64,000 nucleotides of DNA from an uncultured Roseobacter sp. (GTDB lineage Bacteria > Pseudomonadota > Alphaproteobacteria > Rhodobacterales > Rhodobacteraceae). A program made the translations under genes and the position numbers. A model generated the notes under the pieces. The model was not told where the DNA came from, did not search any database, and worked only from the letters and a program-made list of their open reading frames with translations. The DNA lies in contig NZ_CANLYL010000009.1 of assembly GCF_947495275.1 (NCBI RefSeq), positions 62,001 through 126,000 on the forward strand, in the 5' to 3' direction. Positions 1 to 64,000 of the stretch are shown here, in pieces (the stretch's first letter is position 1; every line of letters begins with the position of its first letter).

Positions 1-1
1 A

Positions 2-787
2 TTGGAAGCTTCGGGTGAGGTTGTGGCGGTGGGAGACGGCGTGTCCGGTCTTGAGATCGGCGATCAGGTCTGTGCGCTTTTGCCCGGAGGAGGGTACGCC
101 GAATATGTGGCCACCCCTGCCGCGCATTGCCTGCCGGTGCCTAAGAATATGAGCCTGCGAGAGGCGGCCTGCCTGCCGGAGACGTTTTTCACGGTGTGGT
201 CCAATGTATTCGGTCGCGGCGGTCTGCAGGCGGGTGAGCGGTTTTTGGTGCATGGCGGATCCTCCGGCATCGGGACAACGGCGATCCAGTTAGCGCGCGC
301 GTTTGGCGCAAGGGTGTTCACCACTGCCGGTTCAGCAGAGAAGTGCGATGCCTGCGCCGCTTTGGGCGCAGAAATTGCCATCAATTACCGGGAACAGGAT
401 TTTGTGAAGATTCTGCGCGATGAAGGTGGCGCGGATTTGATCCTCGACATGGTTGGAGGGGACTACATCCCCCGCAATCTCAAAGCCCTTGCTGATGACG
501 GACGGCTCATCCAGATTGCCTTTCTGGGAGGGGCGAAGGTCGAAGTGAACTTTGCCACGTTGATGACCCGGCGGCTGACAATGACAGGGAGCACGCTGCG
601 CCCGCAGAGTGATCTGGCAAAGGCGCGCATCGCGCAGGAGTTGCGTGAGTCAGTTTGGCCTCTGCTGGATACTGGCCAGGTGGCACCGGTCATGGATCAG
701 GCCTTTGATCTGGAAGATGCCAGCAAGGCCCACGCGCGCATGGAAAGCTCGGGGCATATTGGCAAAATCGTTCTGAAAGTCAGCTAA
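2..787 (+). CDS. NAD(P)H:quinone oxidoreductase, PIG3-like (5' truncated)
   Basis: Zinc-independent medium-chain dehydrogenase/reductase that probably reduces quinones or other electrophiles with NAD(P)H in the cytoplasm. The visible 261 residues begin inside the N-terminal GroES-like domain (SGEVVAVG near the start) and carry the nucleotide-binding loop HGGSSGIG at about 84-91. They end with the usual GKIVLKV tail. Family members have about 325 residues, so roughly 60 N-terminal residues lie beyond the window edge and the apparent start codon is internal. A second, full-length paralog follows 67 bp downstream on the same strand. The family is clear; the physiological substrate is not. Confidence 0.85.
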   Translation: MEASGEVVAVGDGVSGLEIGDQVCALLPGGGYAEYVATPAAHCLPVPKNMSLREAACLPETFFTVWSNVFGRGGLQAGERFLVHGGSSGIGTTAIQLARAFGARVFTTAGSAEKCDACAALGAEIAINYREQDFVKILRDEGGADLILDMVGGDYIPRNLKALADDGRLIQIAFLGGAKVEVNFATLMTRRLTMTGSTLRPQSDLAKARIAQELRESVWPLLDTGQVAPVMDQAFDLEDASKAHARMESSGHIGKIVLKVS

Positions 788-854
788 TTCGCCACGCTCC
801 AATGCCGGCCCGTTCACATTGGGGCGAGGAGATAAATCTTGAGGAGACCGCGAC

Positions 855-1829
855 ATGGCACAAACCGTCATCATAGAACAAACCGGTGGGCCGGAAGCGA
901 TGGCCCTTGTGGACCGGGATGTCGGCGATCCTGGCCCCGGCGAAATACGCATTGCGCACAAAGCCTGCGGTCTGAACTTCATTGATGTGTATCAGCGCAC
1001 GGGACTTTACCCGCTGGACTTGCCGCATGCCCTGGGGATGGAGGCGGCGGGGGTCATTGAGGCCGTTGGTGAGGGTGTTGCGCATCTGAAAATCGGTGAC
1101 CGTGCTGCCTATGCGGCGATCCCACCCGGCGCTTATGCGCAGGCGCGGGTCATGCCCGCCGCCCAGGTGTGTCCGTTACCTGAGGATATTTCCTTTGAGA
1201 TTGCCGCTGCAATGATGTTGAAAGGCACAACTGTCGAGTATCTGTTCCACCGCACAACGCCTCTGACCCGCGGAGATACGGTTCTCTTTCATGCCGCTGC
1301 GGGGGGTGTCGGTCTGATCGCCTGCCAGTGGGCGCGCTCCGAAGGTATCACCTTGATCGGTACCGCTGGCACGGATGAAAAATGCCAGCTCGCTTTGGAA
1401 CACGGCGCGGCCCATTGCATCAACTATCGTACCGAGGACTGGGTCGCACGTATTCAGGAGCTGACGGAGGGTCGCGGCGTTGATGTCGTTATGGATTCGG
1501 TTGGCGCGGATACGTTTGAGGGGTCGCTCGACAGTTTGAAACCTTTGGGCATGATGATCTCCTTTGGGAATGCGTCAGGCCCGGTGCCGCCGTTCAGCCT
1601 TTCGGTGCTCGCTCAGAAAGGGTCTCTGAAAATCACACGCCCCACGTTGTTTGCGCATTCCAATGACCACGCAACTTGCCAGGAAATGGCGCGTCACCTC
1701 TTTGACAAAGTGCAATCGGGCGAGGTCAATATTCGGATTGATCAGAGATTTCCGCTCAGTGACGTACGCGCAGCCCATGAGGCGCTTGAGGCAAGGCAAA
1801 CGACAGGAAGCACCATTCTGACGGTATGA
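855..1829 (+). CDS. qor: NADPH:quinone oxidoreductase (Qor family)
   Basis: Full-length 324-residue zinc-independent quinone oxidoreductase. The N-terminal catalytic domain has the Qor signature NFIDVYQRTGLY (about 41-52) and GMEAAGVI (61-68). The Rossmann domain carries HAAAGGVG (146-153), and no zinc-binding cysteines are seen. It is expected to transfer one or two electrons from NADPH to quinones in the cytosol. It starts with ATG at 855 after a GAGGAGA-type ribosome site ending about 16 bases upstream. It sits downstream of a truncated paralog and is convergent with the RNase T2 gene. QorA-type assignment is firm; substrate is inferred from the family. Confidence 0.88.
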   Translation: MAQTVIIEQTGGPEAMALVDRDVGDPGPGEIRIAHKACGLNFIDVYQRTGLYPLDLPHALGMEAAGVIEAVGEGVAHLKIGDRAAYAAIPPGAYAQARVMPAAQVCPLPEDISFEIAAAMMLKGTTVEYLFHRTTPLTRGDTVLFHAAAGGVGLIACQWARSEGITLIGTAGTDEKCQLALEHGAAHCINYRTEDWVARIQELTEGRGVDVVMDSVGADTFEGSLDSLKPLGMMISFGNASGPVPPFSLSVLAQKGSLKITRPTLFAHSNDHATCQEMARHLFDKVQSGEVNIRIDQRFPLSDVRAAHEALEARQTTGSTILTV

Positions 1830-1837
1830 TGGGCGGC

Positions 1838-2467
1838 TTAGCGTATCGGCGCAAAGAGGGCATCCTGCTGCGTGCAATCGCGGACAACATCCTGGCCACA
1901 GGGCACGGGTTTGAGATTTTTTGACAGGCAAATCCGGGTTTCCTGGATGTGACTGTCGCGGCAGGTGATGGTGATCATGTCGGGCTCCAACAGCGGGTTT
2001 TCTTTCAGAAACGCTTCTTCCACGACTTTTGCGGGCAGCTTTACGGTTTTTTCCAACCGGCGGAAAACTTCTGGCCGAACGATGGTCTCATAGGCCTTGC
2101 GCGACAAATCGAAGTAGGCGGGTGCATCTAATCCTGAACAGCTGCCATGTTTGCGCCACTGGTGCCAGGCCAGCCCCGCCGACCCCATGATATCTGTCAT
2201 TTCTGATGCCATGCGCCGGGTTGGTGGTCGGGCAATGGTCTGGCAGAATTCCGGATAGCCGCGATGGTACTGAGGCCACAGACCATGCAATATCCAGCCG
2301 TAGTCGTGGCGGGCATCGCATTGATCCGATCCGCGCGCATCGCCTTCACGGGCACACCAGTTGGGCGACCAGCTCAGCGCCATTACATAATAGTCGAATT
2401 CTCCGGCCACATTTTGTTCCGCCTGAGCGGGCAGGGCCAGAAACATCCAGACGAGCATCCAGCGCAT
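1838..2467 (-). CDS. Secreted ribonuclease T2 family protein
   Basis: A 209-residue endoribonuclease of the RNase T2 fold. Both catalytic segments are intact: CAS I HGLWPQ (61-66) and CAS II HQWRKHGSC (102-110), with catalytic histidines in each. A hydrophobic signal peptide (1-16, ending AQA) points to export to the periplasm or medium, where it would cleave RNA for scavenging. I chose the ATG at 2467 because it has an AAGGAAAGAC ribosome site and starts the signal peptide; the reading frame is open further upstream without coding character. It is convergent with qor. Cysteines are numerous, consistent with disulfides in the family. Confidence 0.88.
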   Translation of the reverse strand: MRWMLVWMFLALPAQAEQNVAGEFDYYVMALSWSPNWCAREGDARGSDQCDARHDYGWILHGLWPQYHRGYPEFCQTIARPPTRRMASEMTDIMGSAGLAWHQWRKHGSCSGLDAPAYFDLSRKAYETIVRPEVFRRLEKTVKLPAKVVEEAFLKENPLLEPDMITITCRDSHIQETRICLSKNLKPVPCGQDVVRDCTQQDALFAPIR

Positions 2468-2605
2468 TGGGTCTTTCCTTATTCGCTTCGCCCGCCTATA
2501 TAAGCCACAAGTTCCCCCACAATGGAAACCGTTCCGACCCTCCGGGACAGCCCTTTCAGGCGACGGTCGAATTGCGGGTTCCGAGATGTAGACAGGAGTA
2601 CGACA

Positions 2606-3376
2606 ATGGCAAAACCAATCATGGCAAAAGCCACCGCAGTATGGCTGGTTGATAATACGACGATCAGTTTCAAACAGATTGCTGATTTTGTCAGCATGCA
2701 TGAACTGGAAGTCCAGGGTATTGCGGATGGGGATGTCGCGCAGGGCGTCAAGGGCTTTGACCCGATTGCGAACAATCAGCTGACACAAGATGAAATTGAT
2801 GCAGCTCAGGAGAATCCGCTCCACAAGCTGAAGCTCAAATTCAACGCGGCGGCACAAGGCGAAGAAAAACGTCGGGGGCCGCGCTACACGCCCTTGTCAA
2901 AACGTCAGGATCGGCCAGCGTCGATCCTCTGGTTGGTGAAATTCCATCCTGAATTGAGTGATGGGCAGATCAGCAAACTGGTTGGCACCACCAAACCGAC
3001 CATTCAGGCGATCCGTGAGCGGACGCATTGGAACATTTCGAACATTCAGCCGATTGATCCGGTGGCTTTGGGGCTGTGCAAACAGTCTGAGCTTGATGCG
3101 GTCGTTCAGAAGGCGGCCGCCAAGAAAGCGGCTGATGCACCGATCATGAGCGATGATGAGCGTCGCAAACTGGTCAGCACTGAGCAAAGTCTGGGCATGG
3201 AGGCAGAGCCCAAGATTCCAACGGCCATCGAGGGGCTTGAGACCTTTACCCTATCCGGTGAGGTGGAAGAGGAAGACGACGAAGAGAAGGGTGATTTCTC
3301 TGATGCCGATAGCTTCTTCAACCTTCCGGATGGGCCGGTTGACGAGGATAGTGAAGACAGCGATCCACGCACCTGA
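2606..3376 (+). CDS. trcR: Cell cycle transcriptional regulator TrcR (DUF1013)
   Basis: A 256-residue protein of the alphaproteobacteria-restricted DUF1013/TrcR family, thought to work with RNA polymerase and the cell cycle programme. The conserved N-terminal part (VWLVDNTTISFKQIADF, about 12-28) is helix-turn-helix-like, and a second such segment runs through FHPELSDGQISKLVGTT (about 112-128). The last 45 residues are very acidic (EEEDDEE, DEDSEDSD) and probably disordered. The ATG at 2606 follows an AGGAG site 7 bases upstream; an in-frame upstream start at 2522 lacks one. The gene is divergent from RNase T2 and ends at a strong terminator (3400-3435). Confidence 0.8.
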   Translation: MAKPIMAKATAVWLVDNTTISFKQIADFVSMHELEVQGIADGDVAQGVKGFDPIANNQLTQDEIDAAQENPLHKLKLKFNAAAQGEEKRRGPRYTPLSKRQDRPASILWLVKFHPELSDGQISKLVGTTKPTIQAIRERTHWNISNIQPIDPVALGLCKQSELDAVVQKAAAKKAADAPIMSDDERRKLVSTEQSLGMEAEPKIPTAIEGLETFTLSGEVEEEDDEEKGDFSDADSFFNLPDGPVDEDSEDSDPRT

Positions 3377-3399
3377 CCCATGGATGATGTTTTGAATAG

Positions 3400-3435
3400 A
3401 GCCCTCGGTGCCGTGTGCATCGGGGGCTTTCTTTA
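3400..3435 (+). terminator. Rho-independent terminator after trcR
   Basis: Twelve-base stem AGCCCTCGGTGC / GCATCGGGGGCT with two G-T wobbles, a five-base loop and a T-rich tail TTCTTTATT, 24 bases past the trcR stop. Confidence 0.75.
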
Positions 3436-3497
3436 TTGTCTGAGCGGGATTGGAACCATCAGGCGGACTGCCCGTTGGGTTCTGAAAGGACAGAAAG

Positions 3498-4604
3498 ATG
3501 CAGCAAGGTTTCGGTGGTATCGTGGTTTGGGGGCTGACCCTCGCACTTGTGTTGGCGACACTGCTACCACTGACCAAGCTGCCGTTCGGGGCCATTCGTG
3601 GCCTGGCCTTTCCGAGACTGCAATTTGCCTGCGTGACGCTGGTATTGGGGGTAGGAGTTCTCATCCTTTCGCCGAGGGCAAGCACCTATTTGGCGGGGTG
3701 GATATTGCTGATCTGTGCGGTTTTTCAGGCGGCCTATATCATCAAATTCACGCCCATCTGGCCCAAGCAGTCCCTTTCCGTTTCGGTAACGCAAGCAAAC
3801 CCGGGCACCAGAATCTCGCTGCTCACAGCGAATGTCAAAATGTCTAACCGCGCCTATGGCCGGCTGTTAGCGCAGGTCGATGCCTGTGATCCGGACGTGC
3901 TTATGGCGATCGAGGTCGATGAACCCTGGGTGGTGGCGCTGGAAACTGCGTTGGGAGATCGCTATCCGCATTGGATCAAAGTGCCCAAGGACAACGGTTA
4001 TGGGCTGTGCCTGTTGTCGCGACTGCCGCTTGCCCGGTCGGAAATTCGCACTCTTGTCACCAGAAACGTGCCGTCAATCCGAACCGAAATTACCCTGCCA
4101 TCAGAGGATGTAATCGAGCTCAATCTCCTGCACCCTGAGCCGCCAGTCATCGGCCACGATACCAAGGGACGGGACAGCGAGATCGCGCTGATTGGTCTGG
4201 AGGTCCAAAACTCCGATAAACCGGTGATCGTGGCTGGTGATTTGAACGATGTCGCCTGGTCGACGACAACACGGCGGTTTCAGCGGTTGTCAGGGCTATT
4301 GGATCCCCGCGTGGGACGGGGTCTCTACAACACGTTTCAAGCAGATTTCGCAGTATTTCGCTGGCCTTTGGACCATCTGTTTCACGACACGCGTTTCCGT
4401 CTGATCTCCATGAAGCGATTGCCAAATATCGGGTCGGATCACTTTCCGATTTTCCATGAGCTGGCTCTCGCCTCCACATCCGCGGGGCGCGAAAAACTGG
4501 AACGCGCGACAGATCAGGAAACAACCGAAGTCAAGGAAATGATCCGCTCTGAGCGCGACCGCGAAAGAGCGGCGATCGGTGAGGATTGGGAAAAAGATCA
4601 ATAG
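3498..4604 (+). CDS. Membrane-anchored endonuclease/exonuclease/phosphatase (EEP) family protein
   Basis: A 368-residue protein with three N-terminal hydrophobic segments (about 5-25, 38-57, 64-84) followed by an EEP-fold domain. The fold is marked by LTANVKM, GDLND (about 251-255) and the terminal GSDHFPI (about 313-319), which supply the metal and catalytic Asp/His residues of this family. The domain layout suggests a catalytic domain held at the inner membrane facing the periplasm. Substrates in the family range from nucleic acids to phosphoesters and cannot be told here. A charged coiled tail (340-368) closes the protein. A 155-codon frame overlapping its start (3380-3847) is considered spurious. 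Confidence 0.8.
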   Translation: MQQGFGGIVVWGLTLALVLATLLPLTKLPFGAIRGLAFPRLQFACVTLVLGVGVLILSPRASTYLAGWILLICAVFQAAYIIKFTPIWPKQSLSVSVTQANPGTRISLLTANVKMSNRAYGRLLAQVDACDPDVLMAIEVDEPWVVALETALGDRYPHWIKVPKDNGYGLCLLSRLPLARSEIRTLVTRNVPSIRTEITLPSEDVIELNLLHPEPPVIGHDTKGRDSEIALIGLEVQNSDKPVIVAGDLNDVAWSTTTRRFQRLSGLLDPRVGRGLYNTFQADFAVFRWPLDHLFHDTRFRLISMKRLPNIGSDHFPIFHELALASTSAGREKLERATDQETTEVKEMIRSERDRERAAIGEDWEKDQ

Positions 4605-4846
4605 GCTTGGGCGACCTTTGCCTGGCCCGATCGCCAGATACAGACAATTGGTGAGTATCTTTTTGGTAAGAATCCATTTTTGATCTTGAACGAATCCCAG
4701 ATAGGCGTAAATGGCGCTTTACAGACGCCAACGCACGCGCCTCTGGCCGGTCAGCCGATCCTGACTGACCCGCGTTTATGTAGCGACGGTAACGTCTCTT
4801 GAAACGACTCTTGGGGAATCCCCCCACCTGCTCTTTGGAGATGACC
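4605..4846 (+). promoter_or_regulatory. Structured leader upstream of the decarboxylase gene
   Basis: The 242 bases before the decarboxylase start contain several hairpin-forming segments: GTCAG-CCGATC-CTGAC (about 4750-4765), GACG-GTAA-CGTC (about 4785-4796) and GGGG-AAT-CCCC just before the ribosome site GGAG. Alphaproteobacterial ornithine decarboxylase genes are known to carry a conserved speF leader RNA. I cannot confirm that this sequence matches that family, so the role is inferred from position and secondary-structure potential only. Confidence 0.35.
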
Positions 4847-6019
4847 ATGAACGCTACAGTCCCCGGCGCATTGCGCGCCGCCACTCCCGTCTATGCCGAT
4901 GCTGCAGCCGCCTTTATTGCGGCAAACACGTTCGACAAACCCACGCTGGTCATCAGCCGGGAGCGTGTGGCCGGGCAATATGACGCGCTGAAATCCGGGT
5001 TGGGCGATGCGCATATCCATTACGCGGTAAAGGCAAATCCTGCGCCTGAACTGATCCGGATGCTGGTCAAGAAGGGTTCCGGTTTTGACGCAGCCTCGCG
5101 TCAGGAAATCGAGCTTTGCCTCAGCCAGGGCGCGCGTCCCGAAAACATCTCCTTTGGCAACACCATCAAACGTGCTTCTGATATTGCCTTTGCCTATAGC
5201 GCGGGCGTGAAGCTCTTTGCCGCGGATTCCGAAGCGGAACTGGACAAGATTGCCCGTCATGCGCCCGGCGCGCGGGTCTATCTGCGACTGATCGTGGAAA
5301 ACTCACGGGCTGACTGGCCGCTCAGCCGGAAATTCGGGTGCGCCGCTTCCATGCTGCCGTCGCTGCTGGACCACGCTGTTGCTGTGGGCCTGCAACCCTA
5401 CGGATTGTCGTTCCATGTCGGATCACAGACCCGCGAAGCGGCCCATTGGACACCCGTTCTCGATCAGGTAGCGCCTCTGTGGCACGCGGCACGTGCGGCG
5501 GGACATGATCTGCAATTGCTGAACATCGGCGGCGGCTTTCCAGCTTTTTACGGGCAAACCGTGCAGGCCCCTCGCGCCTATGCAGCGGCCGTCATGGCTT
5601 CTGTCAAGGCGCGCTTTGGGGATGCGGCACAGGTTATGGCAGAACCCGGTCGCGGGATGGTGGCAGAAGCGGGACACATCGTCGCCGAAGTGATGCTGGT
5701 ATCCAGAAAATCCGCCGATGACCTGCACCGCTGGGTCTATCTGGATATTGGCCGTTTCTCCGGTCTGGCCGAAACTGAAGGCGAGGCGATCCGCTATCAG
5801 TTCACCACACGCCATGATGGCGGGGAAACCGGTCCTTGTGTTCTGGCGGGGCCGTCCTGCGACAGCGCAGATATTCTTTATGAAAAACGCCCGGTGCAAT
5901 TGCCCCTGGCCTTGCGCGACGGCGACCGCATCGTGATCCGAAATTGCGGTGCCTACACGTCCAGTTATTCTTCGGTTGGTTTCAACGGATTTCCGCCGCT
6001 GGATGTTGTTGTTCTCTAA
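4847..6019 (+). CDS. Type III PLP-dependent ornithine/lysine decarboxylase
   Basis: A 390-residue alanine-racemase-fold decarboxylase, expected to convert ornithine (putrescine synthesis) and possibly lysine in the cytoplasm. The PLP lysine is K62 in YAVKANP. HVGSQ, IGGGFP and EPGR-type phosphate-binding segments follow in order, and the catalytic Cys-Asp pair appears as CDSAD near residue 340. Length matches eukaryote-like ornithine decarboxylases (375-395). Two ATGs are close; 4847 has GGAG six bases upstream, while 4841 abuts it. The gene has a hairpin-rich leader and ends at a strong terminator. Ornithine versus lysine preference cannot be read from sequence. Confidence 0.85.
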   Translation: MNATVPGALRAATPVYADAAAAFIAANTFDKPTLVISRERVAGQYDALKSGLGDAHIHYAVKANPAPELIRMLVKKGSGFDAASRQEIELCLSQGARPENISFGNTIKRASDIAFAYSAGVKLFAADSEAELDKIARHAPGARVYLRLIVENSRADWPLSRKFGCAASMLPSLLDHAVAVGLQPYGLSFHVGSQTREAAHWTPVLDQVAPLWHAARAAGHDLQLLNIGGGFPAFYGQTVQAPRAYAAAVMASVKARFGDAAQVMAEPGRGMVAEAGHIVAEVMLVSRKSADDLHRWVYLDIGRFSGLAETEGEAIRYQFTTRHDGGETGPCVLAGPSCDSADILYEKRPVQLPLALRDGDRIVIRNCGAYTSSYSSVGFNGFPPLDVVVL

Positions 6020-6046
6020 CGATCACATGCATCGCGACGGAAACGC

Positions 6047-6084
6047 GCCGTCCACCTGGGAGGGGTGGACGGCCTTTTCATTTG
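6047..6084 (+). terminator. Rho-independent terminator after the decarboxylase gene
   Basis: Perfect 10-bp stem GCCGTCCACC / GGTGGACGGC with a 7-base loop, followed by CTTTTCATTTG, 28 bases past the stop codon. Confidence 0.85.
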
Positions 6085-6180
6085 AAAACGAGTGTGAGTT
6101 TGCGGGGTTCTGCCTTGTGGTTTTGCGCGCAGGGCGTCATGGATTGCGCGAATTGCAAATCCAACAAAAAAGGGCTCATC

Positions 6181-6522
6181 ATGATCGAACGCATCGGAAC
6201 AGGTGTCAGATCGTCAAAAATCGTCAAGCACAACGGAGTTGCCTATATCACCGGACAAGTGGGTGAGGGGGAGACCATTCAAGCACAAACCGAAGAATGC
6301 TTGCGACGGCTTGAGGCATTGCTGGAGCAGGCGGGGTCGTCACGCACACAGATGCTGCGGGCGACCATCTGGTTGGCTGATATGAGCGATTTCGCTGGTC
6401 TCAACGAAGTGTGGAACGCCTGGGTGCCCGAGGGCCACGCGCCTGCACGCGCCTGCGGTGAGGCGAAACTGGCCCGACCGGAACTGAAGGTCGAGATTAT
6501 CGTGGATGCTGCCTACGACTGA
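6181..6522 (+). CDS. RidA/YjgF family protein (arginine-containing)
   Basis: A 113-residue member of the Rid family, which hydrolyses reactive enamine/imine intermediates released by PLP enzymes. The fold signatures are GVAYITGQVG (about 19-28), the central TQ/LEALL helix and the C-terminal PARACGEAKL...VEIIVDA segment. It keeps the PAR arginine used by deaminase-active RidA. The ATG at 6181 starts the domain; the frame is open upstream but unlike the family. It follows a PLP decarboxylase after a terminator, an association that fits the role but is not proof of joint function. Confidence 0.85.
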   Translation: MIERIGTGVRSSKIVKHNGVAYITGQVGEGETIQAQTEECLRRLEALLEQAGSSRTQMLRATIWLADMSDFAGLNEVWNAWVPEGHAPARACGEAKLARPELKVEIIVDAAYD

Positions 6523-6528
6523 CTTGCG

Positions 6529-7122
6529 CTAGAGCGTCTTGCGGGCACGCATGGCGGCGGTGATGGTGCCGTCATCGAGGTAATCCAACTCGCCGCCAAT
6601 CGGCACGCCCTGCGCCAAAGAGGTAAGCGTTACCTGCCCTTCAAGCTGGTCCACGATGTAATGCGCTGTGGTCTGCCCGTCGATTGTGGCGTTGAGGGCC
6701 AGTATGACTTCCGAGATGCCTTCCGAAGGTATCCGGTCGATCAGCCGGGGAATGCGCAGTTCTTCCGGCCCCACGGCATCAAGCGCAGACAACGTGCCAC
6801 CCAGCACATGATACCTCCCCTTGAACACACCAGACCGTTCCATGGCCCACAGGTCGGCCACATCTTCGACCACGCAAAGCTCACCATTGCCCCGTTTTTC
6901 CGACGTACAGATATCGCAGATGTCCAACGTGCCGACATTGCCGCAGTTCAGGCACTCGCGCGCTGTCGCTGCAACTGTCTGCATGACGTCTGCCAAGGGG
7001 GTCAGCAGCAGGCTGCGTTTGCGAATAAGATGCAGAACCGCCCGGCGCGCCGACCGTGGTCCAAGGCCCGGCAATTTGGCCATCAGCTCAATCAGCGCAT
7101 CTATGTCTTTGGTACTGCTCAT
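6529..7122 (-). CDS. recR: Recombination mediator protein RecR
   Basis: A 197-residue RecR, part of the RecFOR pathway that loads RecA at single-stranded gaps. An N-terminal helix-hairpin-helix (about 10-35, [11 protein letters not shown]) is followed by the C4 zinc finger C57, C60, C69, C72 and a Toprim domain (about 80-175). Length matches the family (about 200). It is the last gene of the dnaX-ybaB-recR cluster, 76 bp after ybaB, the conserved bacterial arrangement. Confidence 0.95.
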
Positions 7123-7198
7123 CGGATTTGACGTGGCAACCGGAAGGTCGAGAGATCACGCGGATTGCGCCGCCTTCCCGTATCGCTCTGGACGTGTC

Positions 7199-7543
7199 TC
7201 AGAACGGCAGCTTCATGTCTGCGGGCAAACCCAATCCTTCGGTCAGTTTCGCCATTTCTTCCTGAGCACGTTCGGTCGCCTTGGTTTGAGCGTCCTTGAT
7301 GGCCGCGAGGATCAGATCCTCAACCACTTCCTTGTCATCCCCATTAAAGATCGACGGGTCGATATCGAGCGTTTTCAGCTCACCTTTGGCCGTACAGGTC
7401 GCGGTAACGAGGCCCGCCCCGGAAGATCCTTCGACAATGATGTTTTGCATATCGTCTTGCAGCTGAGCCATCTTGCCCTGCATTTCCTGCGCTTTTTTCA
7501 TCATCCCGGCCATATCGCCGAGGCCGCCTAGTCCTTTGAACAT
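7199..7543 (-). CDS. YbaB/EbfC family nucleoid-associated protein
   Basis: A 114-residue homodimeric DNA-binding protein of the YbaB/EbfC family, usually encoded between dnaX and recR as here. It begins with a Gly/Met-rich segment (FKGLGGLGDMAGMMKKAQEMQ) and a long helix, then the conserved GxGLV/T-type core and a helical end (LGLPADMKLPF). The ATG at 7543 is preceded by AAAAAGGACGG; the frame extends 16 codons upstream without family similarity. It overlaps nothing and lies 81 bp from dnaX in the same direction. Confidence 0.92.
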   Translation of the reverse strand: MFKGLGGLGDMAGMMKKAQEMQGKMAQLQDDMQNIIVEGSSGAGLVTATCTAKGELKTLDIDPSIFNGDDKEVVEDLILAAIKDAQTKATERAQEEMAKLTEGLGLPADMKLPF

Positions 7544-7624
7544 TGTGCCGTCCTTTTTATGGGTCTGTTGTGGGGTATATGCGGGTTGCATCTGCCTGGA
7601 GCAAGGGGGTCAAAGCGTTTGCCG

Positions 7625-9391
7625 TCAGTCGTCTTCAAAAGGATCCCACTCGTCCTCAACTTCGGGCAAGGCGTCCTGAACGGCTTCGGCAGCGATCTGA
7701 TCGGGGGTACGGATGTCCTTTATCCTGGCTTTGGGAAATTGTGCCAACACCGCTTGCATTAGCGGATGTGCACTGGCTTCTGCTTCCAGTGCGTATTTCT
7801 TGGCATTGCGGACCTCGTCGATGGTCTTGCCGCCGCCATCGCTGACGACCGTGACCGCCCAGCGGTTCCCGGTCCACAACTGTAACCTTTGTCCCAAACG
7901 CTGCGCCAGATCGCGTGGTGCCCGGTCCGTGGGTTCAAATTCGATCCGTCCGGGTTGATAGGAGGCAAGGCGCAAATCGGTTTCGACATCCGCCAGCAGC
8001 TTTCCGTCACGATTGGCGCGGATCAACGCGACCACATGATCAAACGTCGGAAATCTGGCGAGTGCTGCGTCCGCGTCAAGGGCCTCAGCCGTTGCGGGTC
8101 CCGCACCGGAGTGTCCACTTGTTCGGGCCGAGGCGATAGCCGAGGCCCCCCCGCCCGCGGCACGCGCGCCTGCGCCTTGCGCAGGTCTCCCACCTCCGCC
8201 ACCCGATGTTGCACCGGCAGGCGGTGTTGCGCCGTTCAGTTTGCGCACAAGCTCTTCGGGGCTTGGTAAATCCGCCACATGGGTCAGCCTTATGATGGCC
8301 ATCTCTGCCGCCATCATCGCATTGGGGGCGCTGGCAACCTCATCCAGCGCTTTCAGCAGCATTTGCCAAAGGCGCGTCAGAACGCGCATGGGCAGCGCAT
8401 CCGCCATGGCTTTGCTTCGGCTGCGCTCATCCGGCGACACCGTCGGATCTTCTGCCGCTTCTGGTGTGATTTTGACGACAGACACCCAATGGGTGATCTC
8501 GGCCAGGTCACGCAGAACTGCCATCGGATCTGCGCCTTCGGCATATTGTGCGGAAAGCTCCGTCAGAGCGCCTGCCGCATCCCCTTTGAGTACCATGTCA
8601 AAAAGATCGAGCACCCGGCCCCGGTCCGCCAGCCCCAACATGGCGCGCACCTGAAGTGCTGTTGTCTCACCCGCGCCATGGCTGATCGCCTGATCCAGAA
8701 GTGAGGTTGCATCCCGCGCGGATCCTTCCGCCGCGCGCGCGATCAAGGCCAGCGCATCCTCTGCGATCTCGGCACTTTCCGCCGCTGCAATCCTGCGCAT
8801 CAGTGCGATCATCACTTCGGGCTCAATCCGGCGCAGATCAAAGCGCTGACAGCGCGACAGAACGGTCACGGGGACCTTGCGTATTTCGGTGGTGGCAAAA
8901 ATGAACTTCACATGCGCTGGCGGTTCTTCCAGCGTTTTCAACAGTGCATTGAACGCACCTGTGCTGAGCATGTGAACTTCATCGATGATGTAGACTTTGT
9001 ATCGGGCAGATGCAGCGCGGTAGTGCACGGAATCAATGATTTCGCGAATATTGGCCACACCGGTGTTGGACGCGGCATCCATTTCCATCACGTCGACGTG
9101 TCGTCCCTCCATAATGGCCGTGCAATGCTCGCAGGTGCCACAGGGTTCCGTCGTCGGCCCACCAGCACCATCGGCGCCGATGCAATTCATGCCTTTGGCG
9201 ATGATCCGGGCGGTGGTCGTTTTTCCCGTGCCACGAATGCCGGTCATGATAAACGCCTGGGCGATCCGGTCCGCGTCAAAGGCGTTTTTCAGGGTGCGGA
9301 CCATCGCATCCTGCCCCACAAGATCGGCAAAGGTCTCTGGTCGATACTTTCGGGCAAGCACCTGGTATTCGGATTTGGCAGTTGCGGTCAT
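7625..9391 (-). CDS. dnaX: DNA polymerase III subunit gamma/tau
   Basis: A 588-residue clamp-loader ATPase. It has Walker A GIRGTGKTT (51-59), a zinc module with C70, C84, C87 and C90, Walker B IIDEVH (135-140), and a sensor/arginine region SRCQRFDLRRI (179-189). Clamp-loader helical domains are followed by a Gly/Ala-rich linker (about 390-450) and a tau-type C-terminal domain that binds the polymerase. I saw no A-rich slippery site that would clearly produce a shorter gamma form. It is the first gene of the dnaX-ybaB-recR operon. Confidence 0.95.
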   Translation of the reverse strand: MTATAKSEYQVLARKYRPETFADLVGQDAMVRTLKNAFDADRIAQAFIMTGIRGTGKTTTARIIAKGMNCIGADGAGGPTTEPCGTCEHCTAIMEGRHVDVMEMDAASNTGVANIREIIDSVHYRAASARYKVYIIDEVHMLSTGAFNALLKTLEEPPAHVKFIFATTEIRKVPVTVLSRCQRFDLRRIEPEVMIALMRRIAAAESAEIAEDALALIARAAEGSARDATSLLDQAISHGAGETTALQVRAMLGLADRGRVLDLFDMVLKGDAAGALTELSAQYAEGADPMAVLRDLAEITHWVSVVKITPEAAEDPTVSPDERSRSKAMADALPMRVLTRLWQMLLKALDEVASAPNAMMAAEMAIIRLTHVADLPSPEELVRKLNGATPPAGATSGGGGGRPAQGAGARAAGGGASAIASARTSGHSGAGPATAEALDADAALARFPTFDHVVALIRANRDGKLLADVETDLRLASYQPGRIEFEPTDRAPRDLAQRLGQRLQLWTGNRWAVTVVSDGGGKTIDEVRNAKKYALEAEASAHPLMQAVLAQFPKARIKDIRTPDQIAAEAVQDALPEVEDEWDPFEDD

Positions 9392-9459
9392 GATGCGCCT
9401 TGCAGGAATGAGATTCGCACGTCAGCCTGTAGGGTAGGCGCACTGGCGAGGGACGTAAA

Positions 9460-9822
9460 CTAGAGCCACCAAAGAATGGCACCGGTCATGAGCGATGCGA
9501 TGCTGAGAATGACACTCAGCATGGTGATGTATCGAACGGGCTGTGCCTGCGCCGCGTTCTCGTTCAGCCGCGCCAAAGTGGCACAGGCTTGCCCGCGCGC
9601 GGCCCAGAAAATGAAAACGGCCGTCAGAATGAATGCGGAAGCGACGGCTTTTGGAATCCATGTTGGCTCGAAGGGAGCAAAGACGGCCTTGAGCCCAATG
9701 GCCAGGGCGACACAGGCCATCCCGGTACGCATCCAGCCCGCGAACGTGCGTTCATTTGCCAGAATTGTACGATCCTCGGCCCAGTCGGTGCGATCTTCGG
9801 CCATTTCATTACTGTTCGACAT
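9460..9822 (-). CDS. DUF202 family membrane protein
   Basis: A 120-residue YidH/DUF202-type inner-membrane protein. It has the family's N-terminal charged motif LANERTFAGWMRTGMA (about 21-36) leading into the first of three hydrophobic helices (about 36-50, 60-76, 98-119). It has no known enzymatic role. It is transcribed towards dnaX, 68 bp away, and is divergent from the metallopeptidase gene. Confidence 0.8.
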   Translation of the reverse strand: MSNSNEMAEDRTDWAEDRTILANERTFAGWMRTGMACVALAIGLKAVFAPFEPTWIPKAVASAFILTAVFIFWAARGQACATLARLNENAAQAQPVRYITMLSVILSIASLMTGAILWWL

Positions 9823-9883
9823 GAACTAATTGTGACGTGGCTGCGTTGGTTTGCAAGCTTTGTCAGAGTGAAGGAGGGTTAAG

Positions 9884-10723
9884 ATGCGTCTCAGAGGGAT
9901 CAGATCCAGCCGCAACGTATCGGTCCGGCGCGGCAGCGGTCGCAGAGGCGCGCGCACCGGCGGATTGAGCCTTGCTGGTTTGGTCGCGGTTCTGGCCATT
10001 GGCTACTTCACGGGGATTGATGTGTCCCCGTTGTTGCAGGGCACAAGCGCCCCGACCGAACAATCACGGCCCGCAACGGCGGAAGAAGACGCGGCAATCC
10101 AATTTTCCGCGCAGGTTTTGACCACGACGGAGGAGGTTTGGTCCCGGATCTTTGCCGAACAGCTTGGTCGCGAATATGCGCCGCCGCAACTCATCATTTT
10201 CTCCGCAGTCACGCAAAGCGCATGTGGCGGGGCTTCGGGGGCCACCGGGCCCTTCTACTGCCCCGCGGACCAAAGCGCCTATCTGGATACTCAATTCTTT
10301 GTTCAACTTGACCAGCAGTTGGGTGCGAGAGGTGATTTCGCCGCCGCTTACGTTATTGCGCATGAAGTTGCACATCATGTGCAGAATCAATTGGGTATCC
10401 TGCCGAAAGTTGACGATGCGCGGCGGCGCGCGAACCAGGCTGATGCAAATGCGCTGACTGTGCGGCTTGAATTACAGGCCGACTGCCTGTCCGGCGTCTG
10501 GGCGCGATCAGTTCAGGGGCTCATGGAACGCGGCGACCTCGAGGAGGCGCTGAACGCGGCGCGCATGATTGGCGACGATCACCTGCAGCGTCAAACGGGG
10601 CGTGTACCACAACCGCATACATTTACCCATGGCACGTCCGAACAGCGCGCGCGTTGGTTTGAGCGGGGCTTTGACAGCGGGCAGATCGGATCCTGCGATA
10701 CCTTCGGCGCGCAGCAGTTGTGA
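9884..10723 (+). CDS. Neutral zinc metallopeptidase (YpfJ family)
   Basis: A 279-residue predicted zinc metallopeptidase of the YpfJ/KPN_02809 family. A basic N-terminus is followed by one transmembrane helix (about 28-43), a linker, and a catalytic domain with HEVAHH (160-165) in the HExxH position. The domain probably faces the periplasm. CGGASGATGPFYCP (114-127) holds a likely disulfide pair typical of the family. A strong AAGGAGG site precedes the ATG. Substrates are unknown. Confidence 0.85.
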   Translation: MRLRGIRSSRNVSVRRGSGRRGARTGGLSLAGLVAVLAIGYFTGIDVSPLLQGTSAPTEQSRPATAEEDAAIQFSAQVLTTTEEVWSRIFAEQLGREYAPPQLIIFSAVTQSACGGASGATGPFYCPADQSAYLDTQFFVQLDQQLGARGDFAAAYVIAHEVAHHVQNQLGILPKVDDARRRANQADANALTVRLELQADCLSGVWARSVQGLMERGDLEEALNAARMIGDDHLQRQTGRVPQPHTFTHGTSEQRARWFERGFDSGQIGSCDTFGAQQL

Positions 10724-10764
10724 TGATGCCCGTCGGTTGAGCCAAAAGTAGCAGGGTGAAGAAG

Positions 10765-10860
10765 TGAGAGGCTGGACAACGACCCAAGCGGGGCTCGTTA
10801 CGGCTGCTTCCTTCCGGATCTGACCGGGTTGGCGAGGCGCTCGCCCGCGCCAACCTCTCA
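10765..10860 (-). ncRNA. ffs: 4.5S signal recognition particle RNA (small bacterial type)
   Basis: On the minus strand the 96 bases fold into one long hairpin: the 5' end TGAGAGGTTGG pairs with CCAGCCTCTCA at the 3' end. The apical domain holds the conserved SRP motif GTCAGATCCGGAAGGAAGCA, which binds Ffh. It is read opposite to the metallopeptidase gene. Size and motif match the small bacterial SRP RNA used in co-translational membrane targeting. Confidence 0.93.
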
Positions 10861-10866
10861 CAGCAT

Positions 10867-10895
10867 GATATAGGCAAGGCCGACGCCGGACGCAA
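10867..10895 (-). promoter_or_regulatory. Predicted sigma-70-type promoter of ffs
   Basis: Minus-strand TTGCGT and TATATC hexamers separated by 17 bases; the -10 lies about 7 bases before the inferred 5' end of the SRP RNA. Seen by inspection only. Confidence 0.5.
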
Positions 10896-10903
10896 GCCCG
10901 TTG

Positions 10904-12718
10904 CTAGAGGTGTAGTCGGAGCCGGGCGAACCCCTCAGGTGTGGTGCCGCATGGTTCCGGATGAAGCGATGAGATGTCGCCCAGATGTTCCAGCGCTTCG
11001 GGGGCGGTATGCAGTATCGCGCTGACACCCAGTGTGGGCGTGAACCGCCACGGGGCGGCGGTACGTATGTCGTGGCAGTCAGGGTGCTTGAGATAGTCGA
11101 TCAATGCCTGATCCAAGGGTGCGGCTTTTTTTACAACGATTTCAGCATCGTCAAAGGGTCTGAAAACTCCGCCGCCACCGGCGCGGTGATTGGTGACAGC
11201 GACCAGAAACTCCTGATCAGGGTCAACCAGCTTTCCCTGCCAGCGGATATCCGAGACCCGGCCCACTTCGTTGGATATTGCCTTGCCAGCCGCGTCAAAG
11301 CGCGGGGCGCGTGTCGGATCGATCTCGTAGGTCAACCCGTAGATGGCATCATATCGAAAACCCGGAACCTGAGGATCGACCAACATCTGATCACCATCGC
11401 CAGGGCGGAGCACATTGAACAAAAGCGCAGAGCGCTCCAACCATCCCGACAAGCGCGCACCCGTCGCCTTCACGGCCCAGACCTGATTTGCATAGGGCAG
11501 CAAACCGGCCACATGGCGACGTTTCAGTTCCCCCGCGGGAAGCGATACGAAGTTTTCAGGACCATCAAATCCGCCGGTCGCCGGGGTCGCAACCGCCGCC
11601 AGGAGCGGTAGCCTTTCCAGCTCCGTTCCGGCGATTGCCTCCGATATTGCTTTGCGTTTGGCCGCAGCAAGCAGCGCTGGCACGTGGCTCGGACGGGCCA
11701 AGGCGAAATAGCTGTGCATGGGATTTGACAACCGGGCAACCGGGCGGGCCAGGTAAGCGCGGGTTTTATCATGCGCCATCTCGCTGACTGCGGCGATTTC
11801 TGTATCTTCCGGCGTTTCGCCGTCGACGCTGCGCAGTTGCACAGTGCACGAGACCACCTGCGGATGCAGAGCATTTTCAGAACGATGCAGGCGCAGATCA
11901 ATTACGCCAAGGTCTGATCCGCTATTGCCGGGCATGACGGTCGGGACCCGTCCGATGAGACCGGTCTCGCTATCAACACCCTGCACGCCATTGTGGTCAG
12001 GCCCTGGAAAACGCAGATGGGTGTGTCCTCCGACAACGGCGTCAATTCCTGGGATGCCAGCAATCGCAACGATCTCATTCTGCGCGTCTTCGCCTTCGTC
12101 GATTGTTGCGATTCCCATGTGGGCCAAGGCGACGACAACATCAGCGCCCTGATTTCGGATCTCTTGAACAGCCCGCACCAAGGACGGCATCGCGGGTTCT
12201 ACATCACCGTTGCCTGCCAATTGGTGACGGTTCCATGAGGCGGTCAGCTGGGGCATTGCAGAGACAACTCCAATGCGCAGAGAAATGGTCTCTCCACTTG
12301 CTGTCTGAACTTCTCGCCGAAAAATCGTATGCGGCATGATCATTGGCAACGCGCTGGTTTTCAGATTTGCGCAAAGAACCGGCGCTTGAAATTGCGCAAG
12401 GCAACGGCCCAGATAGTCGAGCCCATAGTCGAGGTCATGATTGCCAAGACCCACCGCATCATAGCGCAAGGCGTTCAAGGCATCGACCATCGGGTGAGGG
12501 TGCGTGTCGGGGTGTTTGGCCAGGAAATCGCTGACCGGGGTGCCCTGAAAGGTATCGCCGTTGTCGAGCAGAATACATAAAGCGCCTGTTTCAACCGCCT
12601 CTTCCCGCGCCTGACGAATGAGCGACGCCATTTTGGCAAGACTGCCCCCATCTGATTTGCGGTCGTTCACATAGTCATAGGCAATCAATTGCATATGCAG
12701 GTCACTGGTGGCCAACAA
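10904..12718 (-). CDS. 5'-nucleotidase / 2',3'-cyclic phosphodiesterase family enzyme, non-ATG start
   Basis: A metallophosphoesterase plus 5'-nucleotidase C-terminal domain, about 604 residues, expected to hydrolyse nucleotides or cyclic nucleotides. The dimetal motifs appear in order: SDLH near the N-terminus, DNGDTFQG (about 52-59), GNHDLDYG (about 92-99), and GGHTH further on. The C-terminal substrate-binding domain has NHRAGGGG. The start is unclear. The first in-frame ATG falls inside the metal motif SDLHM, so a TTG at 12718 (used here) or an ATA about 62 bases further upstream, preceded by AGGAG, are the candidates. No signal peptide is visible, unlike periplasmic CpdB or UshA. Confidence 0.82.
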   Translation of the reverse strand: MLATSDLHMQLIAYDYVNDRKSDGGSLAKMASLIRQAREEAVETGALCILLDNGDTFQGTPVSDFLAKHPDTHPHPMVDALNALRYDAVGLGNHDLDYGLDYLGRCLAQFQAPVLCANLKTSALPMIMPHTIFRREVQTASGETISLRIGVVSAMPQLTASWNRHQLAGNGDVEPAMPSLVRAVQEIRNQGADVVVALAHMGIATIDEGEDAQNEIVAIAGIPGIDAVVGGHTHLRFPGPDHNGVQGVDSETGLIGRVPTVMPGNSGSDLGVIDLRLHRSENALHPQVVSCTVQLRSVDGETPEDTEIAAVSEMAHDKTRAYLARPVARLSNPMHSYFALARPSHVPALLAAAKRKAISEAIAGTELERLPLLAAVATPATGGFDGPENFVSLPAGELKRRHVAGLLPYANQVWAVKATGARLSGWLERSALLFNVLRPGDGDQMLVDPQVPGFRYDAIYGLTYEIDPTRAPRFDAAGKAISNEVGRVSDIRWQGKLVDPDQEFLVAVTNHRAGGGGVFRPFDDAEIVVKKAAPLDQALIDYLKHPDCHDIRTAAPWRFTPTLGVSAILHTAPEALEHLGDISSLHPEPCGTTPEGFARLRLHL

Positions 12719-12933
12719 TCGCAGATGTATGTCTTTGTCCGACGTGTCAGATGCGTGGGAGGGCGTTATCTTAAAGGTCTCCTGAAAATTGATCGCTTCA
12801 ACTTATACAAGAACCAGTATCGACCAGATCACGCGAGAGTTGGCAAGACCTCTGGCGCAGGTTCATCACCTTTGGTCTTGCAAGCGGCATTTGAGCGTGC
12901 AAGTCCTCGCACTATATTGCAAAGAGGCTGGTC

Positions 12934-13902
12934 ATGAGGCATGCGGAAACGGTTACTTTCGGGGGGTCCGGCCTCGACCGGGCGGGGGAAATACGCGACA
13001 ATCCCGATGCTCTTGCCGATGCCCGGACACATGCTGACAGTCGTGCAATCGTATTCTGGCGTGGCAAGCCGTTGATCACCCGGGAAACGCCGGCGACATT
13101 GGTCCGGCTGCCATTGAATCACCCGGCTCTCGCCGACCCTGATGCAGAAACCGTGATGCTGGGGCGCGAGGAAGGTGCGTTTCGATTCGCGTTTGATATC
13201 TCCGGCTGGCAGCCGGAAGATCTGGATGAAGATACACTGGGCGGGTTTCTCGATCCTTCCGAGCAGCAGCATCCACTGCTTGCGGACAATATGGTTTTTG
13301 CGGAGTTGCGTCGCATTATGACATGGCTTTCGCCGCGCGATGCCGAATTGGCGGCAACCGGCAAAGCCATTCTCGGTTGGCATGAGACCCATCCATTTTG
13401 CTCCAGATGCGGTCAAAAATCCGAAGCCTATCAAGCGGGGTGGCAAAGAAAATGCCCCGATTGCGATGCGGCTCATTTTCCCCGAACCGACCCGGTTGTC
13501 ATCATGCTGATTACCCATGGAAACAAGGTTCTGATGGGGCGGTCCCCTGGTTGGCCGGAGGGCATGTATTCCCTGCTGGCAGGTTTTGTCGAACCGGGTG
13601 AGACCCTTGAGGCGGCGGTCAGGCGGGAAGTTCTCGAAGAATCCGGCATCCGGGTGGGAGCTGTCCGCTATCTTGCCAGTCAACCGTGGCCGTTTCCGGC
13701 ATCGCTGATGGTTGGCTGCGCGGGAGAGGCCATATCAAAGGACATAACCATTGACCCGGTTGAGATCGAGGACGCCCGGTGGGTCAGTCGGGAGGATATG
13801 ATGCAGGCTTTCTCGGGCCATCACCCGACCATTTTGCCGGCGCGTAAGGGCGCTATCGCACATTTTCTGCTGGAAAACTGGCTTGCGGACAGGTTGGATT
13901 GA
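12934..13902 (+). CDS. nudC: NAD(+) diphosphatase / NADH pyrophosphatase
   Basis: A 322-residue Nudix hydrolase that splits NAD(H), or NAD caps on RNA, to NMN and AMP. After an N-terminal domain, a zinc ribbon CSRCGQ...CPDC (about 152-173) precedes the Nudix domain. The Nudix box includes GFVEPGE and REVLEESG, followed by the NudC-specific SQPWPFPASLM motif. The ATG at 12934 has AAAGAGG upstream. It is divergent from the nucleotidase gene, with 215 bp between them. Confidence 0.93.
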   Translation: MRHAETVTFGGSGLDRAGEIRDNPDALADARTHADSRAIVFWRGKPLITRETPATLVRLPLNHPALADPDAETVMLGREEGAFRFAFDISGWQPEDLDEDTLGGFLDPSEQQHPLLADNMVFAELRRIMTWLSPRDAELAATGKAILGWHETHPFCSRCGQKSEAYQAGWQRKCPDCDAAHFPRTDPVVIMLITHGNKVLMGRSPGWPEGMYSLLAGFVEPGETLEAAVRREVLEESGIRVGAVRYLASQPWPFPASLMVGCAGEAISKDITIDPVEIEDARWVSREDMMQAFSGHHPTILPARKGAIAHFLLENWLADRLD

Positions 13903-13940
13903 TCGGACAATTGGTAATTCAAGCGAACGCGAGCGGCTAA

Positions 13941-14408
13941 ATGAAATTCTCGACCAATGAAGATGTTGACGCGCCAATCTCATCGGTCTTCGAAATGATA
14001 TCGTCATTCGCATATTATGAACGCGCTGCCATGCGCCGCGGAGCGGACGTGCAACGCACTGTTGACCCCGGAAAACCGGGCGTTGGCATGGCCTGGGCCG
14101 CGCGGTTCTACCTGCGCGGGCGAACCCGTGATGTTGATCTGAAAATGGTTACCTATGACCCGCCAAACGAAATGGTTCTGGAACTCCTGTCACAAGGATT
14201 GCGGGGCGAAACACGGTTTGAGCTGATGGCCCTGTCCCGCAGTCGTACCCGAATAATGATCAGTCTTGAATTGCGCCCGCTGACATTGCCCGCGCGATTG
14301 TTTCTTCAATCTCTCAAGCTCACAAAAACAACGCTCACAAAGCAGTACAAGGCGCGCATCAGGAAGTATGTGAAAGAAATGGAAGATCGATATCAGGCCA
14401 GCGCCTGA
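13941..14408 (+). CDS. SRPBCC (START-like) family protein
   Basis: A 155-residue single-domain protein of the SRPBCC hydrophobic-ligand-binding fold. The N-terminal DVDAPISSVFEMISSFAYYERAA matches the typical strand-helix opening of the family, and the chain ends in a long basic helix (about 125-152). The function is unknown. It lies 38 bp after nudC and 66 bp before a membrane protein that itself seems to end in an SRPBCC-like domain, so the two may work together. Confidence 0.65.
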   Translation: MKFSTNEDVDAPISSVFEMISSFAYYERAAMRRGADVQRTVDPGKPGVGMAWAARFYLRGRTRDVDLKMVTYDPPNEMVLELLSQGLRGETRFELMALSRSRTRIMISLELRPLTLPARLFLQSLKLTKTTLTKQYKARIRKYVKEMEDRYQASA

Positions 14409-14474
14409 TACCTCACCACCCTTTTGCCAGATACCGGTCCCGAGTTCACCATCTTTTGGTGGTTCAACCGGCCC

Positions 14475-15344
14475 ATGAAAATACTGATCCAGCTCCACTA
14501 CCGCCGCGTTTTGATGGGCACACTGCTCTATGGGCTCGCCGGTTTCTTGATGTTTCAAGCAACAACACCTGAGGCATCAATGCTGCAGAACGTTATCATT
14601 TCACTTGTTTTCGCGGTGATCGTAGCGGTGCTCGGCTTTGTTGGCATTGCGGTGTTTCCCAGCTTTCGTGTTGTGATGGAACTTGGCGGGGTGGTGTTCC
14701 TTTTTTCCGCGATCATGCAGAATATTTGGTTGGTGACCACGATGCCAGCGCTGCCTGATTGGATGATCACCGTCGGGTACCTCGTTTCTTTCGCTCTGTT
14801 ACATCAGGGAATCTACGGCACATGGTGGCAGAAGGTTGGATTGGGTGTTTCAGTGCGATTGCATTCGCGGTTTTCGACACGGCTATCACCGTCAAAGACA
14901 TGGTCGCGTCTCGTGCCGGATGAGCATAATCTGGAGGCCTATTATACGCAGACCCTGAGGGGGTTTGACCCTGTCGCAGGTATCGAAAATCGATACATCC
15001 AGAAAATCGGGTTAGGTCAGGGGGCCGTATTGGAGGTGCAGATGGATATCACCGAATGCACTCCAAACAAGCGTTTTGCCTATCGTTTTCAAGCGGTGAC
15101 AAACCAACGAAACGAAAAATTCAATCGCGGGACCTGCGTCATTTCACTGGCTGAGACACCAGATGGGGGGACGTGCGTCGAGATTTTGGAAATCAACGAA
15201 AAACTGGCGGTAGGTCAGGCGGTGTTGATGTGGATTGACAATCTTGGCGCACAGGTAGGTGCGTCCGCCGTGGCGGTTCTCGACGGTGGACGGGATTTCA
15301 CCCTGCTCGGAAAACTGCGACGAGATGTCCAGGCCTTGGGCTAA
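14475..15344 (+). CDS. Four-helix membrane protein with C-terminal SRPBCC-like domain
   Basis: A 289-residue protein I do not recognise by name. Four hydrophobic helices (about 11-29, 38-60, 68-87, 96-113) are followed by a soluble region of about 165 residues whose strand pattern (AVLEVQMDITECTPNKRFAYRF, CVEILEINEKL) resembles an SRPBCC/polyketide-cyclase fold. I chose the ATG at 14475; an in-frame TTG at 14424 would add 17 residues without a ribosome site. It lies just after a single-domain SRPBCC gene on the same strand. Lipid-related binding at the membrane is a guess only. Confidence 0.6.
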   Translation: MKILIQLHYRRVLMGTLLYGLAGFLMFQATTPEASMLQNVIISLVFAVIVAVLGFVGIAVFPSFRVVMELGGVVFLFSAIMQNIWLVTTMPALPDWMITVGYLVSFALLHQGIYGTWWQKVGLGVSVRLHSRFSTRLSPSKTWSRLVPDEHNLEAYYTQTLRGFDPVAGIENRYIQKIGLGQGAVLEVQMDITECTPNKRFAYRFQAVTNQRNEKFNRGTCVISLAETPDGGTCVEILEINEKLAVGQAVLMWIDNLGAQVGASAVAVLDGGRDFTLLGKLRRDVQALG

Positions 15345-15356
15345 TTTGCCAATTGA

Positions 15357-16202
15357 TCAGAAACGGCCGGGATCGGCCGGGTAGACACCCAGTATTTCGA
15401 TCATGTTGGTGAAGTAATCCAACTCCTCCAACGCGCGTTTGACGCCCGGGTCGTCCGGGTGACCTTCGATATCGGCGTAAAACTGCGTGGCTGTGAAAGA
15501 GCCGCCAACCATGTAGCTCTCAAGCTTCGTCATGTTGATTCCATTGGTCGCGAACCCACCCATTGCCTTATAGAGGGCGGCCGGGATGTTGCGCACTTCG
15601 AATACGAAGCTGGTGATCATCCCGTGATCGCCCCGGCGCGACTGGTCAGCCTCAGGCGACATCAGCAAGAATCGCGTTGTGTTGTTGCCTTCGTCCTCGA
15701 TGTGTCGTGCCAAGAGATCCAGGCCGTAAATCTCCCCGGCCAGCTCACTGGCGAGTGCTGCCATAGTTGGGTCCCCGCCCGCCGCGATATCTTTGGCGGA
15801 GCCAGCGGTGTCCGCGCCAGTGACCCGCGAAATACCGTGTTCAGCCAGAAAGCTCTTGCATTGTCCCAGCAGAACCGTGTGGCTCATTGCGGATTTGATT
15901 TCGCCGATCTCTGTGCCCGGCAAGGCCAGAAGATTGATATGCACGCGAACAAATGCCTCTTCGATAATATGCAGGCCGGATTTCGGCAAAAGTGAGTGAA
16001 TATCCGCAACCCGGCCATAGGTCGAATTCTCTACCGGCAACATCGCAAGTTCAGCACGACCAGATCGAACGGCTTCGATCGCATCCTCAAACGTGGCGCA
16101 TGGCACGGGTGCCATATCGGGCCGTGCAATGCGGCAGGCTTCATGGCTGTAGGCGCCCAATTCGCCCTGAAATGCGATACTGGCGGAATCTGAGGGGGTC
16201 AT
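15357..16202 (-). CDS. pheA: Prephenate dehydratase
   Basis: A 281-residue monofunctional prephenate dehydratase that makes phenylpyruvate for phenylalanine. The PDT domain starts with IAFQGELGAYSHEA (about 9-22) and has the catalytic NNTTRFLL motif with Thr-Arg-Phe. A C-terminal ACT domain (about 195-275, NIPAALYKAMGGFATNGINM and LESY) would bind phenylalanine for feedback inhibition. There is no chorismate mutase domain. It is convergent with the upstream membrane protein and divergent from the cytochrome c gene. Confidence 0.93.
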   Translation of the reverse strand: MTPSDSASIAFQGELGAYSHEACRIARPDMAPVPCATFEDAIEAVRSGRAELAMLPVENSTYGRVADIHSLLPKSGLHIIEEAFVRVHINLLALPGTEIGEIKSAMSHTVLLGQCKSFLAEHGISRVTGADTAGSAKDIAAGGDPTMAALASELAGEIYGLDLLARHIEDEGNNTTRFLLMSPEADQSRRGDHGMITSFVFEVRNIPAALYKAMGGFATNGINMTKLESYMVGGSFTATQFYADIEGHPDDPGVKRALEELDYFTNMIEILGVYPADPGRF

Positions 16203-16320
16203 TAGGCAGTCCTTGGGTTTTTTCTACTGGTCGGGGTCGATTGGTCGCGGTAAGTACACCTTGCCACAGCCAAGGTGAAGCAATAGATAGCCCCAAACCC
16301 ATAGCAATGGACTGACAAGC

Positions 16321-16824
16321 ATGTTCGACACAATGACCTTTACGAAAGCAGCCGGCGGTATCTGCGGTGCACTGCTCGTTTTTCTTCTGGGCAAATGGGC
16401 GGCTGAAGAGCTGTACCACATGGAAAGCCATGGAGAAGCGGCCTACGTAATCGAAGTGGAAGGTGGCGAAGAAGTAGCCGAAGTGGAAGAAGTCGATTTT
16501 GCCACGATCCTCGCGTCTGCGGATATCGAGAAGGGCGCGAAAGTGTTCAAGAAATGCTCCGCCTGCCACAAGATCGTCGAGGGCGAGAATGGCACAGGCC
16601 CCTATCTTTATGGTGTGGTTGGTCGCGATAAAGGCGCAGTATCTGGATTTAACTATTCTGACGCTTTGGCATCGATGGAAGGTGATTGGACTCCGGAGAA
16701 TCTGAGCGGCTTCCTCGAAAAGCCCTCTTCTTATGCCGCGGGCACTTCCATGAGCTTTGCAGGCCTGAAAAAAGTGCAGGACCGTGCTGACGTGATTGCC
16801 TATCTCGACAGCCTCGATAACTAA
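16321..16824 (+). CDS. cycM: Membrane-anchored class I cytochrome c (c_y/c552 type)
   Basis: A 167-residue electron carrier. An uncleaved N-terminal anchor (about 8-27) is followed by an acidic linker (about 45-60, rich in E and V) and a cytochrome c domain with heme motif CSACH (79-83) and axial methionine M144 in GTSMSF. The layout matches cytochrome c_y/c552 of Rhodobacter and Paracoccus, which link the bc1 complex to terminal oxidases. The linker is short compared with long-tethered forms. Symbol choice is by analogy. It ends at a bidirectional terminator. Confidence 0.85.
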   Translation: MFDTMTFTKAAGGICGALLVFLLGKWAAEELYHMESHGEAAYVIEVEGGEEVAEVEEVDFATILASADIEKGAKVFKKCSACHKIVEGENGTGPYLYGVVGRDKGAVSGFNYSDALASMEGDWTPENLSGFLEKPSSYAAGTSMSFAGLKKVQDRADVIAYLDSLDN

Positions 16825-16843
16825 TCTTAACCCGACATTAACC

Positions 16844-16880
16844 AAAAAAGCCGCTTGCTACAGTGCGAGCGGCTTTTTTG
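16844..16880 (+). terminator. Rho-independent terminator after the cytochrome c gene
   Basis: AAAAAAGCCGCT / AGCGGCTTTTTT inverted repeat 20 bases past the stop, with A and T runs on both sides so that it could act in both directions. Confidence 0.9.
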
Positions 16881-17010
16881 TGCCTTGGGGCGAATTTCGC
16901 ACCCCGGATCACATTTTCGCAACTTGTAACTTGGCGCTGCGTCCCGTTAGCTTACATGGTTAACGAACAAGACGCCAAAAGCGACGGCGCTAGACCGGAG
17001 GATATGCCAG

Positions 17011-18942
17011 ATGACAGGCCCACAGGCGCGCGGGATGACGCGATACCATGCAAATCGAGCGTTGGAATTATGGGTGTCGTTTCTGGTTCTGCTGACAATG
17101 ATCTACTGGGCCTCTGCCGCAGCCGCCGAGGACAAGATGATCGTCAGTCATGGGTATTCCTTCTATGGCGATCTTACCTATCCGCCCGATTATGAGCATT
17201 TCAGTTATGTAAACCCAGATGCACCCAAGGGCGGTGAGATCGCATTATCTGCCCTCGGCACGTTCGATTCGATGAACCCCTACACCCGGAAAGGTCGCGG
17301 TGGCGCATTGAGCACCATCATGTTCGAGAGCTTGCTGGGAGATGGCAACGGTGGCATCTCGGTGCCTTCTGATGTGTACGGCGAAAGCTATGGGTTATTG
17401 GCAGAACGTTTGGAATATCCCGAAGGCAAGGATTGGGTCATCTTCCACATGCGCAAAGAGGCCAGGTTCTCCAATGGCGATCCGGTGACCGCGCATGACA
17501 TAGCGTTTTCGCATAATCTGCTGCTCGACGATGGTTTGAAGTCCTATGCAGACGCGGTGCGCAAGCGCATTCCTAAGGTCGAGGTCATCGACGATCATAC
17601 GATCAAATTCTATTTCACGCCCGGCATATCTCGCCGTAGCCTGATTGATCAGGTGGGCGGCGTTCCGGCATGGTCGAAAAAGTGGTACGAAGAAAACGAT
17701 GCCAGGTTGGACGAGGCGCGCCTCGTGACCTCGCCTGGTTCCGGCCCTTACATGATTGATACGGTCGATGTGAACCGCCGCATCGTCTACAAGCGTAACC
17801 CTGACTATTGGGGAAAGGATTTGCCGTTCAACGTCGGGCGGCATAATTTCGATCGCATTCGCATCGAATACTTTGGCGACGAAAATGCAGCATTTGAGGC
17901 CTTCAAGGCGGGTGAATATACCTTCAGAACAGAAGGGAACTCACGCCAATGGGCTTCAGCATATGACTTTCCGAAAGTGAAAAACGGGCAGATCATCAAG
18001 AAAGAACTGCCCGATGGATCACCCCCGACACCGTCCGGTATCGTTTTCAATCTTGGTCGCGAGGTTTTCCAGGACAAGCGCGTGCGCGAAGCGGTTTCGC
18101 TTGGCTTCAATTTCGAATGGACCAATGAATCTCTGCAATTTGGTCTTTTCAAACCCCGAGCCTCCTTTACGCAAGACACTGAACTGATGGCGACAGGTGT
18201 TCCCGAGGGGGAAGAGCTGGCGTTTCTGCAATCTCTGGGCGATGTCGTTCCGGCAGATATTCTGACGCAGGAAGCGCGGGTTCCGCATGTATCAAAAGCT
18301 GACAGGCTTCTCGATCGGCGTAACTTGAGGCGGGCGATGAAACTGCTGGAGGAAGCCGGCTGGGGTGTCGACGCAAATGGCAAACGCGTGAATGCGGGTG
18401 GCCAGCCGATGACGCTGACTTTCCTGTTGAATTCCGCTGGCTCCTCGACGCTTCGCGCTGTGGTCGAAAATTTCGCGTCTAACCTGCAAGCCATGGGGAT
18501 CGATGCGATTGTGGAGGCAGTTGATGCCTCGCAGTACACCGCGCGAGAACGCGACCGGGATTATGATCTGGTCTTCGACAGCTATGCTGCGTTCCTTGGG
18601 ACAGGAACAGGCCTCATGCAACGCTACGGATCAGAGGCTGCACAATTCAGCCTGTTCAATCCCGCGGGTCTTGCCAGTCCTTTGGTCGATACGATCATCG
18701 AGGCGTCCTTGCAGGCGCAAAGCTCCGAGGAAGAACGCATCACCCTGACAGCACTCGACCGCGCGTTGCGGTATGAATTTATTATGATCCCCACATGGTA
18801 CAATGACAGCTTCTGGGTGGCTTACTACGATCAGTATGAGCACCCCGAGGAAATACCCGCCTTCGCTTTGGGTCAGCTGGATTTCTGGTGGTACAATCAG
18901 GACAAGGCGGATGCCTTGCGCGCAGCCGGTGCACTGAGGTAA
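17011..18942 (+). CDS. yejA: YejA-type oligopeptide ABC transporter substrate-binding protein
   Basis: A 643-residue periplasmic solute-binding protein of family 5, first gene of the yejABEF peptide importer (the route for microcin C and other peptides in enterobacteria). The N-terminus has a hydrophobic signal segment (about 18-38, ending ASAAAAE). The mature part opens with GYSFYGDLTYPPDYEHF, typical of YejA. GGAGG lies 9 bases before the ATG. The next gene starts 9 bp after the stop, so the four genes form an operon. Confidence 0.9.
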   Translation: MTGPQARGMTRYHANRALELWVSFLVLLTMIYWASAAAAEDKMIVSHGYSFYGDLTYPPDYEHFSYVNPDAPKGGEIALSALGTFDSMNPYTRKGRGGALSTIMFESLLGDGNGGISVPSDVYGESYGLLAERLEYPEGKDWVIFHMRKEARFSNGDPVTAHDIAFSHNLLLDDGLKSYADAVRKRIPKVEVIDDHTIKFYFTPGISRRSLIDQVGGVPAWSKKWYEENDARLDEARLVTSPGSGPYMIDTVDVNRRIVYKRNPDYWGKDLPFNVGRHNFDRIRIEYFGDENAAFEAFKAGEYTFRTEGNSRQWASAYDFPKVKNGQIIKKELPDGSPPTPSGIVFNLGREVFQDKRVREAVSLGFNFEWTNESLQFGLFKPRASFTQDTELMATGVPEGEELAFLQSLGDVVPADILTQEARVPHVSKADRLLDRRNLRRAMKLLEEAGWGVDANGKRVNAGGQPMTLTFLLNSAGSSTLRAVVENFASNLQAMGIDAIVEAVDASQYTARERDRDYDLVFDSYAAFLGTGTGLMQRYGSEAAQFSLFNPAGLASPLVDTIIEASLQAQSSEEERITLTALDRALRYEFIMIPTWYNDSFWVAYYDQYEHPEEIPAFALGQLDFWWYNQDKADALRAAGALR

Positions 18943-18951
18943 CGGCCGACC

Positions 18952-20040
18952 ATGGGCGCCTATATTGTCAGAAGGTTACTACTGATCATCCCCACGTTGT
19001 TGGGGATCATGCTGATTAACTTTGCCCTTGTTCAATTCGTCCCCGGCGGCCCGGTGGAACAGGCCATTGCGCGGATTCAGGGAGGCGGTGACGTTTTCGA
19101 AGGGTTCGCTGGCGCGGGCAACGATGCGGGTAATTCGGAGCTTCCCAGCAATGACAGCCAATACGTCGGCGCGCGCGGCCTGCCGCCGGAATTCATCGAA
19201 GAGCTGGAGAAGGAATTCGGTTTCGACAAACCACCCGTCGAACGTTTCCTGAACATGATCTGGAACTACTCGCGGTTCGATTTTGGCGAGAGCTATTTCC
19301 GTTCCATCTCGGTCATCGACCTGATCAAGGAAAAATTGCCGGTCTCGATCACTCTCGGCCTGTGGTCGACACTGATTGCCTATCTGGTCTCGATCCCGCT
19401 GGGCATTCGCAAGGCGGTGAAAGACGGTTCCAGCTTCGATACCTGGACGTCAGGCGCGATTATCGCCGCCTATGCTATCCCCGGATTTCTCTTTGCGATC
19501 CTGCTGCTTGTGCTTTTCGCAGGCGGGTCCTACTGGCAAATCTTTCCCTTGCGCGGTCTGACATCGGATAATTTCGATCAGCTCAGCCCACTGGGCAAGG
19601 TGGCGGATTACTTCTGGCACATCGCGCTACCGGTGCTGGCCTCGACCATATCGGCCTTTGCGACCCTGACGTTGCTGACCAAAAACAGTTTTCTCGACGA
19701 GATCAAAAAACAATATGTCATCACGGCGCGGGCCAAGGGCTTGTCTGAGCGCAAAGTGCTTTATGGTCATGTGTTCCGCAATGCGATGCTGATCGTGATC
19801 GCGGGGTTTCCGGCCGTCTTCATCGGGGTTTTCTTCGGGGGATCGCTGATCATCGAAACCATTTTCAGTCTGGACGGCCTGGGCCGTTTGGGCTTTGAGG
19901 CCGCCGTGGCGCGAGACTACCCGATCGTCTTTGGCACCCTATTCATTTTCGGGCTGATCGGATTGCTGGTCGGGATCATCTCCGACCTGATGTATGTGTT
20001 GGTTGATCCGCGCATCGATTTTGAACGGAGAGAGGGCTGA
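18952..20040 (+). CDS. yejB: YejB-type ABC transporter permease
   Basis: A 362-residue inner-membrane permease. It begins with the DppB/YejB helix ([20 protein letters not shown]) and has a periplasmic insert with a Gly/Asn-rich stretch (about 45-75). The binding-protein-dependent transport domain carries the EAA-loop motif [15 protein letters not shown]. The gene overlaps yejE by one base at the stop/start (TGATG), which suggests translational coupling. Confidence 0.92.
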
Positions 20041-21146
20041 TGGCGCTTTCCCCACTCAATCAGCGACGCTGGCGCAATTTCAAACGCAACAAGCGTGCCT
20101 TCTGGTCGCTCTGGATATTCGCGGTGCTTTTCGGGCTTTCGCTGATCGCCGAGTTTATCGCTTATGACAAGCCAATCCTCGTGCAATACCGGGGCAGCTA
20201 CTACACGCCGATCTGGAATTTTTACCCGGAAACTGAATTTGGCGGCGATTTCCAGACGGAAGCGGTCTACCGCGATCCTGAGGTCAAATGCCTGATCGAA
20301 ACCGGTGGCCTGCTGGAGTGTTTCGACGATCCGGAGCTTTATTACGAGGACGCCCAGGACGGTATCGTCGACGGGGAGGAGATCGAGAAGGGCTGGGCGA
20401 TCTGGCCGCTCATTCCCTATTCCTTTGATACGGCGGTGGATCGCCCCGGGGCGGCCCCTTTGCCCCCGAACGGTCAGAACCTGCTGGGAACCGACGGCAC
20501 CAAACGGGACGTTCTGGCGCGGGTCATTCACGGGTTCCGGTTGTCGATCTTCTTTACGCTGCTGGTGACGGGCGCTTCCAGTTTGATTGGGATCATCGCG
20601 GGTGCCGTACAGGGCTTTTTCGGCGGCAAGACCGACCTGATTTTCCAGCGGGTGATTGAAATATGGGCCTCCACCCCGTCGCTTTATGTGATCATCATCA
20701 TGTTCGCCATTCTGGGTCGAAGTTTCTGGCTGCTGGTGATCCTGCTTGTGCTTTTCAGTTGGACATCTCTGGTCGGGGTCGTGCGTGCCGAATTCCTGCG
20801 CGCCCGCAATCTTGAATATGTCCGCGCGGCACGCGCATTGGGGGTCAGCAACGTCACGATCATGTTCCGTCACATGCTGCCGAACGCCATGGTCGCGATG
20901 CTGACCATGCTGCCTTTCATCATTACCGGAACCATTTCAACGCTGGCCATTCTCGACTTTCTCGGGTTTGGTCTGCCGTCCTCCGCCCCCTCGCTGGGGG
21001 AGTTGACCCTTCAGGCCAAGCAAAACCTGCAGGCACCCTGGCTCGCCTTCACCGCTTTTTTCACCTTCGCGATCATGCTGTCGCTGCTGGTGTTCATTTT
21101 CGAGGGCATCCGCGATGCCTTCGATCCGCGAAAGACCTTTTCATGA
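20040..21146 (+). CDS. yejE: YejE-type ABC transporter permease
   Basis: A 368-residue permease partner of YejB. It has the NKRAFWSLWIF N-terminal helix of the DppC/YejE group and a long periplasmic loop (about 45-135) with the IEKGWAIWPLIPYS segment typical of YejE. The transport domain holds AARALGVSNVTIMFRHMLPN as the ATPase-contact loop. Its last bases overlap yejF by four (ATGA). Confidence 0.92.
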   Translation: MALSPLNQRRWRNFKRNKRAFWSLWIFAVLFGLSLIAEFIAYDKPILVQYRGSYYTPIWNFYPETEFGGDFQTEAVYRDPEVKCLIETGGLLECFDDPELYYEDAQDGIVDGEEIEKGWAIWPLIPYSFDTAVDRPGAAPLPPNGQNLLGTDGTKRDVLARVIHGFRLSIFFTLLVTGASSLIGIIAGAVQGFFGGKTDLIFQRVIEIWASTPSLYVIIIMFAILGRSFWLLVILLVLFSWTSLVGVVRAEFLRARNLEYVRAARALGVSNVTIMFRHMLPNAMVAMLTMLPFIITGTISTLAILDFLGFGLPSSAPSLGELTLQAKQNLQAPWLAFTAFFTFAIMLSLLVFIFEGIRDAFDPRKTFS

Positions 21147-22723
21147 CCGCGCTGTTGGATGTCAAAGACCTGCGGGTGAGCTTCCGGCAGGACGGGGCAC
21201 TGACCGAAGCGGTCAAGGGCGTGAGCTTCGCTGTCGAGCGCGGCGAGACCGTTGCCCTGGTGGGCGAATCCGGTTCCGGCAAATCGGTCTCAGCGTTGTC
21301 GACGGTTTCCTTGCTGGGCGAGAGCGCGGAAGTGTCGGGCTCGGTCACCTATGACGGACAGCAGATGATCGGCGCCGGTGAGGATTTGTTGCGTAAGGTG
21401 CGCGGCAATGACATCAGTTTCATCTTTCAGGAGCCGATGACATCGCTCAACCCGCTGCACACGATAGAAAAGCAATTGGGTGAAAGCCTTGCGCTGCACC
21501 AGGGGCTTGCCGGATCAGAGGCACGTGCCAGAATTCTGGACCTGCTGGAACAGGTGGGCATTCAGGATGCGGAAAGCCGGATAACAAGCTACCCGCATCA
21601 ATTGTCTGGCGGACAACGCCAGCGTGTCATGATCGCGATGGCGCTGGCCAACAAGCCGGACGTTCTGATCGCGGACGAGCCGACGACCGCGCTGGATGTC
21701 ACCATTCAGGCACAAATTCTGGATCTGCTGAAAGAGCTCAAAGACCGCATGGGTATGGGGCTTTTGTTCATCACCCATGATCTGGGGATCGTGCGCCGCA
21801 TCGCGGATCGCGTCTGCGTCATGCAAAAGGGCGAGATCGTCGAAACCGGACCGACGCGCGAGATTTTCGAGAGCCCCAAACACCCCTACACGATCAAGCT
21901 GCTGAGTGCCGAGCCTTCAGGCGCGCCCGCGCCGGTGCCCGAAAATGCGGAAGTTGTGGCCAAGGCGGAAAATCTGAAAATCTGGTTTCCGATTCAGGCG
22001 GGTTTGCTGCGCCGCACGGTGGGGCATGTCAAGGCGGTGAACGACGCAAGTTTCACAGTACGAGCTGGCGAAACCATCGGTATCGTGGGCGAAAGCGGAT
22101 CGGGCAAGACGACGCTCGCACTCGCTCTCATGCGGCTGATCTCGTCAGAGGGGCAGATCGTTTTCATGGGGCAGGACGTGCGTCAATGGTCCACGCGGCA
22201 GCTGCGAGGATTGCGCAAGGACATGCAAATTGTCTTTCAAGACCCTTTTGGCAGTCTCAGCCCGCGGATGACCTGTGCGCAGATCATCTCCGAAGGTCTG
22301 GGCATTCACCAGGTGGACGCCGACCGAGACCCGCGCGAACTTGTACGAGAGGTGATGGTCGAGGTGGGTCTCGATCCCGAAACCATGGACCGCTATCCTC
22401 ACGAGTTTTCGGGAGGGCAGCGTCAAAGGATTGCGATTGCCCGTGCCATGGTGCTGCGACCGCGCCTGCTGGTGCTGGATGAGCCAACCTCGGCGCTGGA
22501 CATGACCGTTCAGGTGCAGATCGTCGATCTGTTGCGGAACTTGCAGCAAAAATACGGGTTGGCCTATATCTTCATCAGCCACGACCTGAATGTGGTGCGC
22601 GCGATGTCTCATCAGGTCATCGTCATGAAACGCGGGGACGTGATCGAAGTTGGCGATGTCGACAAGATATTCGATGCACCGTCCGAGGAATACACTCAAA
22701 CCCTGCTGCAAGCTGCGACCTGA
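21143..22723 (+). CDS. yejF: YejF-type dual ATP-binding ABC transporter protein
   Basis: A 526-residue cytoplasmic ATPase with two fused nucleotide-binding domains, as in YejF. Domain 1 has GESGSGKS (about 38-45), LSGGQRQR and [10 protein letters not shown]. Domain 2 has GESGSGKTT (about 316-324), FSGGQRQR and [10 protein letters not shown]-terminal oligopeptide-transporter segments ([16 protein letters not shown]) follow each. It powers import through YejB/YejE and closes the operon, ending 8 bp from convergent hemN. Confidence 0.93.
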
Positions 22724-22731
22724 AATTCCCT

Positions 22732-24087
22732 TCAGATCGCGGAGGCGTGCCCGGCCCCAGACATGTCATAGGCGTCGAAATGCCGCGCGATGATCCGCGT
22801 CAGCGGTTGTCCCTCGGGCAGAATGCGTAGACCGCGTTTTGTGACCTGTACGATATCGCCGAACTGCTCCGCTGCATCTTTGATCAGGCGCGTAACCTGT
22901 CCTTCGCTGTTTGGGAAACGGGTCGTGATATCGGAGGTTTGTACTTCGAAATCGCACATGATTGCTTCGATGATACGGGCACGAAGCGTATCCTGACCGG
23001 AAAAGACATGCCCTCGGGCCGTTGAAAACCTGCCACTCTCAATAGCTTTGACATGAGCAGAGGTTGCGGCGGCATTTTGGGCATAACCCTGCGGGAATTT
23101 TGAAATCGCCGACGCGCCAAGCCCAACCAGCGTGTCTGCAGGGTCATCGGTATATCCTTGGAAATTTCGTTTGAGTTGGCCCGCTTTCGCAGCGATGGCC
23201 AATCGATCCTCGGGCGTTGCGAAATGGTCGATACCGATCTGATGATATCCATCCCACTCGAAAAGTTTGCGCGCGGTCTCAAAGAGGCGCAGTCGGTGTT
23301 CCGGTGCTGGCAATGCGTCGCTGGGGATCAATGACTGGCGCCGCGCCATCCAGGGCACATGCGCGTACCCAAAAAGTGCCACGCGATCGGGGTTGAGGGT
23401 CAGTAATTTCTGCACCGATGTGGCGATCCGTGCTTCGTCCTGGTGGGGCAATCCGAAAAGGATGTCAGCATTCAGCGAGGTGATGCCTGATTCTCGCAGC
23501 ATTTCCACAGCCGTCCGGGTGATTCCAAACCCCTGAATGCGGCCAATGGTGGTTTGCACCTCGGGGTCGAAATCCTGCACGCCGATAGAGGCGCGCGTCA
23601 TGCCGACATCGGCCAGCGCCCTGACCCGTTCCGCATCGATTTCGTTGGGGTCGATTTCGACCGAAAACTCCGCATCGGGCGCGAGTGGCACCACGTGCTC
23701 TACCGCCTGAGCGAGATCGCGGATCATTTCCGCGGACAGAAGCGTTGGCGTACCCCCGCCCCAATGCATCCGGCTCAGCCGAACACCGCTGGGCAGGCAA
23801 CGCCCGAGCAAGGCAATTTCCTTCTTCAAGGTATTCAGGTAGCCTGCAACGGGGGACAGGGTTTTCGTGCCTTGGGTTCTACAGGCGCAGAACCAGCACA
23901 GCCTGCGGCAGAAGGGTATGTGCAGGTAGAGCGATATCTGGCTGTCCGGGGCGATGGACCTGATCCATTCTTGCATCTGGTCAGATCCTATCGCAGGTTT
24001 GAACTGAGGCGCTGTCGGGTAGCTTGTGTAGCGGGGGACCATCGCGTCAAAAAGCCCCAGCTTTGCTAATTTGGATGTCATAGGCAT
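22732..24087 (-). CDS. hemN: Oxygen-independent coproporphyrinogen III oxidase
   Basis: A 451-residue radical SAM enzyme that converts coproporphyrinogen III to protoporphyrinogen IX without oxygen. The [4Fe-4S] cluster motif is C60, C64, C67 in FCRRLCWFC, with the extra C69 of true HemN. GGGTPTLL and the C-terminal HemN domain follow. The length matches genuine HemN rather than HemW. It is divergent from fnrL with an FnrL box between them. The start may be 24087 or the ATG at 24081; see the regulatory site entry. It complements aerobic hemF located about 15 kb away. Confidence 0.93.
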   Translation of the reverse strand: MPMTSKLAKLGLFDAMVPRYTSYPTAPQFKPAIGSDQMQEWIRSIAPDSQISLYLHIPFCRRLCWFCACRTQGTKTLSPVAGYLNTLKKEIALLGRCLPSGVRLSRMHWGGGTPTLLSAEMIRDLAQAVEHVVPLAPDAEFSVEIDPNEIDAERVRALADVGMTRASIGVQDFDPEVQTTIGRIQGFGITRTAVEMLRESGITSLNADILFGLPHQDEARIATSVQKLLTLNPDRVALFGYAHVPWMARRQSLIPSDALPAPEHRLRLFETARKLFEWDGYHQIGIDHFATPEDRLAIAAKAGQLKRNFQGYTDDPADTLVGLGASAISKFPQGYAQNAAATSAHVKAIESGRFSTARGHVFSGQDTLRARIIEAIMCDFEVQTSDITTRFPNSEGQVTRLIKDAAEQFGDIVQVTKRGLRILPEGQPLTRIIARHFDAYDMSGAGHASAI

Positions 24088-24121
24088 GGTGATGGCTTAA
24101 AGTGCCAAGTGTCGACTGACC

Positions 24122-24135
24122 TTGATACAGATCAA
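24122..24135. promoter_or_regulatory. FnrL/FNR box between hemN and fnrL
   Basis: Perfect dyad TTGATACAGATCAA (TTGAT-N4-ATCAA). For hemN the centre (24128.5) is about 39-41 bases before a start point near 24087-24089, with TTTAAG at 24101-24096 as a possible -10, so a class II activated promoter is likely. For fnrL the site is only 26 bases before the ATG, which suggests autorepression. Confidence 0.88.
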
Positions 24136-24160
24136 AAAAAGGATCGCGCAATTGCAACAG

Positions 24161-24895
24161 ATGGTGTCGCCTGCTTTCAAAAACTGCGAGGAGTGCCCTA
24201 TTCGGCATCGCGCTGTTTGCGCAAAATGCGACAGCGATGAATTGGCGTTGTTGGAAGACATCAAGTACTACCGGAGTTTCAGCGCCGGCCAGCATGTGAT
24301 GTGGGCCGGAGACCAGATGGATTTCGTGGCCTCAGTGGTCTCGGGTGTGGCTTCCTTGACGCAGACCATGGAAGACGGGCGCACGCAGATGGTCGGATTG
24401 CTGTTGCCGTCTGACTTTGTCGGGCGACCGGGTCGCAATATTGCGACCTATACTGTTACGGCAACATCAGATCTGTTGATGTGTTGTTTTAGGCGCAAAC
24501 CATTCGAGCAGATGATCGACAGCACACCGCATGTGGCGCACCGCCTGCTGGAAATGACCCTGGACGAGTTGGATGCGGCGCGAGAGTGGATGCTTGTTCT
24601 TGGGCGTAAAACCGCGCGGGAAAAAATCGCCAGCCTGTTGTCGATCATTGCGCGCCGGGACGCTGCGCTGGGTACTGCGAACCCGGGCAAGGCCTTGACG
24701 TTCGAACTACCACTGACACGGGAAGCCATGGCCGATTACCTTGGATTGACGCTTGAGACCGTCAGCAGACAAATGTCGGCTCTGAAACGCGATCAGATAA
24801 TCACGCTTTCGGGAAAGCGCCGGATTACCGTCCCTGACATGGATAAACTGCTTTTGGAAGCCGGTGATGATAGCGATGGCGGCTTCCTGATCTGA
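24161..24895 (+). CDS. fnrL: Oxygen-responsive Crp/Fnr-family regulator FnrL
   Basis: A 244-residue global anaerobic regulator. N-terminal cysteines C9, C12, C20 and C23 (NCEEC...CAKC), with a later Cys pair near LLMCC, can supply the oxygen-labile [4Fe-4S] ligands. A cyclic-nucleotide-like fold and C-terminal HTH follow. The recognition helix ETVSRQ has the Glu and Ser-Arg that in FNR read TTGAT. I start at ATG 24161 because the upstream in-frame TTG (24122) is part of the FNR box itself. It lies between hemN and the cco genes, as in Rhodobacter. Confidence 0.9.
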   Translation: MVSPAFKNCEECPIRHRAVCAKCDSDELALLEDIKYYRSFSAGQHVMWAGDQMDFVASVVSGVASLTQTMEDGRTQMVGLLLPSDFVGRPGRNIATYTVTATSDLLMCCFRRKPFEQMIDSTPHVAHRLLEMTLDELDAAREWMLVLGRKTAREKIASLLSIIARRDAALGTANPGKALTFELPLTREAMADYLGLTLETVSRQMSALKRDQIITLSGKRRITVPDMDKLLLEAGDDSDGGFLI

Positions 24896-24934
24896 CAGGA
24901 ACTTCCCGGAGCCGCCACCGCGCGCCGAAGCCCG

Positions 24935-25771
24935 TTAGTGGGCCATGAATACCGGAGCTTTTGCATGTTCCAGCATTTCCCGGGTGGCGCCCCCCAGGAC
25001 CGCCTCGCGAAACCGGGAATGACCATATCCTCCCATCACCAGCATCTGCGAGTTGGTTTCAGTAACGTGTCGCTGAAGTCTTTCACTGACTTTCGCGCCA
25101 CCGCGAGACATCACCTGAATGTCGCAATTCACGCCGTGACGGGACAGCATGACCGCAAGCGCGCCGCCCGGATCGGACCGGTCGGCAGCGTGCTCGGGCG
25201 GATCAATGATCGCGATGTGCACACTCTTTGCGGCGGACAATATTGGCATCGCGGATCGCACCGCGCGCAATGCCTCTGAACTTTCGTTCCACCCAATGAC
25301 CACATTTTCCGGAATGGCTTGTCCTTGGGTATCGGGCACCACGATTGTCGGGCAGGCGGCATCAAAGAGCATTGTTTCAAGAATCAGCGTGTCCCCGTCA
25401 TGGCTGTCGTCGCGGTAGGGAAGTGGCACCACGCAGAGATCGGCGAACCGGGCAGTGCGTGTCAGGGGCCGCCCGGCATCTGCCAAAGTGGCAACTGCGT
25501 TTGAGGCATTCCATCGCAGCGTCGCTTTTTCCAACCACGCTGCCGTCTGAACACGGACGGCTTCAGCCTTGTTGTGCGCTTCTTCGATCGCTGCCTGCAT
25601 GATGATGGCGTTGGCACCGGCCTCGTAATAGTTAGCGCGTGAGCGATCGACCCCAAGGCACATAACCTCAAGATGAGCGTCATGAGACTCCGCAAGGGCC
25701 GCTGCCTGCTCCAGAGCCGCCTTGTTCGACTCAAACGAAGTTATGGCGGTGAAGATCGTTTTGTAAGACAT
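24935..25771 (-). CDS. Tandem universal stress protein (UspA family)
   Basis: A 278-residue protein with two UspA-like halves. The first opens with YKTIFTAITSFESN. The second ends with the nucleotide-binding-type segment MGGYGHSRFREAVLGG, near G-x2-G-x9-G(S/T). It is predicted to be cytoplasmic. The ATG at 25771 follows an AGGA-containing site; an upstream in-frame start at 25789 is less likely. It sits between fnrL (convergent) and ccoN (divergent). The FnrL box at 25864 is shared with ccoN and may also control this gene. Confidence 0.88.
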   Translation of the reverse strand: MSYKTIFTAITSFESNKAALEQAAALAESHDAHLEVMCLGVDRSRANYYEAGANAIIMQAAIEEAHNKAEAVRVQTAAWLEKATLRWNASNAVATLADAGRPLTRTARFADLCVVPLPYRDDSHDGDTLILETMLFDAACPTIVVPDTQGQAIPENVVIGWNESSEALRAVRSAMPILSAAKSVHIAIIDPPEHAADRSDPGGALAVMLSRHGVNCDIQVMSRGGAKVSERLQRHVTETNSQMLVMGGYGHSRFREAVLGGATREMLEHAKAPVFMAH

Positions 25772-25863
25772 GATCCTAGTCCTTTCCAAACGGGTATGTT
25801 CGGTATCATACTCGCGTTACGTGTGCGGACATTGATCAGTGTCAGCCAAATTGCCTGCTGCGC

Positions 25864-25877
25864 TTGATGCAGATCAA
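25864..25877. promoter_or_regulatory. FnrL/FNR box between the usp gene and ccoN
   Basis: Perfect dyad TTGATGCAGATCAA, centred 98.5 bases before the ccoN ATG and 99.5 before the usp start. It is the likely FnrL activation site of the cco operon and possibly of the divergent gene. Confidence 0.88.
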
Positions 25878-25968
25878 AGCGGCGCAGTGCGTTGCCGGGC
25901 AAAACCCGGCCATACCACGAACATCCGCGTGTCTTTGCGCGTGGACAACCGGAAGGGAACCCGGAGCA

Positions 25969-27582
25969 ATGAATACCGGAACACAGAACTATGTGAAGCT
26001 GGTGGTCCTGGCACTTGCCACGCTGTTTGCGATGATTGCCGCAAGTTACGCGCGTGATCTGGCCTATCAGGTCCATATGGTGATTTTCATGATCGTGGGC
26101 GCAGGCCTGTTTCTGACGACCCTGCGCGCAACGGATGAACCGATAAAGCCAATACCGACCAATGAATATTTTGACAGCGTGGTGCGCGCGGGCGTCATTG
26201 CCACTGCGTTCTGGGGTGTTGTCGGGTTTCTGGTCGGTGTGGTGATTGCTTTCCAACTGGCGTTCCCAAGCCTGAATTTCGAGTGGGCGGAGGGCTATGC
26301 CAACTTTGGCAGGTTGCGACCGCTGCACACATCGGCGGTGATTTTTGCCTTTGGCGGTAATGCTTTGATCGCCACATCCTTTTTCGTCGTGCAACGCACA
26401 TCCGCCGCGCGGCTCTGGGGCGGCAATCTGGGATGGTTCGTCTTTTGGGGGTATCAGCTTTTCATTGTTCTGGCTGCAACGGGCTATCTGCTCGGCGGTA
26501 CGCAATCAAAAGAATACGCTGAACCCGAATGGTACGTGGATATCTGGCTGACCATCGTCTGGGTCGCCTATCTGGCCTGTTTCCTCGGCACTATCGTCAA
26601 GCGTAAAGAGCCACATATCTACGTGGCGAACTGGTTCTTTCTGGGCTTCATCGTGACTGTTGCGATGCTGCATATCGTCAACAATATTTCCATCCCGGTC
26701 TCCATCTGGGGCAGCAAATCGGTGCAGGTCTTCTCAGGCGTGCAGGATGCGATGGTGCAATGGTGGTACGGCCACAACGCTGTCGGCTTTTTCCTGACCG
26801 CAGGTTTTCTGGGCATGATGTATTACTTCGTGCCCAAACAGGCCGAACGCCCCGTGTTCTCCTACAAGCTGTCGATCATCCACTTCTGGGCGCTGATCTT
26901 CCTCTACATCTGGGCGGGTCCGCACCATCTGCACTACACAGCGCTGCCCGATTGGGCATCAACTCTGGGCATGGTTTTCTCGATCATCCTTTGGATGCCA
27001 AGCTGGGGCGGTATGATCAACGGTCTGATGACGCTGCAAGGCGCCTGGGACAAGCTGCGCACTGACCCGGTGCTGCGGATGATGGTGACCAGCCTGGCCT
27101 TCTACGGCATGTCTACATTTGAGGGGCCGATGATGTCGATCCGTTCGGTCAATTCGCTGTCGCATTACACCGACTGGACCATTGGCCATGTGCATTCCGG
27201 TGCCCTGGGCTGGAACGGTCTGATCACATTCGGTGCGCTCTACTATCTTGTGCCGGTGCTTTGGAAGCGCGAGCGTCTCTATTCCCTGTCGCTGGTCAGC
27301 TGGCACTTCTGGCTCGCCACAATCGGCATCGTGCTTTACGCCGCATCCATGTGGGTGACCGGCATCATGGAAGGTCTGATGTGGCGCGAAGTCGATGCAA
27401 ACGGCTTCCTTGTGAACAGCTTTGCCGACACCGTCAGCGCCAAGTTCCCGATGTATGTGGTGCGCGGGCTGGGGGGCGTCCTGTTTCTCTCCGGTGCGGT
27501 GATCATGTGCTATAACCTATGGATGACTGTTCGAGCTGCGCCTGCCAAGGCCGCTCTCGGCACAGCCGTCCCCGCTGAATAA
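25969..27582 (+). CDS. ccoN: Cytochrome c oxidase cbb3-type, subunit I (CcoN)
   Basis: A 537-residue, roughly twelve-helix catalytic subunit with heme b and the heme b3-CuB centre of the high-affinity cbb3 oxidase. Conserved histidine segments include [31 protein letters not shown] and [15 protein letters not shown]. The ATG at 25969 is preceded by CCGGAG; the frame is open back to the FnrL box but that part is leader. It reduces oxygen to water at the inner membrane and is the first gene of ccoNOQP, under an FnrL box. Confidence 0.96.
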
Positions 27583-27593
27583 GGAGGGGCGAG

Positions 27594-28319
27594 ATGTCGA
27601 TCCTGTCAAAACATAAGTTCATCGAAACCAACGCCTCCCTTCTGCTGATCCTCAGCTTTCTGGTGGTCACGATCGGGGGGCTGGTGCAGATCGTACCGCT
27701 CTTCTATCTGGAAAATACCATCGAAAAGGTGGAGGGCATGCGTCCCTATTCCCCTCTCGAACTCACCGGTCGGGACATATACGTCCGCGAAGGCTGCTAC
27801 GTCTGTCATAGCCAGATGATCCGCCCGATGCGCGACGAGGTGGAGCGTTACGGTCACTACTCGCTGGCCGCCGAATCCATGTATGACCACCCGCACCAGT
27901 GGGGCTCGAAACGTACCGGGCCGGATCTGGCGCGTGTCGGCGGGCGGTATTCGGATGACTGGCACCTTGATCACCTGCGTGACCCGCAATCGGTTGTGCC
28001 GGAATCGATCATGCCGAAATACGGGTTCCTGGAGCGCACGCTGCTGGAAAGCGAGCACATCGAGGACCTGCTGAAAACGCACGCGATTGTCGGGGTGCCT
28101 TATACCGATGAGATGATCGAAGCGGCGGCGGCAGATTTCCGGGCGCAGGCTGATCCAGACAGCGACTACGATGATATGCTCGAACGCTATCCCGGTGCGC
28201 AGGTGCGCAACTTCGATGGCCAGCCGGGTATTTCAGAGGCGGATGCGCTGATCGCCTATCTGCAGATGCTGGGCACATTGGTCGATTTCTCGACGTTCAC
28301 CCCAGACGCAAACCGGTAG
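27594..28319 (+). CDS. ccoO: Cytochrome c oxidase cbb3-type, subunit II (CcoO)
   Basis: A 241-residue monoheme cytochrome c subunit. An N-terminal membrane anchor (about 14-36) is followed by the heme site [17 protein letters not shown] (CxxCH, about 66-70). It passes electrons to CcoN on the periplasmic side. It starts 11 bp after ccoN with an AAGGAGGGG site. Confidence 0.95.
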
Positions 28320-28329
28320 GGAGAGAGAC

Positions 28330-28515
28330 GTGGAAACCTATTCTTTCCTGCGCGAATTCGCGGATAGCTGGATGCTGCTTTTACTGTTTGGCGTCTTTGT
28401 CGGCATGGTGTTCTGGGTCTTCCGCCCGGGCAGCCGCAAAGTTCATCAAGACACCGCCAACATCCCTTTCCGACATGAAGACAGACCGGCCCCAGATCAG
28501 GAGGCACCGAAATGA
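28330..28515 (+). CDS. ccoQ: Cytochrome cbb3 oxidase subunit CcoQ
   Basis: A 61-residue single-helix protein (helix about 13-31, [16 protein letters not shown]) that stabilises the cbb3 complex. It begins with GTG at 28330 and ends in a charged tail. Its stop overlaps the ccoP ATG (ATGA), implying translational coupling. Confidence 0.9.
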
Positions 28516-29375
28516 GCAAGATACCCCCGAAGCAAGAGGGCGATCCCAATACCACCGGCCATAGTTGGGACGGGATCGAGGAATTCGACAATCCGATGCC
28601 GCGCTGGTGGCTGTGGACATTTTACGCAACCATTCTCTGGGGTGTGATTTACACCATTGCCTATCCCGCGTGGCCGCTTGTGTCCTCGGCGACGGCGGGG
28701 TTGCTGGGCTATTCCACGCGCGCTGAGGTCGCGGCAGAAATCGCCGCGGTAGAAGAAGCCAACGCGGGCATCAATGTGCAACTTGCCTCCACTGAGTTGA
28801 CCGAAATCGCGAGCGATGCCACGCTGAACGGCTACGCGGTTTCAGCAGGTGCCGCAGTTTTCCGGACCTGGTGCGCGCAATGCCACGGTTCCGGCGCAGC
28901 GGGGTTCAAAGGATACCCAAACCTGCTGGATGACGATTGGCTCTGGGGGGGGGATATCGAAGCGATCCACACAACAATTTCGCACGGTATCCGCAATGAA
29001 GAGGATGACGATGCGCGCTATTCAGAGATGCCCGCTTTCGGAGAAATACTGGAGGAAGAGGAAATCGCGCAGGTCGTCAACTATGTGCTTGAGCTGTCAG
29101 GTGCCGAGGCTGATCCAGCTCTGGCTGGCCCGGGCGCGGAGGTTTTTGCTGACAATTGTTCAGCTTGCCATGGTGAAAATGGTATGGGTGACCGCGAACA
29201 GGGTGCCCCGAATCTTTCCGACGCGATTTGGCTTTACGGAGGTGATGCTGAAACGCTGACTGAAACTGTGACCTATAGCCGCTATGGCGTCATGCCACCT
29301 TGGACCCAACGGTTGACCGAGGCACAGATCAGGGCGGTGTCGCTCTACGTGCACCAGTTGGGCGGGGGCGAATAA
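28512..29375 (+). CDS. ccoP: Cytochrome c oxidase cbb3-type, subunit III (CcoP)
   Basis: A 287-residue diheme cytochrome c subunit. The N-terminal half has the helix region [19 protein letters not shown] (about 32-50). Two class I heme domains follow with CAQCH (about 118-122) and CSACH (about 216-220). It receives electrons from soluble or membrane-bound cytochrome c. It overlaps ccoQ by four bases and closes ccoNOQP. Confidence 0.95.
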
Positions 29376-29446
29376 CTCCGCTGGCTACACTTTTGTGGTA
29401 AGGTGCTGTTGTCCAACAGCGCCGGACCCAACTTGCAAGGACCGCC

Positions 29447-30880
29447 GTGACCGATCAAGCACCGCCTCCCAGCCTCTATGCCGCGCGTGAACCGATTTTC
29501 CCGCGCCGTGTGTCGGGCGCGTTCCGAAATCTCAAATGGGTGATCCTCGCGGTCACACTGGGCATCTATTACCTTGTTCCGTGGATCAGATGGGATAGGG
29601 GCCCGAGCTTGCCGGATCAGGCCGTACTGCTCGATCTGGCCAACCGACGATTCTACTTCTTCTGGATCGAGATCTGGAGCCACGAATTCTATTTTGTCGC
29701 CGGCCTGCTGATCATGGCCGGGTTGGGATTGTTTTTGTTCACCTCGGCACTGGGGCGGGTCTGGTGCGGTTATGCCTGCCCGCAAACTGTTTGGACCGAT
29801 CTCTTCATCCTGGTGGAACGCTGGGTCGAAGGGGATCGCAATGCGCGCCTGAGATTGCACCGGCAAAAGAAAATGGACGCGCGCAAGTTGCGGCTGCGAC
29901 TGACGAAATGGCTGCTGTGGCTGCTGATCGCGGTGGCCACCGGCGGGGCCTGGGTCTTTTATTTTGCCGATGCACCCACGCTGATGGTCGATCTTTTCAC
30001 CGGTCAGGCGCATTCGGTGGCCTATGGCACCGCGGCGTTTCTGACCGCAACAACCTTTGTCTTCGGCGGTTTCATGCGTGAACAAATCTGCATCTATGCC
30101 TGTCCCTGGCCGCGCATTCAGGCCGCCATGATGGACGAAGACACCTTGACCGTGGCTTACCGTGACTGGCGGGGCGAGCCGCGCAAGCACAGTCAGGAAG
30201 CAAAAACCGAGCCGATGGGCGACTGTATTGACTGCATGGCCTGTGTCAACGTGTGCCCCATGGGGATCGACATCCGCGACGGGCAGCAGATGGAGTGCAT
30301 TACCTGCGCGCTCTGCATTGACGCCTGTGATGACGTGATGGAACGCATTGGCAAGCCTCGGGGATTGATTGACTACATTGCGTTGTCGGACGAAACGCTT
30401 GAGCGCGAAGGCAATGCGCCGCGCCCGACCTGGCGGCATATTTTCCGGCCTCGCACCATGCTTTATACCGCCCTTTGGGGTGGGGTTGGTGTGGCTCTGA
30501 TCATCGCGCTCTTTATTCGGGCTGATATTGAAATGACCGTGGCGCCTGTGCGGAATCCAACCTTCGTGACGCTCTCTGACGGCTCGATCCGCAACACCTA
30601 TGACATCCGTTTGCGCAACAAGAACAACGACGAACGCCTGTTCCGCATCTTTGCGCTGGGCGACCCCGCGCTGCGCATCCAGCTTGAAGGGACGCCCTAT
30701 GCTTCGGTGCCCGTCGCGGCAGATACGTCACATCTCCAACGGGTTTACGTGATTGCGCCTCCCGGTTCAGATCCGGCCAATGGCGCGCGTACGGATCTGC
30801 GGTTCTGGGTGGAAGATTTGTCCAATGGTGACCGGGCTTACAGAGACAGCAGCTTTACCGGAAAAGGAGACGTGCAATGA
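29447..30880 (+). CDS. ccoG: Cytochrome cbb3 oxidase accessory protein CcoG
   Basis: A 477-residue polyferredoxin-like membrane protein, a cupric reductase needed for cbb3 assembly. Several helices (about 30-48, 84-103, 158-180, 190-210, 340-358) surround two cluster motifs, CIDCMACVNVCP (about 259-270) and CITCALCIDACD (about 284-295). A C-terminal immunoglobulin-like periplasmic domain ends the protein. It uses a GTG start and lies 71 bp after ccoP; its stop overlaps ccoH. Confidence 0.93.
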   Translation: MTDQAPPPSLYAAREPIFPRRVSGAFRNLKWVILAVTLGIYYLVPWIRWDRGPSLPDQAVLLDLANRRFYFFWIEIWSHEFYFVAGLLIMAGLGLFLFTSALGRVWCGYACPQTVWTDLFILVERWVEGDRNARLRLHRQKKMDARKLRLRLTKWLLWLLIAVATGGAWVFYFADAPTLMVDLFTGQAHSVAYGTAAFLTATTFVFGGFMREQICIYACPWPRIQAAMMDEDTLTVAYRDWRGEPRKHSQEAKTEPMGDCIDCMACVNVCPMGIDIRDGQQMECITCALCIDACDDVMERIGKPRGLIDYIALSDETLEREGNAPRPTWRHIFRPRTMLYTALWGGVGVALIIALFIRADIEMTVAPVRNPTFVTLSDGSIRNTYDIRLRNKNNDERLFRIFALGDPALRIQLEGTPYASVPVAADTSHLQRVYVIAPPGSDPANGARTDLRFWVEDLSNGDRAYRDSSFTGKGDVQ

Positions 30881-31350
30881 CACCCGCAACAAAACGGCTG
30901 ACGGGCCGCCACGTCGCCATCATTTTTGTGTCCGGATTTGCAATCATTATCGGTGTCAATTTGCTGTTGGCCTATAGCGCGATTGCCACCTTTCCCGGGT
31001 TGGAAGTCAAGAATTCATACGTGGCCAGCCAGCAATTTGATCGCGATCGCGATGCGCAGACAAAACTTGGGTGGTCGGTTGCCCTAAAAGCTGAGGAAAC
31101 CGATGTCATACTGTCGATCACCGATGAAAAGGGTGATCCGATCAAGGTCAAGTCCCTGGAAACAACACTGGGTCGAGCGACACATGTGCGTGATGATCAA
31201 AAACCGGCCTTTGTTTTTGACGGGCGGAATTATGTAGCTTCGGTAACGCTGGCGGAGGGCAATTGGAACCTTCGGATGGTGGCGATTGCTGACGATGGCA
31301 CAGCCTTTCGGCAACGTGTGCCTCTGCATGTGCCCAAGGCGGACAAGTGA
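30877..31350 (+). CDS. ccoH: CcoH/FixH family cbb3 assembly protein
   Basis: A 157-residue FixH-type protein with one N-terminal helix (about 11-33) and a periplasmic domain starting with the conserved VKNSYVASQQFDRDR region. It is needed for cbb3 assembly alongside CcoG, CcoI and CcoS. The gene overlaps both neighbours by four bases (ATGA with ccoG, GTGA with ccoI), consistent with one translationally coupled operon. Confidence 0.92.
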   Translation: MTPATKRLTGRHVAIIFVSGFAIIIGVNLLLAYSAIATFPGLEVKNSYVASQQFDRDRDAQTKLGWSVALKAEETDVILSITDEKGDPIKVKSLETTLGRATHVRDDQKPAFVFDGRNYVASVTLAEGNWNLRMVAIADDGTAFRQRVPLHVPKADK

Positions 31351-33536
31351 CGAGCGTTCAGACGAATACGCCGGTCGCTTGTCCGGGGTGTGTGGCGATG
31401 CCTCCGCGAGAGATGGAACTGCCTGCCCAGGATGCAAAGCTGGTTCTGTCATTGCCGACAATCCATTGTCAGAACTGTATCGCTTCGGTTGAAAGAGCGC
31501 TGAGCGCGCATGCAAAGGTTCGGTCCGCGCGGGTAAATCTGACGCTCAAACGCGCGCTGATTGATGCCGAACCTGATGTCACGGCGCCGGAGTTGATTGC
31601 GCTTTTGGACGCCTCCGGATTTGAAGCCTACGAGCTTGATCCCAACGCGCTGAATGAAACCGCCACGAATACGGCGGGCCGTGATTTGTTGATGCGCTTG
31701 GCCGTCGCGGGCTTTGCTTCCATGAACGTCATGCTTTTGTCCGTCGCGGTGTGGTCCGGAGCGGCCGATGCCACACGCGATCTGTTTCACTGGGTCTCTG
31801 CCGCCATCGCACTGCCTGCAATTGCCTTTTCCGCACAGCCATTTTTTCGCAATGCATGGAGCGCTCTGCGCGCGGGTCGATTGAACATGGATGTCCCGAT
31901 CAGTCTTGCCATCCTTCTGGCTTTGGCGACCTCTCTTTGGGAGACGTGGCTTTCGGGACATCACGCCTATTTTGATGCGGCTCTCACGCTTACTTTCTTC
32001 CTGCTAGCAGGGCGTTGGTTGGATGCGCGGGCGCGTTCCGCTGCCCGCTCAGCTGCCGAAGAGCTTACGGCGCTTGAAGTGCCGCGTGCATGGAAAATCG
32101 AAGGTGGCAAACCCGTTGAAGTGCCCGTTGCAACCTTGTGCGTGGGCGATCACGTGTTGGTGCATCCCGGCGCGCGCGCGCCGGCAGACGGCATAGTCCT
32201 CGAAGGGCACTCTGAAGTAGACAGATCCATGTTGACCGGTGAAACAGTGCCAGTGCCCAGACGACCCGGTGACGAGATGGGCGCAGGGGAAGTCAACCTG
32301 ACAGGCCTTTTGGTCCTGCGCGCCACGGCGGTCGGTCAAGACACCTCGTTGCAACGGATGGCGGCATTGGTGGCCATCGCCGAAGGGGGGCGGTCTCGAT
32401 ACACCTCTCTTGCGGACCGCGCTGCGAAACTCTACGCGCCGGGGGTGCACATTCTGTCAGCTCTGGCCTTCCTCGGCTGGTTGATCTGGTCGGGAGATCT
32501 TCGCGTTTCGCTGAACATCGCCGCTGCGGTTCTGATTATTACATGCCCCTGTGCCCTCGGGCTTGCTGTGCCGGCTGTCACAACAGCGGCTTCCGGGCGG
32601 CTTTTTGGCAAGGGCCTTCTTATCAAGAATGCCACCGCTCTGGAACGGCTGGCAGAAGTCGACACAGTCGTTTTTGACAAAACCGGTACTTTGACAACCG
32701 GTCACCCGGCGCTGATGAACTGGGGTGACCTGACCGTTTGCCAGCAAAGGCTGGTCTATGCTTTGGCGCGCGGATCAGAGCATCCTCTGTCGCGGGCGAT
32801 TGTTGACGCGGCTGAGAGGGCGAAACTTGAGCCAGCGCCGGTAGGTGACCTCCGCGAGCTGCCGGGCTTTGGCACCTCGGCGACGATGAATGGCAGGTTG
32901 TCGAAACTTGGTCGCCTGGAATGGGTTGGAGCCGTTTCAGATTTTGACGGGCTTTGCGCGGCATTTGACTGCGGTGACGGACGCCCTTTTGTGTTGAAAT
33001 TCGAAGATAGCGAACGGCCCGCTGCGAGACCCTCGATCAAAGGTCTCAGTGACATGGGGATTAATGTTATCCTGTTGTCTGGTGATCGAACTCCCGTCGT
33101 CAAAAGCTTCGCCCGGAATATGAATATTTCCGATTGGCAAGCCGAGCTGTTACCGGTCGACAAGGAAGGTTTGGTGCGCGCCATGGGTGAAAATGGCCGA
33201 AAAGTCCTGATGGTCGGAGATGGCTTGAATGATACGGCGGCATTAGCGGCGGCTCACGTCTCGATCAGCCCGGCCCAGGCTCTGGATGCAGCGCGGGCTG
33301 CATCCGATATTGTTTTGCTGGGCAATGACCTCGCACCCATTGCAGAAGCCGTGTCGGTTGCGCAAAATGCAACCCAGCGCATAAAGGAGAACTTCCGGAT
33401 CGCGACGCTGTACAATGTCATTGCGATACCCCTTGCAGTCGCGGGAATGGCGACACCGCTGATTGCGGCACTGGCCATGTCCGCGTCCTCCATTTCGGTT
33501 TCACTGAACGCATTGCGTGTCAGGGGGCGCAGATGA
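31347..33536 (+). CDS. ccoI: Copper-transporting P-type ATPase for cbb3 assembly (CcoI)
   Basis: A 729-residue P1B-type ATPase supplying copper for the CuB site. A metal-binding domain with CQNC (41-44) is preceded by another pair, C12 and C15. The membrane metal site is CPC in ITCPCALG, the phosphorylation site is DKTGT, and the hinge motif is GDGLND. The start is GTG at 31347, overlapping the ccoH stop, and the last bases overlap ccoS. CcoI is likely rather than general CopA because of its place in the ccoGHIS cluster. Confidence 0.94.
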   Translation: MTSVQTNTPVACPGCVAMPPREMELPAQDAKLVLSLPTIHCQNCIASVERALSAHAKVRSARVNLTLKRALIDAEPDVTAPELIALLDASGFEAYELDPNALNETATNTAGRDLLMRLAVAGFASMNVMLLSVAVWSGAADATRDLFHWVSAAIALPAIAFSAQPFFRNAWSALRAGRLNMDVPISLAILLALATSLWETWLSGHHAYFDAALTLTFFLLAGRWLDARARSAARSAAEELTALEVPRAWKIEGGKPVEVPVATLCVGDHVLVHPGARAPADGIVLEGHSEVDRSMLTGETVPVPRRPGDEMGAGEVNLTGLLVLRATAVGQDTSLQRMAALVAIAEGGRSRYTSLADRAAKLYAPGVHILSALAFLGWLIWSGDLRVSLNIAAAVLIITCPCALGLAVPAVTTAASGRLFGKGLLIKNATALERLAEVDTVVFDKTGTLTTGHPALMNWGDLTVCQQRLVYALARGSEHPLSRAIVDAAERAKLEPAPVGDLRELPGFGTSATMNGRLSKLGRLEWVGAVSDFDGLCAAFDCGDGRPFVLKFEDSERPAARPSIKGLSDMGINVILLSGDRTPVVKSFARNMNISDWQAELLPVDKEGLVRAMGENGRKVLMVGDGLNDTAALAAAHVSISPAQALDAARAASDIVLLGNDLAPIAEAVSVAQNATQRIKENFRIATLYNVIAIPLAVAGMATPLIAALAMSASSISVSLNALRVRGRR

Positions 33537-33691
33537 ATGTGCTGGCGTATTTGATCCCGATCTCGCTTTTTCTCGGCGGGATCGGATTGCTAGCGTTCAT
33601 CTACACCTTGAGAAGCCGCCAATATGACGATCCTGACGGTGACAGTCGGCGGATTCTGAGCGACACTTGGGATGATCGTCCCAAGCAGTAA
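33533..33691 (+). CDS. ccoS: cbb3-type oxidase assembly protein CcoS
   Basis: A 52-residue protein beginning MNVLAYLIPISLFLGG, with one helix (about 3-24) and an acidic, DDPDGD-containing tail. Size and the Asp-rich region after the helix match CcoS, required for cofactor insertion into cbb3. Its ATG overlaps the ccoI stop (ATGA). It closes ccoGHIS, only 8 bp from the convergent carboxypeptidase gene, and I see no terminator there. Confidence 0.9.
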   Translation: MNVLAYLIPISLFLGGIGLLAFIYTLRSRQYDDPDGDSRRILSDTWDDRPKQ

Positions 33692-33699
33692 GGGCTGTT

Positions 33700-35154
33700 T
33701 CAGGATGGCCCGACCATCAGACAACTGATATTCCGTGCAGCCAGGCGACGGCAGGCGAGATCTGCACTGTCGCGCGTCATACCCAGGAAATTGGCATCGA
33801 AGCCTGTCGGTTTTTTAACGACCTTGCGCAGCGTACCATCCAGCGTGGCCATTTCAGCGAGCGCCGTGGTGACCAATGCACGTTCGGCCTTGTAGCGACT
33901 TGGGTATCGCCCAACGTTCACGCCCCACTGATGCCCTCCAGATGTAGACATCCGTGTAACGACTTCGTTCTCCTCGATCGGTGCCGGCTGAACAACTCCC
34001 AGCAGGCTGGCTGGTCGCATGACCGGGCGGGGCGTTACCGCAGCCAGGCTGTTGTTGGGCACCTGCGTTGGTGCAGGGGTTGCCTCAATCGGTGTTTTTT
34101 GTGCTTCAATCAGGGCCGAAGTAATGTCGGCGGAAAGAACACCGCTTGTGCTTGCCTGAGAAGCCGCGGGCGTTTCGACAGCAGCAAGTGCGTTTTCCGG
34201 TATTGTGGTCGCATCAACCGGGCGGAGCCTTGGTCGTTTGCTGATTTTTGTAAGGCCGCTGACGCGCACTGTTTTGCCAGCGCCACCACCGGTATAGACG
34301 GGCCGGGAGGGTTTTTTCAAAGTGGCGCGTGTGGGCGAGCGTTTGAAACCCATGTCCAACAACTCTGCCACACGGGCGTTCCGCGCGCTTGTGGAGGTGC
34401 CGCCAAACACAGTCGCGATAACCCTTTCGCTGCCGCGCTCCGCGGAGGCGACCAGATTGAAACCGGCGGCGCGCGTGTATCCTGTCTTGATTCCATCAGC
34501 GCCACGATATGCCGCCAAAAGGCGGCGGTTCGTATTGGCCACTTCACGAACCCCGGCATTTGTCGAGCGACGAGAAAAGAGGTTGTAATACTCTGGGTAG
34601 TCGTAAAGCACATGACGGCCCAGAATGGACATGTCTCGCGCGGTGGACAGGTGGCCCTTTTCCGTCAAACCATGGGCATTTCGGAATGTTGTACGGCTCA
34701 TACCCAGCGCTTTCGCTGTGCGGTTCATACGGCGTGCAAAAGCAGCTTCCGAGCCTTCCAACGCCTCGCCAATGGCCGTTGCGGCGTCATTGGCCGATTT
34801 CACAGCAGCGGCGCGGATCAGATAGCGAAAGGCAATACGCTGACCTGATTTCAGCCCGAGTTTCGATGGGGGCTCCGAGGCGGCGTGGCGTGAGATTTTC
34901 ACCTTGGTATCCAAGGAAATTTCGCCGCGTTCCACAGCTTCGAAAGCGACGTAAAGCGTCATCATCTTCGTCAATGAAGCTGGATGCAGGCGCGTATCGG
35001 CATTTCGCGAATGCAGAACCTTGCCCGTTCGGGCGTCCATGACAAGCGCTGCATAAGGAGCAGCGGCGGCACTCAGTGGCAGAACCACCAGCATCCAGAA
35101 AGCTGCAAGGAGAAATAGCCCGTAACGGGCCGGCACTGCGCGCCGAACCTTCAT
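33700..35154 (-). CDS. D-alanyl-D-alanine carboxypeptidase with SPOR domain
   Basis: A 484-residue penicillin-binding protein of the DacA/peptidase S11 class that trims the peptidoglycan pentapeptide. It has a signal peptide (about 1-32), the active-site serine in SLTK (60-63), SAN (121-123) and KTG (224-226). A Pro/Thr/Ala-rich linker (about 275-395) is followed by a C-terminal SPOR domain (about 405-484) that binds denuded glycan, probably at the division septum. It is convergent with ccoS. Confidence 0.92.
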   Translation of the reverse strand: MKVRRAVPARYGLFLLAAFWMLVVLPLSAAAAPYAALVMDARTGKVLHSRNADTRLHPASLTKMMTLYVAFEAVERGEISLDTKVKISRHAASEPPSKLGLKSGQRIAFRYLIRAAAVKSANDAATAIGEALEGSEAAFARRMNRTAKALGMSRTTFRNAHGLTEKGHLSTARDMSILGRHVLYDYPEYYNLFSRRSTNAGVREVANTNRRLLAAYRGADGIKTGYTRAAGFNLVASAERGSERVIATVFGGTSTSARNARVAELLDMGFKRSPTRATLKKPSRPVYTGGGAGKTVRVSGLTKISKRPRLRPVDATTIPENALAAVETPAASQASTSGVLSADITSALIEAQKTPIEATPAPTQVPNNSLAAVTPRPVMRPASLLGVVQPAPIEENEVVTRMSTSGGHQWGVNVGRYPSRYKAERALVTTALAEMATLDGTLRKVVKKPTGFDANFLGMTRDSADLACRRLAARNISCLMVGPS

Positions 35155-35405
35155 GATAACCTGCCTTTTTTCTGCCTCATGCCGCCGATTTGTCCGACTG
35201 GCTGTTTTATGTGTGGGAGACTACCACAGCATTAGGTTTCAATAAAGTCTTTGTTTTAAAGTATTTGCGTTAACTTTCGATGAAGCCTGACCCACATCTT
35301 GCGGATGCGCCCCGCAATAGGCCCATAAAATCGATTTTGTCAGAAATGTGGCAGTTGCCCCGGCGGTGAACTTCATCTTGGGTGGCCTGTTTCAGAGAGA
35401 GATTC

Positions 35406-36113
35406 TCAGGAGTTTTCGATGTTTTCGATGAGTTGGGCGAAGTGCCCGAGGTCGGGCAGCGACCGATACCGTTCATCGTCTTGCGGTGGTGCTGCTTTTT
35501 CCAGTTCCCATTCATGTCCATGGGGCACGAAAACGCCCCAGCCACCAGCGTCTATCATGGGAAGGACATCAGACTTCATGGAGTTTCCAACCATGAGACC
35601 CCGGTTGGTTCCGTCCCCATGTTGTTTGAATATGTCATGATAGATTTGGGGGTTTTTGTCCGAGACGATCTCAACGGCATCAAAGTAATCCCCAAGCCCC
35701 GATTGCGCCAGTTTGCGCTCCTGATCCAGCAAATCCCCCTTTGTGATCAGAAGTATCCTGTGGGTCTGGCAAACCGTTTCAACGGCTTCCCGCGCATGTG
35801 GCAGAAGATCAACAGGATGGCGCAGCATCTCCCGCCCGGCCTCCATGATCTCGGCAATGACCTTTGTGGCCACCCTGCCGTCCGTCACGTCGATTGCGGT
35901 TTCAATCATGGACAGGGTAAACCCTTTGACCCCGAACCCATAATGCCCAAGGTTCCGTTTTTCCGCGGCAAGTAGTCGTGACATGAGCGTCTGATGATCG
36001 GTGAACTCCGCCAATAGGTCCGCAAAATGGGCCTGCGTCATTTGAAAGATGCGTTCATTGTGCCAGAGCGTATCGTCTGCATCGAAGGCTACTGTGGTGA
36101 GTGTCTTAACCAT
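35406..36113 (-). CDS. HAD superfamily hydrolase
   Basis: A 235-residue haloacid-dehalogenase-fold hydrolase, likely a small-molecule phosphatase. Motif I is FDADDTLWHN (nucleophile Asp plus general-acid Asp), motif II is the Thr in LLITKGD, and motif III/IV lies around VGNSMKSDVLPMIDAGG. A helical cap domain sits between motifs I and II. I start at ATG 36113; an upstream in-frame start at 36164 adds 17 residues before motif I without support. It is divergent from clpS. Substrate unknown. Confidence 0.85.
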   Translation of the reverse strand: MVKTLTTVAFDADDTLWHNERIFQMTQAHFADLLAEFTDHQTLMSRLLAAEKRNLGHYGFGVKGFTLSMIETAIDVTDGRVATKVIAEIMEAGREMLRHPVDLLPHAREAVETVCQTHRILLITKGDLLDQERKLAQSGLGDYFDAVEIVSDKNPQIYHDIFKQHGDGTNRGLMVGNSMKSDVLPMIDAGGWGVFVPHGHEWELEKAAPPQDDERYRSLPDLGHFAQLIENIENS

Positions 36114-36200
36114 GTCGCCCGACCCCTTTCCTAAATGCTCAGACAGTTTATATAGAGCGTTCAACGACTCACCATGGCCAAAAGCAGATCAGGAGCAGAA

Positions 36201-36542
36201 ATGCACCGCGACGCATTCATCATGGCAGGCCGTTCAGAAGATGATGGTGACACCTCTGTTCTGACCGCGACCAAGCCCAAGACCAAGCGCCCGCCGCTTT
36301 ACAAAGTCTTGTTGCTTAACGACGACTTCACGCCGATGGAGTTCGTCGTGCATGTTCTTGAGCGGTTTTTTGGTCTCAACCACGCACAGGCTTTTGAAAT
36401 CATGCTGACGGTGCATAAAAAAGGCGTTGCCGTGGTGGGTGTCTTTAGCCATGAAATTGCAGAGACGAAGGTCGCGCAGGTCATGGATTTTGCGCGTCGG
36501 CATCAGCACCCTTTGCAATGCACAATGGAAAAAGAAGAATAG
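36201..36542 (+). CDS. clpS: ATP-dependent Clp protease adaptor ClpS
   Basis: A 113-residue N-degron adaptor that delivers substrates to ClpAP. The conserved core is [23 protein letters not shown], with the [10 protein letters not shown] binding-pocket motif, then the [10 protein letters not shown] segment. The ATG at 36201 has AGGAG five bases upstream. A longer form would start at 36174, a shorter one at 36222. It is followed 4 bp later by a methyltransferase gene. Confidence 0.92.
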
Positions 36543-36546
36543 CATC

Positions 36547-37539
36547 GTGATCGATGCCCGACTGCAATTGGCCCTCAAAGGGGGCGGCTTGGCGTGGCCG
36601 AATGAGGGCCGTATCGCCGTCGTTCAGCCCCGAGCGGATGCGATTCTCTCTGGTGTGCCAATAGATCGTATCGAGATAATCGAGGGCTTCAGACCCACTT
36701 ATGATGCATGGACTGCGCGGGGATATCGCTGTTCAGTTCAATTGGAGGGGCGTTATTCGGCTGCTCTGGTTTGCTTGCCGCGCGCGAAATCCGAAGCGCG
36801 TGCTTTGATAGCCAGTGCCATGTCGCGCACCGATGGTCCGATTGTCGTCGATGGTCAAAAGACGGATGGTGTCGATAGTATTCTCAAGGACCTACGCAAG
36901 CGGGCGGGCGTAAGCAATCCCATCTCCAAGGCACATGGCAAACTGTTCTGGACGGCCAACCCGGAGCCTGAAGCGTTTCGGGATTGGGAGGCTGGGCCTG
37001 CGTTGACGACGGGTGGTTTCTGGACGGCGCCTGGGGTCTTTTCCGCCGATGCCGTGGACCCTGCATCCGCGTTGCTGGCGTCTGCTTTGCCAGAAGACAT
37101 GGGCAAACGCGTTGCCGATCTGGGGGCTGGCTGGGGGTATTTATCGGCGCATATCCTGACCCGACCAACGGTCGAGCACGTGCACCTGGTCGAGGCAGGT
37201 CATATTGCCTTGGAGTGCGCGCGGCACAATGTAACTGACGCGCGCGCGTCTTTTCATTGGGAGGATGCGACCCATTGGGCGCCGGAAACCAAGATGGATA
37301 CGGTGGTCATGAACCCGCCCTTTCATACGGGTCGGGCCGCAGACCCGGCTCTCGGTCAAGCCTTCGTCCAGTCCGCTGCCAGACTTCTCCACCCTCGGGG
37401 GCATCTTTGGATGGTGGCAAACCGCCATCTGCCCTATGAGACCACCTTGCAAAAGTGTTTTGCACAGGTCACAGAATCCGGAGCGGATACACGCTTCAAA
37501 CTGTTTCATGCAAGCAGACCACTTCGCAAGAGAACGTGA
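36547..37539 (+). CDS. Class I SAM-dependent methyltransferase, RsmC/RlmG-like
   Basis: A 330-residue predicted RNA guanine-N2 methyltransferase. The N-terminal half resembles the degenerate domain of RsmC. The C-terminal half has the SAM loop DLGAGWGY (191-198) and the catalytic NPPFH motif (256-260). A GTG at 36547, four bases after the clpS stop, is the likely start; the frame is open further upstream but overlaps clpS. Whether it modifies 16S G1207 or another base is not decidable here. Confidence 0.8.
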   Translation: MIDARLQLALKGGGLAWPNEGRIAVVQPRADAILSGVPIDRIEIIEGFRPTYDAWTARGYRCSVQLEGRYSAALVCLPRAKSEARALIASAMSRTDGPIVVDGQKTDGVDSILKDLRKRAGVSNPISKAHGKLFWTANPEPEAFRDWEAGPALTTGGFWTAPGVFSADAVDPASALLASALPEDMGKRVADLGAGWGYLSAHILTRPTVEHVHLVEAGHIALECARHNVTDARASFHWEDATHWAPETKMDTVVMNPPFHTGRAADPALGQAFVQSAARLLHPRGHLWMVANRHLPYETTLQKCFAQVTESGADTRFKLFHASRPLRKRT

Positions 37540-37576
37540 ACCGGTTTAGACTGGGTTACCGTGAGAAAGGGATTCC

Positions 37577-38377
37577 ATGTCATTTTCGATCAACGGCAAG
37601 ACGGCGATTGTCACCGGTGCAGCAAACGGGATCGGTCTGGCCATATCGCGTCAGTTTGCGGATCGTGGGGCCAATGTCATGTGTGCCGACATGGATGAAA
37701 AGAAGCTCGCCTCGGAATGGGGCGAACAGTCCGATGATGGCAATCTGCGCTACTTTGCCGGTGATCTGCGGCAGCGGCTGACGATTGCCAATCTCGTCTC
37801 TGCGACAATTGATGCATTCGAGCGGGTGGACATCTTGGTCAATGCCTCGCGTCAAGTCATGGCGACAGATGCCCTGGATGTGGAAGACAATTCGGTCGCG
37901 GTTCTGTTGGAGCAGAACCTCATGACGTCGCTTCACCTCACGCAGCAGGTGGCCCGACGTATGATCAAGCAGGGGGCTGACCAACCGGAGGGGCAGGTGG
38001 GGTCGATCATTAACCTCAGCTCGATTGCTGCCCGCAACACACGGCCAGAACTCATGGGGTATTCCATTGCATCGGCAGCACTGGAACAGATGACCCGTTC
38101 GATGGCTCTTGCACTGGCACCCGAACGCATTCGCGTGAATGCAGTTGCTTTCGGATCGGTCATGAGTGCTTCGCTCAAGTCCTCGGTTGTTGAGAACAGT
38201 GAGTGGCGAGATGACATTCGCAGCCACACGCCGCTGGGCCGAATTGCGGGCCCTTCTGAACTGGCTGACGCGGTCCAGTTTCTGGCCGCGGAAGGGTCGG
38301 GCTTCATGACGGGCGAGATCATCACCGTAGATGGCGGGCGCAGTCTTCTGGATGCCGTTGCAGCACCAGCGCACTAG
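37577..38377 (+). CDS. SDR-family protein with degenerate active site
   Basis: A 266-residue short-chain dehydrogenase/reductase fold. The cofactor motif TGAANGIG (13-20), an acidic Asp near residue 38, the serine region INLSS (145-149) and a C-terminal GEIITVDGG motif are normal. In the YxxxK motif, tyrosine 162 is present but the lysine is replaced by Ser166 (GYSIAS), and NNAG is changed to VNAS. Oxidoreductase activity is therefore doubtful; a non-catalytic or altered role is possible. It lies between the methyltransferase and hemF on the same strand. Confidence 0.82.
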   Translation: MSFSINGKTAIVTGAANGIGLAISRQFADRGANVMCADMDEKKLASEWGEQSDDGNLRYFAGDLRQRLTIANLVSATIDAFERVDILVNASRQVMATDALDVEDNSVAVLLEQNLMTSLHLTQQVARRMIKQGADQPEGQVGSIINLSSIAARNTRPELMGYSIASAALEQMTRSMALALAPERIRVNAVAFGSVMSASLKSSVVENSEWRDDIRSHTPLGRIAGPSELADAVQFLAAEGSGFMTGEIITVDGGRSLLDAVAAPAH

Positions 38378-38448
38378 ATTGATACTTTCCGTTTCGCGCA
38401 GATCAGGTTTACATAAGCGCGAGCAGATCGTGACAAACTGGACGACCC

Positions 38449-39342
38449 ATGACCGATAATTTTGAGAGTGAAAAGGACCGCGCATCCGCGTGGTTCAGAG
38501 AATTGCGTGACCAGATTGTGGCGTCGTTTGAAACGCTGGAGCAAGATCACGATCAAGGCCCGTTGTCGGCTACAGTACCGGGCGTTTTCGAGGTGACCGA
38601 AACCCAACGCAGCAGCGATGACGGATCAGACGCCGGCGGCGGGTTGATGAGTGTCATGCGGGGCGGGCGCGTGTTTGAAAAGGTGGGGGTCAATATCTCC
38701 ACCGTCTACGGCACATTGGGTGAACGGGCGCAGATGGCCATGGCTGCGCGCAAGGGCATACCCGGCATGAAAGACGACCCGCGTTTCTGGGCGTCCGGCA
38801 TCAGTCTTGTGGCCCATATGCAGAACCCGCATGCGCCAGCGGTTCACATGAATACGCGAATGTTCTGGACGCCGCATGCCTGGTGGTTCGGCGGCGGTTC
38901 CGATCTCAACCCATGTATCGAATATGCGGACGATACCGCGCATTTCCATGCCACGCAAAAGCAGCACCTCGACCCGCATGGGCCTGCGATTTATCCCAAG
39001 CTCAAAGACTGGGCGGATGAGTATTTCTACATCCCACACCGCAATCGCGCGCGCGGCGTCGGCGGTATTTTCATGGACGATCACTGCACCGGCGACTGGG
39101 AGGCGGATTTTGCACTGACACAGGACATTGGGCGCGCGTTCCTGCCTGCCTTTGTGCCGCTTGTCCAAAAACGCCGCGTGCAAGACTGGTCAGAGGCTGA
39201 CAAGGACGCGCAGTTGGTCCACCGGGGGCTTTATGCTGAATACAACCTTGTCTATGACCGCGGCACCAAATTCGGGCTGGAAACCGGGCATGATGCCAAT
39301 GCGGTTCTGATGAGCCTGCCACCGCTGGCAAAATGGGTGTGA
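38449..39342 (+). CDS. hemF: Oxygen-dependent coproporphyrinogen III oxidase
   Basis: A 297-residue aerobic coproporphyrinogen oxidase, about the usual length. Recognisable blocks are the GGGLMSVMRGG..FEKVGVN region, VHMNTRMFW, WWFGGGSDLNPC and the C-terminal EYNLVYDRGTKFGL. It makes protoporphyrinogen IX using oxygen in the cytoplasm and complements hemN near 23 kb. It is convergent with hemC, 7 bp apart. Confidence 0.95.
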   Translation: MTDNFESEKDRASAWFRELRDQIVASFETLEQDHDQGPLSATVPGVFEVTETQRSSDDGSDAGGGLMSVMRGGRVFEKVGVNISTVYGTLGERAQMAMAARKGIPGMKDDPRFWASGISLVAHMQNPHAPAVHMNTRMFWTPHAWWFGGGSDLNPCIEYADDTAHFHATQKQHLDPHGPAIYPKLKDWADEYFYIPHRNRARGVGGIFMDDHCTGDWEADFALTQDIGRAFLPAFVPLVQKRRVQDWSEADKDAQLVHRGLYAEYNLVYDRGTKFGLETGHDANAVLMSLPPLAKWV

Positions 39343-39349
39343 TCGTGCC

Positions 39350-40300
39350 CTAGCTGCCGTGCCAGTCGAAAAAACCGGGCCCTGCGCGCGACAAAAGCTC
39401 TTCGGCAAGCTCCTGTCCCATCGTTGAGCCCTCAGCAATTGCGCCCATACGCTCTCCCGTGACGGCCTGCGACCCGTCAGGGCGCAGCACCTCCCCGCGC
39501 AACCGCAACTGACCGCCCTCAAGTTCGGCAAGTCCGGCTATGGGCGTTTCGCAGGACCCGTCAAGCGTCAGCAGGAACCTGCGTTCGGCCGCCAACCGCT
39601 GACCGGTTTCCATGTGATGGATCGCGGCCAGGATTTCAGCGGTGTTTTCATCATTGGTCCGGCGCTCAATGCCAATGGCACCCTGGGCCACGGCGGGCAA
39701 CATGTCATCGGGGCTGATGGGTGTGGCCGGAACATCCTCCATGGCCAGCCTGTTCAGCCCGGCGGTGGCAAGAAAAGTACATTCCGCGACCCCATCATGG
39801 AGCTTTTTCAACCGTGTCTGCACGTTGCCACGAAACTCGACCACATTCAGATCAGGCCGCCGGTTCAGCAGTTGCGCCTTGCGGCGCAGGCTGGATGTGC
39901 CCACGACAGCCCCGGGTGCAAGATCGGCAACGGCCGTGAGTGCGGGGGACACAAAGGCATCGCGCACATCTTCGCGCGGCAGGTATGTGTCAAGGATCAG
40001 CCCGTCCGGCTGAACCGTCGGCATGTCCTTCATTGAATGGACCGCGATGTCAATTTTGCCCGACAACAGATCTTCTTCGATCTCGCGCGTGAAAAGACCC
40101 TTGCCACCGATTTCCTTAAGCGGGCGATCCTGTATGGCGTCGCCTGTGACCTTGATCACCACAATGTCAAAGCAGTTTTCAGACAAGCCGAAGGCTGCGG
40201 ATAAGCGTTCGCGTGTCTCATACGCCTGGGCCAGTGCCAGAGGAGATCCGCGTGTACCAATTTTCAGAGGCGTGTCGGGAGTGGGAAGCGTTAATGTCAT
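39350..40300 (-). CDS. hemC: Hydroxymethylbilane synthase (porphobilinogen deaminase)
   Basis: A 316-residue enzyme that polymerises four porphobilinogens. It has the N-terminal KIGTRGSPLALAQA, the substrate-binding arginines in TSSLRRKAQLL, and the dipyrromethane cofactor cysteine C250 in LDGSCETP. Length is normal (about 310). It is divergent from hemE across about 100 bp and convergent with hemF. Confidence 0.95.
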   Translation of the reverse strand: MTLTLPTPDTPLKIGTRGSPLALAQAYETRERLSAAFGLSENCFDIVVIKVTGDAIQDRPLKEIGGKGLFTREIEEDLLSGKIDIAVHSMKDMPTVQPDGLILDTYLPREDVRDAFVSPALTAVADLAPGAVVGTSSLRRKAQLLNRRPDLNVVEFRGNVQTRLKKLHDGVAECTFLATAGLNRLAMEDVPATPISPDDMLPAVAQGAIGIERRTNDENTAEILAAIHHMETGQRLAAERRFLLTLDGSCETPIAGLAELEGGQLRLRGEVLRPDGSQAVTGERMGAIAEGSTMGQELAEELLSRAGPGFFDWHGS

Positions 40301-40402
40301 GCGACAATCAATAGGCGCGTCAAATTACCCTGACAACCCGTCAGTCTCTTGACATCAGGGCCGCTGGCGCTGACCAACGGAGAAATTGAAAATGAGGACA
40401 TC

Positions 40403-41437
40403 ATGGCCCCGACCAAAACGATCCTGCGCGCTCTTGCTGGCGAGACGCTTGCGACCCCACCGATCTGGATGATGCGGCAGGCTGGACGGTATTTGCCGGA
40501 ATACCGTGCGACAAGGGCGCAGGCAGGTGACTTTCTGTCCTTGTGCTACAATTCCGAGCTTGCCGCAGAGGTCACGTTACAGCCCATTCGACGCTATGGA
40601 TTTGATGCGGCGATCCTCTTTGCGGATATCTTGTTGTTGCCGCAGGCTCTGGGGGCCGATCTGTGGTTTGTGACGGGCGAGGGGCCAAGGTTGTCGACAA
40701 TTCAGACGCAGGCGGATTTCGACAGGTTGGGACCGGTGGCGGACATCCATGAAACGTTGGGCCCAATCTATGAAACCGTGCGTATCCTGCGCCGCGAACT
40801 GCCCCAAGACACAACGCTGATCGGGTTTGCCGGGGCGCCCTGGACTGTTGCGACCTATATGATCGCCGGGCGCGGGACGCCAGATCAGGGGCCAGCACAT
40901 GCGTTGATGCAGGAGAACACACCACTTTTTGAAGCGCTGCTTGATCGGATCACGGCGGGCACAATTGACTATCTGGCCGCTCAGATCGAGGCCGGCGCAG
41001 AAGTGGTCAAGATATTCGACAGTTGGGCGGGTTCGCTGAAAGGCGATGCCTTCCAGAAATATGCCCTGAAACCCGCAAAAGAGATCACCGCTGCACTCAA
41101 AACCCGCTATCCACAAATTCCTGTCATTGGGTTCCCGCGTGAGGCGGGCGACAACTACATCGGGTTTGCCAAGGCGACGGGCGTGGATTGCGTTGCTTTG
41201 GACAATTCCATCAGCGCGGATTGGGCCGCTCAACATGTTCAGGTGGATGGTTGCGTGCAGGGAAACCTTGCCAGCAGCCATATGGTAACGGGTGGCCAGG
41301 CGCTGATCGAAGATACGCGCGCCATTGTGAAGGCGTTTTCCAAGGGGCCGCATATCTTCAATCTCGGGCATGGGATCACGCCGGATGCAGACCCCGACAA
41401 TGTGCAGCGCATGATTGATGCGGTTCGCGCGGGATAA
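40403..41437 (+). CDS. hemE: Uroporphyrinogen decarboxylase
   Basis: A 344-residue enzyme that converts uroporphyrinogen III to coproporphyrinogen III. Both family signatures are present: [14 protein letters not shown] (about 22-35) and the Gly-rich [14 protein letters not shown] region near 135-148. It also has the C-terminal [13 protein letters not shown]. The ATG at 40403 has a GAGG site; the longer frame from 40349 is leader. It is divergent from hemC, so three consecutive heme-pathway genes lie together. Confidence 0.95.
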
Positions 41438-41451
41438 TCGGTATTTCTGGC

Positions 41452-41480
41452 TTGACGGCGCAGCATGGCTGGCATAGTCC
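41452..41480 (+). promoter_or_regulatory. Predicted tRNA promoter
   Basis: TTGACG and TAGTCC separated by 17 bases, ending 10 bases before the tRNA 5' end. Seen by inspection only. Confidence 0.5.
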
Positions 41481-41490
41481 ACGCCCCGAT

Positions 41491-41567
<77 letters not shown>

Positions 41568-42040
41568 TCCTACCCTCGCCCCAACCAATTGACCTTCGCG
41601 CTGCTCAGCGCAAGGGTTTGTGGCGGAAAGGCGCATTGTTGCGGGTCTGCGATGACCGTCCTCGACTACGCAACCATCAATGCAGCCTTCAATGGGCATA
41701 GTCCGAAGGCTCGGCGGCGCTGCAAACCGGTACGCCGCTCTGCGGACGAGTCCTGCTTGGTGCAGACGAATTATGGCGCGGGTTCGGACCCAGCTGTTCC
41801 GTGATGTCGGCCCGAAGCCCGGAGGAATGGCTCGACCAGATTGCCTGACTTTACGGGTCAAACGGCCTTGATGGTAAGATTTCCGATGAGACCGGGGGCA
41901 TTGCGTCGCCTGCGACTGATCGCGATCAGATAGTTACAAACACGGGTGACAACCTGTCTGATCTGCAATAGCAATTTGTCTGGGAAGAAAAGTCACAGGC
42001 CGCGCCAAGAAGGCCTGACCAAATAATTGGGAGGAATACC
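41568..42040 (+). other. 473-bp intergenic region between tRNA and TRAP genes
   Basis: No open frame with a ribosome site or family resemblance, no integrase remnant and no repeat of the tRNA 3' end were seen. The last bases carry GGGAGGA for the TRAP binding-protein gene, so the promoter and any regulator sites of that operon should lie here. Confidence 0.6.
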
Positions 42041-43081
42041 ATGACGATCTCACGGAAATCATTTCTGAATGTGGCGGCGGCTGCGGCGTTGGCCTTCGGC
42101 TTTGGGGCCGCGCCCGCGTTGGCTCAGGAAGTTACCCTGCGCCTGCACCAATTCCTGCCGCCGCAAGCCAATGTGCCCAAGCTGGTTCTGGATGTCTGGG
42201 CAGATAATGTCGAGAAAGACAGTGGCGGGCGCATCAAAGTCGAGCGTTATCCGTCCATGCAACTGGGTGGCAAGCCGCCAGAGCTGATGGATCAGGCCAT
42301 TGACGGCGTCGCCGATATCGTCTGGACCGTTGTCGGCTATACACCGGGCCGGTACCCATCGACGGAAGTGTTCGAGTTGCCCTTCATGATGACAAACGCC
42401 CGTGCCGCCTCCCGCGCGTATTGGGAAATGTTCGAAAAGCATATGAAGGATACCGAATTCAAGGATGTACACATCCTGGGGACCTGGGTGCATGGTCCCG
42501 GTTTGATCCACGCCAATAAAGAAGTTCGCAAGCCCTCTGACATGGAAGGTCTGAAAATCCGCGGTGGATCACGCTTGGCCAATGCTCTGCTGGAGAAGGT
42601 TGGCGCGACGCCGGTTGGCATGCCGGTACCTGCTGTGCCCGAGGGTCTGTCCAAGGGCGTGATCGACGGCACAACGATCCCGTGGGAGGTCACGGCTGCG
42701 CTCAAGATCCCGGAGTTGGTCAGCAACCATACGGAATTCACCGGCAATGCGCTCTATGTTCTGACCTTTGTTTTGGCGATGAACAAAGACCGCTATGATG
42801 GTCTGCCCGAAGATCTGCAAAAAGTGATCGACGATAACTCGGGATTGGAATTCTCGGTGTTTGCAGGTGGCACTCAAGCCGACAGTGACGGTCCGGCGCG
42901 CAAGGCTGCGGCCGATCGGGGCAACAACATCGTTACACTCAACGAGGCTGAAACCGCTGAGTGGAAGGCTGTGGCTGAACCGATTTATGCGGAATGGGTC
43001 GCTGACATGAATGAAAAAGGCATTGATGGTCAGGCGTTGATTGATGAAGCACGTATGCTCATCGACAAATACACCGAGTAA
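42041..43081 (+). CDS. TRAP transporter substrate-binding protein (DctP family)
   Basis: A 346-residue periplasmic receptor of a tripartite ATP-independent transporter. The signal peptide runs about 1-28 (cleavage near ALA-QE). The mature protein opens with VTLRLHQFLPPQANVPK and contains the DctP-type GLKIRGGSRL region, whose Arg usually binds the ligand carboxylate. It is encoded with small and large permease genes and upstream of benzoate-CoA ligase, so an aromatic or other organic acid is a reasonable but unproven substrate. A terminator-like hairpin follows. Confidence 0.9.
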   Translation: MTISRKSFLNVAAAAALAFGFGAAPALAQEVTLRLHQFLPPQANVPKLVLDVWADNVEKDSGGRIKVERYPSMQLGGKPPELMDQAIDGVADIVWTVVGYTPGRYPSTEVFELPFMMTNARAASRAYWEMFEKHMKDTEFKDVHILGTWVHGPGLIHANKEVRKPSDMEGLKIRGGSRLANALLEKVGATPVGMPVPAVPEGLSKGVIDGTTIPWEVTAALKIPELVSNHTEFTGNALYVLTFVLAMNKDRYDGLPEDLQKVIDDNSGLEFSVFAGGTQADSDGPARKAAADRGNNIVTLNEAETAEWKAVAEPIYAEWVADMNEKGIDGQALIDEARMLIDKYTE

Positions 43082-43094
43082 GCTTTGAAATCTG

Positions 43095-43136
43095 AAAAAG
43101 ACCCGCGGCAAGCAGCACTTGCGGCGGGTCTTTTTT
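43095..43136 (+). terminator. Terminator-like hairpin between TRAP receptor and permease genes
   Basis: GACCCGCGGCAAG / CTTGCGGCGGGTC inverted repeat with one mismatch and a TTTTTT tail, 13 bases past the receptor stop and 21 bases before the permease start. It probably reduces permease relative to receptor expression. Confidence 0.8.
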
Positions 43137-43157
43137 GATCTTGGACGGGGATGACAG

Positions 43158-43727
43158 ATGCATCAGTTGATAAAGCTGCTCGCGCGGGGCACGGCGGTTG
43201 TTGGTGGCCTCGTGCTGGTCGGGCTGATTGTCCTCACCACCCTGTCGATCATCGGACGTTCGCTGAACAAGATGCTCCACTCCGACCGTGCAGAGGGCCT
43301 GCTTGGTGGTTTCACCCAAACCTTGCTGGATCTTGGTATTGGTGAGGTCAATGGCAGCTATGAATTGCTGGAAGCTGGGGTCGCCTTTGCGATTTTCTCC
43401 TTCTTTCCCGTTTGCCAGCTTTACGGCGGGCATGCGACCGTCGATATATTCACGTCAAAACTGCCGTCGAGGGTCAACAGGGCCATCGTCGCGTTTTGGG
43501 AGGTCGTTCTGACGGCGACGCTGATCCTGATCAGCTGGCGGCTCTACGAAGGGATGCAGCGCTACATTGGCAATGGCGAAACCACCCTGTTTTTGCAATT
43601 TCCGGTCTGGTGGGCCTATGCGGCAAGCTTCGCGGCGTCGACTGTGACCTGTATCGTCGCGCTGTATTGTGCCGTGATGCGGATTGGCGAGAGCCTCTCG
43701 GGGCGCGTACTCTTGCCAACCTCATGA
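43158..43727 (+). CDS. TRAP transporter small permease (DctQ family)
   Basis: A 189-residue four-helix membrane protein (helices about 14-34, 72-92, 106-126, 145-168). It is the small subunit linking receptor and large permease in TRAP systems. It begins 76 bp after the receptor gene and ends 10 bp before the large permease start. Confidence 0.88.
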   Translation: MHQLIKLLARGTAVVGGLVLVGLIVLTTLSIIGRSLNKMLHSDRAEGLLGGFTQTLLDLGIGEVNGSYELLEAGVAFAIFSFFPVCQLYGGHATVDIFTSKLPSRVNRAIVAFWEVVLTATLILISWRLYEGMQRYIGNGETTLFLQFPVWWAYAASFAASTVTCIVALYCAVMRIGESLSGRVLLPTS

Positions 43728-43737
43728 GGATCTGACT

Positions 43738-45057
43738 GTGAGTAATCTCGAGCTGGGCTTCATGTCATTCCCAATCCTGCTGCTCATGGTGTTTTTGCGC
43801 GCACCAATCGGGCTTGCCATGTTGCTTTGCGGCTTTGCGGGGTGGTATTTTGCCATGGGTGGCAACCCCAATGTGTTGCTGAACAAGCTCAAATCAGAAA
43901 CCTACACACAGTTTTCGAGCTATTCGCTTTCCATCATCCCGATGTTCCTGCTGATGGGCCAGTTTGCGACCCTCTCGGGCATGTCCAGTTCGCTGTTCAA
44001 AGCGGCGGAGAGCTTTCTGGGGCACAGACGTGGCGGGGTGGCTATGGCCGCAGTGGGGGCCTGTGCAGGCTTCGGGGCGATTTGCGGATCGTCTCTGGCG
44101 ACAGCCGCAACCATGTCCAAAGTCGCCCTGCCGGAGTTGCGCCGCTACGGGTATTCAGGCGGTTTTTCGACGGCCACACTGGCGGCTGGCGGCACGCTGG
44201 GCATCCTTATCCCGCCCTCCGTGATCCTCGTCATCTACGCCATTCTGACCGAACAGAATATTGCAAAGCTGTTCCTGGCCGCATTTGTTCCGGGCATCCT
44301 CGCGGCGATCGGTTACATGTTGACCATCTCCCTTTACGTAAGACTGAACCCGAAATCTGCCGGGACAAGGCCCCCGCAACCCATGTCCGAACGCTGGGCC
44401 GCGCTGGCCGAAACCTGGCCGGTGCTGGTGATTTTCGGCCTTGTGGTCGGTGGCATCTATCTTGGTTGGTTCACGCCCACCGAAGGATCAGCCATCGGTG
44501 CGGCGGGCACAGGGCTCGTGGCGCTGGTCTCGGGCAGCCTAAACTGGGCCGTTTTCCGCGACAGCCTTCTGGGTACCGCCAAAACGACTGCCATGATCTT
44601 CTTCATTGTACTAGGCGCCAGCTTCTACAACAGCTTCCTCGCCCTTTCCGGCGTGCCGCAATACATGGCGGACTGGGTCCTCAGCCAGGGCTTCAGCCCG
44701 TGGTTCGTACTGTCGATCGTTCTCATCTTCTATCTCGTGTTCGGGTGCCTGATGGACAGCCTGTCAATGATTTTGCTCACCGTCCCGATCTTTTTCCCTG
44801 TTATCTCTGCGATGGATTTCGGAATGTCGCCGGAACACGTGGCGATCTGGTTTGGCATTTTGGTGTTGATCGTCGTCGAGGTCGGGTTGATCACGCCACC
44901 AGTGGGCATGAACCTCTTCATCATCAATGCGATGGACCGTGAGACCCCGATGACGGAAACCTATAAGGCCGTGATGTTTTTTGTGGGGTCAGATATTCTG
45001 CGTGTCGTTATTCTTGTGATGTTCCCAGCAATTACCTTGTTCCTGATCCCCGCCTGA
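43738..45057 (+). CDS. TRAP transporter large permease (DctM family)
   Basis: A 439-residue permease of about twelve helices, the ion-coupled transport subunit. Conserved segments include LLMGQFATLSGMS, the GFGAICGSSLATAATM block, GGTLGILIPPSVILVIY, and near the end MDSLSMILLTVPIFFPV and EVGLITPPVGMNLF. The GTG at 43738 follows GAGGATC; an in-frame upstream ATG overlaps the small permease. It is the last gene of the transporter, 132 bp before bclA, whose promoter region carries TGCA sites. Confidence 0.92.
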   Translation: MSNLELGFMSFPILLLMVFLRAPIGLAMLLCGFAGWYFAMGGNPNVLLNKLKSETYTQFSSYSLSIIPMFLLMGQFATLSGMSSSLFKAAESFLGHRRGGVAMAAVGACAGFGAICGSSLATAATMSKVALPELRRYGYSGGFSTATLAAGGTLGILIPPSVILVIYAILTEQNIAKLFLAAFVPGILAAIGYMLTISLYVRLNPKSAGTRPPQPMSERWAALAETWPVLVIFGLVVGGIYLGWFTPTEGSAIGAAGTGLVALVSGSLNWAVFRDSLLGTAKTTAMIFFIVLGASFYNSFLALSGVPQYMADWVLSQGFSPWFVLSIVLIFYLVFGCLMDSLSMILLTVPIFFPVISAMDFGMSPEHVAIWFGILVLIVVEVGLITPPVGMNLFIINAMDRETPMTETYKAVMFFVGSDILRVVILVMFPAITLFLIPA

Positions 45058-45096
45058 GGACAGGCAAGGTGCCAACTGGTCTTCAAGAGTTTGCGA

Positions 45097-45147
45097 TATA
45101 GTGCACTAATTTCTGCACCCGTCTTGCGGGCAAGGTTTGTGCGTGCA
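45097..45147 (+). promoter_or_regulatory. Candidate BoxR operator region upstream of bclA
   Basis: TATAGTGCACTAA (45097-45109) and TGCA at 45114 and 45144. The last overlaps a plausible promoter, TTGCGG (45124-45129) with GTATAA (45148-45153). TGCA repeats are the known recognition element of BzdR/BoxR regulators. The first site differs by one base from one ahead of boxC. Confidence 0.6.
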
Positions 45148-45189
45148 GTATAAAGCCAATTCCGGCTTTTGACTTGGGGGGAGGCGCCA

Positions 45190-46731
45190 GTGACCAGCGC
45201 GACGGAAAACGCAGCCAGTTATTTTGTTGACCGCCATCTACAAGAAGGGCGAGGCGACAAGACGGCCTACCGGGAAGCGGGAACGGGCCGGAACCTGACT
45301 TACCAGCAACTGGCGGAAGGGGCGAATTGCGTTGCCGGTGCATTCCGACGTGCCGGATTTCGCGCGGAAGAGCGGGCTGCGATGTTGGTGCTCGATACTC
45401 TGGAGTTCCCCCAGATTTTCTTTGGGGCTTTGAAATCCGGGGTTGTGCCTGTCCCGATTAACACGCTTTTGGCGACGCCGGTCTATGACAGCATCCTGCG
45501 CGACAGCCGAGCCTCTGTGCTTTTTGTTTCAGCACCTTTGCTCGACGTGGTTGCGCCTATATTGGCGAACAATCCTTTCTTGCGTGCGGTGATCGTTATT
45601 GGCGAAGCCTCTGTCGGCGACTGCCTAAGCTACGCGGATTTTGTTTCGGGAGCAGAGGCTCTGGAGACCCAGCCTGCCTCAGGCGATGAAATCGCGTTCT
45701 GGCTCTATTCTTCTGGGTCCACAGGATCACCGAAAGGCGTTCAGCATGTACATTCCAGCTTGAAGGCCACCGCTGACAGCTACGGGGCAAACGTTCTGAA
45801 CTTGACCGAAGATGACATCGTGCTTTCTGCGGCAAAACTCTTTTTTGCCTATGGCCTCGGCAACGCGATGACATTCCCGCTCGCGGTTGGAGCCACGACG
45901 GTACTCTTTGAAGGCAGGCCCACCCCCGGAGATATGATCGCGACACTCAATGCGGAACAGGCAACGGTGTTTTGTGGCGTGCCAACACTTTTTGCGGCGA
46001 TGGTCGCCGAAATGGACAAATCAGACGCCCCGACAGCCCCATTGCGTCGCTGCATTTCTGCGGGCGAGGCGCTGCCCGAGGACGTCGGAAACCGGTGGCA
46101 GGCGCATACAGGCGTTGCCATTCTTGACGGTGTCGGATCAACCGAGATGCTGCATATTTTCCTGAGCAACCGGGAGGAAGACGTGGTCTACGGGACCTCC
46201 GGGACCCCGGTGCCGGGCTATGATGTCCGGCTTGTGAGTGAAAATGGGGCCGAGGTTGGGGACAATGAGATCGGCGAATTGCTCGTCAGCGGAGCCTCCG
46301 CCGCCTCTGGCTACTGGAATCAACGCAGCAAATCACGCGCAACCTTCGAAGGTATCTGGACAAGGACGGGGGACAAATACGAGCGTCGCCCTGATGGGCG
46401 TTATATCTACTGCGGTCGGACAGACGATATGTTCAAAGTCTCTGGTATCTGGGTGTCACCTTTCGAAGTGGAGCAAGCGCTTGCCAGCCATCCAACTGTC
46501 CTTGAAGCTGCCGTTGTCGCGGCCAAGGATGACGCGGGTTTGGACAAGCCCAAAGCCTTCATCGTGCTGGCTACTGAGGCTCCGGATGGCCTGAAAGAGG
46601 TGCTGACGGACCACGTGAAAACACGGATCGGCAAGTGGAAGTATCCCCGATGGATCGAAATCGTCGATGATCTGCCAAAAACAACAACCGGGAAAATCCA
46701 GCGATTCAAGTTGCGCGAGGGGCTGGCGTGA
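45190..46731 (+). CDS. bclA: Benzoate-CoA ligase
   Basis: A 513-residue adenylate-forming ligase that activates benzoate with CoA and ATP in the cytoplasm, the first step of the box pathway. It has the P-loop YSSGSTGSPKGV (about 175-186), the GVGSTEMLHIFLSN active-site block typical of benzoate-CoA ligases, the hinge Asp region YIYCGRTDDMFKV and the catalytic lysine in TTTGKIQ near the C-terminus. The GTG at 45190 lies behind GGGGGGAGG. It leads an operon with the next two genes, the first overlapping by four bases. Confidence 0.9.
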   Translation: MTSATENAASYFVDRHLQEGRGDKTAYREAGTGRNLTYQQLAEGANCVAGAFRRAGFRAEERAAMLVLDTLEFPQIFFGALKSGVVPVPINTLLATPVYDSILRDSRASVLFVSAPLLDVVAPILANNPFLRAVIVIGEASVGDCLSYADFVSGAEALETQPASGDEIAFWLYSSGSTGSPKGVQHVHSSLKATADSYGANVLNLTEDDIVLSAAKLFFAYGLGNAMTFPLAVGATTVLFEGRPTPGDMIATLNAEQATVFCGVPTLFAAMVAEMDKSDAPTAPLRRCISAGEALPEDVGNRWQAHTGVAILDGVGSTEMLHIFLSNREEDVVYGTSGTPVPGYDVRLVSENGAEVGDNEIGELLVSGASAASGYWNQRSKSRATFEGIWTRTGDKYERRPDGRYIYCGRTDDMFKVSGIWVSPFEVEQALASHPTVLEAAVVAAKDDAGLDKPKAFIVLATEAPDGLKEVLTDHVKTRIGKWKYPRWIEIVDDLPKTTTGKIQRFKLREGLA

Positions 46732-47552
46732 GTTTTCGTTGGGCGGCGGACGAAGGACAAACGCTCGCAGCAGGTGACGCGGCTCTGGAATACAGGTGCT
46801 ACGGTCCACCTCCTGGATCGACGCCGACGCTCGTGTTGCTGCATGAAGGATTGGGATCGGTTGATCTTTGGCGTGATGTCCCCCGAAAAATTGCCGAAGC
46901 CACCGGACTTGGTGTGCTCGCATATTCGCGACAAGGGCATGGGCGGTCTTCGCAAGCAAGCCTGCCGCGTCCCCTGGATTACATGACGCGCGAAGCGGAG
47001 AATACGCTCGGAAAGGTGCTGGATGCTGCGGGCATTACGGCAACCATTCTTCTGGGCCATTCTGATGGGGCGACGATCGCTGGCATTTATGCCGGTTCAG
47101 TCAGCGATATGCGGGTCAGAGGTCTGATCCTTATCGCGCCGCATTTTTTCACTGAACCGATCGGGCTTTCCGCGATACGTGCTGCGGGAAAGGATTTCGA
47201 CGCCAGTGACCTGCGTGCGAAGCTGTCCCGATACCACGATGATGCCGACGCTCTCTTCCGGGGATGGCACGACGTTTGGGTTCATCCGGAATTTGAAACC
47301 TGGAACGTGGCGGATGCGATTGATCATTGGCGCATTCCGGTTCTTGCTCTTCAGGGGACGGATGATCCCTATGGCAGTCTGGCGCAGATCGACGAGATCG
47401 AGACCCGTGTCTATTCTCCGCTTGAACGCGTGATCCTGCGCGATTGCGGGCATGCACCGCATCTGGAGCGCCCGGAAGAAACAAAACGGGCGATTGTCGC
47501 ATTCTGCGCCCGACTTGTGCGACTGGAGCAGGAAGATGTCTTGCTCTCCTGA
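46728..47552 (+). CDS. Alpha/beta hydrolase in the benzoate operon
   Basis: A 274-residue alpha/beta-fold hydrolase. The nucleophile elbow is GHSDG (110-114, Ser112), the oxyanion region is LHEGLGS (39-45), and the catalytic histidine is in CGHAPHLERPEE near residue 240. The GTG start overlaps the bclA stop and it overlaps the next gene by 17 bases. It may hydrolyse a stray CoA or ester intermediate of benzoate breakdown; this is inferred only from context. Hydrolases of this fold are common next to box genes. Confidence 0.85.
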   Translation: MSFRWAADEGQTLAAGDAALEYRCYGPPPGSTPTLVLLHEGLGSVDLWRDVPRKIAEATGLGVLAYSRQGHGRSSQASLPRPLDYMTREAENTLGKVLDAAGITATILLGHSDGATIAGIYAGSVSDMRVRGLILIAPHFFTEPIGLSAIRAAGKDFDASDLRAKLSRYHDDADALFRGWHDVWVHPEFETWNVADAIDHWRIPVLALQGTDDPYGSLAQIDEIETRVYSPLERVILRDCGHAPHLERPEETKRAIVAFCARLVRLEQEDVLLS

Positions 47553-47997
47553 TCTTCCCGAAGGTGTCCCGCGCCCCCCGCATGTCTACGTGCCGGGCAA
47601 GACGGACCGACACCCGGAAGACTGGTTCGACGGGATCAAGGCAAGCGCGTTGACAGCGAAGACCCCGCAGGCACTGCATCAGACCGCGGCATTCCAGACC
47701 GGTTTGGCGTATCTGGAGGCTGGTTACTTCTGGGAGTGCCATGAAGTGTTGGAGGCTGTTTGGCTTCAGACAGTTGTTCCAAGCGCGGAGCGTGACATGG
47801 TGCAGGCCCTGATCCAACTGGCCAACGCGCAGCTGAAACTGTTGATGGAGCGCCCGCGCGCAACCCTGCGGTTATGCGAAACGGTTGGCGCGCATTTGGA
47901 GCGCTGCCCCCAGAGTGCTGTAACGCTGGGGCTTTGGCCGGCTGCTATCCGTGCGCAGATGGAAGATGTTCAGAAACGCGCGGATGATGAATTATAG
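47536..47997 (+). CDS. DUF309 family protein
   Basis: A 153-residue helical protein of the DUF309 family. The family signature is AYLEAGYFWECHEVLEAVW (about 55-73), with conserved His and Glu. The function is unknown. The ATG at 47536 directly follows an AGGAAG site and lies inside the end of the hydrolase gene. The stop is immediately followed by the TGCA site ahead of boxC, so the gene appears to end the bclA operon. Confidence 0.82.
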   Translation: MSCSPDLPEGVPRPPHVYVPGKTDRHPEDWFDGIKASALTAKTPQALHQTAAFQTGLAYLEAGYFWECHEVLEAVWLQTVVPSAERDMVQALIQLANAQLKLLMERPRATLRLCETVGAHLERCPQSAVTLGLWPAAIRAQMEDVQKRADDEL

Positions 47998-48032
47998 TGC
48001 ATTAAAAGTTGGGATATTGTCCGATTTTTGCA
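47993..48032 (+). promoter_or_regulatory. Candidate BoxR operator region upstream of boxC
   Basis: TATAGTGCATTAA (47993-48005, overlapping the DUF309 stop) and a second TGCA at 48029-48032, 31 bases on. The first is identical at 12 of 13 positions to the site ahead of bclA. A TTGGGA (48009-48014) and CTTATA (48033-48038) could form the promoter. Confidence 0.6.
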
Positions 48033-48117
48033 CTTATATGTGCTTTACGGCCAAACATACGGAACTATAATTCATTATGAAGCAGAATGGCGTCCTCTGG
48101 CGCTAGAAGGTGCCAAA

Positions 48118-49776
48118 GTGACCAAACACATCGATTTTCAGGTCGACCCGAATTCAATGAAGCACTGGCGCGTCAGTTATGACGGCGCAGTGGCCAACCT
48201 TTACATGGATGTCGACGAGCAAGGCGGACTTTTTGAGGGATATGAGCTCAAATTGAACTCTTATGATCTGGGGGTTGATATTGAGCTTGCGGATGTCGTT
48301 CAGCGCATGCGGTTCGAACACCCTGAGGTTAAGGTTGTTGTCTTGCGCTCTGCGAAGGACAAGGTTTTTTGCGCAGGCGCCAACATCCGTATGCTGGGAG
48401 GGGCTGCCCATGCGCATAAGGTGAACTTCTGCAAATTCACCAATGAAACGCGCAATACTTTCGAAGCAGCGCTCCAGGACAGTGGCCAGAACTATATCTG
48501 CGCTGTGAGGGGTGCTTGTGCAGGTGGCGGCTATGAGCTGGCGCTGGCGTGCAATCACATCATGCTGACGGACGACAGCACCTCGTCTGTGGCGCTGCCG
48601 GAGGTGCCATTGCTCGCCGTTCTGCCGGGAACGGGCGGGCTGACGCGTGTGACCGACAAGCGCAAGGTGCGGCGGGATCTGGCGGATGTCTTTTGTTCGG
48701 TTGAAGAGGGGGTCAAAGGCAAGCGGGCGCTGGATTGGAAGCTGGTGGATGAGGTGATACCGAACTCCAAATTTGATGAAACCGTTGCCGCACGCGCTCA
48801 GGAGCTCGCCGCTAATTCAGCCAAATCTGATGTCCCGCAGGGCATTGAGCTTAAGCCCCTGTCTCGCAGGATAGGCGAAAGTGACGTGCAATATTCAACC
48901 GTGGGCATTGAGATCGACCGGGGCGGGCGACGTGCGATCATCACGATCCAGGGGCCAAAGGAGGCCGCACCTGCTGACATGAACGCCTTCACAGCCGAGG
49001 GGTCGGACGCATGGTTGCTGCGCTGTGCGCGCGAATTAGATGACGCGATCCTGCACCTTCGAACCAACGAAGATGAATTGGGTCTGATCGAATTCCGGAC
49101 ACAAGGTGATCCTGATCTGGTGTGCGCTCATGAGGCGGTTTTACTGACCGACAAGGAGCACTGGCTAGCAAATGAGGTTCTGTGTCTATGGAAGCGCGTG
49201 CTCAAGCGCATTGATATGACCTCGCGCAGCCTCGTGGCGATGATCGAACACGGTTCGTGTTTCGCTGGGGTTCTGGCGGAAATTCTCTGGGCGGTGGACC
49301 GCAGCTACATGATGCTGGACGATTTTGAGGATGACGATCGTCCGATGGCTTCGGTCATGCTGAGTGAAGCCAATTTCGGTCAATACCCGATGGGCAATGA
49401 TCTCAGTCGCCTCGCGACCCGTTTCTATGGTGACCCGGAACAGGTGGAAACTCTGAAGACCCGTACCGGAGAGCTTTTGGAGGCAGAGGACGCAGAGACG
49501 CTGGGTCTCGTTACTTACGCCTATGACGACATCGACTGGGACGACGAAGTGCGTCTTTTCCGCGAGGAGCGTGCGAGTTTTTCGCCCGATGCGATGACGG
49601 GGCTTGAAGCAAATCTGCGGTTTGCCGGGCCGGAAACGATGGAAACGCGTATTTTTGGTCGACTCACAGCTTGGCAAAACTGGATTTTCCAGCGCCCGAA
49701 TGCCGTGGGTCCTGAAGGTGCGTTGCAGCGATACGGGTCCGGCTTGCGGGCCGACTACAATATGCAGCGCGTCTGA
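48118..49776 (+). CDS. boxC: 2,3-epoxybenzoyl-CoA dihydrolase (benzoyl-CoA-dihydrodiol lyase)
   Basis: A 552-residue enzyme of the crotonase superfamily that opens the ring of 2,3-epoxybenzoyl-CoA to 3,4-dehydroadipyl-CoA semialdehyde plus formate. The N-terminal half has the crotonase oxyanion blocks KVFCAGANIRML and RGACAGGGYELALAC; the second half is a divergent crotonase-like repeat. Length fits BoxC (about 550). The GTG at 48118 has AGAAGG upstream and starts the similarity; an earlier frame from 48028 is leader. boxB follows after 44 bp. Confidence 0.92.
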   Translation: MTKHIDFQVDPNSMKHWRVSYDGAVANLYMDVDEQGGLFEGYELKLNSYDLGVDIELADVVQRMRFEHPEVKVVVLRSAKDKVFCAGANIRMLGGAAHAHKVNFCKFTNETRNTFEAALQDSGQNYICAVRGACAGGGYELALACNHIMLTDDSTSSVALPEVPLLAVLPGTGGLTRVTDKRKVRRDLADVFCSVEEGVKGKRALDWKLVDEVIPNSKFDETVAARAQELAANSAKSDVPQGIELKPLSRRIGESDVQYSTVGIEIDRGGRRAIITIQGPKEAAPADMNAFTAEGSDAWLLRCARELDDAILHLRTNEDELGLIEFRTQGDPDLVCAHEAVLLTDKEHWLANEVLCLWKRVLKRIDMTSRSLVAMIEHGSCFAGVLAEILWAVDRSYMMLDDFEDDDRPMASVMLSEANFGQYPMGNDLSRLATRFYGDPEQVETLKTRTGELLEAEDAETLGLVTYAYDDIDWDDEVRLFREERASFSPDAMTGLEANLRFAGPETMETRIFGRLTAWQNWIFQRPNAVGPEGALQRYGSGLRADYNMQRV

Positions 49777-49820
49777 GAAACAAACGTAATCGTCGGGCTG
49801 CCGTCTGACAGGAGGAAAGA

Positions 49821-51272
49821 ATGCTCGATCTCATCAACGTCAGTTACGACAGTCAAATCCCAAACAATGTCGGTCTGAGCTCGGATAAAAAAGTGCTGAA
49901 GGCGCTCGAAAAATGGCACCCGGGATATATCAACTGGTGGAACGATCTGATCCCTCAGAACTTTCAGGACAGCATGGTCTATCTGCGGACGGCTGTGTCC
50001 GTTGACCCCAAGGGATGGGCAAAGTTCGACTATGTGAAAATGCCCGAATACCGTTGGGGTGTCCTTTTGGCACCGGCGGTCGAGGACCGAAAGATCCCCA
50101 TGGGAGAGCACCACGGCGAACTGGCCTGGCAAGAGGTTCCGGGTGAGTATCGCAACATGCTCAAGCGCCTGATCGTCATCCAGGGTGATACCGAACCCGG
50201 CTCGGTTGAGCAGCAAAGGTTCCTGGGGCTTACGGCACCTTCGCTTTACGACATGCGCAATCTCTTTCAGGTCAATGTGGAAGAGGGTCGGCATCTTTGG
50301 GCGATGGTGTATTTGCTACAGAAGTACTTCGGCCGCGACGGTCGTGAAGAGGCAAATGATTTGCTCGTGCGGTCATCGGGCAGCGAAGAAGCGCCGCGGA
50401 TGCTGGGGGCGTTCAACGAAGAAACGCCTGATTGGCTGTCGTTTTTCATGTTCACCTATTTCACGGATCGCGACGGCAAGATGCAGCTGGAAAGCCTGGC
50501 GCAATCGGGTTTCGACCCGCTGTCGCGCACTTGCCGTTTCATGTTGACCGAAGAAGCACACCACATGTTTGTGGGCGAAACCGGTGTCGGGCGCACCATT
50601 CAGGCCACTCTGGAGGCTATGAACAAGCACGGGATCAGCGATCCCTTTGACATCAACAAGATCCGCGACCTCGGGGTCATTGATCTGCCGACGATCCAGA
50701 AGAAGCTGAACCTGCACTATACGCTCAGCCTTGATCTTTTTGGGCAGGAGGTCTCCACCAACGCCGCCAATGCGTTCAACGCCGGTATCAAGGGGCGTTA
50801 CATGGAGCAGCGCATTGACGATGATCACAAGCTGCAAGATGACACCTATGCCGTCACATCAATACAGGACGGTCAGATCGTCACAGAAGACGCGCCTGCG
50901 TTGACCGCCATAAACATGCGCTTGCGGGACGATTATGTGCGTGACGCGGCGGGTGGAGTTGGCCGCTGGAACAAGGCAATCGCCAAAGCGGGTGTCGCGT
51001 TTGAACTGAAGTTACCGCATGAAGGTTTCCACCGTCAGATCGGTGTCTTTTCGTCGGTTGCTGTGGACCCGTCAGGCAACATCATTTCGACCGCGGCATG
51101 GGAGGCACAGAAAGACGACTGGTTGCCGACAAAGGCGGATGGCGATTTCATTCAGTCTTTGATGGTGCCGTGCTACGAGCCGGGGCAGTACGCGTCCTGG
51201 ATCGCGCCACCGAAGGTCGGCATTGATAACAAGCCCGGAGATTTCGAGTATGTAAAACTGCACATGGCTTGA
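49821..51272 (+). CDS. boxB: Benzoyl-CoA 2,3-epoxidase, oxygenase component BoxB
   Basis: A 483-residue class I diiron oxygenase that adds one oxygen atom to benzoyl-CoA to give 2,3-epoxybenzoyl-CoA, using electrons from BoxA. The two ExxH iron-ligand motifs are EEGRH (154-158) and EEAHH (244-248), with further acidic ligands expected around 120-124 and 208-218. It starts with ATG behind AGGAGG. It is followed by a small Cys-rich ORF and boxA in one operon. Confidence 0.93.
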   Translation: MLDLINVSYDSQIPNNVGLSSDKKVLKALEKWHPGYINWWNDLIPQNFQDSMVYLRTAVSVDPKGWAKFDYVKMPEYRWGVLLAPAVEDRKIPMGEHHGELAWQEVPGEYRNMLKRLIVIQGDTEPGSVEQQRFLGLTAPSLYDMRNLFQVNVEEGRHLWAMVYLLQKYFGRDGREEANDLLVRSSGSEEAPRMLGAFNEETPDWLSFFMFTYFTDRDGKMQLESLAQSGFDPLSRTCRFMLTEEAHHMFVGETGVGRTIQATLEAMNKHGISDPFDINKIRDLGVIDLPTIQKKLNLHYTLSLDLFGQEVSTNAANAFNAGIKGRYMEQRIDDDHKLQDDTYAVTSIQDGQIVTEDAPALTAINMRLRDDYVRDAAGGVGRWNKAIAKAGVAFELKLPHEGFHRQIGVFSSVAVDPSGNIISTAAWEAQKDDWLPTKADGDFIQSLMVPCYEPGQYASWIAPPKVGIDNKPGDFEYVKLHMA

Positions 51273-51357
51273 TCCAAGTCAACGCAATCGTAACGCAGGC
51301 TGATCAAACTGGTCTGCGTCACCGCCAGTGACCTTTCGTTTCAAAGGAGACCGGACC

Positions 51358-51501
51358 ATGCAAGCTAAGACCATGAAAACGCCCGTGATGTTGCAACAAA
51401 ACTGCCTCGGATGCCCCGATTGTAAAGGCATATGCCGGGAGCTCTATGAACTTGCGTTTTTGCCGAATCTGGTGTTGCAGCGGTCCGCTGCCAGTCCATG
51501 A
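51358..51501 (+). CDS. 47-residue Cys-rich protein between boxB and boxA
   Basis: A short open frame behind a strong AAAGGAGA site 9 bases before the ATG. It encodes 47 residues with C16, C19, C22 and C26, spaced C-x2-C-x2-C-x3-C (NCLGCPDCKGICREL), followed by a hydrophobic-rich end. The spacing equals one half of a ferredoxin [4Fe-4S] site, but the usual proline after the last Cys is missing. The stop overlaps the boxA ATG (ATGA). I do not recognise a named family. An iron-sulfur or zinc role assisting the BoxAB oxygenase is a guess. Confidence 0.7.
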   Translation: MQAKTMKTPVMLQQNCLGCPDCKGICRELYELAFLPNLVLQRSAASP

Positions 51502-52694
51502 ACAAGCCGGTAAAACAACACCTAATTGATCCTGAAATCTGCATCCGCTGCTATACCTGCGAGATGACCTGCCCCATTGGCGCCATTCAACATGACAACA
51601 ACAATGTCGTCGTTGACCCTGATACCTGTAATTTCTGTATGGATTGTATCCCGGTGTGCCCCACCGGGTCGATTGACGAATGGCGCGTGGTGGAAACGCC
51701 CTACAGCCTTGATCAGCAATTCGACTTCGAAGAATTGCCAGAGCAGCAAGACATCGCGTCAGAACCTGACGCGCAGGATGACGGGATTGAAGCGCACGAC
51801 GATGTGGTCGCGGCTCTGCTCGCCGAAGCCCACAAGGGGGCGGGGGGGAAGGCCAAGGCACCGACGTCTGCGTCAAAACCTACGATCAACCTATACAATC
51901 TGGGCAATCCGGCGACGGCGAAAGTCCAAGGCAACTACCGTCTCACAGAAGCAGATAGTGATAGCGATGTCCGGCACATCATTCTTGATCTGTCGAATTT
52001 GCCTTTTCCTGTCCTGGAGGGTCAAAGCATCGGGATCATTGCACCTGGTCTGGATGACAAGGGGCAGCCTCACTTACCGCGCCTGTATTCCATCTCAAGT
52101 CCACGGGACGGCGAAAGGCCAGGTTTCAACAATGTTTCTCTTACGGTGAAACGTGAAGACAAAGGTGTCTGTTCGAACTACGTGTGCGATCTCGGAAAAG
52201 GCGACGAGGTTCAAATCACAGGGCCTTTTGGGTCTACGTTCCTGATGCCCTCCGATCCGAATGCGCATTTGCTGATGATCTGTACCGGCACCGGGTCCGC
52301 GCCCTTCCGCGGCTTTACCATGCGCAGGCAACGCGAATTACCGTCCGTAAAGGATAGTCTGACGCTGGTCTTTGGCGCGCGCAGCCCGCGTGATCTGCCT
52401 TATTTCGGGCCTCTCAAGAAGGTGCCAGACACCTTCATGCGCAAGGAATTTGCTTTTAGTCGCCAAAAGGATGCGCCTAAGCAATATGTGCAGGACAAGC
52501 TGCGTGAACAGTCGCAAACGATTGCCGAACTGCTTGGTGATACCCATACTCACATCTACATTTGTGGACTAAAAGCGATGGAGCAGGGTGTCGAAGAAGC
52601 CATGAGTGATATCGCAAGAGGGGTGGGTTTGCATTGGTCAGAGCTACGAGACCAAATGCGTGATGCGGGGCGGTATCACGTCGAAACTTACTGA
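51498..52694 (+). CDS. boxA: Benzoyl-CoA 2,3-epoxidase, reductase component BoxA
   Basis: A 398-residue iron-sulfur flavoprotein. It starts with two [4Fe-4S] motifs: C15, C18, C21, C25 and C44, C47, C50, C54. A linker (about 80-130) is followed by a ferredoxin-NADP reductase-like domain with PRLYSISSP for FAD and the GTGSAPFRGF NADPH loop. It passes electrons from NADPH to BoxB. The ATG at 51498 overlaps the stop of the small Cys-rich ORF. Confidence 0.93.
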   Translation: MNKPVKQHLIDPEICIRCYTCEMTCPIGAIQHDNNNVVVDPDTCNFCMDCIPVCPTGSIDEWRVVETPYSLDQQFDFEELPEQQDIASEPDAQDDGIEAHDDVVAALLAEAHKGAGGKAKAPTSASKPTINLYNLGNPATAKVQGNYRLTEADSDSDVRHIILDLSNLPFPVLEGQSIGIIAPGLDDKGQPHLPRLYSISSPRDGERPGFNNVSLTVKREDKGVCSNYVCDLGKGDEVQITGPFGSTFLMPSDPNAHLLMICTGTGSAPFRGFTMRRQRELPSVKDSLTLVFGARSPRDLPYFGPLKKVPDTFMRKEFAFSRQKDAPKQYVQDKLREQSQTIAELLGDTHTHIYICGLKAMEQGVEEAMSDIARGVGLHWSELRDQMRDAGRYHVETY

Positions 52695-52744
52695 TGGCCA
52701 AGAAAAAAATATGCGACATTTTGCCATAATGACCTGAAATTCGA

Positions 52745-52778
52745 TGCATCTGGACTAGTTCCCTATGAGTCTTATGCA
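52745..52778 (+). promoter_or_regulatory. Candidate BoxR operator upstream of boxR
   Basis: Two TGCA elements exactly 30 bases apart (52745 and 52775), the second within TTATGCATTA, 19 bases before the boxR start. The spacing matches the 30 and 31 bases seen before bclA and boxC and suggests autoregulation. Confidence 0.5.
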
Positions 52779-52796
52779 TTATTTTTCGAGTACGGG

Positions 52797-53693
52797 ATGT
52801 CCATGTCTGAGGTAATCACCCAACCCAAAACCACGTCAAAGGTCATATCGCGTTTGGCGACGCGCGTGCGCGAGGCGCGCAAGGCGCAGGGATTGCCACG
52901 GCGTGCATTGTCAGAACGTTCCGGCGTCTCGCCGCGCTATCTGGCGCAGCTTGAGGCTGGCGAGGGGAATATATCGATTGCGTTGTTGCAGCGCATTTCG
53001 GATGCCCTTGATATCAAGATCGAACATTTGCTTTCAGAAAATGCGCCCTGGGATCTGGAGGTGCAGCGTGTGGCGATGCTCTACCGGCATGCGCCGGAAA
53101 GCGTCCAACAACAGGTTCGCGCTATTCTCGCACCGCAAAACCCTGCCACGCTCAGGGCAGGTCGCATCTGCCTGATCGGCCTGCGTGGCGCAGGCAAGAG
53201 CACTTTGGGCAAATTGGCGGGAGAGGCGCTTCGGCTGCCGTTTGTCGAATTGAACAAGGAAATCGAAACCCACACCGGCATGCCATTGTCCGAAGTGATG
53301 GCGTTTTATGGACAGGACGGTTACCGCGGTCTTGAAGCCGAAGCCGTGTCGCGGATTGTTGAACGCCACGACAAGGTGATCCTGGCGGTCGCGGGAGGGC
53401 TAGTGGCCGAAGAAAGAACCTATGCGCAGGTATTGGAGCGCTTTCACACCGTTTGGTTACGAACCTCGCCGGCTGAACACATGCAACGAGTGCGGGCGCA
53501 GGGTGACTTGCGACCCATGCGGAACAACCCGGCGGCAATGCAGCAACTCAAGGCATTGCTGCAGTCGCGTACGCCGCTTTACGAACGCGCAGAGGCCCGG
53601 ATCGATACCTCGAACAGGACCGTTTCGACCTCCTTGAATGATCTGATCAAGGTCATTGCGTCAAATCGGTTCCTGGAATTTCCCGGCGCATGA
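52797..53693 (+). CDS. boxR: Benzoyl-CoA-responsive transcriptional regulator BoxR
   Basis: A 298-residue regulator of the BzdR/BoxR type. An N-terminal HTH_3 DNA-binding domain (about 19-82, RRALSERSGVSPRYLAQLE) is fused to a shikimate-kinase-like domain with P-loop GLRGAGKST (128-136), which binds benzoyl-CoA as effector. In characterised systems it represses box genes until benzoyl-CoA accumulates. The next gene overlaps it by four bases. A second ATG at 52803 is an alternative start. Confidence 0.9.
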   Translation: MSMSEVITQPKTTSKVISRLATRVREARKAQGLPRRALSERSGVSPRYLAQLEAGEGNISIALLQRISDALDIKIEHLLSENAPWDLEVQRVAMLYRHAPESVQQQVRAILAPQNPATLRAGRICLIGLRGAGKSTLGKLAGEALRLPFVELNKEIETHTGMPLSEVMAFYGQDGYRGLEAEAVSRIVERHDKVILAVAGGLVAEERTYAQVLERFHTVWLRTSPAEHMQRVRAQGDLRPMRNNPAAMQQLKALLQSRTPLYERAEARIDTSNRTVSTSLNDLIKVIASNRFLEFPGA

Positions 53694-54325
53694 ACGAAAG
53701 CGCGATTGGTCTGGCCCTGCAAGCCGCCCTGCGATCAATGTCAGAAGTATTGTTGTTCGAGGCCACCAATCCCTGGGAACTGGATGAGGCCATGACGGAG
53801 TTCGGATTTTCAAGAGGCGCTTGTGAGGCGCAAGACATCGAGGGTTTGGATGTAGCACTTGCGCATAACAGTCAATTGGGCTGCCATCAGATCTCCCCGA
53901 TCCTTCCCAGAATGGTCGCAGAAGGCCGCTTGGGCCGTAAGGTTGGGGTTGGCTGGTATCGTTATCCGGGAGGCGGCGGATTGGTGATCGACCCGCTTGT
54001 CGAGGATTTGCTGCGCGAGGAGGCGCGGTTTGCAGGGATCACGCGGCGCGATATGTCGAATAATGAGATTGTCGCGCATCTTACGCTGGCCTTGCTCAAC
54101 GCCTCTGCGGATATTATGGCCAACACAAGTCTTTCGAATGTCGGGCAGGTTAACGATGCGAGCATCAAGTACCTTGGGTTTCCGGCGGCAACCGGCGGCG
54201 TCCTCAGCTACGCTGCTGGAGTGGGGATCGATGCAATCCTTGCGCGACTGACAGAGCCGCACTACGGGCCGTCGAAGGCAATGAAGATCAGCAACCACCT
54301 TGAACTGTTGCGAGGTCAGCTTTGA
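53690..54325 (+). CDS. Stand-alone 3-hydroxyacyl-CoA dehydrogenase C-terminal domain protein
   Basis: A 211-residue protein that matches only the C-terminal (3HCDH) part of FadB/FadJ-type dehydrogenases. It carries two copies of the helical domain, the first including AMTEFGFSRGACEAQDIEGLD and the second DRI-type helices from about 110. There is no Rossmann NAD-binding or hydratase domain, so it should not be active alone. The ATG overlaps the boxR stop (ATGA), so it is probably still translated. It may be a decayed dehydrogenase or a partner of a separate NAD-binding protein. Confidence 0.7.
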   Translation: MNESAIGLALQAALRSMSEVLLFEATNPWELDEAMTEFGFSRGACEAQDIEGLDVALAHNSQLGCHQISPILPRMVAEGRLGRKVGVGWYRYPGGGGLVIDPLVEDLLREEARFAGITRRDMSNNEIVAHLTLALLNASADIMANTSLSNVGQVNDASIKYLGFPAATGGVLSYAAGVGIDAILARLTEPHYGPSKAMKISNHLELLRGQL

Positions 54326-54804
54326 CCGATCAGGATCAGGGTTGCCAAACCCCATAGCGTCATCTGGAAATGCGTATTTTGAGCGCCCTCGTGGCAGAAC
54401 CAATAACAAAAATGATTTCCGACAATCAAAAATCCTGCCCAGATGGTGGTGAAACTCAGGGCACCGAGCATTGCGATAATGCGTCCTGCTTCGAACGCAT
54501 CGGGATTACGGATACCGATCAACAGCCCCAAAACACCAAGCCACAATAGAATACAGGTCACGAATTCCGCGACCAGAACACAACGGAACGCAAACTGCTG
54601 CGTTTGCCGATTTGTGATGGCCCTATGGGCGACGGCTTTGAACTCTTCGGGATATTGCGCGCGCATACGTGTCATGGCGAGCACTTCGGCGGTGTATTTT
54701 TCATTTACTGATGGATGCAGAAAATTGTCTTTGAGGCCTAAGGTCAGCCACAATGCGATTAACCCTGTAGCGACCGCCTGTGCCAGTAGGAGCGTGGCTT
54801 CCAT
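54316..54804 (-). CDS. DUF2165 family small integral membrane protein
   Basis: A 162-residue membrane protein with about four helices (about 6-24, 72-95, 108-122, 142-160) and the FWAGFLIVGNHFCYWF-type block of DUF2165. The function is unknown. I start at ATG 54804; a TTG at 54837 would add 11 residues. Its 3' end overlaps the last bases of the convergent dehydrogenase-domain gene. Confidence 0.75.
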   Translation of the reverse strand: MEATLLLAQAVATGLIALWLTLGLKDNFLHPSVNEKYTAEVLAMTRMRAQYPEEFKAVAHRAITNRQTQQFAFRCVLVAEFVTCILLWLGVLGLLIGIRNPDAFEAGRIIAMLGALSFTTIWAGFLIVGNHFCYWFCHEGAQNTHFQMTLWGLATLILIGQS

Positions 54805-54837
54805 CTTGAAATTTTCCGGAATTCGCAGTGCTTGCAA

Positions 54838-54868
54838 TAAAAAAGGGCCGTGCGAACACGGCCCTTTG
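54838..54868 (-). terminator. Rho-independent terminator after the peptide-binding protein gene
   Basis: Perfect AAAGGGCCGTG / CACGGCCCTTT stem with a four-base loop, followed on the minus strand by TTTTTTATT, 15 bases past the stop. Confidence 0.88.
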
Positions 54869-54882
54869 TAACGTGATCTCTA

Positions 54883-56547
54883 TCAGGTCCAGGCCATGCG
54901 CGCCGGATGATATTCGAACGAAATGTGGTGCCCAGCACCGATGAGGCCTTCTTTGGTGAAATTGTAGAGCGAGCGCCAGTAGGGCTGGATTGTCACACCC
55001 TCGTCCTGGATCAAGGCTTCCATGTCTTTCATCAAAGCGCGGCGTTTATCGACATCGGCTGTCGCCAACGCGACGTCGAGCATCTTGTCAAATTCGGCAT
55101 TGGACCAGCCGAATTCATTCCACGCCTCGCCTGAGCGATACGCCAATGCCCAAATTTGCACACCCAAAGGACGGTGGTTCCAATTCGTTGACGAGAAAGG
55201 GTATTTGACCCAGTCGTTCCAGAAAGTGGAGCCCGGCAGAATGGTGCGTTTGACCTTGATGCCCGCATCGCGCAGCTGTGCTGCAACCGCGTCGGTGGTG
55301 TCTTTGCGCCACGCATCGTCGATTGAAAACAGCTCATGCTCATAGTCGCCCATTCCGGCCTCGTCCATCAGCGCTTTTGCCGCTGCGGGGTCGACCTTCC
55401 GGGGAGGAAGCTCAGCGTAATCTGGATGCATCGGGCCCACGTGGTGGTTTTCGGCAACAATGCCGCGTCCGCCATATCCCAATTCCAACAGAACGGCGTT
55501 GTCGACTGCCATCGACAGGGCCTGGCGCACCCGCTTGTCTTCATAGGGCTTTACGCCGTCGATCTCTGCCAACTGATTGGGGCGGATCACGATGGTGGCG
55601 GCTGTTGCAATCGAGTTCTCGACCCAGCCATCAAGTGTCGCGAAGATATCAATGAAGTCGCCCTCGATTGAATAGAGCGCATCAATTTCTTCGGCCTCAG
55701 CTGCCGCCACAAACGCTGACGGGTCGGTGCCGTAGTCGATATATTCGAGACGATCAATGTAGGGACCGCCAAAGACATCAGTACCCCACCAGGCGTGATC
55801 GGGGTTCTTGACCAGAACACCTTTGACGCCGACTTCCAGCGATTCCGGTAAATAGGGGCCGGTGCCAACGGGATTTTCCAACATGGTTTCTGCGTTAAAC
55901 CCTGCCGGTGTGATCGCAGCCGGATAGTCAGCCATGCCAGGGATCAGCGAGATATCCGGACGTGGCAGGGCCAGTTTCACTGTGTGGCGGTCCACAATTG
56001 TGATCGCGCCATCAATTGCCTGACCTGAGCCCTCGTCGATGAGTACACCAAAACGGCCAGCCATCGAATTGCCTTCCAGACCTTTGTCGCACCATCCGGC
56101 GATGTTGCGTGCAACGTCGTCTGCGGTGAAGTCGTCGCCATTGTTCCATTTGACGCCTTTACGGACGTTCAATGTATATTCAGTGGCATCGTCGTTGATT
56201 TCCCAGCTTTCCAGAAGCGCAGGAGAGAAAGTCCCGTCGTTCTCATAGATCACCAGATACTCGAGCCAGCCGCGGCTGAAGTTGGCAATCTGGGACCAAT
56301 CGTAGGTGCGCGGATCTTTCAGCGCGCGAACTTCCTGCTGCATGCGGACAACGCCGCCTTCCTTGTGGCCATCAGCATGCGCGGGCGCAGCCATACCGAT
56401 CATGGAATATGCGGTCGCTGCAGTCGCGCCAAAGGCGCTGGCCATCGCCAGGAACTCGCGACGATTGACCGGATCAGATCCGACCTTCCCGGCTGAGTCC
56501 ACGACGGACTGCGGCAGGGGTCTGCCGGTACGTGTGAAAAATGTCAT
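54883..56547 (-). CDS. Tat-exported extracellular solute-binding protein, family 5
   Basis: A 554-residue periplasmic binding protein of the peptide/nickel family. A twin-arginine signal is visible at [12 protein letters not shown] (about 28-39), followed by a hydrophobic stretch and a cleavage site near APAHA (about 57). The mature fold has the family-5 segment [22 protein letters not shown]. Start ATG follows AGAGGAAG. No permease or ATPase genes adjoin it, and a terminator closes the gene, so it is an orphan receptor here. Confidence 0.9.
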
Positions 56548-57182
56548 CTTCTTCCTCTCTGTTGGCGCGCTGTGTGCTGGCGCGCTACGCCGGTAATCTG
56601 TGCCGGCATCGGTGATGCAGTTGATCTGCTTTCTTGACGCCCTCTCGGGGACGGCGGGAGTGTCAAAATTTTATGTCGGGTCGTCAACCCCACGCACATC
56701 ACCGTTGCCTCCGTTCTGGAGAAGCAGCGGGATACAGTGATCCGATTTCGAAGCCTGTCGAGGTGCCCCAGTGGGAAATCGGACCAAATTCTGGTGGACT
56801 ATCTTCGCGGGTCTGGCGTGGCCTTGCGACGATTTTTCCAATAAGCGGCGCGATTTGAATAGTCTGTGTCGCTCCTGCACCTTGATCGAGAGGCGGAAAC
56901 CGTGAAAGCGACACGCCATTGGTTTCCGCGCCTTCATGCTGAAGCACTCTACTCATAAGCGGCCAAAGCGCTTTAAAATTTTTTTCATGCATCAGAAAAA
57001 TTTTGGTTTGGTTCGCGTGCCACGCGTGGAAAACGGCGGTTTATCGTCAGTGGATTGTGAACGAATCTCTCGAAATTGAGACCTTACGCCTCAACATTCG
57101 GCCTGATGAAATACTTAAACTTCGACCTCCGCTTGCGCTTGTGTCTGTGGTTGTGCTGAATTCGGCTGGCGGCGCTTGATTT
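56548..57182. other. 635-bp intergenic region
   Basis: No recognisable gene. A 97-codon minus-strand frame (56699-56992) and a 40-codon plus-strand frame ending 3 bases before the next gene lack ribosome sites and family resemblance. The middle part (56970-57010) is A/T rich. It should contain the promoters of the two divergent neighbours. Confidence 0.6.
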
Positions 57183-57599
57183 ATGTCCGCGACGGACTTG
57201 GAGGATCTTGTGAAATCGCTGCAACCAAGTCAGATAGCACCCCCCTTTGCGCGGTATTCCCATGGCGTGGAAATTCCCATTGGTATGCGTATCGTGCGGA
57301 CCGCCGGGCAGTTGGGAATGGCGCAAGATGGCAGTGTGCCTGATACCGCTGAGGCTCAGGCAAACATCTGCTTTGCCAATATTCAGGCGATATTGGCTGA
57401 GGCTCAGATGTCGGCAAAGGATGTTTGCCATGTCAGCGCTTACGTGACCGATCGCATTCATTTTGCCGGCTACATGAAAGCGCGTGACGCCTTTGTTCAG
57501 GGTGCCAGGGTCTTGCCGTCTTCCACTTTGCTGATCGTATCGGGGTTTACCCGGCCAGAATATTTAGTGGAAGTGGAGGTCTGGGCCGCCGCAAGGTGA
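57183..57599 (+). CDS. RidA/YjgF family protein lacking the canonical arginine
   Basis: A 138-residue Rid-family protein. It has the GMRIVRTAGQLGMAQDG start of the fold, a central AQANICFANIQAIL helix and the C-terminal LVEVEVWAAA strand. The position of the deaminase arginine (PAR) reads PSS (LPSSTLL), so classical 2-aminoacrylate deaminase activity is unlikely. Such non-RidA subgroups often serve other catabolic pathways. It is convergent with fahA. Confidence 0.85.
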   Translation: MSATDLEDLVKSLQPSQIAPPFARYSHGVEIPIGMRIVRTAGQLGMAQDGSVPDTAEAQANICFANIQAILAEAQMSAKDVCHVSAYVTDRIHFAGYMKARDAFVQGARVLPSSTLLIVSGFTRPEYLVEVEVWAAAR

Positions 57600-57651
57600 T
57601 CCACCCCGCGAGCCCGCCTATCCTCACCAGATCACGATCCTTACAAAGGGC

Positions 57652-58905
57652 CTAGGGGGTTTCAGTCGCGGGCAGAATTTTCCCGATGCAACGGCCAAAA
57701 CCCACACGGTATCCATCACCCTGCGCATGACCGGAAAGCGTTAGAGTGTCGCCATCCTCGATAAAGCTGCGCGATTGCCCGTCCTGTAACGTCAGAGGTT
57801 CCTTACCGCCCCAAGACAATTCCAGCATGGAGCCGCGCTGACCTTTTTCAGGGCCGGAAATCGTACCCGATCCAAGCAGATCGCCAGCATTCATCGCACA
57901 ACCCGACGAGGCGTGATGAGCAAGCTGCTGGGCTGCGGAGTAATACATCTCGTTATAATTGGTGCGCGCGATGACTTCTTCAGTGCCGTTCTCGGGTTCT
58001 ATAAGAACTGAAAGATCAATGTCGAAGAGCATGGGAGAGGGCTCTTGCAGATAGGGAAGAAGCTCTTTTTCGCGTGTCGGCGTTGATGTGCGGAAGGGGG
58101 CGAGCGCGGCTGCGGTGACGATCCACGGGCTGATGGATGTCGCGAAAGCTTTTGCCTGAAATGGCCCAAGCGGCTGATATTCCCATGCCTGAATGTCACG
58201 GGCTGACCAATCGTTCAGCAATACATAACCAAAAATCATCTTGTCGGCTTCTGCGACCGTGACGCGCTGACCCATTTCCGTTGAAGCGCCGACGATTGCG
58301 CCCATCTCCAACTCGATATCCAGCCGTTTGCAGGGACCAAACACCGGCATATCGGCGTCCGGTGCCTTTGTTTGCCCCATTGGGCGGCGGATGTCGGTGC
58401 CGCTGACCACAACCGTGCTTGCGCGGCCATTGTAACCAATTGGAATATGAAGCCAGTTGGGAGGTAGCGCGTTCTCCGCCCCCCGGAACATCGTGCCTAC
58501 GTTGGTCGCATGGTGCCGACCCGCGTAGAAGTCAGTGTATTCCGAAACAACCAGCGGCATGTGCAGCTGAACATCCACCAGCGGAACAAGGTGCGGGGAT
58601 ACCAATGCCTGTTCGCTGGCACCTTCCACCAGCAAGGCGGTGAGGCGTTCGCGCAAAGCCTGCCATGCGTCGGGGCCCAATTCCATCACATCGTTCCAGA
58701 ATGGAAGGTCAAACACGGGCTCGTCGCTGAGTGTCATCAGTTCTGCCGCTTCAAGCGATGCCAGATCGAGAACCTGATCGCCGATCGCCACACCGCAACG
58801 CGCGTCCCGATCATCGGTCGAAAATACGCCGTATGGCAGATTGTTCAGCGGAAAGTCACATTTCGGATCGTTGGCACTGGCAATCCAGCTTTTCGTCAGG
58901 GGCAT
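57652..58905 (-). CDS. fahA: Fumarylacetoacetase
   Basis: A 417-residue hydrolase that splits fumarylacetoacetate to fumarate and acetoacetate, the last step of tyrosine/homogentisate breakdown. The N-terminal SH3-like domain (about 1-115) is followed by the FAH domain with metal ligands in YTDFYAGRHHA and ELEMGAIVG, and the core GTISGPEKGQRGSMLEL. Length matches the true enzyme. It starts directly at the stop of a 38-codon membrane ORF. A divergent MarR regulator with a shared palindrome probably controls it. No other homogentisate genes lie in the window. Confidence 0.92.
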   Translation of the reverse strand: MPLTKSWIASANDPKCDFPLNNLPYGVFSTDDRDARCGVAIGDQVLDLASLEAAELMTLSDEPVFDLPFWNDVMELGPDAWQALRERLTALLVEGASEQALVSPHLVPLVDVQLHMPLVVSEYTDFYAGRHHATNVGTMFRGAENALPPNWLHIPIGYNGRASTVVVSGTDIRRPMGQTKAPDADMPVFGPCKRLDIELEMGAIVGASTEMGQRVTVAEADKMIFGYVLLNDWSARDIQAWEYQPLGPFQAKAFATSISPWIVTAAALAPFRTSTPTREKELLPYLQEPSPMLFDIDLSVLIEPENGTEEVIARTNYNEMYYSAAQQLAHHASSGCAMNAGDLLGSGTISGPEKGQRGSMLELSWGGKEPLTLQDGQSRSFIEDGDTLTLSGHAQGDGYRVGFGRCIGKILPATETP

Positions 58906-59022
58906 TTAGTCGTCCTTGGGGTTTTGGTTGCGCTTTTTTCGGGCCTGTAGCCAGCGAAAAAGAAAGAACAGGGCCACGAAGGCCCCGATCCAGAACAGAA
59001 GGTCAATGAGAGCGGTATTCAT
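58906..59022 (-). CDS. 38-residue single-helix membrane protein upstream of fahA
   Basis: A short open frame: a charged start, one hydrophobic helix (about 7-24, LLFWIGAFVALFFLFRW) and a basic tail (ARKKRNQ). Its TAA stop is followed at once by the fahA ATG, and an AGGAAAG site lies upstream, so translation with fahA is likely. I recognise no family. A small membrane-tethered role is possible, or it may serve only to couple fahA translation. Confidence 0.6.
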   Translation of the reverse strand: MNTALIDLLFWIGAFVALFFLFRWLQARKKRNQNPKDD

Positions 59023-59173
59023 CGGCAAAAACTACTTTCCTGATTGGTCTGAGAGATGCGGAGGGGTATGTCTGAACTTTAACAAATTGCCTCGTACAAA
59101 TTCATCATATGTCGAGATCATTTGCACGCAAATGCACCAATCTGCCTCCTTGCCAAAGAATGGGGCTTTTGTA

Positions 59174-59193
59174 TTAGTTGTTTTTGTAACTAA
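59174..59193. promoter_or_regulatory. Palindromic operator between fahA operon and marR gene
   Basis: TTAGTT-N8-AACTAA inverted repeat 18 bases before the MarR-family start and 151 bases before the small ORF. The spacing and symmetry fit a MarR dimer site, so autoregulation is likely. Confidence 0.6.
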
Positions 59194-59211
59194 CAAGGCC
59201 GGTTTCTTCCG

Positions 59212-59673
59212 ATGTCGCATTCCGAGGACTTTAATTTGCAGGCGTTTTTGCCCTATCTGCTGAACCAGGCGGCCGAACAGAGCAGTCTGGAATTTCATCA
59301 GATCTACAAAGACAGATACGGGATGCTGCGCACTGAATGGCGGGTTCTTTTTCACCTGGGCCTTTTCGGTTGCATGACAGCAGGCGAGATCGTTGACGCG
59401 GCCAAGATTCACAAGACCAAAATAAGCCGTGCCGTGCATCGATTGGCAGAGAGACGGTTCCTGACCCGTACGCGTCGTGAAGACGATCGCCGCGTAGAGC
59501 TTTTGAAACTGACGCCAAGAGGGGTGGCGGTTTATGAGGATTTGCGCGGCATTGCACGCGCCTATGATGACGCGCTCAGCAGCCAATTTGATGAAGAGGA
59601 ACTGGAAATTCTGCGCCGGGCGTTGAGGGTGCTTGCGCAGATGCCAAAGGCAGAAAATGTGAAAGGCCAATGA
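59212..59673 (+). CDS. MarR family transcriptional regulator
   Basis: A 153-residue winged-helix regulator. The DNA-binding core has TAGEIVDAAKIHKTKISRAVHRL as recognition region and the wing FLTRTRREDDRRVELLKLTPRG with the conserved D-x-R pair. Helical ends make the dimer. Aromatic compounds are common ligands of the family. It is divergent from the fahA operon across a palindromic site and is probably its repressor. Confidence 0.88.
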   Translation: MSHSEDFNLQAFLPYLLNQAAEQSSLEFHQIYKDRYGMLRTEWRVLFHLGLFGCMTAGEIVDAAKIHKTKISRAVHRLAERRFLTRTRREDDRRVELLKLTPRGVAVYEDLRGIARAYDDALSSQFDEEELEILRRALRVLAQMPKAENVKGQ

Positions 59674-59697
59674 TCTGGCCCTTCACAGATGATGAAA

Positions 59698-60567
59698 TTA
59701 GGCGGCTTTGCGACGACTACGCCAGCCGATCAATCCCAAAGCACCTAGCAAGAGCGGCGCGCTGGCGGGCAGCGGTACTGGAGCGAGCTCTGAAATCTCG
59801 ATGGTCAAGAGGTTGAACGCCCCCGGATTGGATGTGAAGTCGATCAATGAGGGGTTCAGCGTATCACCGGTTGCAAGTAAAACATCGGGTCCAAAAAGCT
59901 CACTCGACAAAGGAATTCCTTGCTGAATTGTGCCTTCGCCCGCTGGGCTGGCGGTGATGTCTGCGCCTTGAATGAAGGCTGCGCCGGTCAATCCGTTGGC
60001 TTCTGTTCCGGCATCATAGATTTGCGCGCCGGTCACGTTGATCGTGCGATTGCCGGTGAAGTTTCCAGCATCGTCAAATAGCTGATACGCAAGCGGATTA
60101 TCATTGCCGATGAAATGATCATTGGACGGCAACAACATCGACAAGAAAGTAAAATACACTGCCGAGTTTGCATCCACATGCAGCGTTGTGCTTCCGGTCT
60201 CGCCAGGCTGGATTGGGGGTGGGTTGGAAGTCATCGGGGCACCCGCAGCAATCACCGTGCCTTGCGAATTTGGCAATTGCGCCTCGCGCTCGACCGCGAT
60301 GCCAAAGGGTGTGTTATCGGGTAAGACGCCGCGGGGCATACCGGTTTCGGCAATAAGTTCCAGCCCTGCCGATGCAGTGCCGCCGAGATCAAAGGCGTCA
60401 AAGCTCCCGTCATGAAAAGCCGTGTAAAGGGGGGTGATCGCTAGTCCGCCGCTGGCCTGATTGTTGGTCACGGTGATCTGGATCGTGGTCGCTTGCGCCG
60501 AGAATGCGAATGACGCACCAACGGCGGATACGGCCAGAGCCAAAAGGTTTCTGGTTACAAATTTCAT
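59698..60567 (-). CDS. Spondin-domain protein with VPLPA-CTERM sorting signal
   Basis: A 289-residue exported protein. The signal peptide is about 1-26 (ending SAQA). The main domain (about 27-255) resembles Spondin_N proteins, with TIQITVTNNQASGGLAITPLYTAFHDGSFD and LAYQLFDDAG regions. The C-terminus has VPLPASAPLLLGALGLIGW plus RSRRKAA, a textbook VPLPA-CTERM tail recognised by exosortase systems. It is expected at the cell surface or in exopolysaccharide. It starts behind AGGAGTG. Exosortase itself is not in the window. Confidence 0.88.
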   Translation of the reverse strand: MKFVTRNLLALAVSAVGASFAFSAQATTIQITVTNNQASGGLAITPLYTAFHDGSFDAFDLGGTASAGLELIAETGMPRGVLPDNTPFGIAVEREAQLPNSQGTVIAAGAPMTSNPPPIQPGETGSTTLHVDANSAVYFTFLSMLLPSNDHFIGNDNPLAYQLFDDAGNFTGNRTINVTGAQIYDAGTEANGLTGAAFIQGADITASPAGEGTIQQGIPLSSELFGPDVLLATGDTLNPSLIDFTSNPGAFNLLTIEISELAPVPLPASAPLLLGALGLIGWRSRRKAA

Positions 60568-60715
60568 TTTTCACTCCTGTCAGAAAAGCCAATCCAAGCG
60601 GAAAGGCTGGCGCACCTTAGGGGCAGTTCCAGATCAACAAACACTCACACCTGCGTGACATCCGCGCGTCTCTCTGCGTTGTGAAGAAAACTGAAATTTC
60701 CGTGAGGGAGGCGGA

Positions 60716-61525
60716 TCAGAAATCGACGGTAACGCCGGGCAGTTCCAACGCCTTCATCAGATCGCGAAGTTCCTGACGTGCCGCCACGTTTGATATGTTG
60801 AGTTGCTTGACGCCAATGTCTTTCAGATCAAGTAACGTAAGGCCCCGCGGGAACAATTCGCGAAAGACAACGCGTTCCGAAAAGCCGGGCGCAATGCGGA
60901 ACCCGATGCGCTTGCTCAGGTTTCTTACGGCACGCTCCATCTTTTCCTTGTTGACCATGCGTTGAGCGCCCATTCGGTTGCGCACAACAATCCAGTCAAT
61001 CGGGGTCAGGCCGGCTTGCGCGCGTAGCTGTCGCGCATTCCAGACCATTTCAGAATAGACGGATGGCCCCAGGATTTCGTCGCCCGAAGAATCAGTGCGC
61101 GCAAGCAGGTCAAAATCCACGAAGCTGTCATTTAGCGGCGTGATGAGCGTATCAGCCAGAGAATGCGCAACCTGGCTCAGCCGTGTGTGAGATCCCGGGC
61201 AGTCGATCAGGATAAAATCATTGTCAGGTTCCAGCGAAGCGACAGCCGCAGAAAGGCGATGATCGTAGATATTTTCACCGGGTTTCAGGGCGTCCGCCGA
61301 AATGTCGGGCAATTCATGGGTGTTGGGGCTGGCCAGTTTCAGCCCGGCCTTTGCAAGAAACGATTTTCTGTTTTCGGTATAACGTCCAAATGTGCGTTGA
61401 CGTAAATCCAGATCGAGTGCGCTGACTTTGTGACCCATGCGCGCCAGTGCTGTGGCGACATGCATCGACACAGTCGATTTCCCCGCGCCGCCCTTTTCGT
61501 TTCCGACGACGATGATATGCGCCAT
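60716..61525 (-). CDS. mipZ: Division-plane positioning ATPase MipZ
   Basis: A 269-residue ParA/MinD-type P-loop ATPase that forms a gradient from the poles and restricts FtsZ to midcell in alphaproteobacteria. The deviant Walker A is KGGAGKST (11-18), followed by the MipZ-specific DLDLRQRTFGRYTENR (about 38-53) and LIDCPGSH as Walker B region. The C-terminal part, from about 165, carries RNRMGAQRMVNKEKM. It starts at ATG 61525. Other ParA-type proteins lack the DLDLRQ block. Confidence 0.92.
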   Translation of the reverse strand: MAHIIVVGNEKGGAGKSTVSMHVATALARMGHKVSALDLDLRQRTFGRYTENRKSFLAKAGLKLASPNTHELPDISADALKPGENIYDHRLSAAVASLEPDNDFILIDCPGSHTRLSQVAHSLADTLITPLNDSFVDFDLLARTDSSGDEILGPSVYSEMVWNARQLRAQAGLTPIDWIVVRNRMGAQRMVNKEKMERAVRNLSKRIGFRIAPGFSERVVFRELFPRGLTLLDLKDIGVKQLNISNVAARQELRDLMKALELPGVTVDF

Positions 61526-62034
61526 GTGCCCGATCCTTTGTTCCAGCCACTTGGTGCGGCTTTCTATTGCGCGGCACTATATGTGGGGTTCATTGATTTG
61601 GGAAGCGGTGAAGGGCGTATGGCGCTGCTAAATCTGGCAGGCCTGTTGCGTCCGTAGCCGCTGCAAATTTAGGTGCCGTTTTGAGCGATCGGGCATGATG
61701 GACGCAGGTTTTTTTGGCAAAGGTTGCGCTGGGTGGAAATCGCAGAGGTCGCTTGAAGATTGGTGTGACCGCCGGTGGCGGACCGGAGTTCATTTCAGAG
61801 ACCTTGCGATGTGCGGCTTGGCCGCTTCTTAACTGATCAGTGTGTAAAAAATAGTATATATATCAGTATTTTAATCGCCATTTCGATCATTTTCTCATGG
61901 GAGATACAACCATAAGGATAAAAAATGAAACGTTTCATATTGACTCGAATCAAGATTGCTGGCTTCTTGATGGCAGGTCAAAAGCCTGCGCCACGCGGCG
62001 TCGGTGTGACCCTCAAACGCTTAGGGAGGCTCTT
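61526..62034. other. 509-bp region between mipZ and the sugar ABC genes
   Basis: No recognised gene. It includes an A/T-rich stretch (61842-61900), a perfect ACTGATCAGT palindrome at 61832-61841 that could be a regulator site, and a 37-codon frame (61925-62038) listed separately. Promoters of both divergent units should lie here. Confidence 0.55.
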
Positions 62035-62038
62035 ATGA
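61925..62038 (+). CDS. Possible 37-residue leader ORF before the sugar-binding protein
   Basis: ATG at 61925 follows AAGGA with a 6-base gap. The frame runs 37 codons and its TGA overlaps the ATG of the binding-protein gene (ATGA). The peptide is highly basic (about nine Lys/Arg) with no family resemblance. It may be a leader for translational coupling, or chance. Confidence 0.3.
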   Translation: MKRFILTRIKIAGFLMAGQKPAPRGVGVTLKRLGRLL

Positions 62039-62955
62039 AGCTCATTAAATTCGCTGCTGCGGCAACGACCGGAATCCTGTTGTCTGCTGGTATCGCGGCG
62101 GCCGAGGACAAACCCGTTGTTGGTCTGATCATGAAGTCGCTCGCCAACGAGTTCTTTCAGAATATGCTCGAAGGCGCAGAAGCCCACGCGGCAGAGCGTG
62201 GCGACTATGAATTGCGCGCAGTCGGGATGCAAAACGAGACTGATTTTGAATCCCAGATAAACGCTGTTGAAAACTTCATCACTCAGGGCGTTGATGCAAT
62301 CGTTGTTGCACCGGCAGATTCCAAGGCCATGGTGCGCCCGTTGAAGCGGGCGATGGAGGCAGGCATTGTTGTTGTCAATTTTGATGTCGCTCTGGATGAG
62401 GACGCCAAGAAACAGCAGGGCATCGATCTGGCATTTGTGGGTCCGGACAATCGCGGCGGCGCTAAACTTGCTGGCGATGCTCTGGCGCAGAAACTGGGTG
62501 CCGGTGGCAAGGTTGTCATTATCGAGGGCAATCCGGGTGCCGATAATGCGAACCAGCGGCGCTTGGGTTTTGAGGATTCAGTGACGGAACACAAGCTGGA
62601 ATTGCTCGATAGCCGGACTGCGCATTGGGAAACAGAGGAAGCCAATCAGGTGTTTTCGGCAATGTTGACCGCCAATCCCGACATTCAGGGTGTCATGGCA
62701 GCCAATGACTCCATGGCGATCGGTGTCGTGAAGGCATTGGAAGCCGCCGGGCGGACAGATATCGAGGTCGTGGGTTTTGATGCGATCCCAGCAGTCCTGC
62801 CAATGATCGAAGACGGGCGTCTGTTGGCCTCGGTTGATCAGTTTGGCAAGGAAATGGCTGCCAACTCCATTGATCTTGCTCTGGAGGTTCTGGCGGGCGG
62901 TCCGGCTCTTGAAGGCTGGGTCAGGACCCCGATCGAATTGGTTGCGGGCGAATAA
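62035..62955 (+). CDS. Sugar ABC transporter substrate-binding protein (RbsB-like)
   Basis: A 306-residue periplasmic binding protein of the ribose/xylose family (type I fold). Signal peptide about 1-24 (ending IAAAE). Then VGLIMKSLANEFFQNMLEGA opens the mature domain, with GVDAIVVAPAD, VIIEGNPGADN and VMAANDSMAIGV as ligand-contact blocks. Start ATG 62035 follows GGGAGGC; a longer frame from 61897 is unlike the family. It leads a sugar ABC operon; the exact sugar or polyol is unknown. Confidence 0.9.
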   Translation: MKLIKFAAAATTGILLSAGIAAAEDKPVVGLIMKSLANEFFQNMLEGAEAHAAERGDYELRAVGMQNETDFESQINAVENFITQGVDAIVVAPADSKAMVRPLKRAMEAGIVVVNFDVALDEDAKKQQGIDLAFVGPDNRGGAKLAGDALAQKLGAGGKVVIIEGNPGADNANQRRLGFEDSVTEHKLELLDSRTAHWETEEANQVFSAMLTANPDIQGVMAANDSMAIGVVKALEAAGRTDIEVVGFDAIPAVLPMIEDGRLLASVDQFGKEMAANSIDLALEVLAGGPALEGWVRTPIELVAGE

Positions 62956-62967
62956 TTTGCAGCAGCC

Positions 62968-63001
62968 GACGCCCGGTGTCTTCAGCCGGGCGTCTGTTTT
63001 T
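62968..63001 (+). terminator. Terminator-like hairpin between binding protein and ATPase genes
   Basis: GACGCCCGG / CCGGGCGTC stem, 9-base loop and TGTTTTT tail, 12 bases past the stop. It probably lets the binding protein be made in excess over the ATPase. Confidence 0.8.
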
Positions 63002-63027
63002 CAACCCAAAGAGATAGAGGCGAGATC

Positions 63028-64000
63028 ATGCCAAACCTGGCGAGTTCCCCACTGCTGTCGGTAACCGATTTGCGTAAATCATTTGGAGGCATCCATGCGC
63101 TCGATGGCGTGAGTTTTGCCCTGACGTCAGGAGAGGTGCATGCCTTGGTCGGAGAAAATGGTGCAGGAAAATCGACATTGATCAAGGTCCTGTCCGGTGT
63201 TCACATGTTTGAGGCCGGCGAGATCAGAATGGATGGTGACGGTTACCGGCCCACCTCCCCCCATGCTGCAAAAGTCGCCGGAATTCAGGTCGTGCATCAG
63301 GAATTCAACCTTTTGGGTGACTTGAGCGTGGCGGAGAACATCTCCATCGAAGCTCTGCCGAAAACGAAGTTCGGCCTGCTCGACCGCAAGGAAATGAACC
63401 GCCGGGCCCGAGCGGCCCTGGATGCGATCGGCCTCAACGACGTGGATGTCACCGCGCCGGTCAGGTCGCTGGGCATCGCGCATCGTCAATTGATCGAAAT
63501 TGCCCGCGCCTTGCAAAGCGACAGCTGCATTCTGATCCTGGATGAACCTACGGCCACGCTTACCGAGCGCGAGACAGCGCGTCTTTTCGAGATCGTCAGC
63601 GGTATCAAGGCGAAAGGGGTCACCGTCGTCTTTGTGTCGCATCACCTTGAGGAGGTTTTCGGTATTTGTGATCGCGTGACAGTTTTCCGAAATGGCAAAA
63701 CCATAACGACCGAAAATATTGCAGATGTCACACCTCCCGACGTGGTACGTTTCATGGTCGGGCACGCGCTTGAAGAGACGGCATCTGACGCCGCTGCCCC
63801 AGCACACTCCCGCGAGGTTGCGCTTGCAGTTGAAGGTTTGCAAACGACGGCCAACCCCTCTTCCGACGGGATCAGTTTTGAGCTGCGAAAAGGAGAAATT
63901 CTGGGCATAGCCGGGCTGGTTGGCGCTGGTCGCACCGAGGTCCTGAGAGCCATATTTGGCGCCGACCCGATGTTGTCTGGCCGGGTTCTGAAAGACGGCG
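63028..64000 (+). CDS. Sugar ABC transporter ATP-binding protein (RbsA-like), 3' truncated
   Basis: At least 324 residues of a dual-domain sugar importer ATPase; the gene runs off the window. Domain 1 has Walker A GENGAGKST (about 43-51), the degenerate signature SLGIAHRQLIEIARAL, Walker B LILDEPTA and switch His in FVSHHLEE. Domain 2 begins near residue 275 and shows GLVGAGRTEVLRAIFG, a Walker-A-like site typical of RbsA's second half. Start ATG 63028 lies 72 bp after the binding protein and just after a hairpin. Permease genes are expected beyond the edge. Confidence 0.9.
   Translation, partial: MPNLASSPLLSVTDLRKSFGGIHALDGVSFALTSGEVHALVGENGAGKSTLIKVLSGVHMFEAGEIRMDGDGYRPTSPHAAKVAGIQVVHQEFNLLGDLSVAENISIEALPKTKFGLLDRKEMNRRARAALDAIGLNDVDVTAPVRSLGIAHRQLIEIARALQSDSCILILDEPTATLTERETARLFEIVSGIKAKGVTVVFVSHHLEEVFGICDRVTVFRNGKTITTENIADVTPPDVVRFMVGHALEETASDAAAPAHSREVALAVEGLQTTANPSSDGISFELRKGEILGIAGLVGAGRTEVLRAIFGADPMLSGRVLKDG

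Follow-up and report, generated by a model that had tools for sequence, protein, structure and literature searches.

A conserved four-cysteine small protein encoded beside boxB in Rhodobacteraceae, with a possible accessory role for the oxygenase

The small gene within the box locus

The window (the whole stretch of DNA that was analysed, 64,000 nucleotides) contains a box locus in which the genes flanking a small open reading frame were identified by curated NCBIfam models as boxC, boxB and boxA. The small frame runs on the forward strand from an ATG at 51358 to a TGA at 51501, and encodes a 47-residue product, MQAKTMKTPVMLQQNCLGCPDCKGICRELYELAFLPNLVLQRSAASP, which lacks histidine and carries four cysteines (C16, C19, C22 and C26) in the spacing C-x2-C-x2-C-x3-C. 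Benzoate-CoA ligase and hydrolase genes also lie upstream in the locus. The features considered here are as follows.

22732-28319: hemN, fnrL, a Usp-family gene, ccoN and ccoO (TIGR00538, NF045989, PF00582, TIGR00780, TIGR00781)
42041..45057, + strand: TRAP transporter genes dctP, dctQ and dctM, 5′ of the box genes
47452..47997, + strand: DUF309 gene of the box operon (PF03745)
48028..49776, + strand: gene 5′ of boxB (TIGR03222)
49821..51272, + strand: boxB, benzoyl-CoA 2,3-epoxidase oxygenase subunit (TIGR03225, E 8.7e-270)
51269..51282, + strand: candidate Crp/Fnr-type operator, TTGATCCAAGTCAA, overlapping the boxB stop codon, its first base 89 nt before the small ATG
51343..51350, + strand: ribosome binding site of the small gene, AAAGGAGA (from the sequence), with 7 nt between its end and the ATG
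51358..51501, + strand: type I four-cysteine small protein gene, C-x2-C-x2-C-x-G-x-C (conserved family, 52-row alignment)
51498..51501, + strand: ATGA overlap of the small-gene stop and the boxA start (from the sequence)
51498..52694, + strand: boxA, reductase component with ferredoxin and FAD/NADP domains (TIGR03224, E 2.4e-162; Pfam)
52797..53693, + strand: boxR-like regulator with HTH and shikimate-kinase-like domains (NF006015, Pfam)

The initial annotation had proposed a 47-codon frame with this cysteine spacing, a strong ribosome site and an ATGA overlap with boxA, and the sequence bore out each of these points. The SD match (AAGGAG) extends over 6 bases before the small frame, compared with only 3 bases before boxA. 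The window protein matched no Pfam model, DUF59 (the PaaD domain) included, at E up to 1, and a single weak stretch against NCBIfam (E 0.083). The DUF309 gene (47452-47997 in the window; 7932-8396 in locus L162) was found in 20 of the 38 long Rhodobacterales box loci.

A conserved family that follows boxB

The small frame is a genuine gene, and its product belongs to a conserved protein family. Used alone as a database query, the window protein returned a single further sequence, which comes from Roseobacter fucihabitans and shares 81% identity with it, and a profile search of 5.8 billion proteins listed 80, including the window's own. Most of these are nameless, and those with names are mainly called "hypothetical protein". 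The suggestion that gene callers easily miss the gene is therefore correct in part. Residues C16, C19, C22, C26, P36 and G24 (the last between the third and fourth cysteines) are invariant in 52 aligned copies; 69 of 74 members have exactly four cysteines, and the tail P-x2-[VIL]-[LIVT], found in 72/74, extends the conservation well past them. The proteins are 47-60 residues long, and the start codon is ATG in 52 of 56 rows, with near-copies still included. dN was lower than dS in all 11 pairs compared, with ratios of about 0.1 to 0.6, several of the dS values being near saturation. No Pfam or NCBIfam model matched the family above its cut-off, in agreement with the annotators' failure to recognise it. 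The open-access literature, seen in part and with subscription papers mostly outside the scope, yielded no report of the small protein or of a boxB-flavodoxin gene pair (PMC12008989, PMC9765128). The four-cysteine small protein of many marine Rhodobacteraceae is thus apparently undescribed.

The distribution of the gene was examined in 394 Rhodobacteraceae genomes of 393 genera, which, as members of one family, are not independent, though nearly all belong to different genera. A tblastn search with a limit of E 0.1 gave matches in 88 genomes, many weaker ones among them being noise, and a profile of types I and II (see below) gave matches in 72 of the 394 at E up to 0.001. The 69 with at least 31 bits were kept, and G001, G376 and G255, at 24.8 bits or less, were dropped. 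boxB was found in 82 genomes. In 61 of these the small gene stands immediately 3′ of boxB, compared with any member at all in 8 of the 312 boxB-less genomes (Fisher p 3e-44, for 394 genomes of one family). The 61 comprise 57 cases found by tblastn, in which the small-gene match begins 92-286 nt past the boxB match, three type II copies and one frameshifted copy; no small gene was found in the other 21, three of whose loci (G069, G102 and G344) were unread. The copy of G009 is frameshifted.

The named boxB loci, the 80 most similar to the window BoxB out of a longer ranked list, carry the gene in 35/50 cases from Rhodobacterales, in 0/27 from other orders (no Burkholderiales among them) and in 0/3 unplaced cases; one of these last 30 loci, L110, shows only 124 bases after boxB. 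The proposed search for the cysteine pattern at related box clusters thus found it conserved within the Rhodobacteraceae, and found none in the other orders sampled. Since the gene was not found in these loci outside Rhodobacterales, it is not a general part of BoxAB, and a universal BoxAB subunit is ruled out by these 30 loci together with the 21 boxB genomes that lack it. When 385 genomes of the class and 398 of the phylum were searched by profile, with up to 16 candidates scored per genome and with few of the genomes perhaps having boxB, no match beyond the window's family exceeded 25 bits, and tblastn with P0005 found no match in 72,556 plasmid records. On a BoxB tree built by a quick method, the small-gene label needs 21 changes, at least 10 of them forced by well supported branches. 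Losses, gains or transfers have therefore been common, and the tree does not demonstrate that the gene entered the operon only once.

Loci were read in 79 of the 82 boxB genomes (G069, G102 and G344 being left out, and L026 and the frameshifted G009 copy being counted). boxB is followed by boxA in 70 of these loci, by a flavodoxin gene in five and by neither in four, and the small gene is present in 54/70, 3/5 (all type II) and 4/4, respectively. Among the 71 non-identical loci that have both genes, 52 show a single-base overlap between the small-gene stop and the start of boxA. In G213 and G080, boxA is on another contig, and the only small gene found adjoins boxB. Because it is kept at boxB where boxA lies elsewhere, the small gene follows boxB rather than boxA.

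A flavodoxin gene stands in boxA's place after boxB in loci L045, L049, L051, L072, L075 and L090 and in genomes G056, G139, G240, G302 and G378; it was recognised by Pfam (PF00258) in L049 and L090, and elsewhere by tblastn likeness of 48-100%. The flavodoxin appears from this gene order to replace BoxA. It may be the electron donor of BoxB in these strains, since boxA was found nowhere in the five flavodoxin genomes. The small protein there is of type II, with the motif C-x3-C-x2-C-x-G-x-C, which was seen in three flavodoxin genomes and three named Tateyamaria loci; type II was met only where the flavodoxin gene replaces boxA, and never with boxA. A profile-profile comparison by hhalign that included 6 type II rows relates types I and II to each other (probability 90.6%, E 1.3e-6). 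Type II has 49 database members and forms one clade on the BoxB tree. The small gene thus lies between the oxygenase gene and the likely donor gene even where the donor is a flavodoxin (3/5). In L042 and L201 (both G390, on contigs that do not differ in length) and in L226 (G220), boxB and the small gene occur with no flavodoxin gene following, and boxA was not found in either genome (G220 being 75% complete). The boxB-boxA gap of L175 (G017) holds a very divergent four-cysteine frame, CARCGGCEKGC, with a GTGA overlap with boxA; it falls under the profile threshold and is possibly a third type.

A Crp/Fnr-type site and the copies without boxB

A sequence of the form TTGAT-N4-RTCAA was first noticed upstream of several copies of the small gene. 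The pattern TTGATC-N5-CAA, which was drawn from sites already seen, occurs within 320 nt of 13 of 96 distinct copies, the window's included, in every case 73-89 nt before the start; the exact pattern is not present in the other 83. The shuffle mean is 0.02, and the reverse strand gave 1/96. Matches of the TTTTGAATACGTCAAACT type, from a mismatch scan, proved to be the end of the boxB coding sequence and are outside the 13. The FnrL consensus, (T/C/A)TGA-N6-TCAA, is independent of these data and was found at 60-110 nt in 7/96 copies and in none in the next four 50-nt bins. PMC4634722 derives this consensus from ChIP-seq in Rhodobacter capsulatus, and the window site at 51269-51282 fits it. For context, PMC5398030, consulted along with PMC9873259, places Fnr sites at 67.5 and 96.5 bp from the start codon on its upstream side. 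Four of the 13 copies are boxB-less (G266, G193, G1121 and the second copy of G383), out of 10 boxB-less among the 96, and the G266 site, TTGATCCATGTCAA, is letter-identical to the R. sphaeroides uspA site given in PMC4634722.

TTGATC-N5-CAA was found in 11 of 90 gaps with the small gene and in 0 of 59 without it (strand taken from tblastn), a weak control, since the latter total 5,707 bases and the former 26,338. The position bins are the better control, because gaps without the small gene have a median of 68 nt. The window itself encodes FnrL (NF045989, E 1e-135). TTGA-N6-TCAA occurs four times in the window against 1.35 expected, a count reached by 7 of 100 shuffles and hence not unusual; the three sites other than that of the small gene are at fnrL/hemN, at usp (uspA)/ccoN and inside an ORF. 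TTGATC-N5-CAA occurs five times on both strands against 1.02 expected, once inside dctP. The Fnr-type sites at 24122-24135 and 25864-25877 offer a natural calibration for the small-gene operator. The weight of the case lies on position and recurrence before the small gene, and not on the number of sites in the window.

Eight boxB-less genomes carry the small gene, and none of them has boxA. Five of the eight, together with the second copy of G383, look from their gene content like depleted box loci from which boxA, boxB and boxC have been lost. A pair of genes for an alkZ-like protein and a LacI regulator (PF06224, PF00356) flanks the small gene in G389, G106, G193 and G239, and is likewise found 3′ of the box operons of L041, L043, L046, L052, L071 and L073. 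This glycosylase and LacI pair, on the opposite strand at the 3′ end of the box locus, marks the site of the missing box genes (also in L164, L166, L167 and L169). G266, a congener of the window genome, has kept the TRAP genes (DctP 85% identical), the DUF309 gene and the small gene, and lacks boxB and boxA. The second copy of G383 lies in the order TRAP, short-chain dehydrogenase, acyl-CoA synthetase, small gene, boxR-like gene; this operon (L168, 4342-10241) is without boxABC and may serve another aromatic acid. The copies of G332 and G217 have no recognised box neighbours, and that of G143 is frameshifted, with dctM 3 kb off on the other strand. The genus of G106 includes one species with the full locus, two with the small gene only, beside dctM, and two with neither, and in that of G193 both genomes examined have the small gene without boxB (G1119 and G1121, from these two genera, being 85% and 75% complete).

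The retention of the gene in eight boxB-less genomes makes a role restricted to BoxAB assembly insufficient. Because intact frames occur in several boxB-less lineages, the small protein probably has a use, client or role beyond BoxAB, with recent loss of boxB as a possible alternative account of these frames.

The metal site, competing readings and a proposed role

The motif C-x2-C-x2-C-x3-C is present in 73 of 74 members, with C-x3-C-x2-C-x3-C as its type II form, and suggests that the four cysteines make up one metal site. In [4Fe-4S] ferredoxin-type (Fer4) motifs, the fourth cysteine is as a rule directly followed by proline. Proline stands there in none of the 73 motif-bearing members. No member matched a Fer4-clan Pfam model above its gathering score; at E up to 0.01, Fer4_18 matched 7/74 members (best E 0.0011), and Fer4_21 and Fer4_9 one each, and P0005 scored 18.5 bits against Fer4_18, compared with a cut-off of 27. 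Profile matches in the PDB were mainly to PsaC halves (E 0.0063 at best), with a few ferredoxins at E 0.09 or weaker, and some members are labelled "4Fe-4S ferredoxin-type" in UniRef. Duplication of the BoxA ferredoxin domain as the origin of the gene is ruled out by an hhalign probability of 2.2%. Judged by these comparisons, the small protein is not a plain ferredoxin, and the resemblance to one ferredoxin cluster half noted in the initial annotation is one of cysteine spacing. A [4Fe-4S] cluster would be the most likely occupant of the site, or else zinc, a choice that is a guess, since no model matched above its cut-off and the ferredoxin proline is missing.

Several other readings of the gene were weighed. 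That the frame is open by chance, as its shortness and usual lack of a name might suggest, is next to inconceivable, and is ruled out by the invariant residues and the purifying selection of a frame that is conserved in many genera. A leader ORF acting in cis, whose translational coupling controls boxA while the peptide itself does little, would account for the one-base overlap in 52/71 loci and for the 3-base SD match of the window boxA. This is a very improbable explanation, and as a main reading it is ruled out by the conserved tail (72/74), by the two genomes in which the gene adjoins boxB while boxA is elsewhere (G213 and G080), and by the copies that lack boxA or boxB. SD matches of at least 4 bases precede boxA in 22/52 coupled loci compared with 26/45 without the small gene, so that a weaker SD sequence before coupled boxA is not supported (p 0.16). 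A half-size ferredoxin, perhaps dimeric, that brings electrons to BoxB is quite improbable as well. The spacing of one ferredoxin half, the PsaC-half matches and the UniRef names speak for it, but the proline is missing throughout (0/73), the likeness to the BoxA ferredoxin domain is 2.2%, type II breaks the first C-x2-C spacing, and BoxA already has two [4Fe-4S] clusters, according to PMC4498308.

The main rival to a helper of the oxygenase is a small protein that senses or regulates how aromatic acids are taken up and broken down, in which a four-cysteine metal or redox switch would act on the TRAP transporter, the boxR-like regulator or a general low-oxygen process, and would merely be encoded in the box locus. 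The small gene lies near TRAP genes without boxB in G266, G106, G1119, G193, G1121 and the second copy of G383, and 4 of the 10 boxB-less copies carry TTGATC-N5-CAA. Against this, the gene is far commoner at boxB than elsewhere, G389 and G239 show no TRAP match in the 17 kb read, and among the 38 long Rhodobacterales loci, where the stretch often stops short of TRAP, TRAP genes accompany 6/26 type I, 0/3 type II and 2/9 small-less loci. The TRAP transporter as the partner was ruled out by this lack of correlation within box loci, subject to the same shortness of the stretches read. We regard a regulator or general low-oxygen protein as rather unlikely.

The reading that we tentatively favour, at somewhat less than even confidence, is that of a small cytosolic four-cysteine protein that serves BoxB and its donor as a metal or redox accessory, and for which the need is greater when oxygen is low. 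The evidence against a plain ferredoxin, and PaaD as the nearest working analogue, are the grounds for this preference. The protein would help the diiron oxygenase and its donor through supply of iron or clusters, repair or redox protection, much as is suspected of PaaD with the related PaaABCE oxygenase; it would be expressed more strongly at low oxygen through FnrL, and would have a further client or role besides BoxAB. Electron transfer, assembly and protection, the roles that had been proposed from the gene's place in an oxygenase operon, are all inference. The position between boxB and the likely donor gene, together with the frequent overlap with boxA, agrees with that proposal, whereas a function confined to BoxAB assembly leaves part of the distribution unexplained. 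It is conceivable, though doubtful, that the gene represents a new family of oxygen-responsive four-cysteine partners dedicated to a diiron epoxidase and its donor, with two types for two donors (BoxA and flavodoxin) and a low-oxygen FnrL switch, kept after loss of the oxygenase. The tie to boxB and type II, the boxB-less copies and the Crp/Fnr-type site go beyond the initial annotation. The presence of a further conserved protein just here in the operon, and natural strains with flavodoxin for BoxA or with no oxygenase, make its role directly testable.

Type I shares its C-x2-C-x2-C-x3-C spacing with one half of a [4Fe-4S] ferredoxin (PsaC, the Fer4 families and the BoxA N-terminus), from which it differs in lacking the proline after the fourth cysteine, a second motif and a profile match above cut-off. 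MmoD and DmpK, with a proposed role in maturation, resemble the small protein in being encoded by short ORFs beside diiron oxygenase genes, and neither is known to have a four-cysteine motif. PaaD has about 170 residues and a DUF59 domain, whereas the small protein has 47-60 residues, matches no Pfam model above cut-off and was met in Rhodobacterales only. PaaD (DUF59/SufT-like) is, like the small protein, an accessory encoded with a BoxB-related diiron epoxidase; PMC4498308 describes it as needed in vivo, and not in vitro, by the related PaaABCE epoxidase, and as suspected to act in iron insertion.
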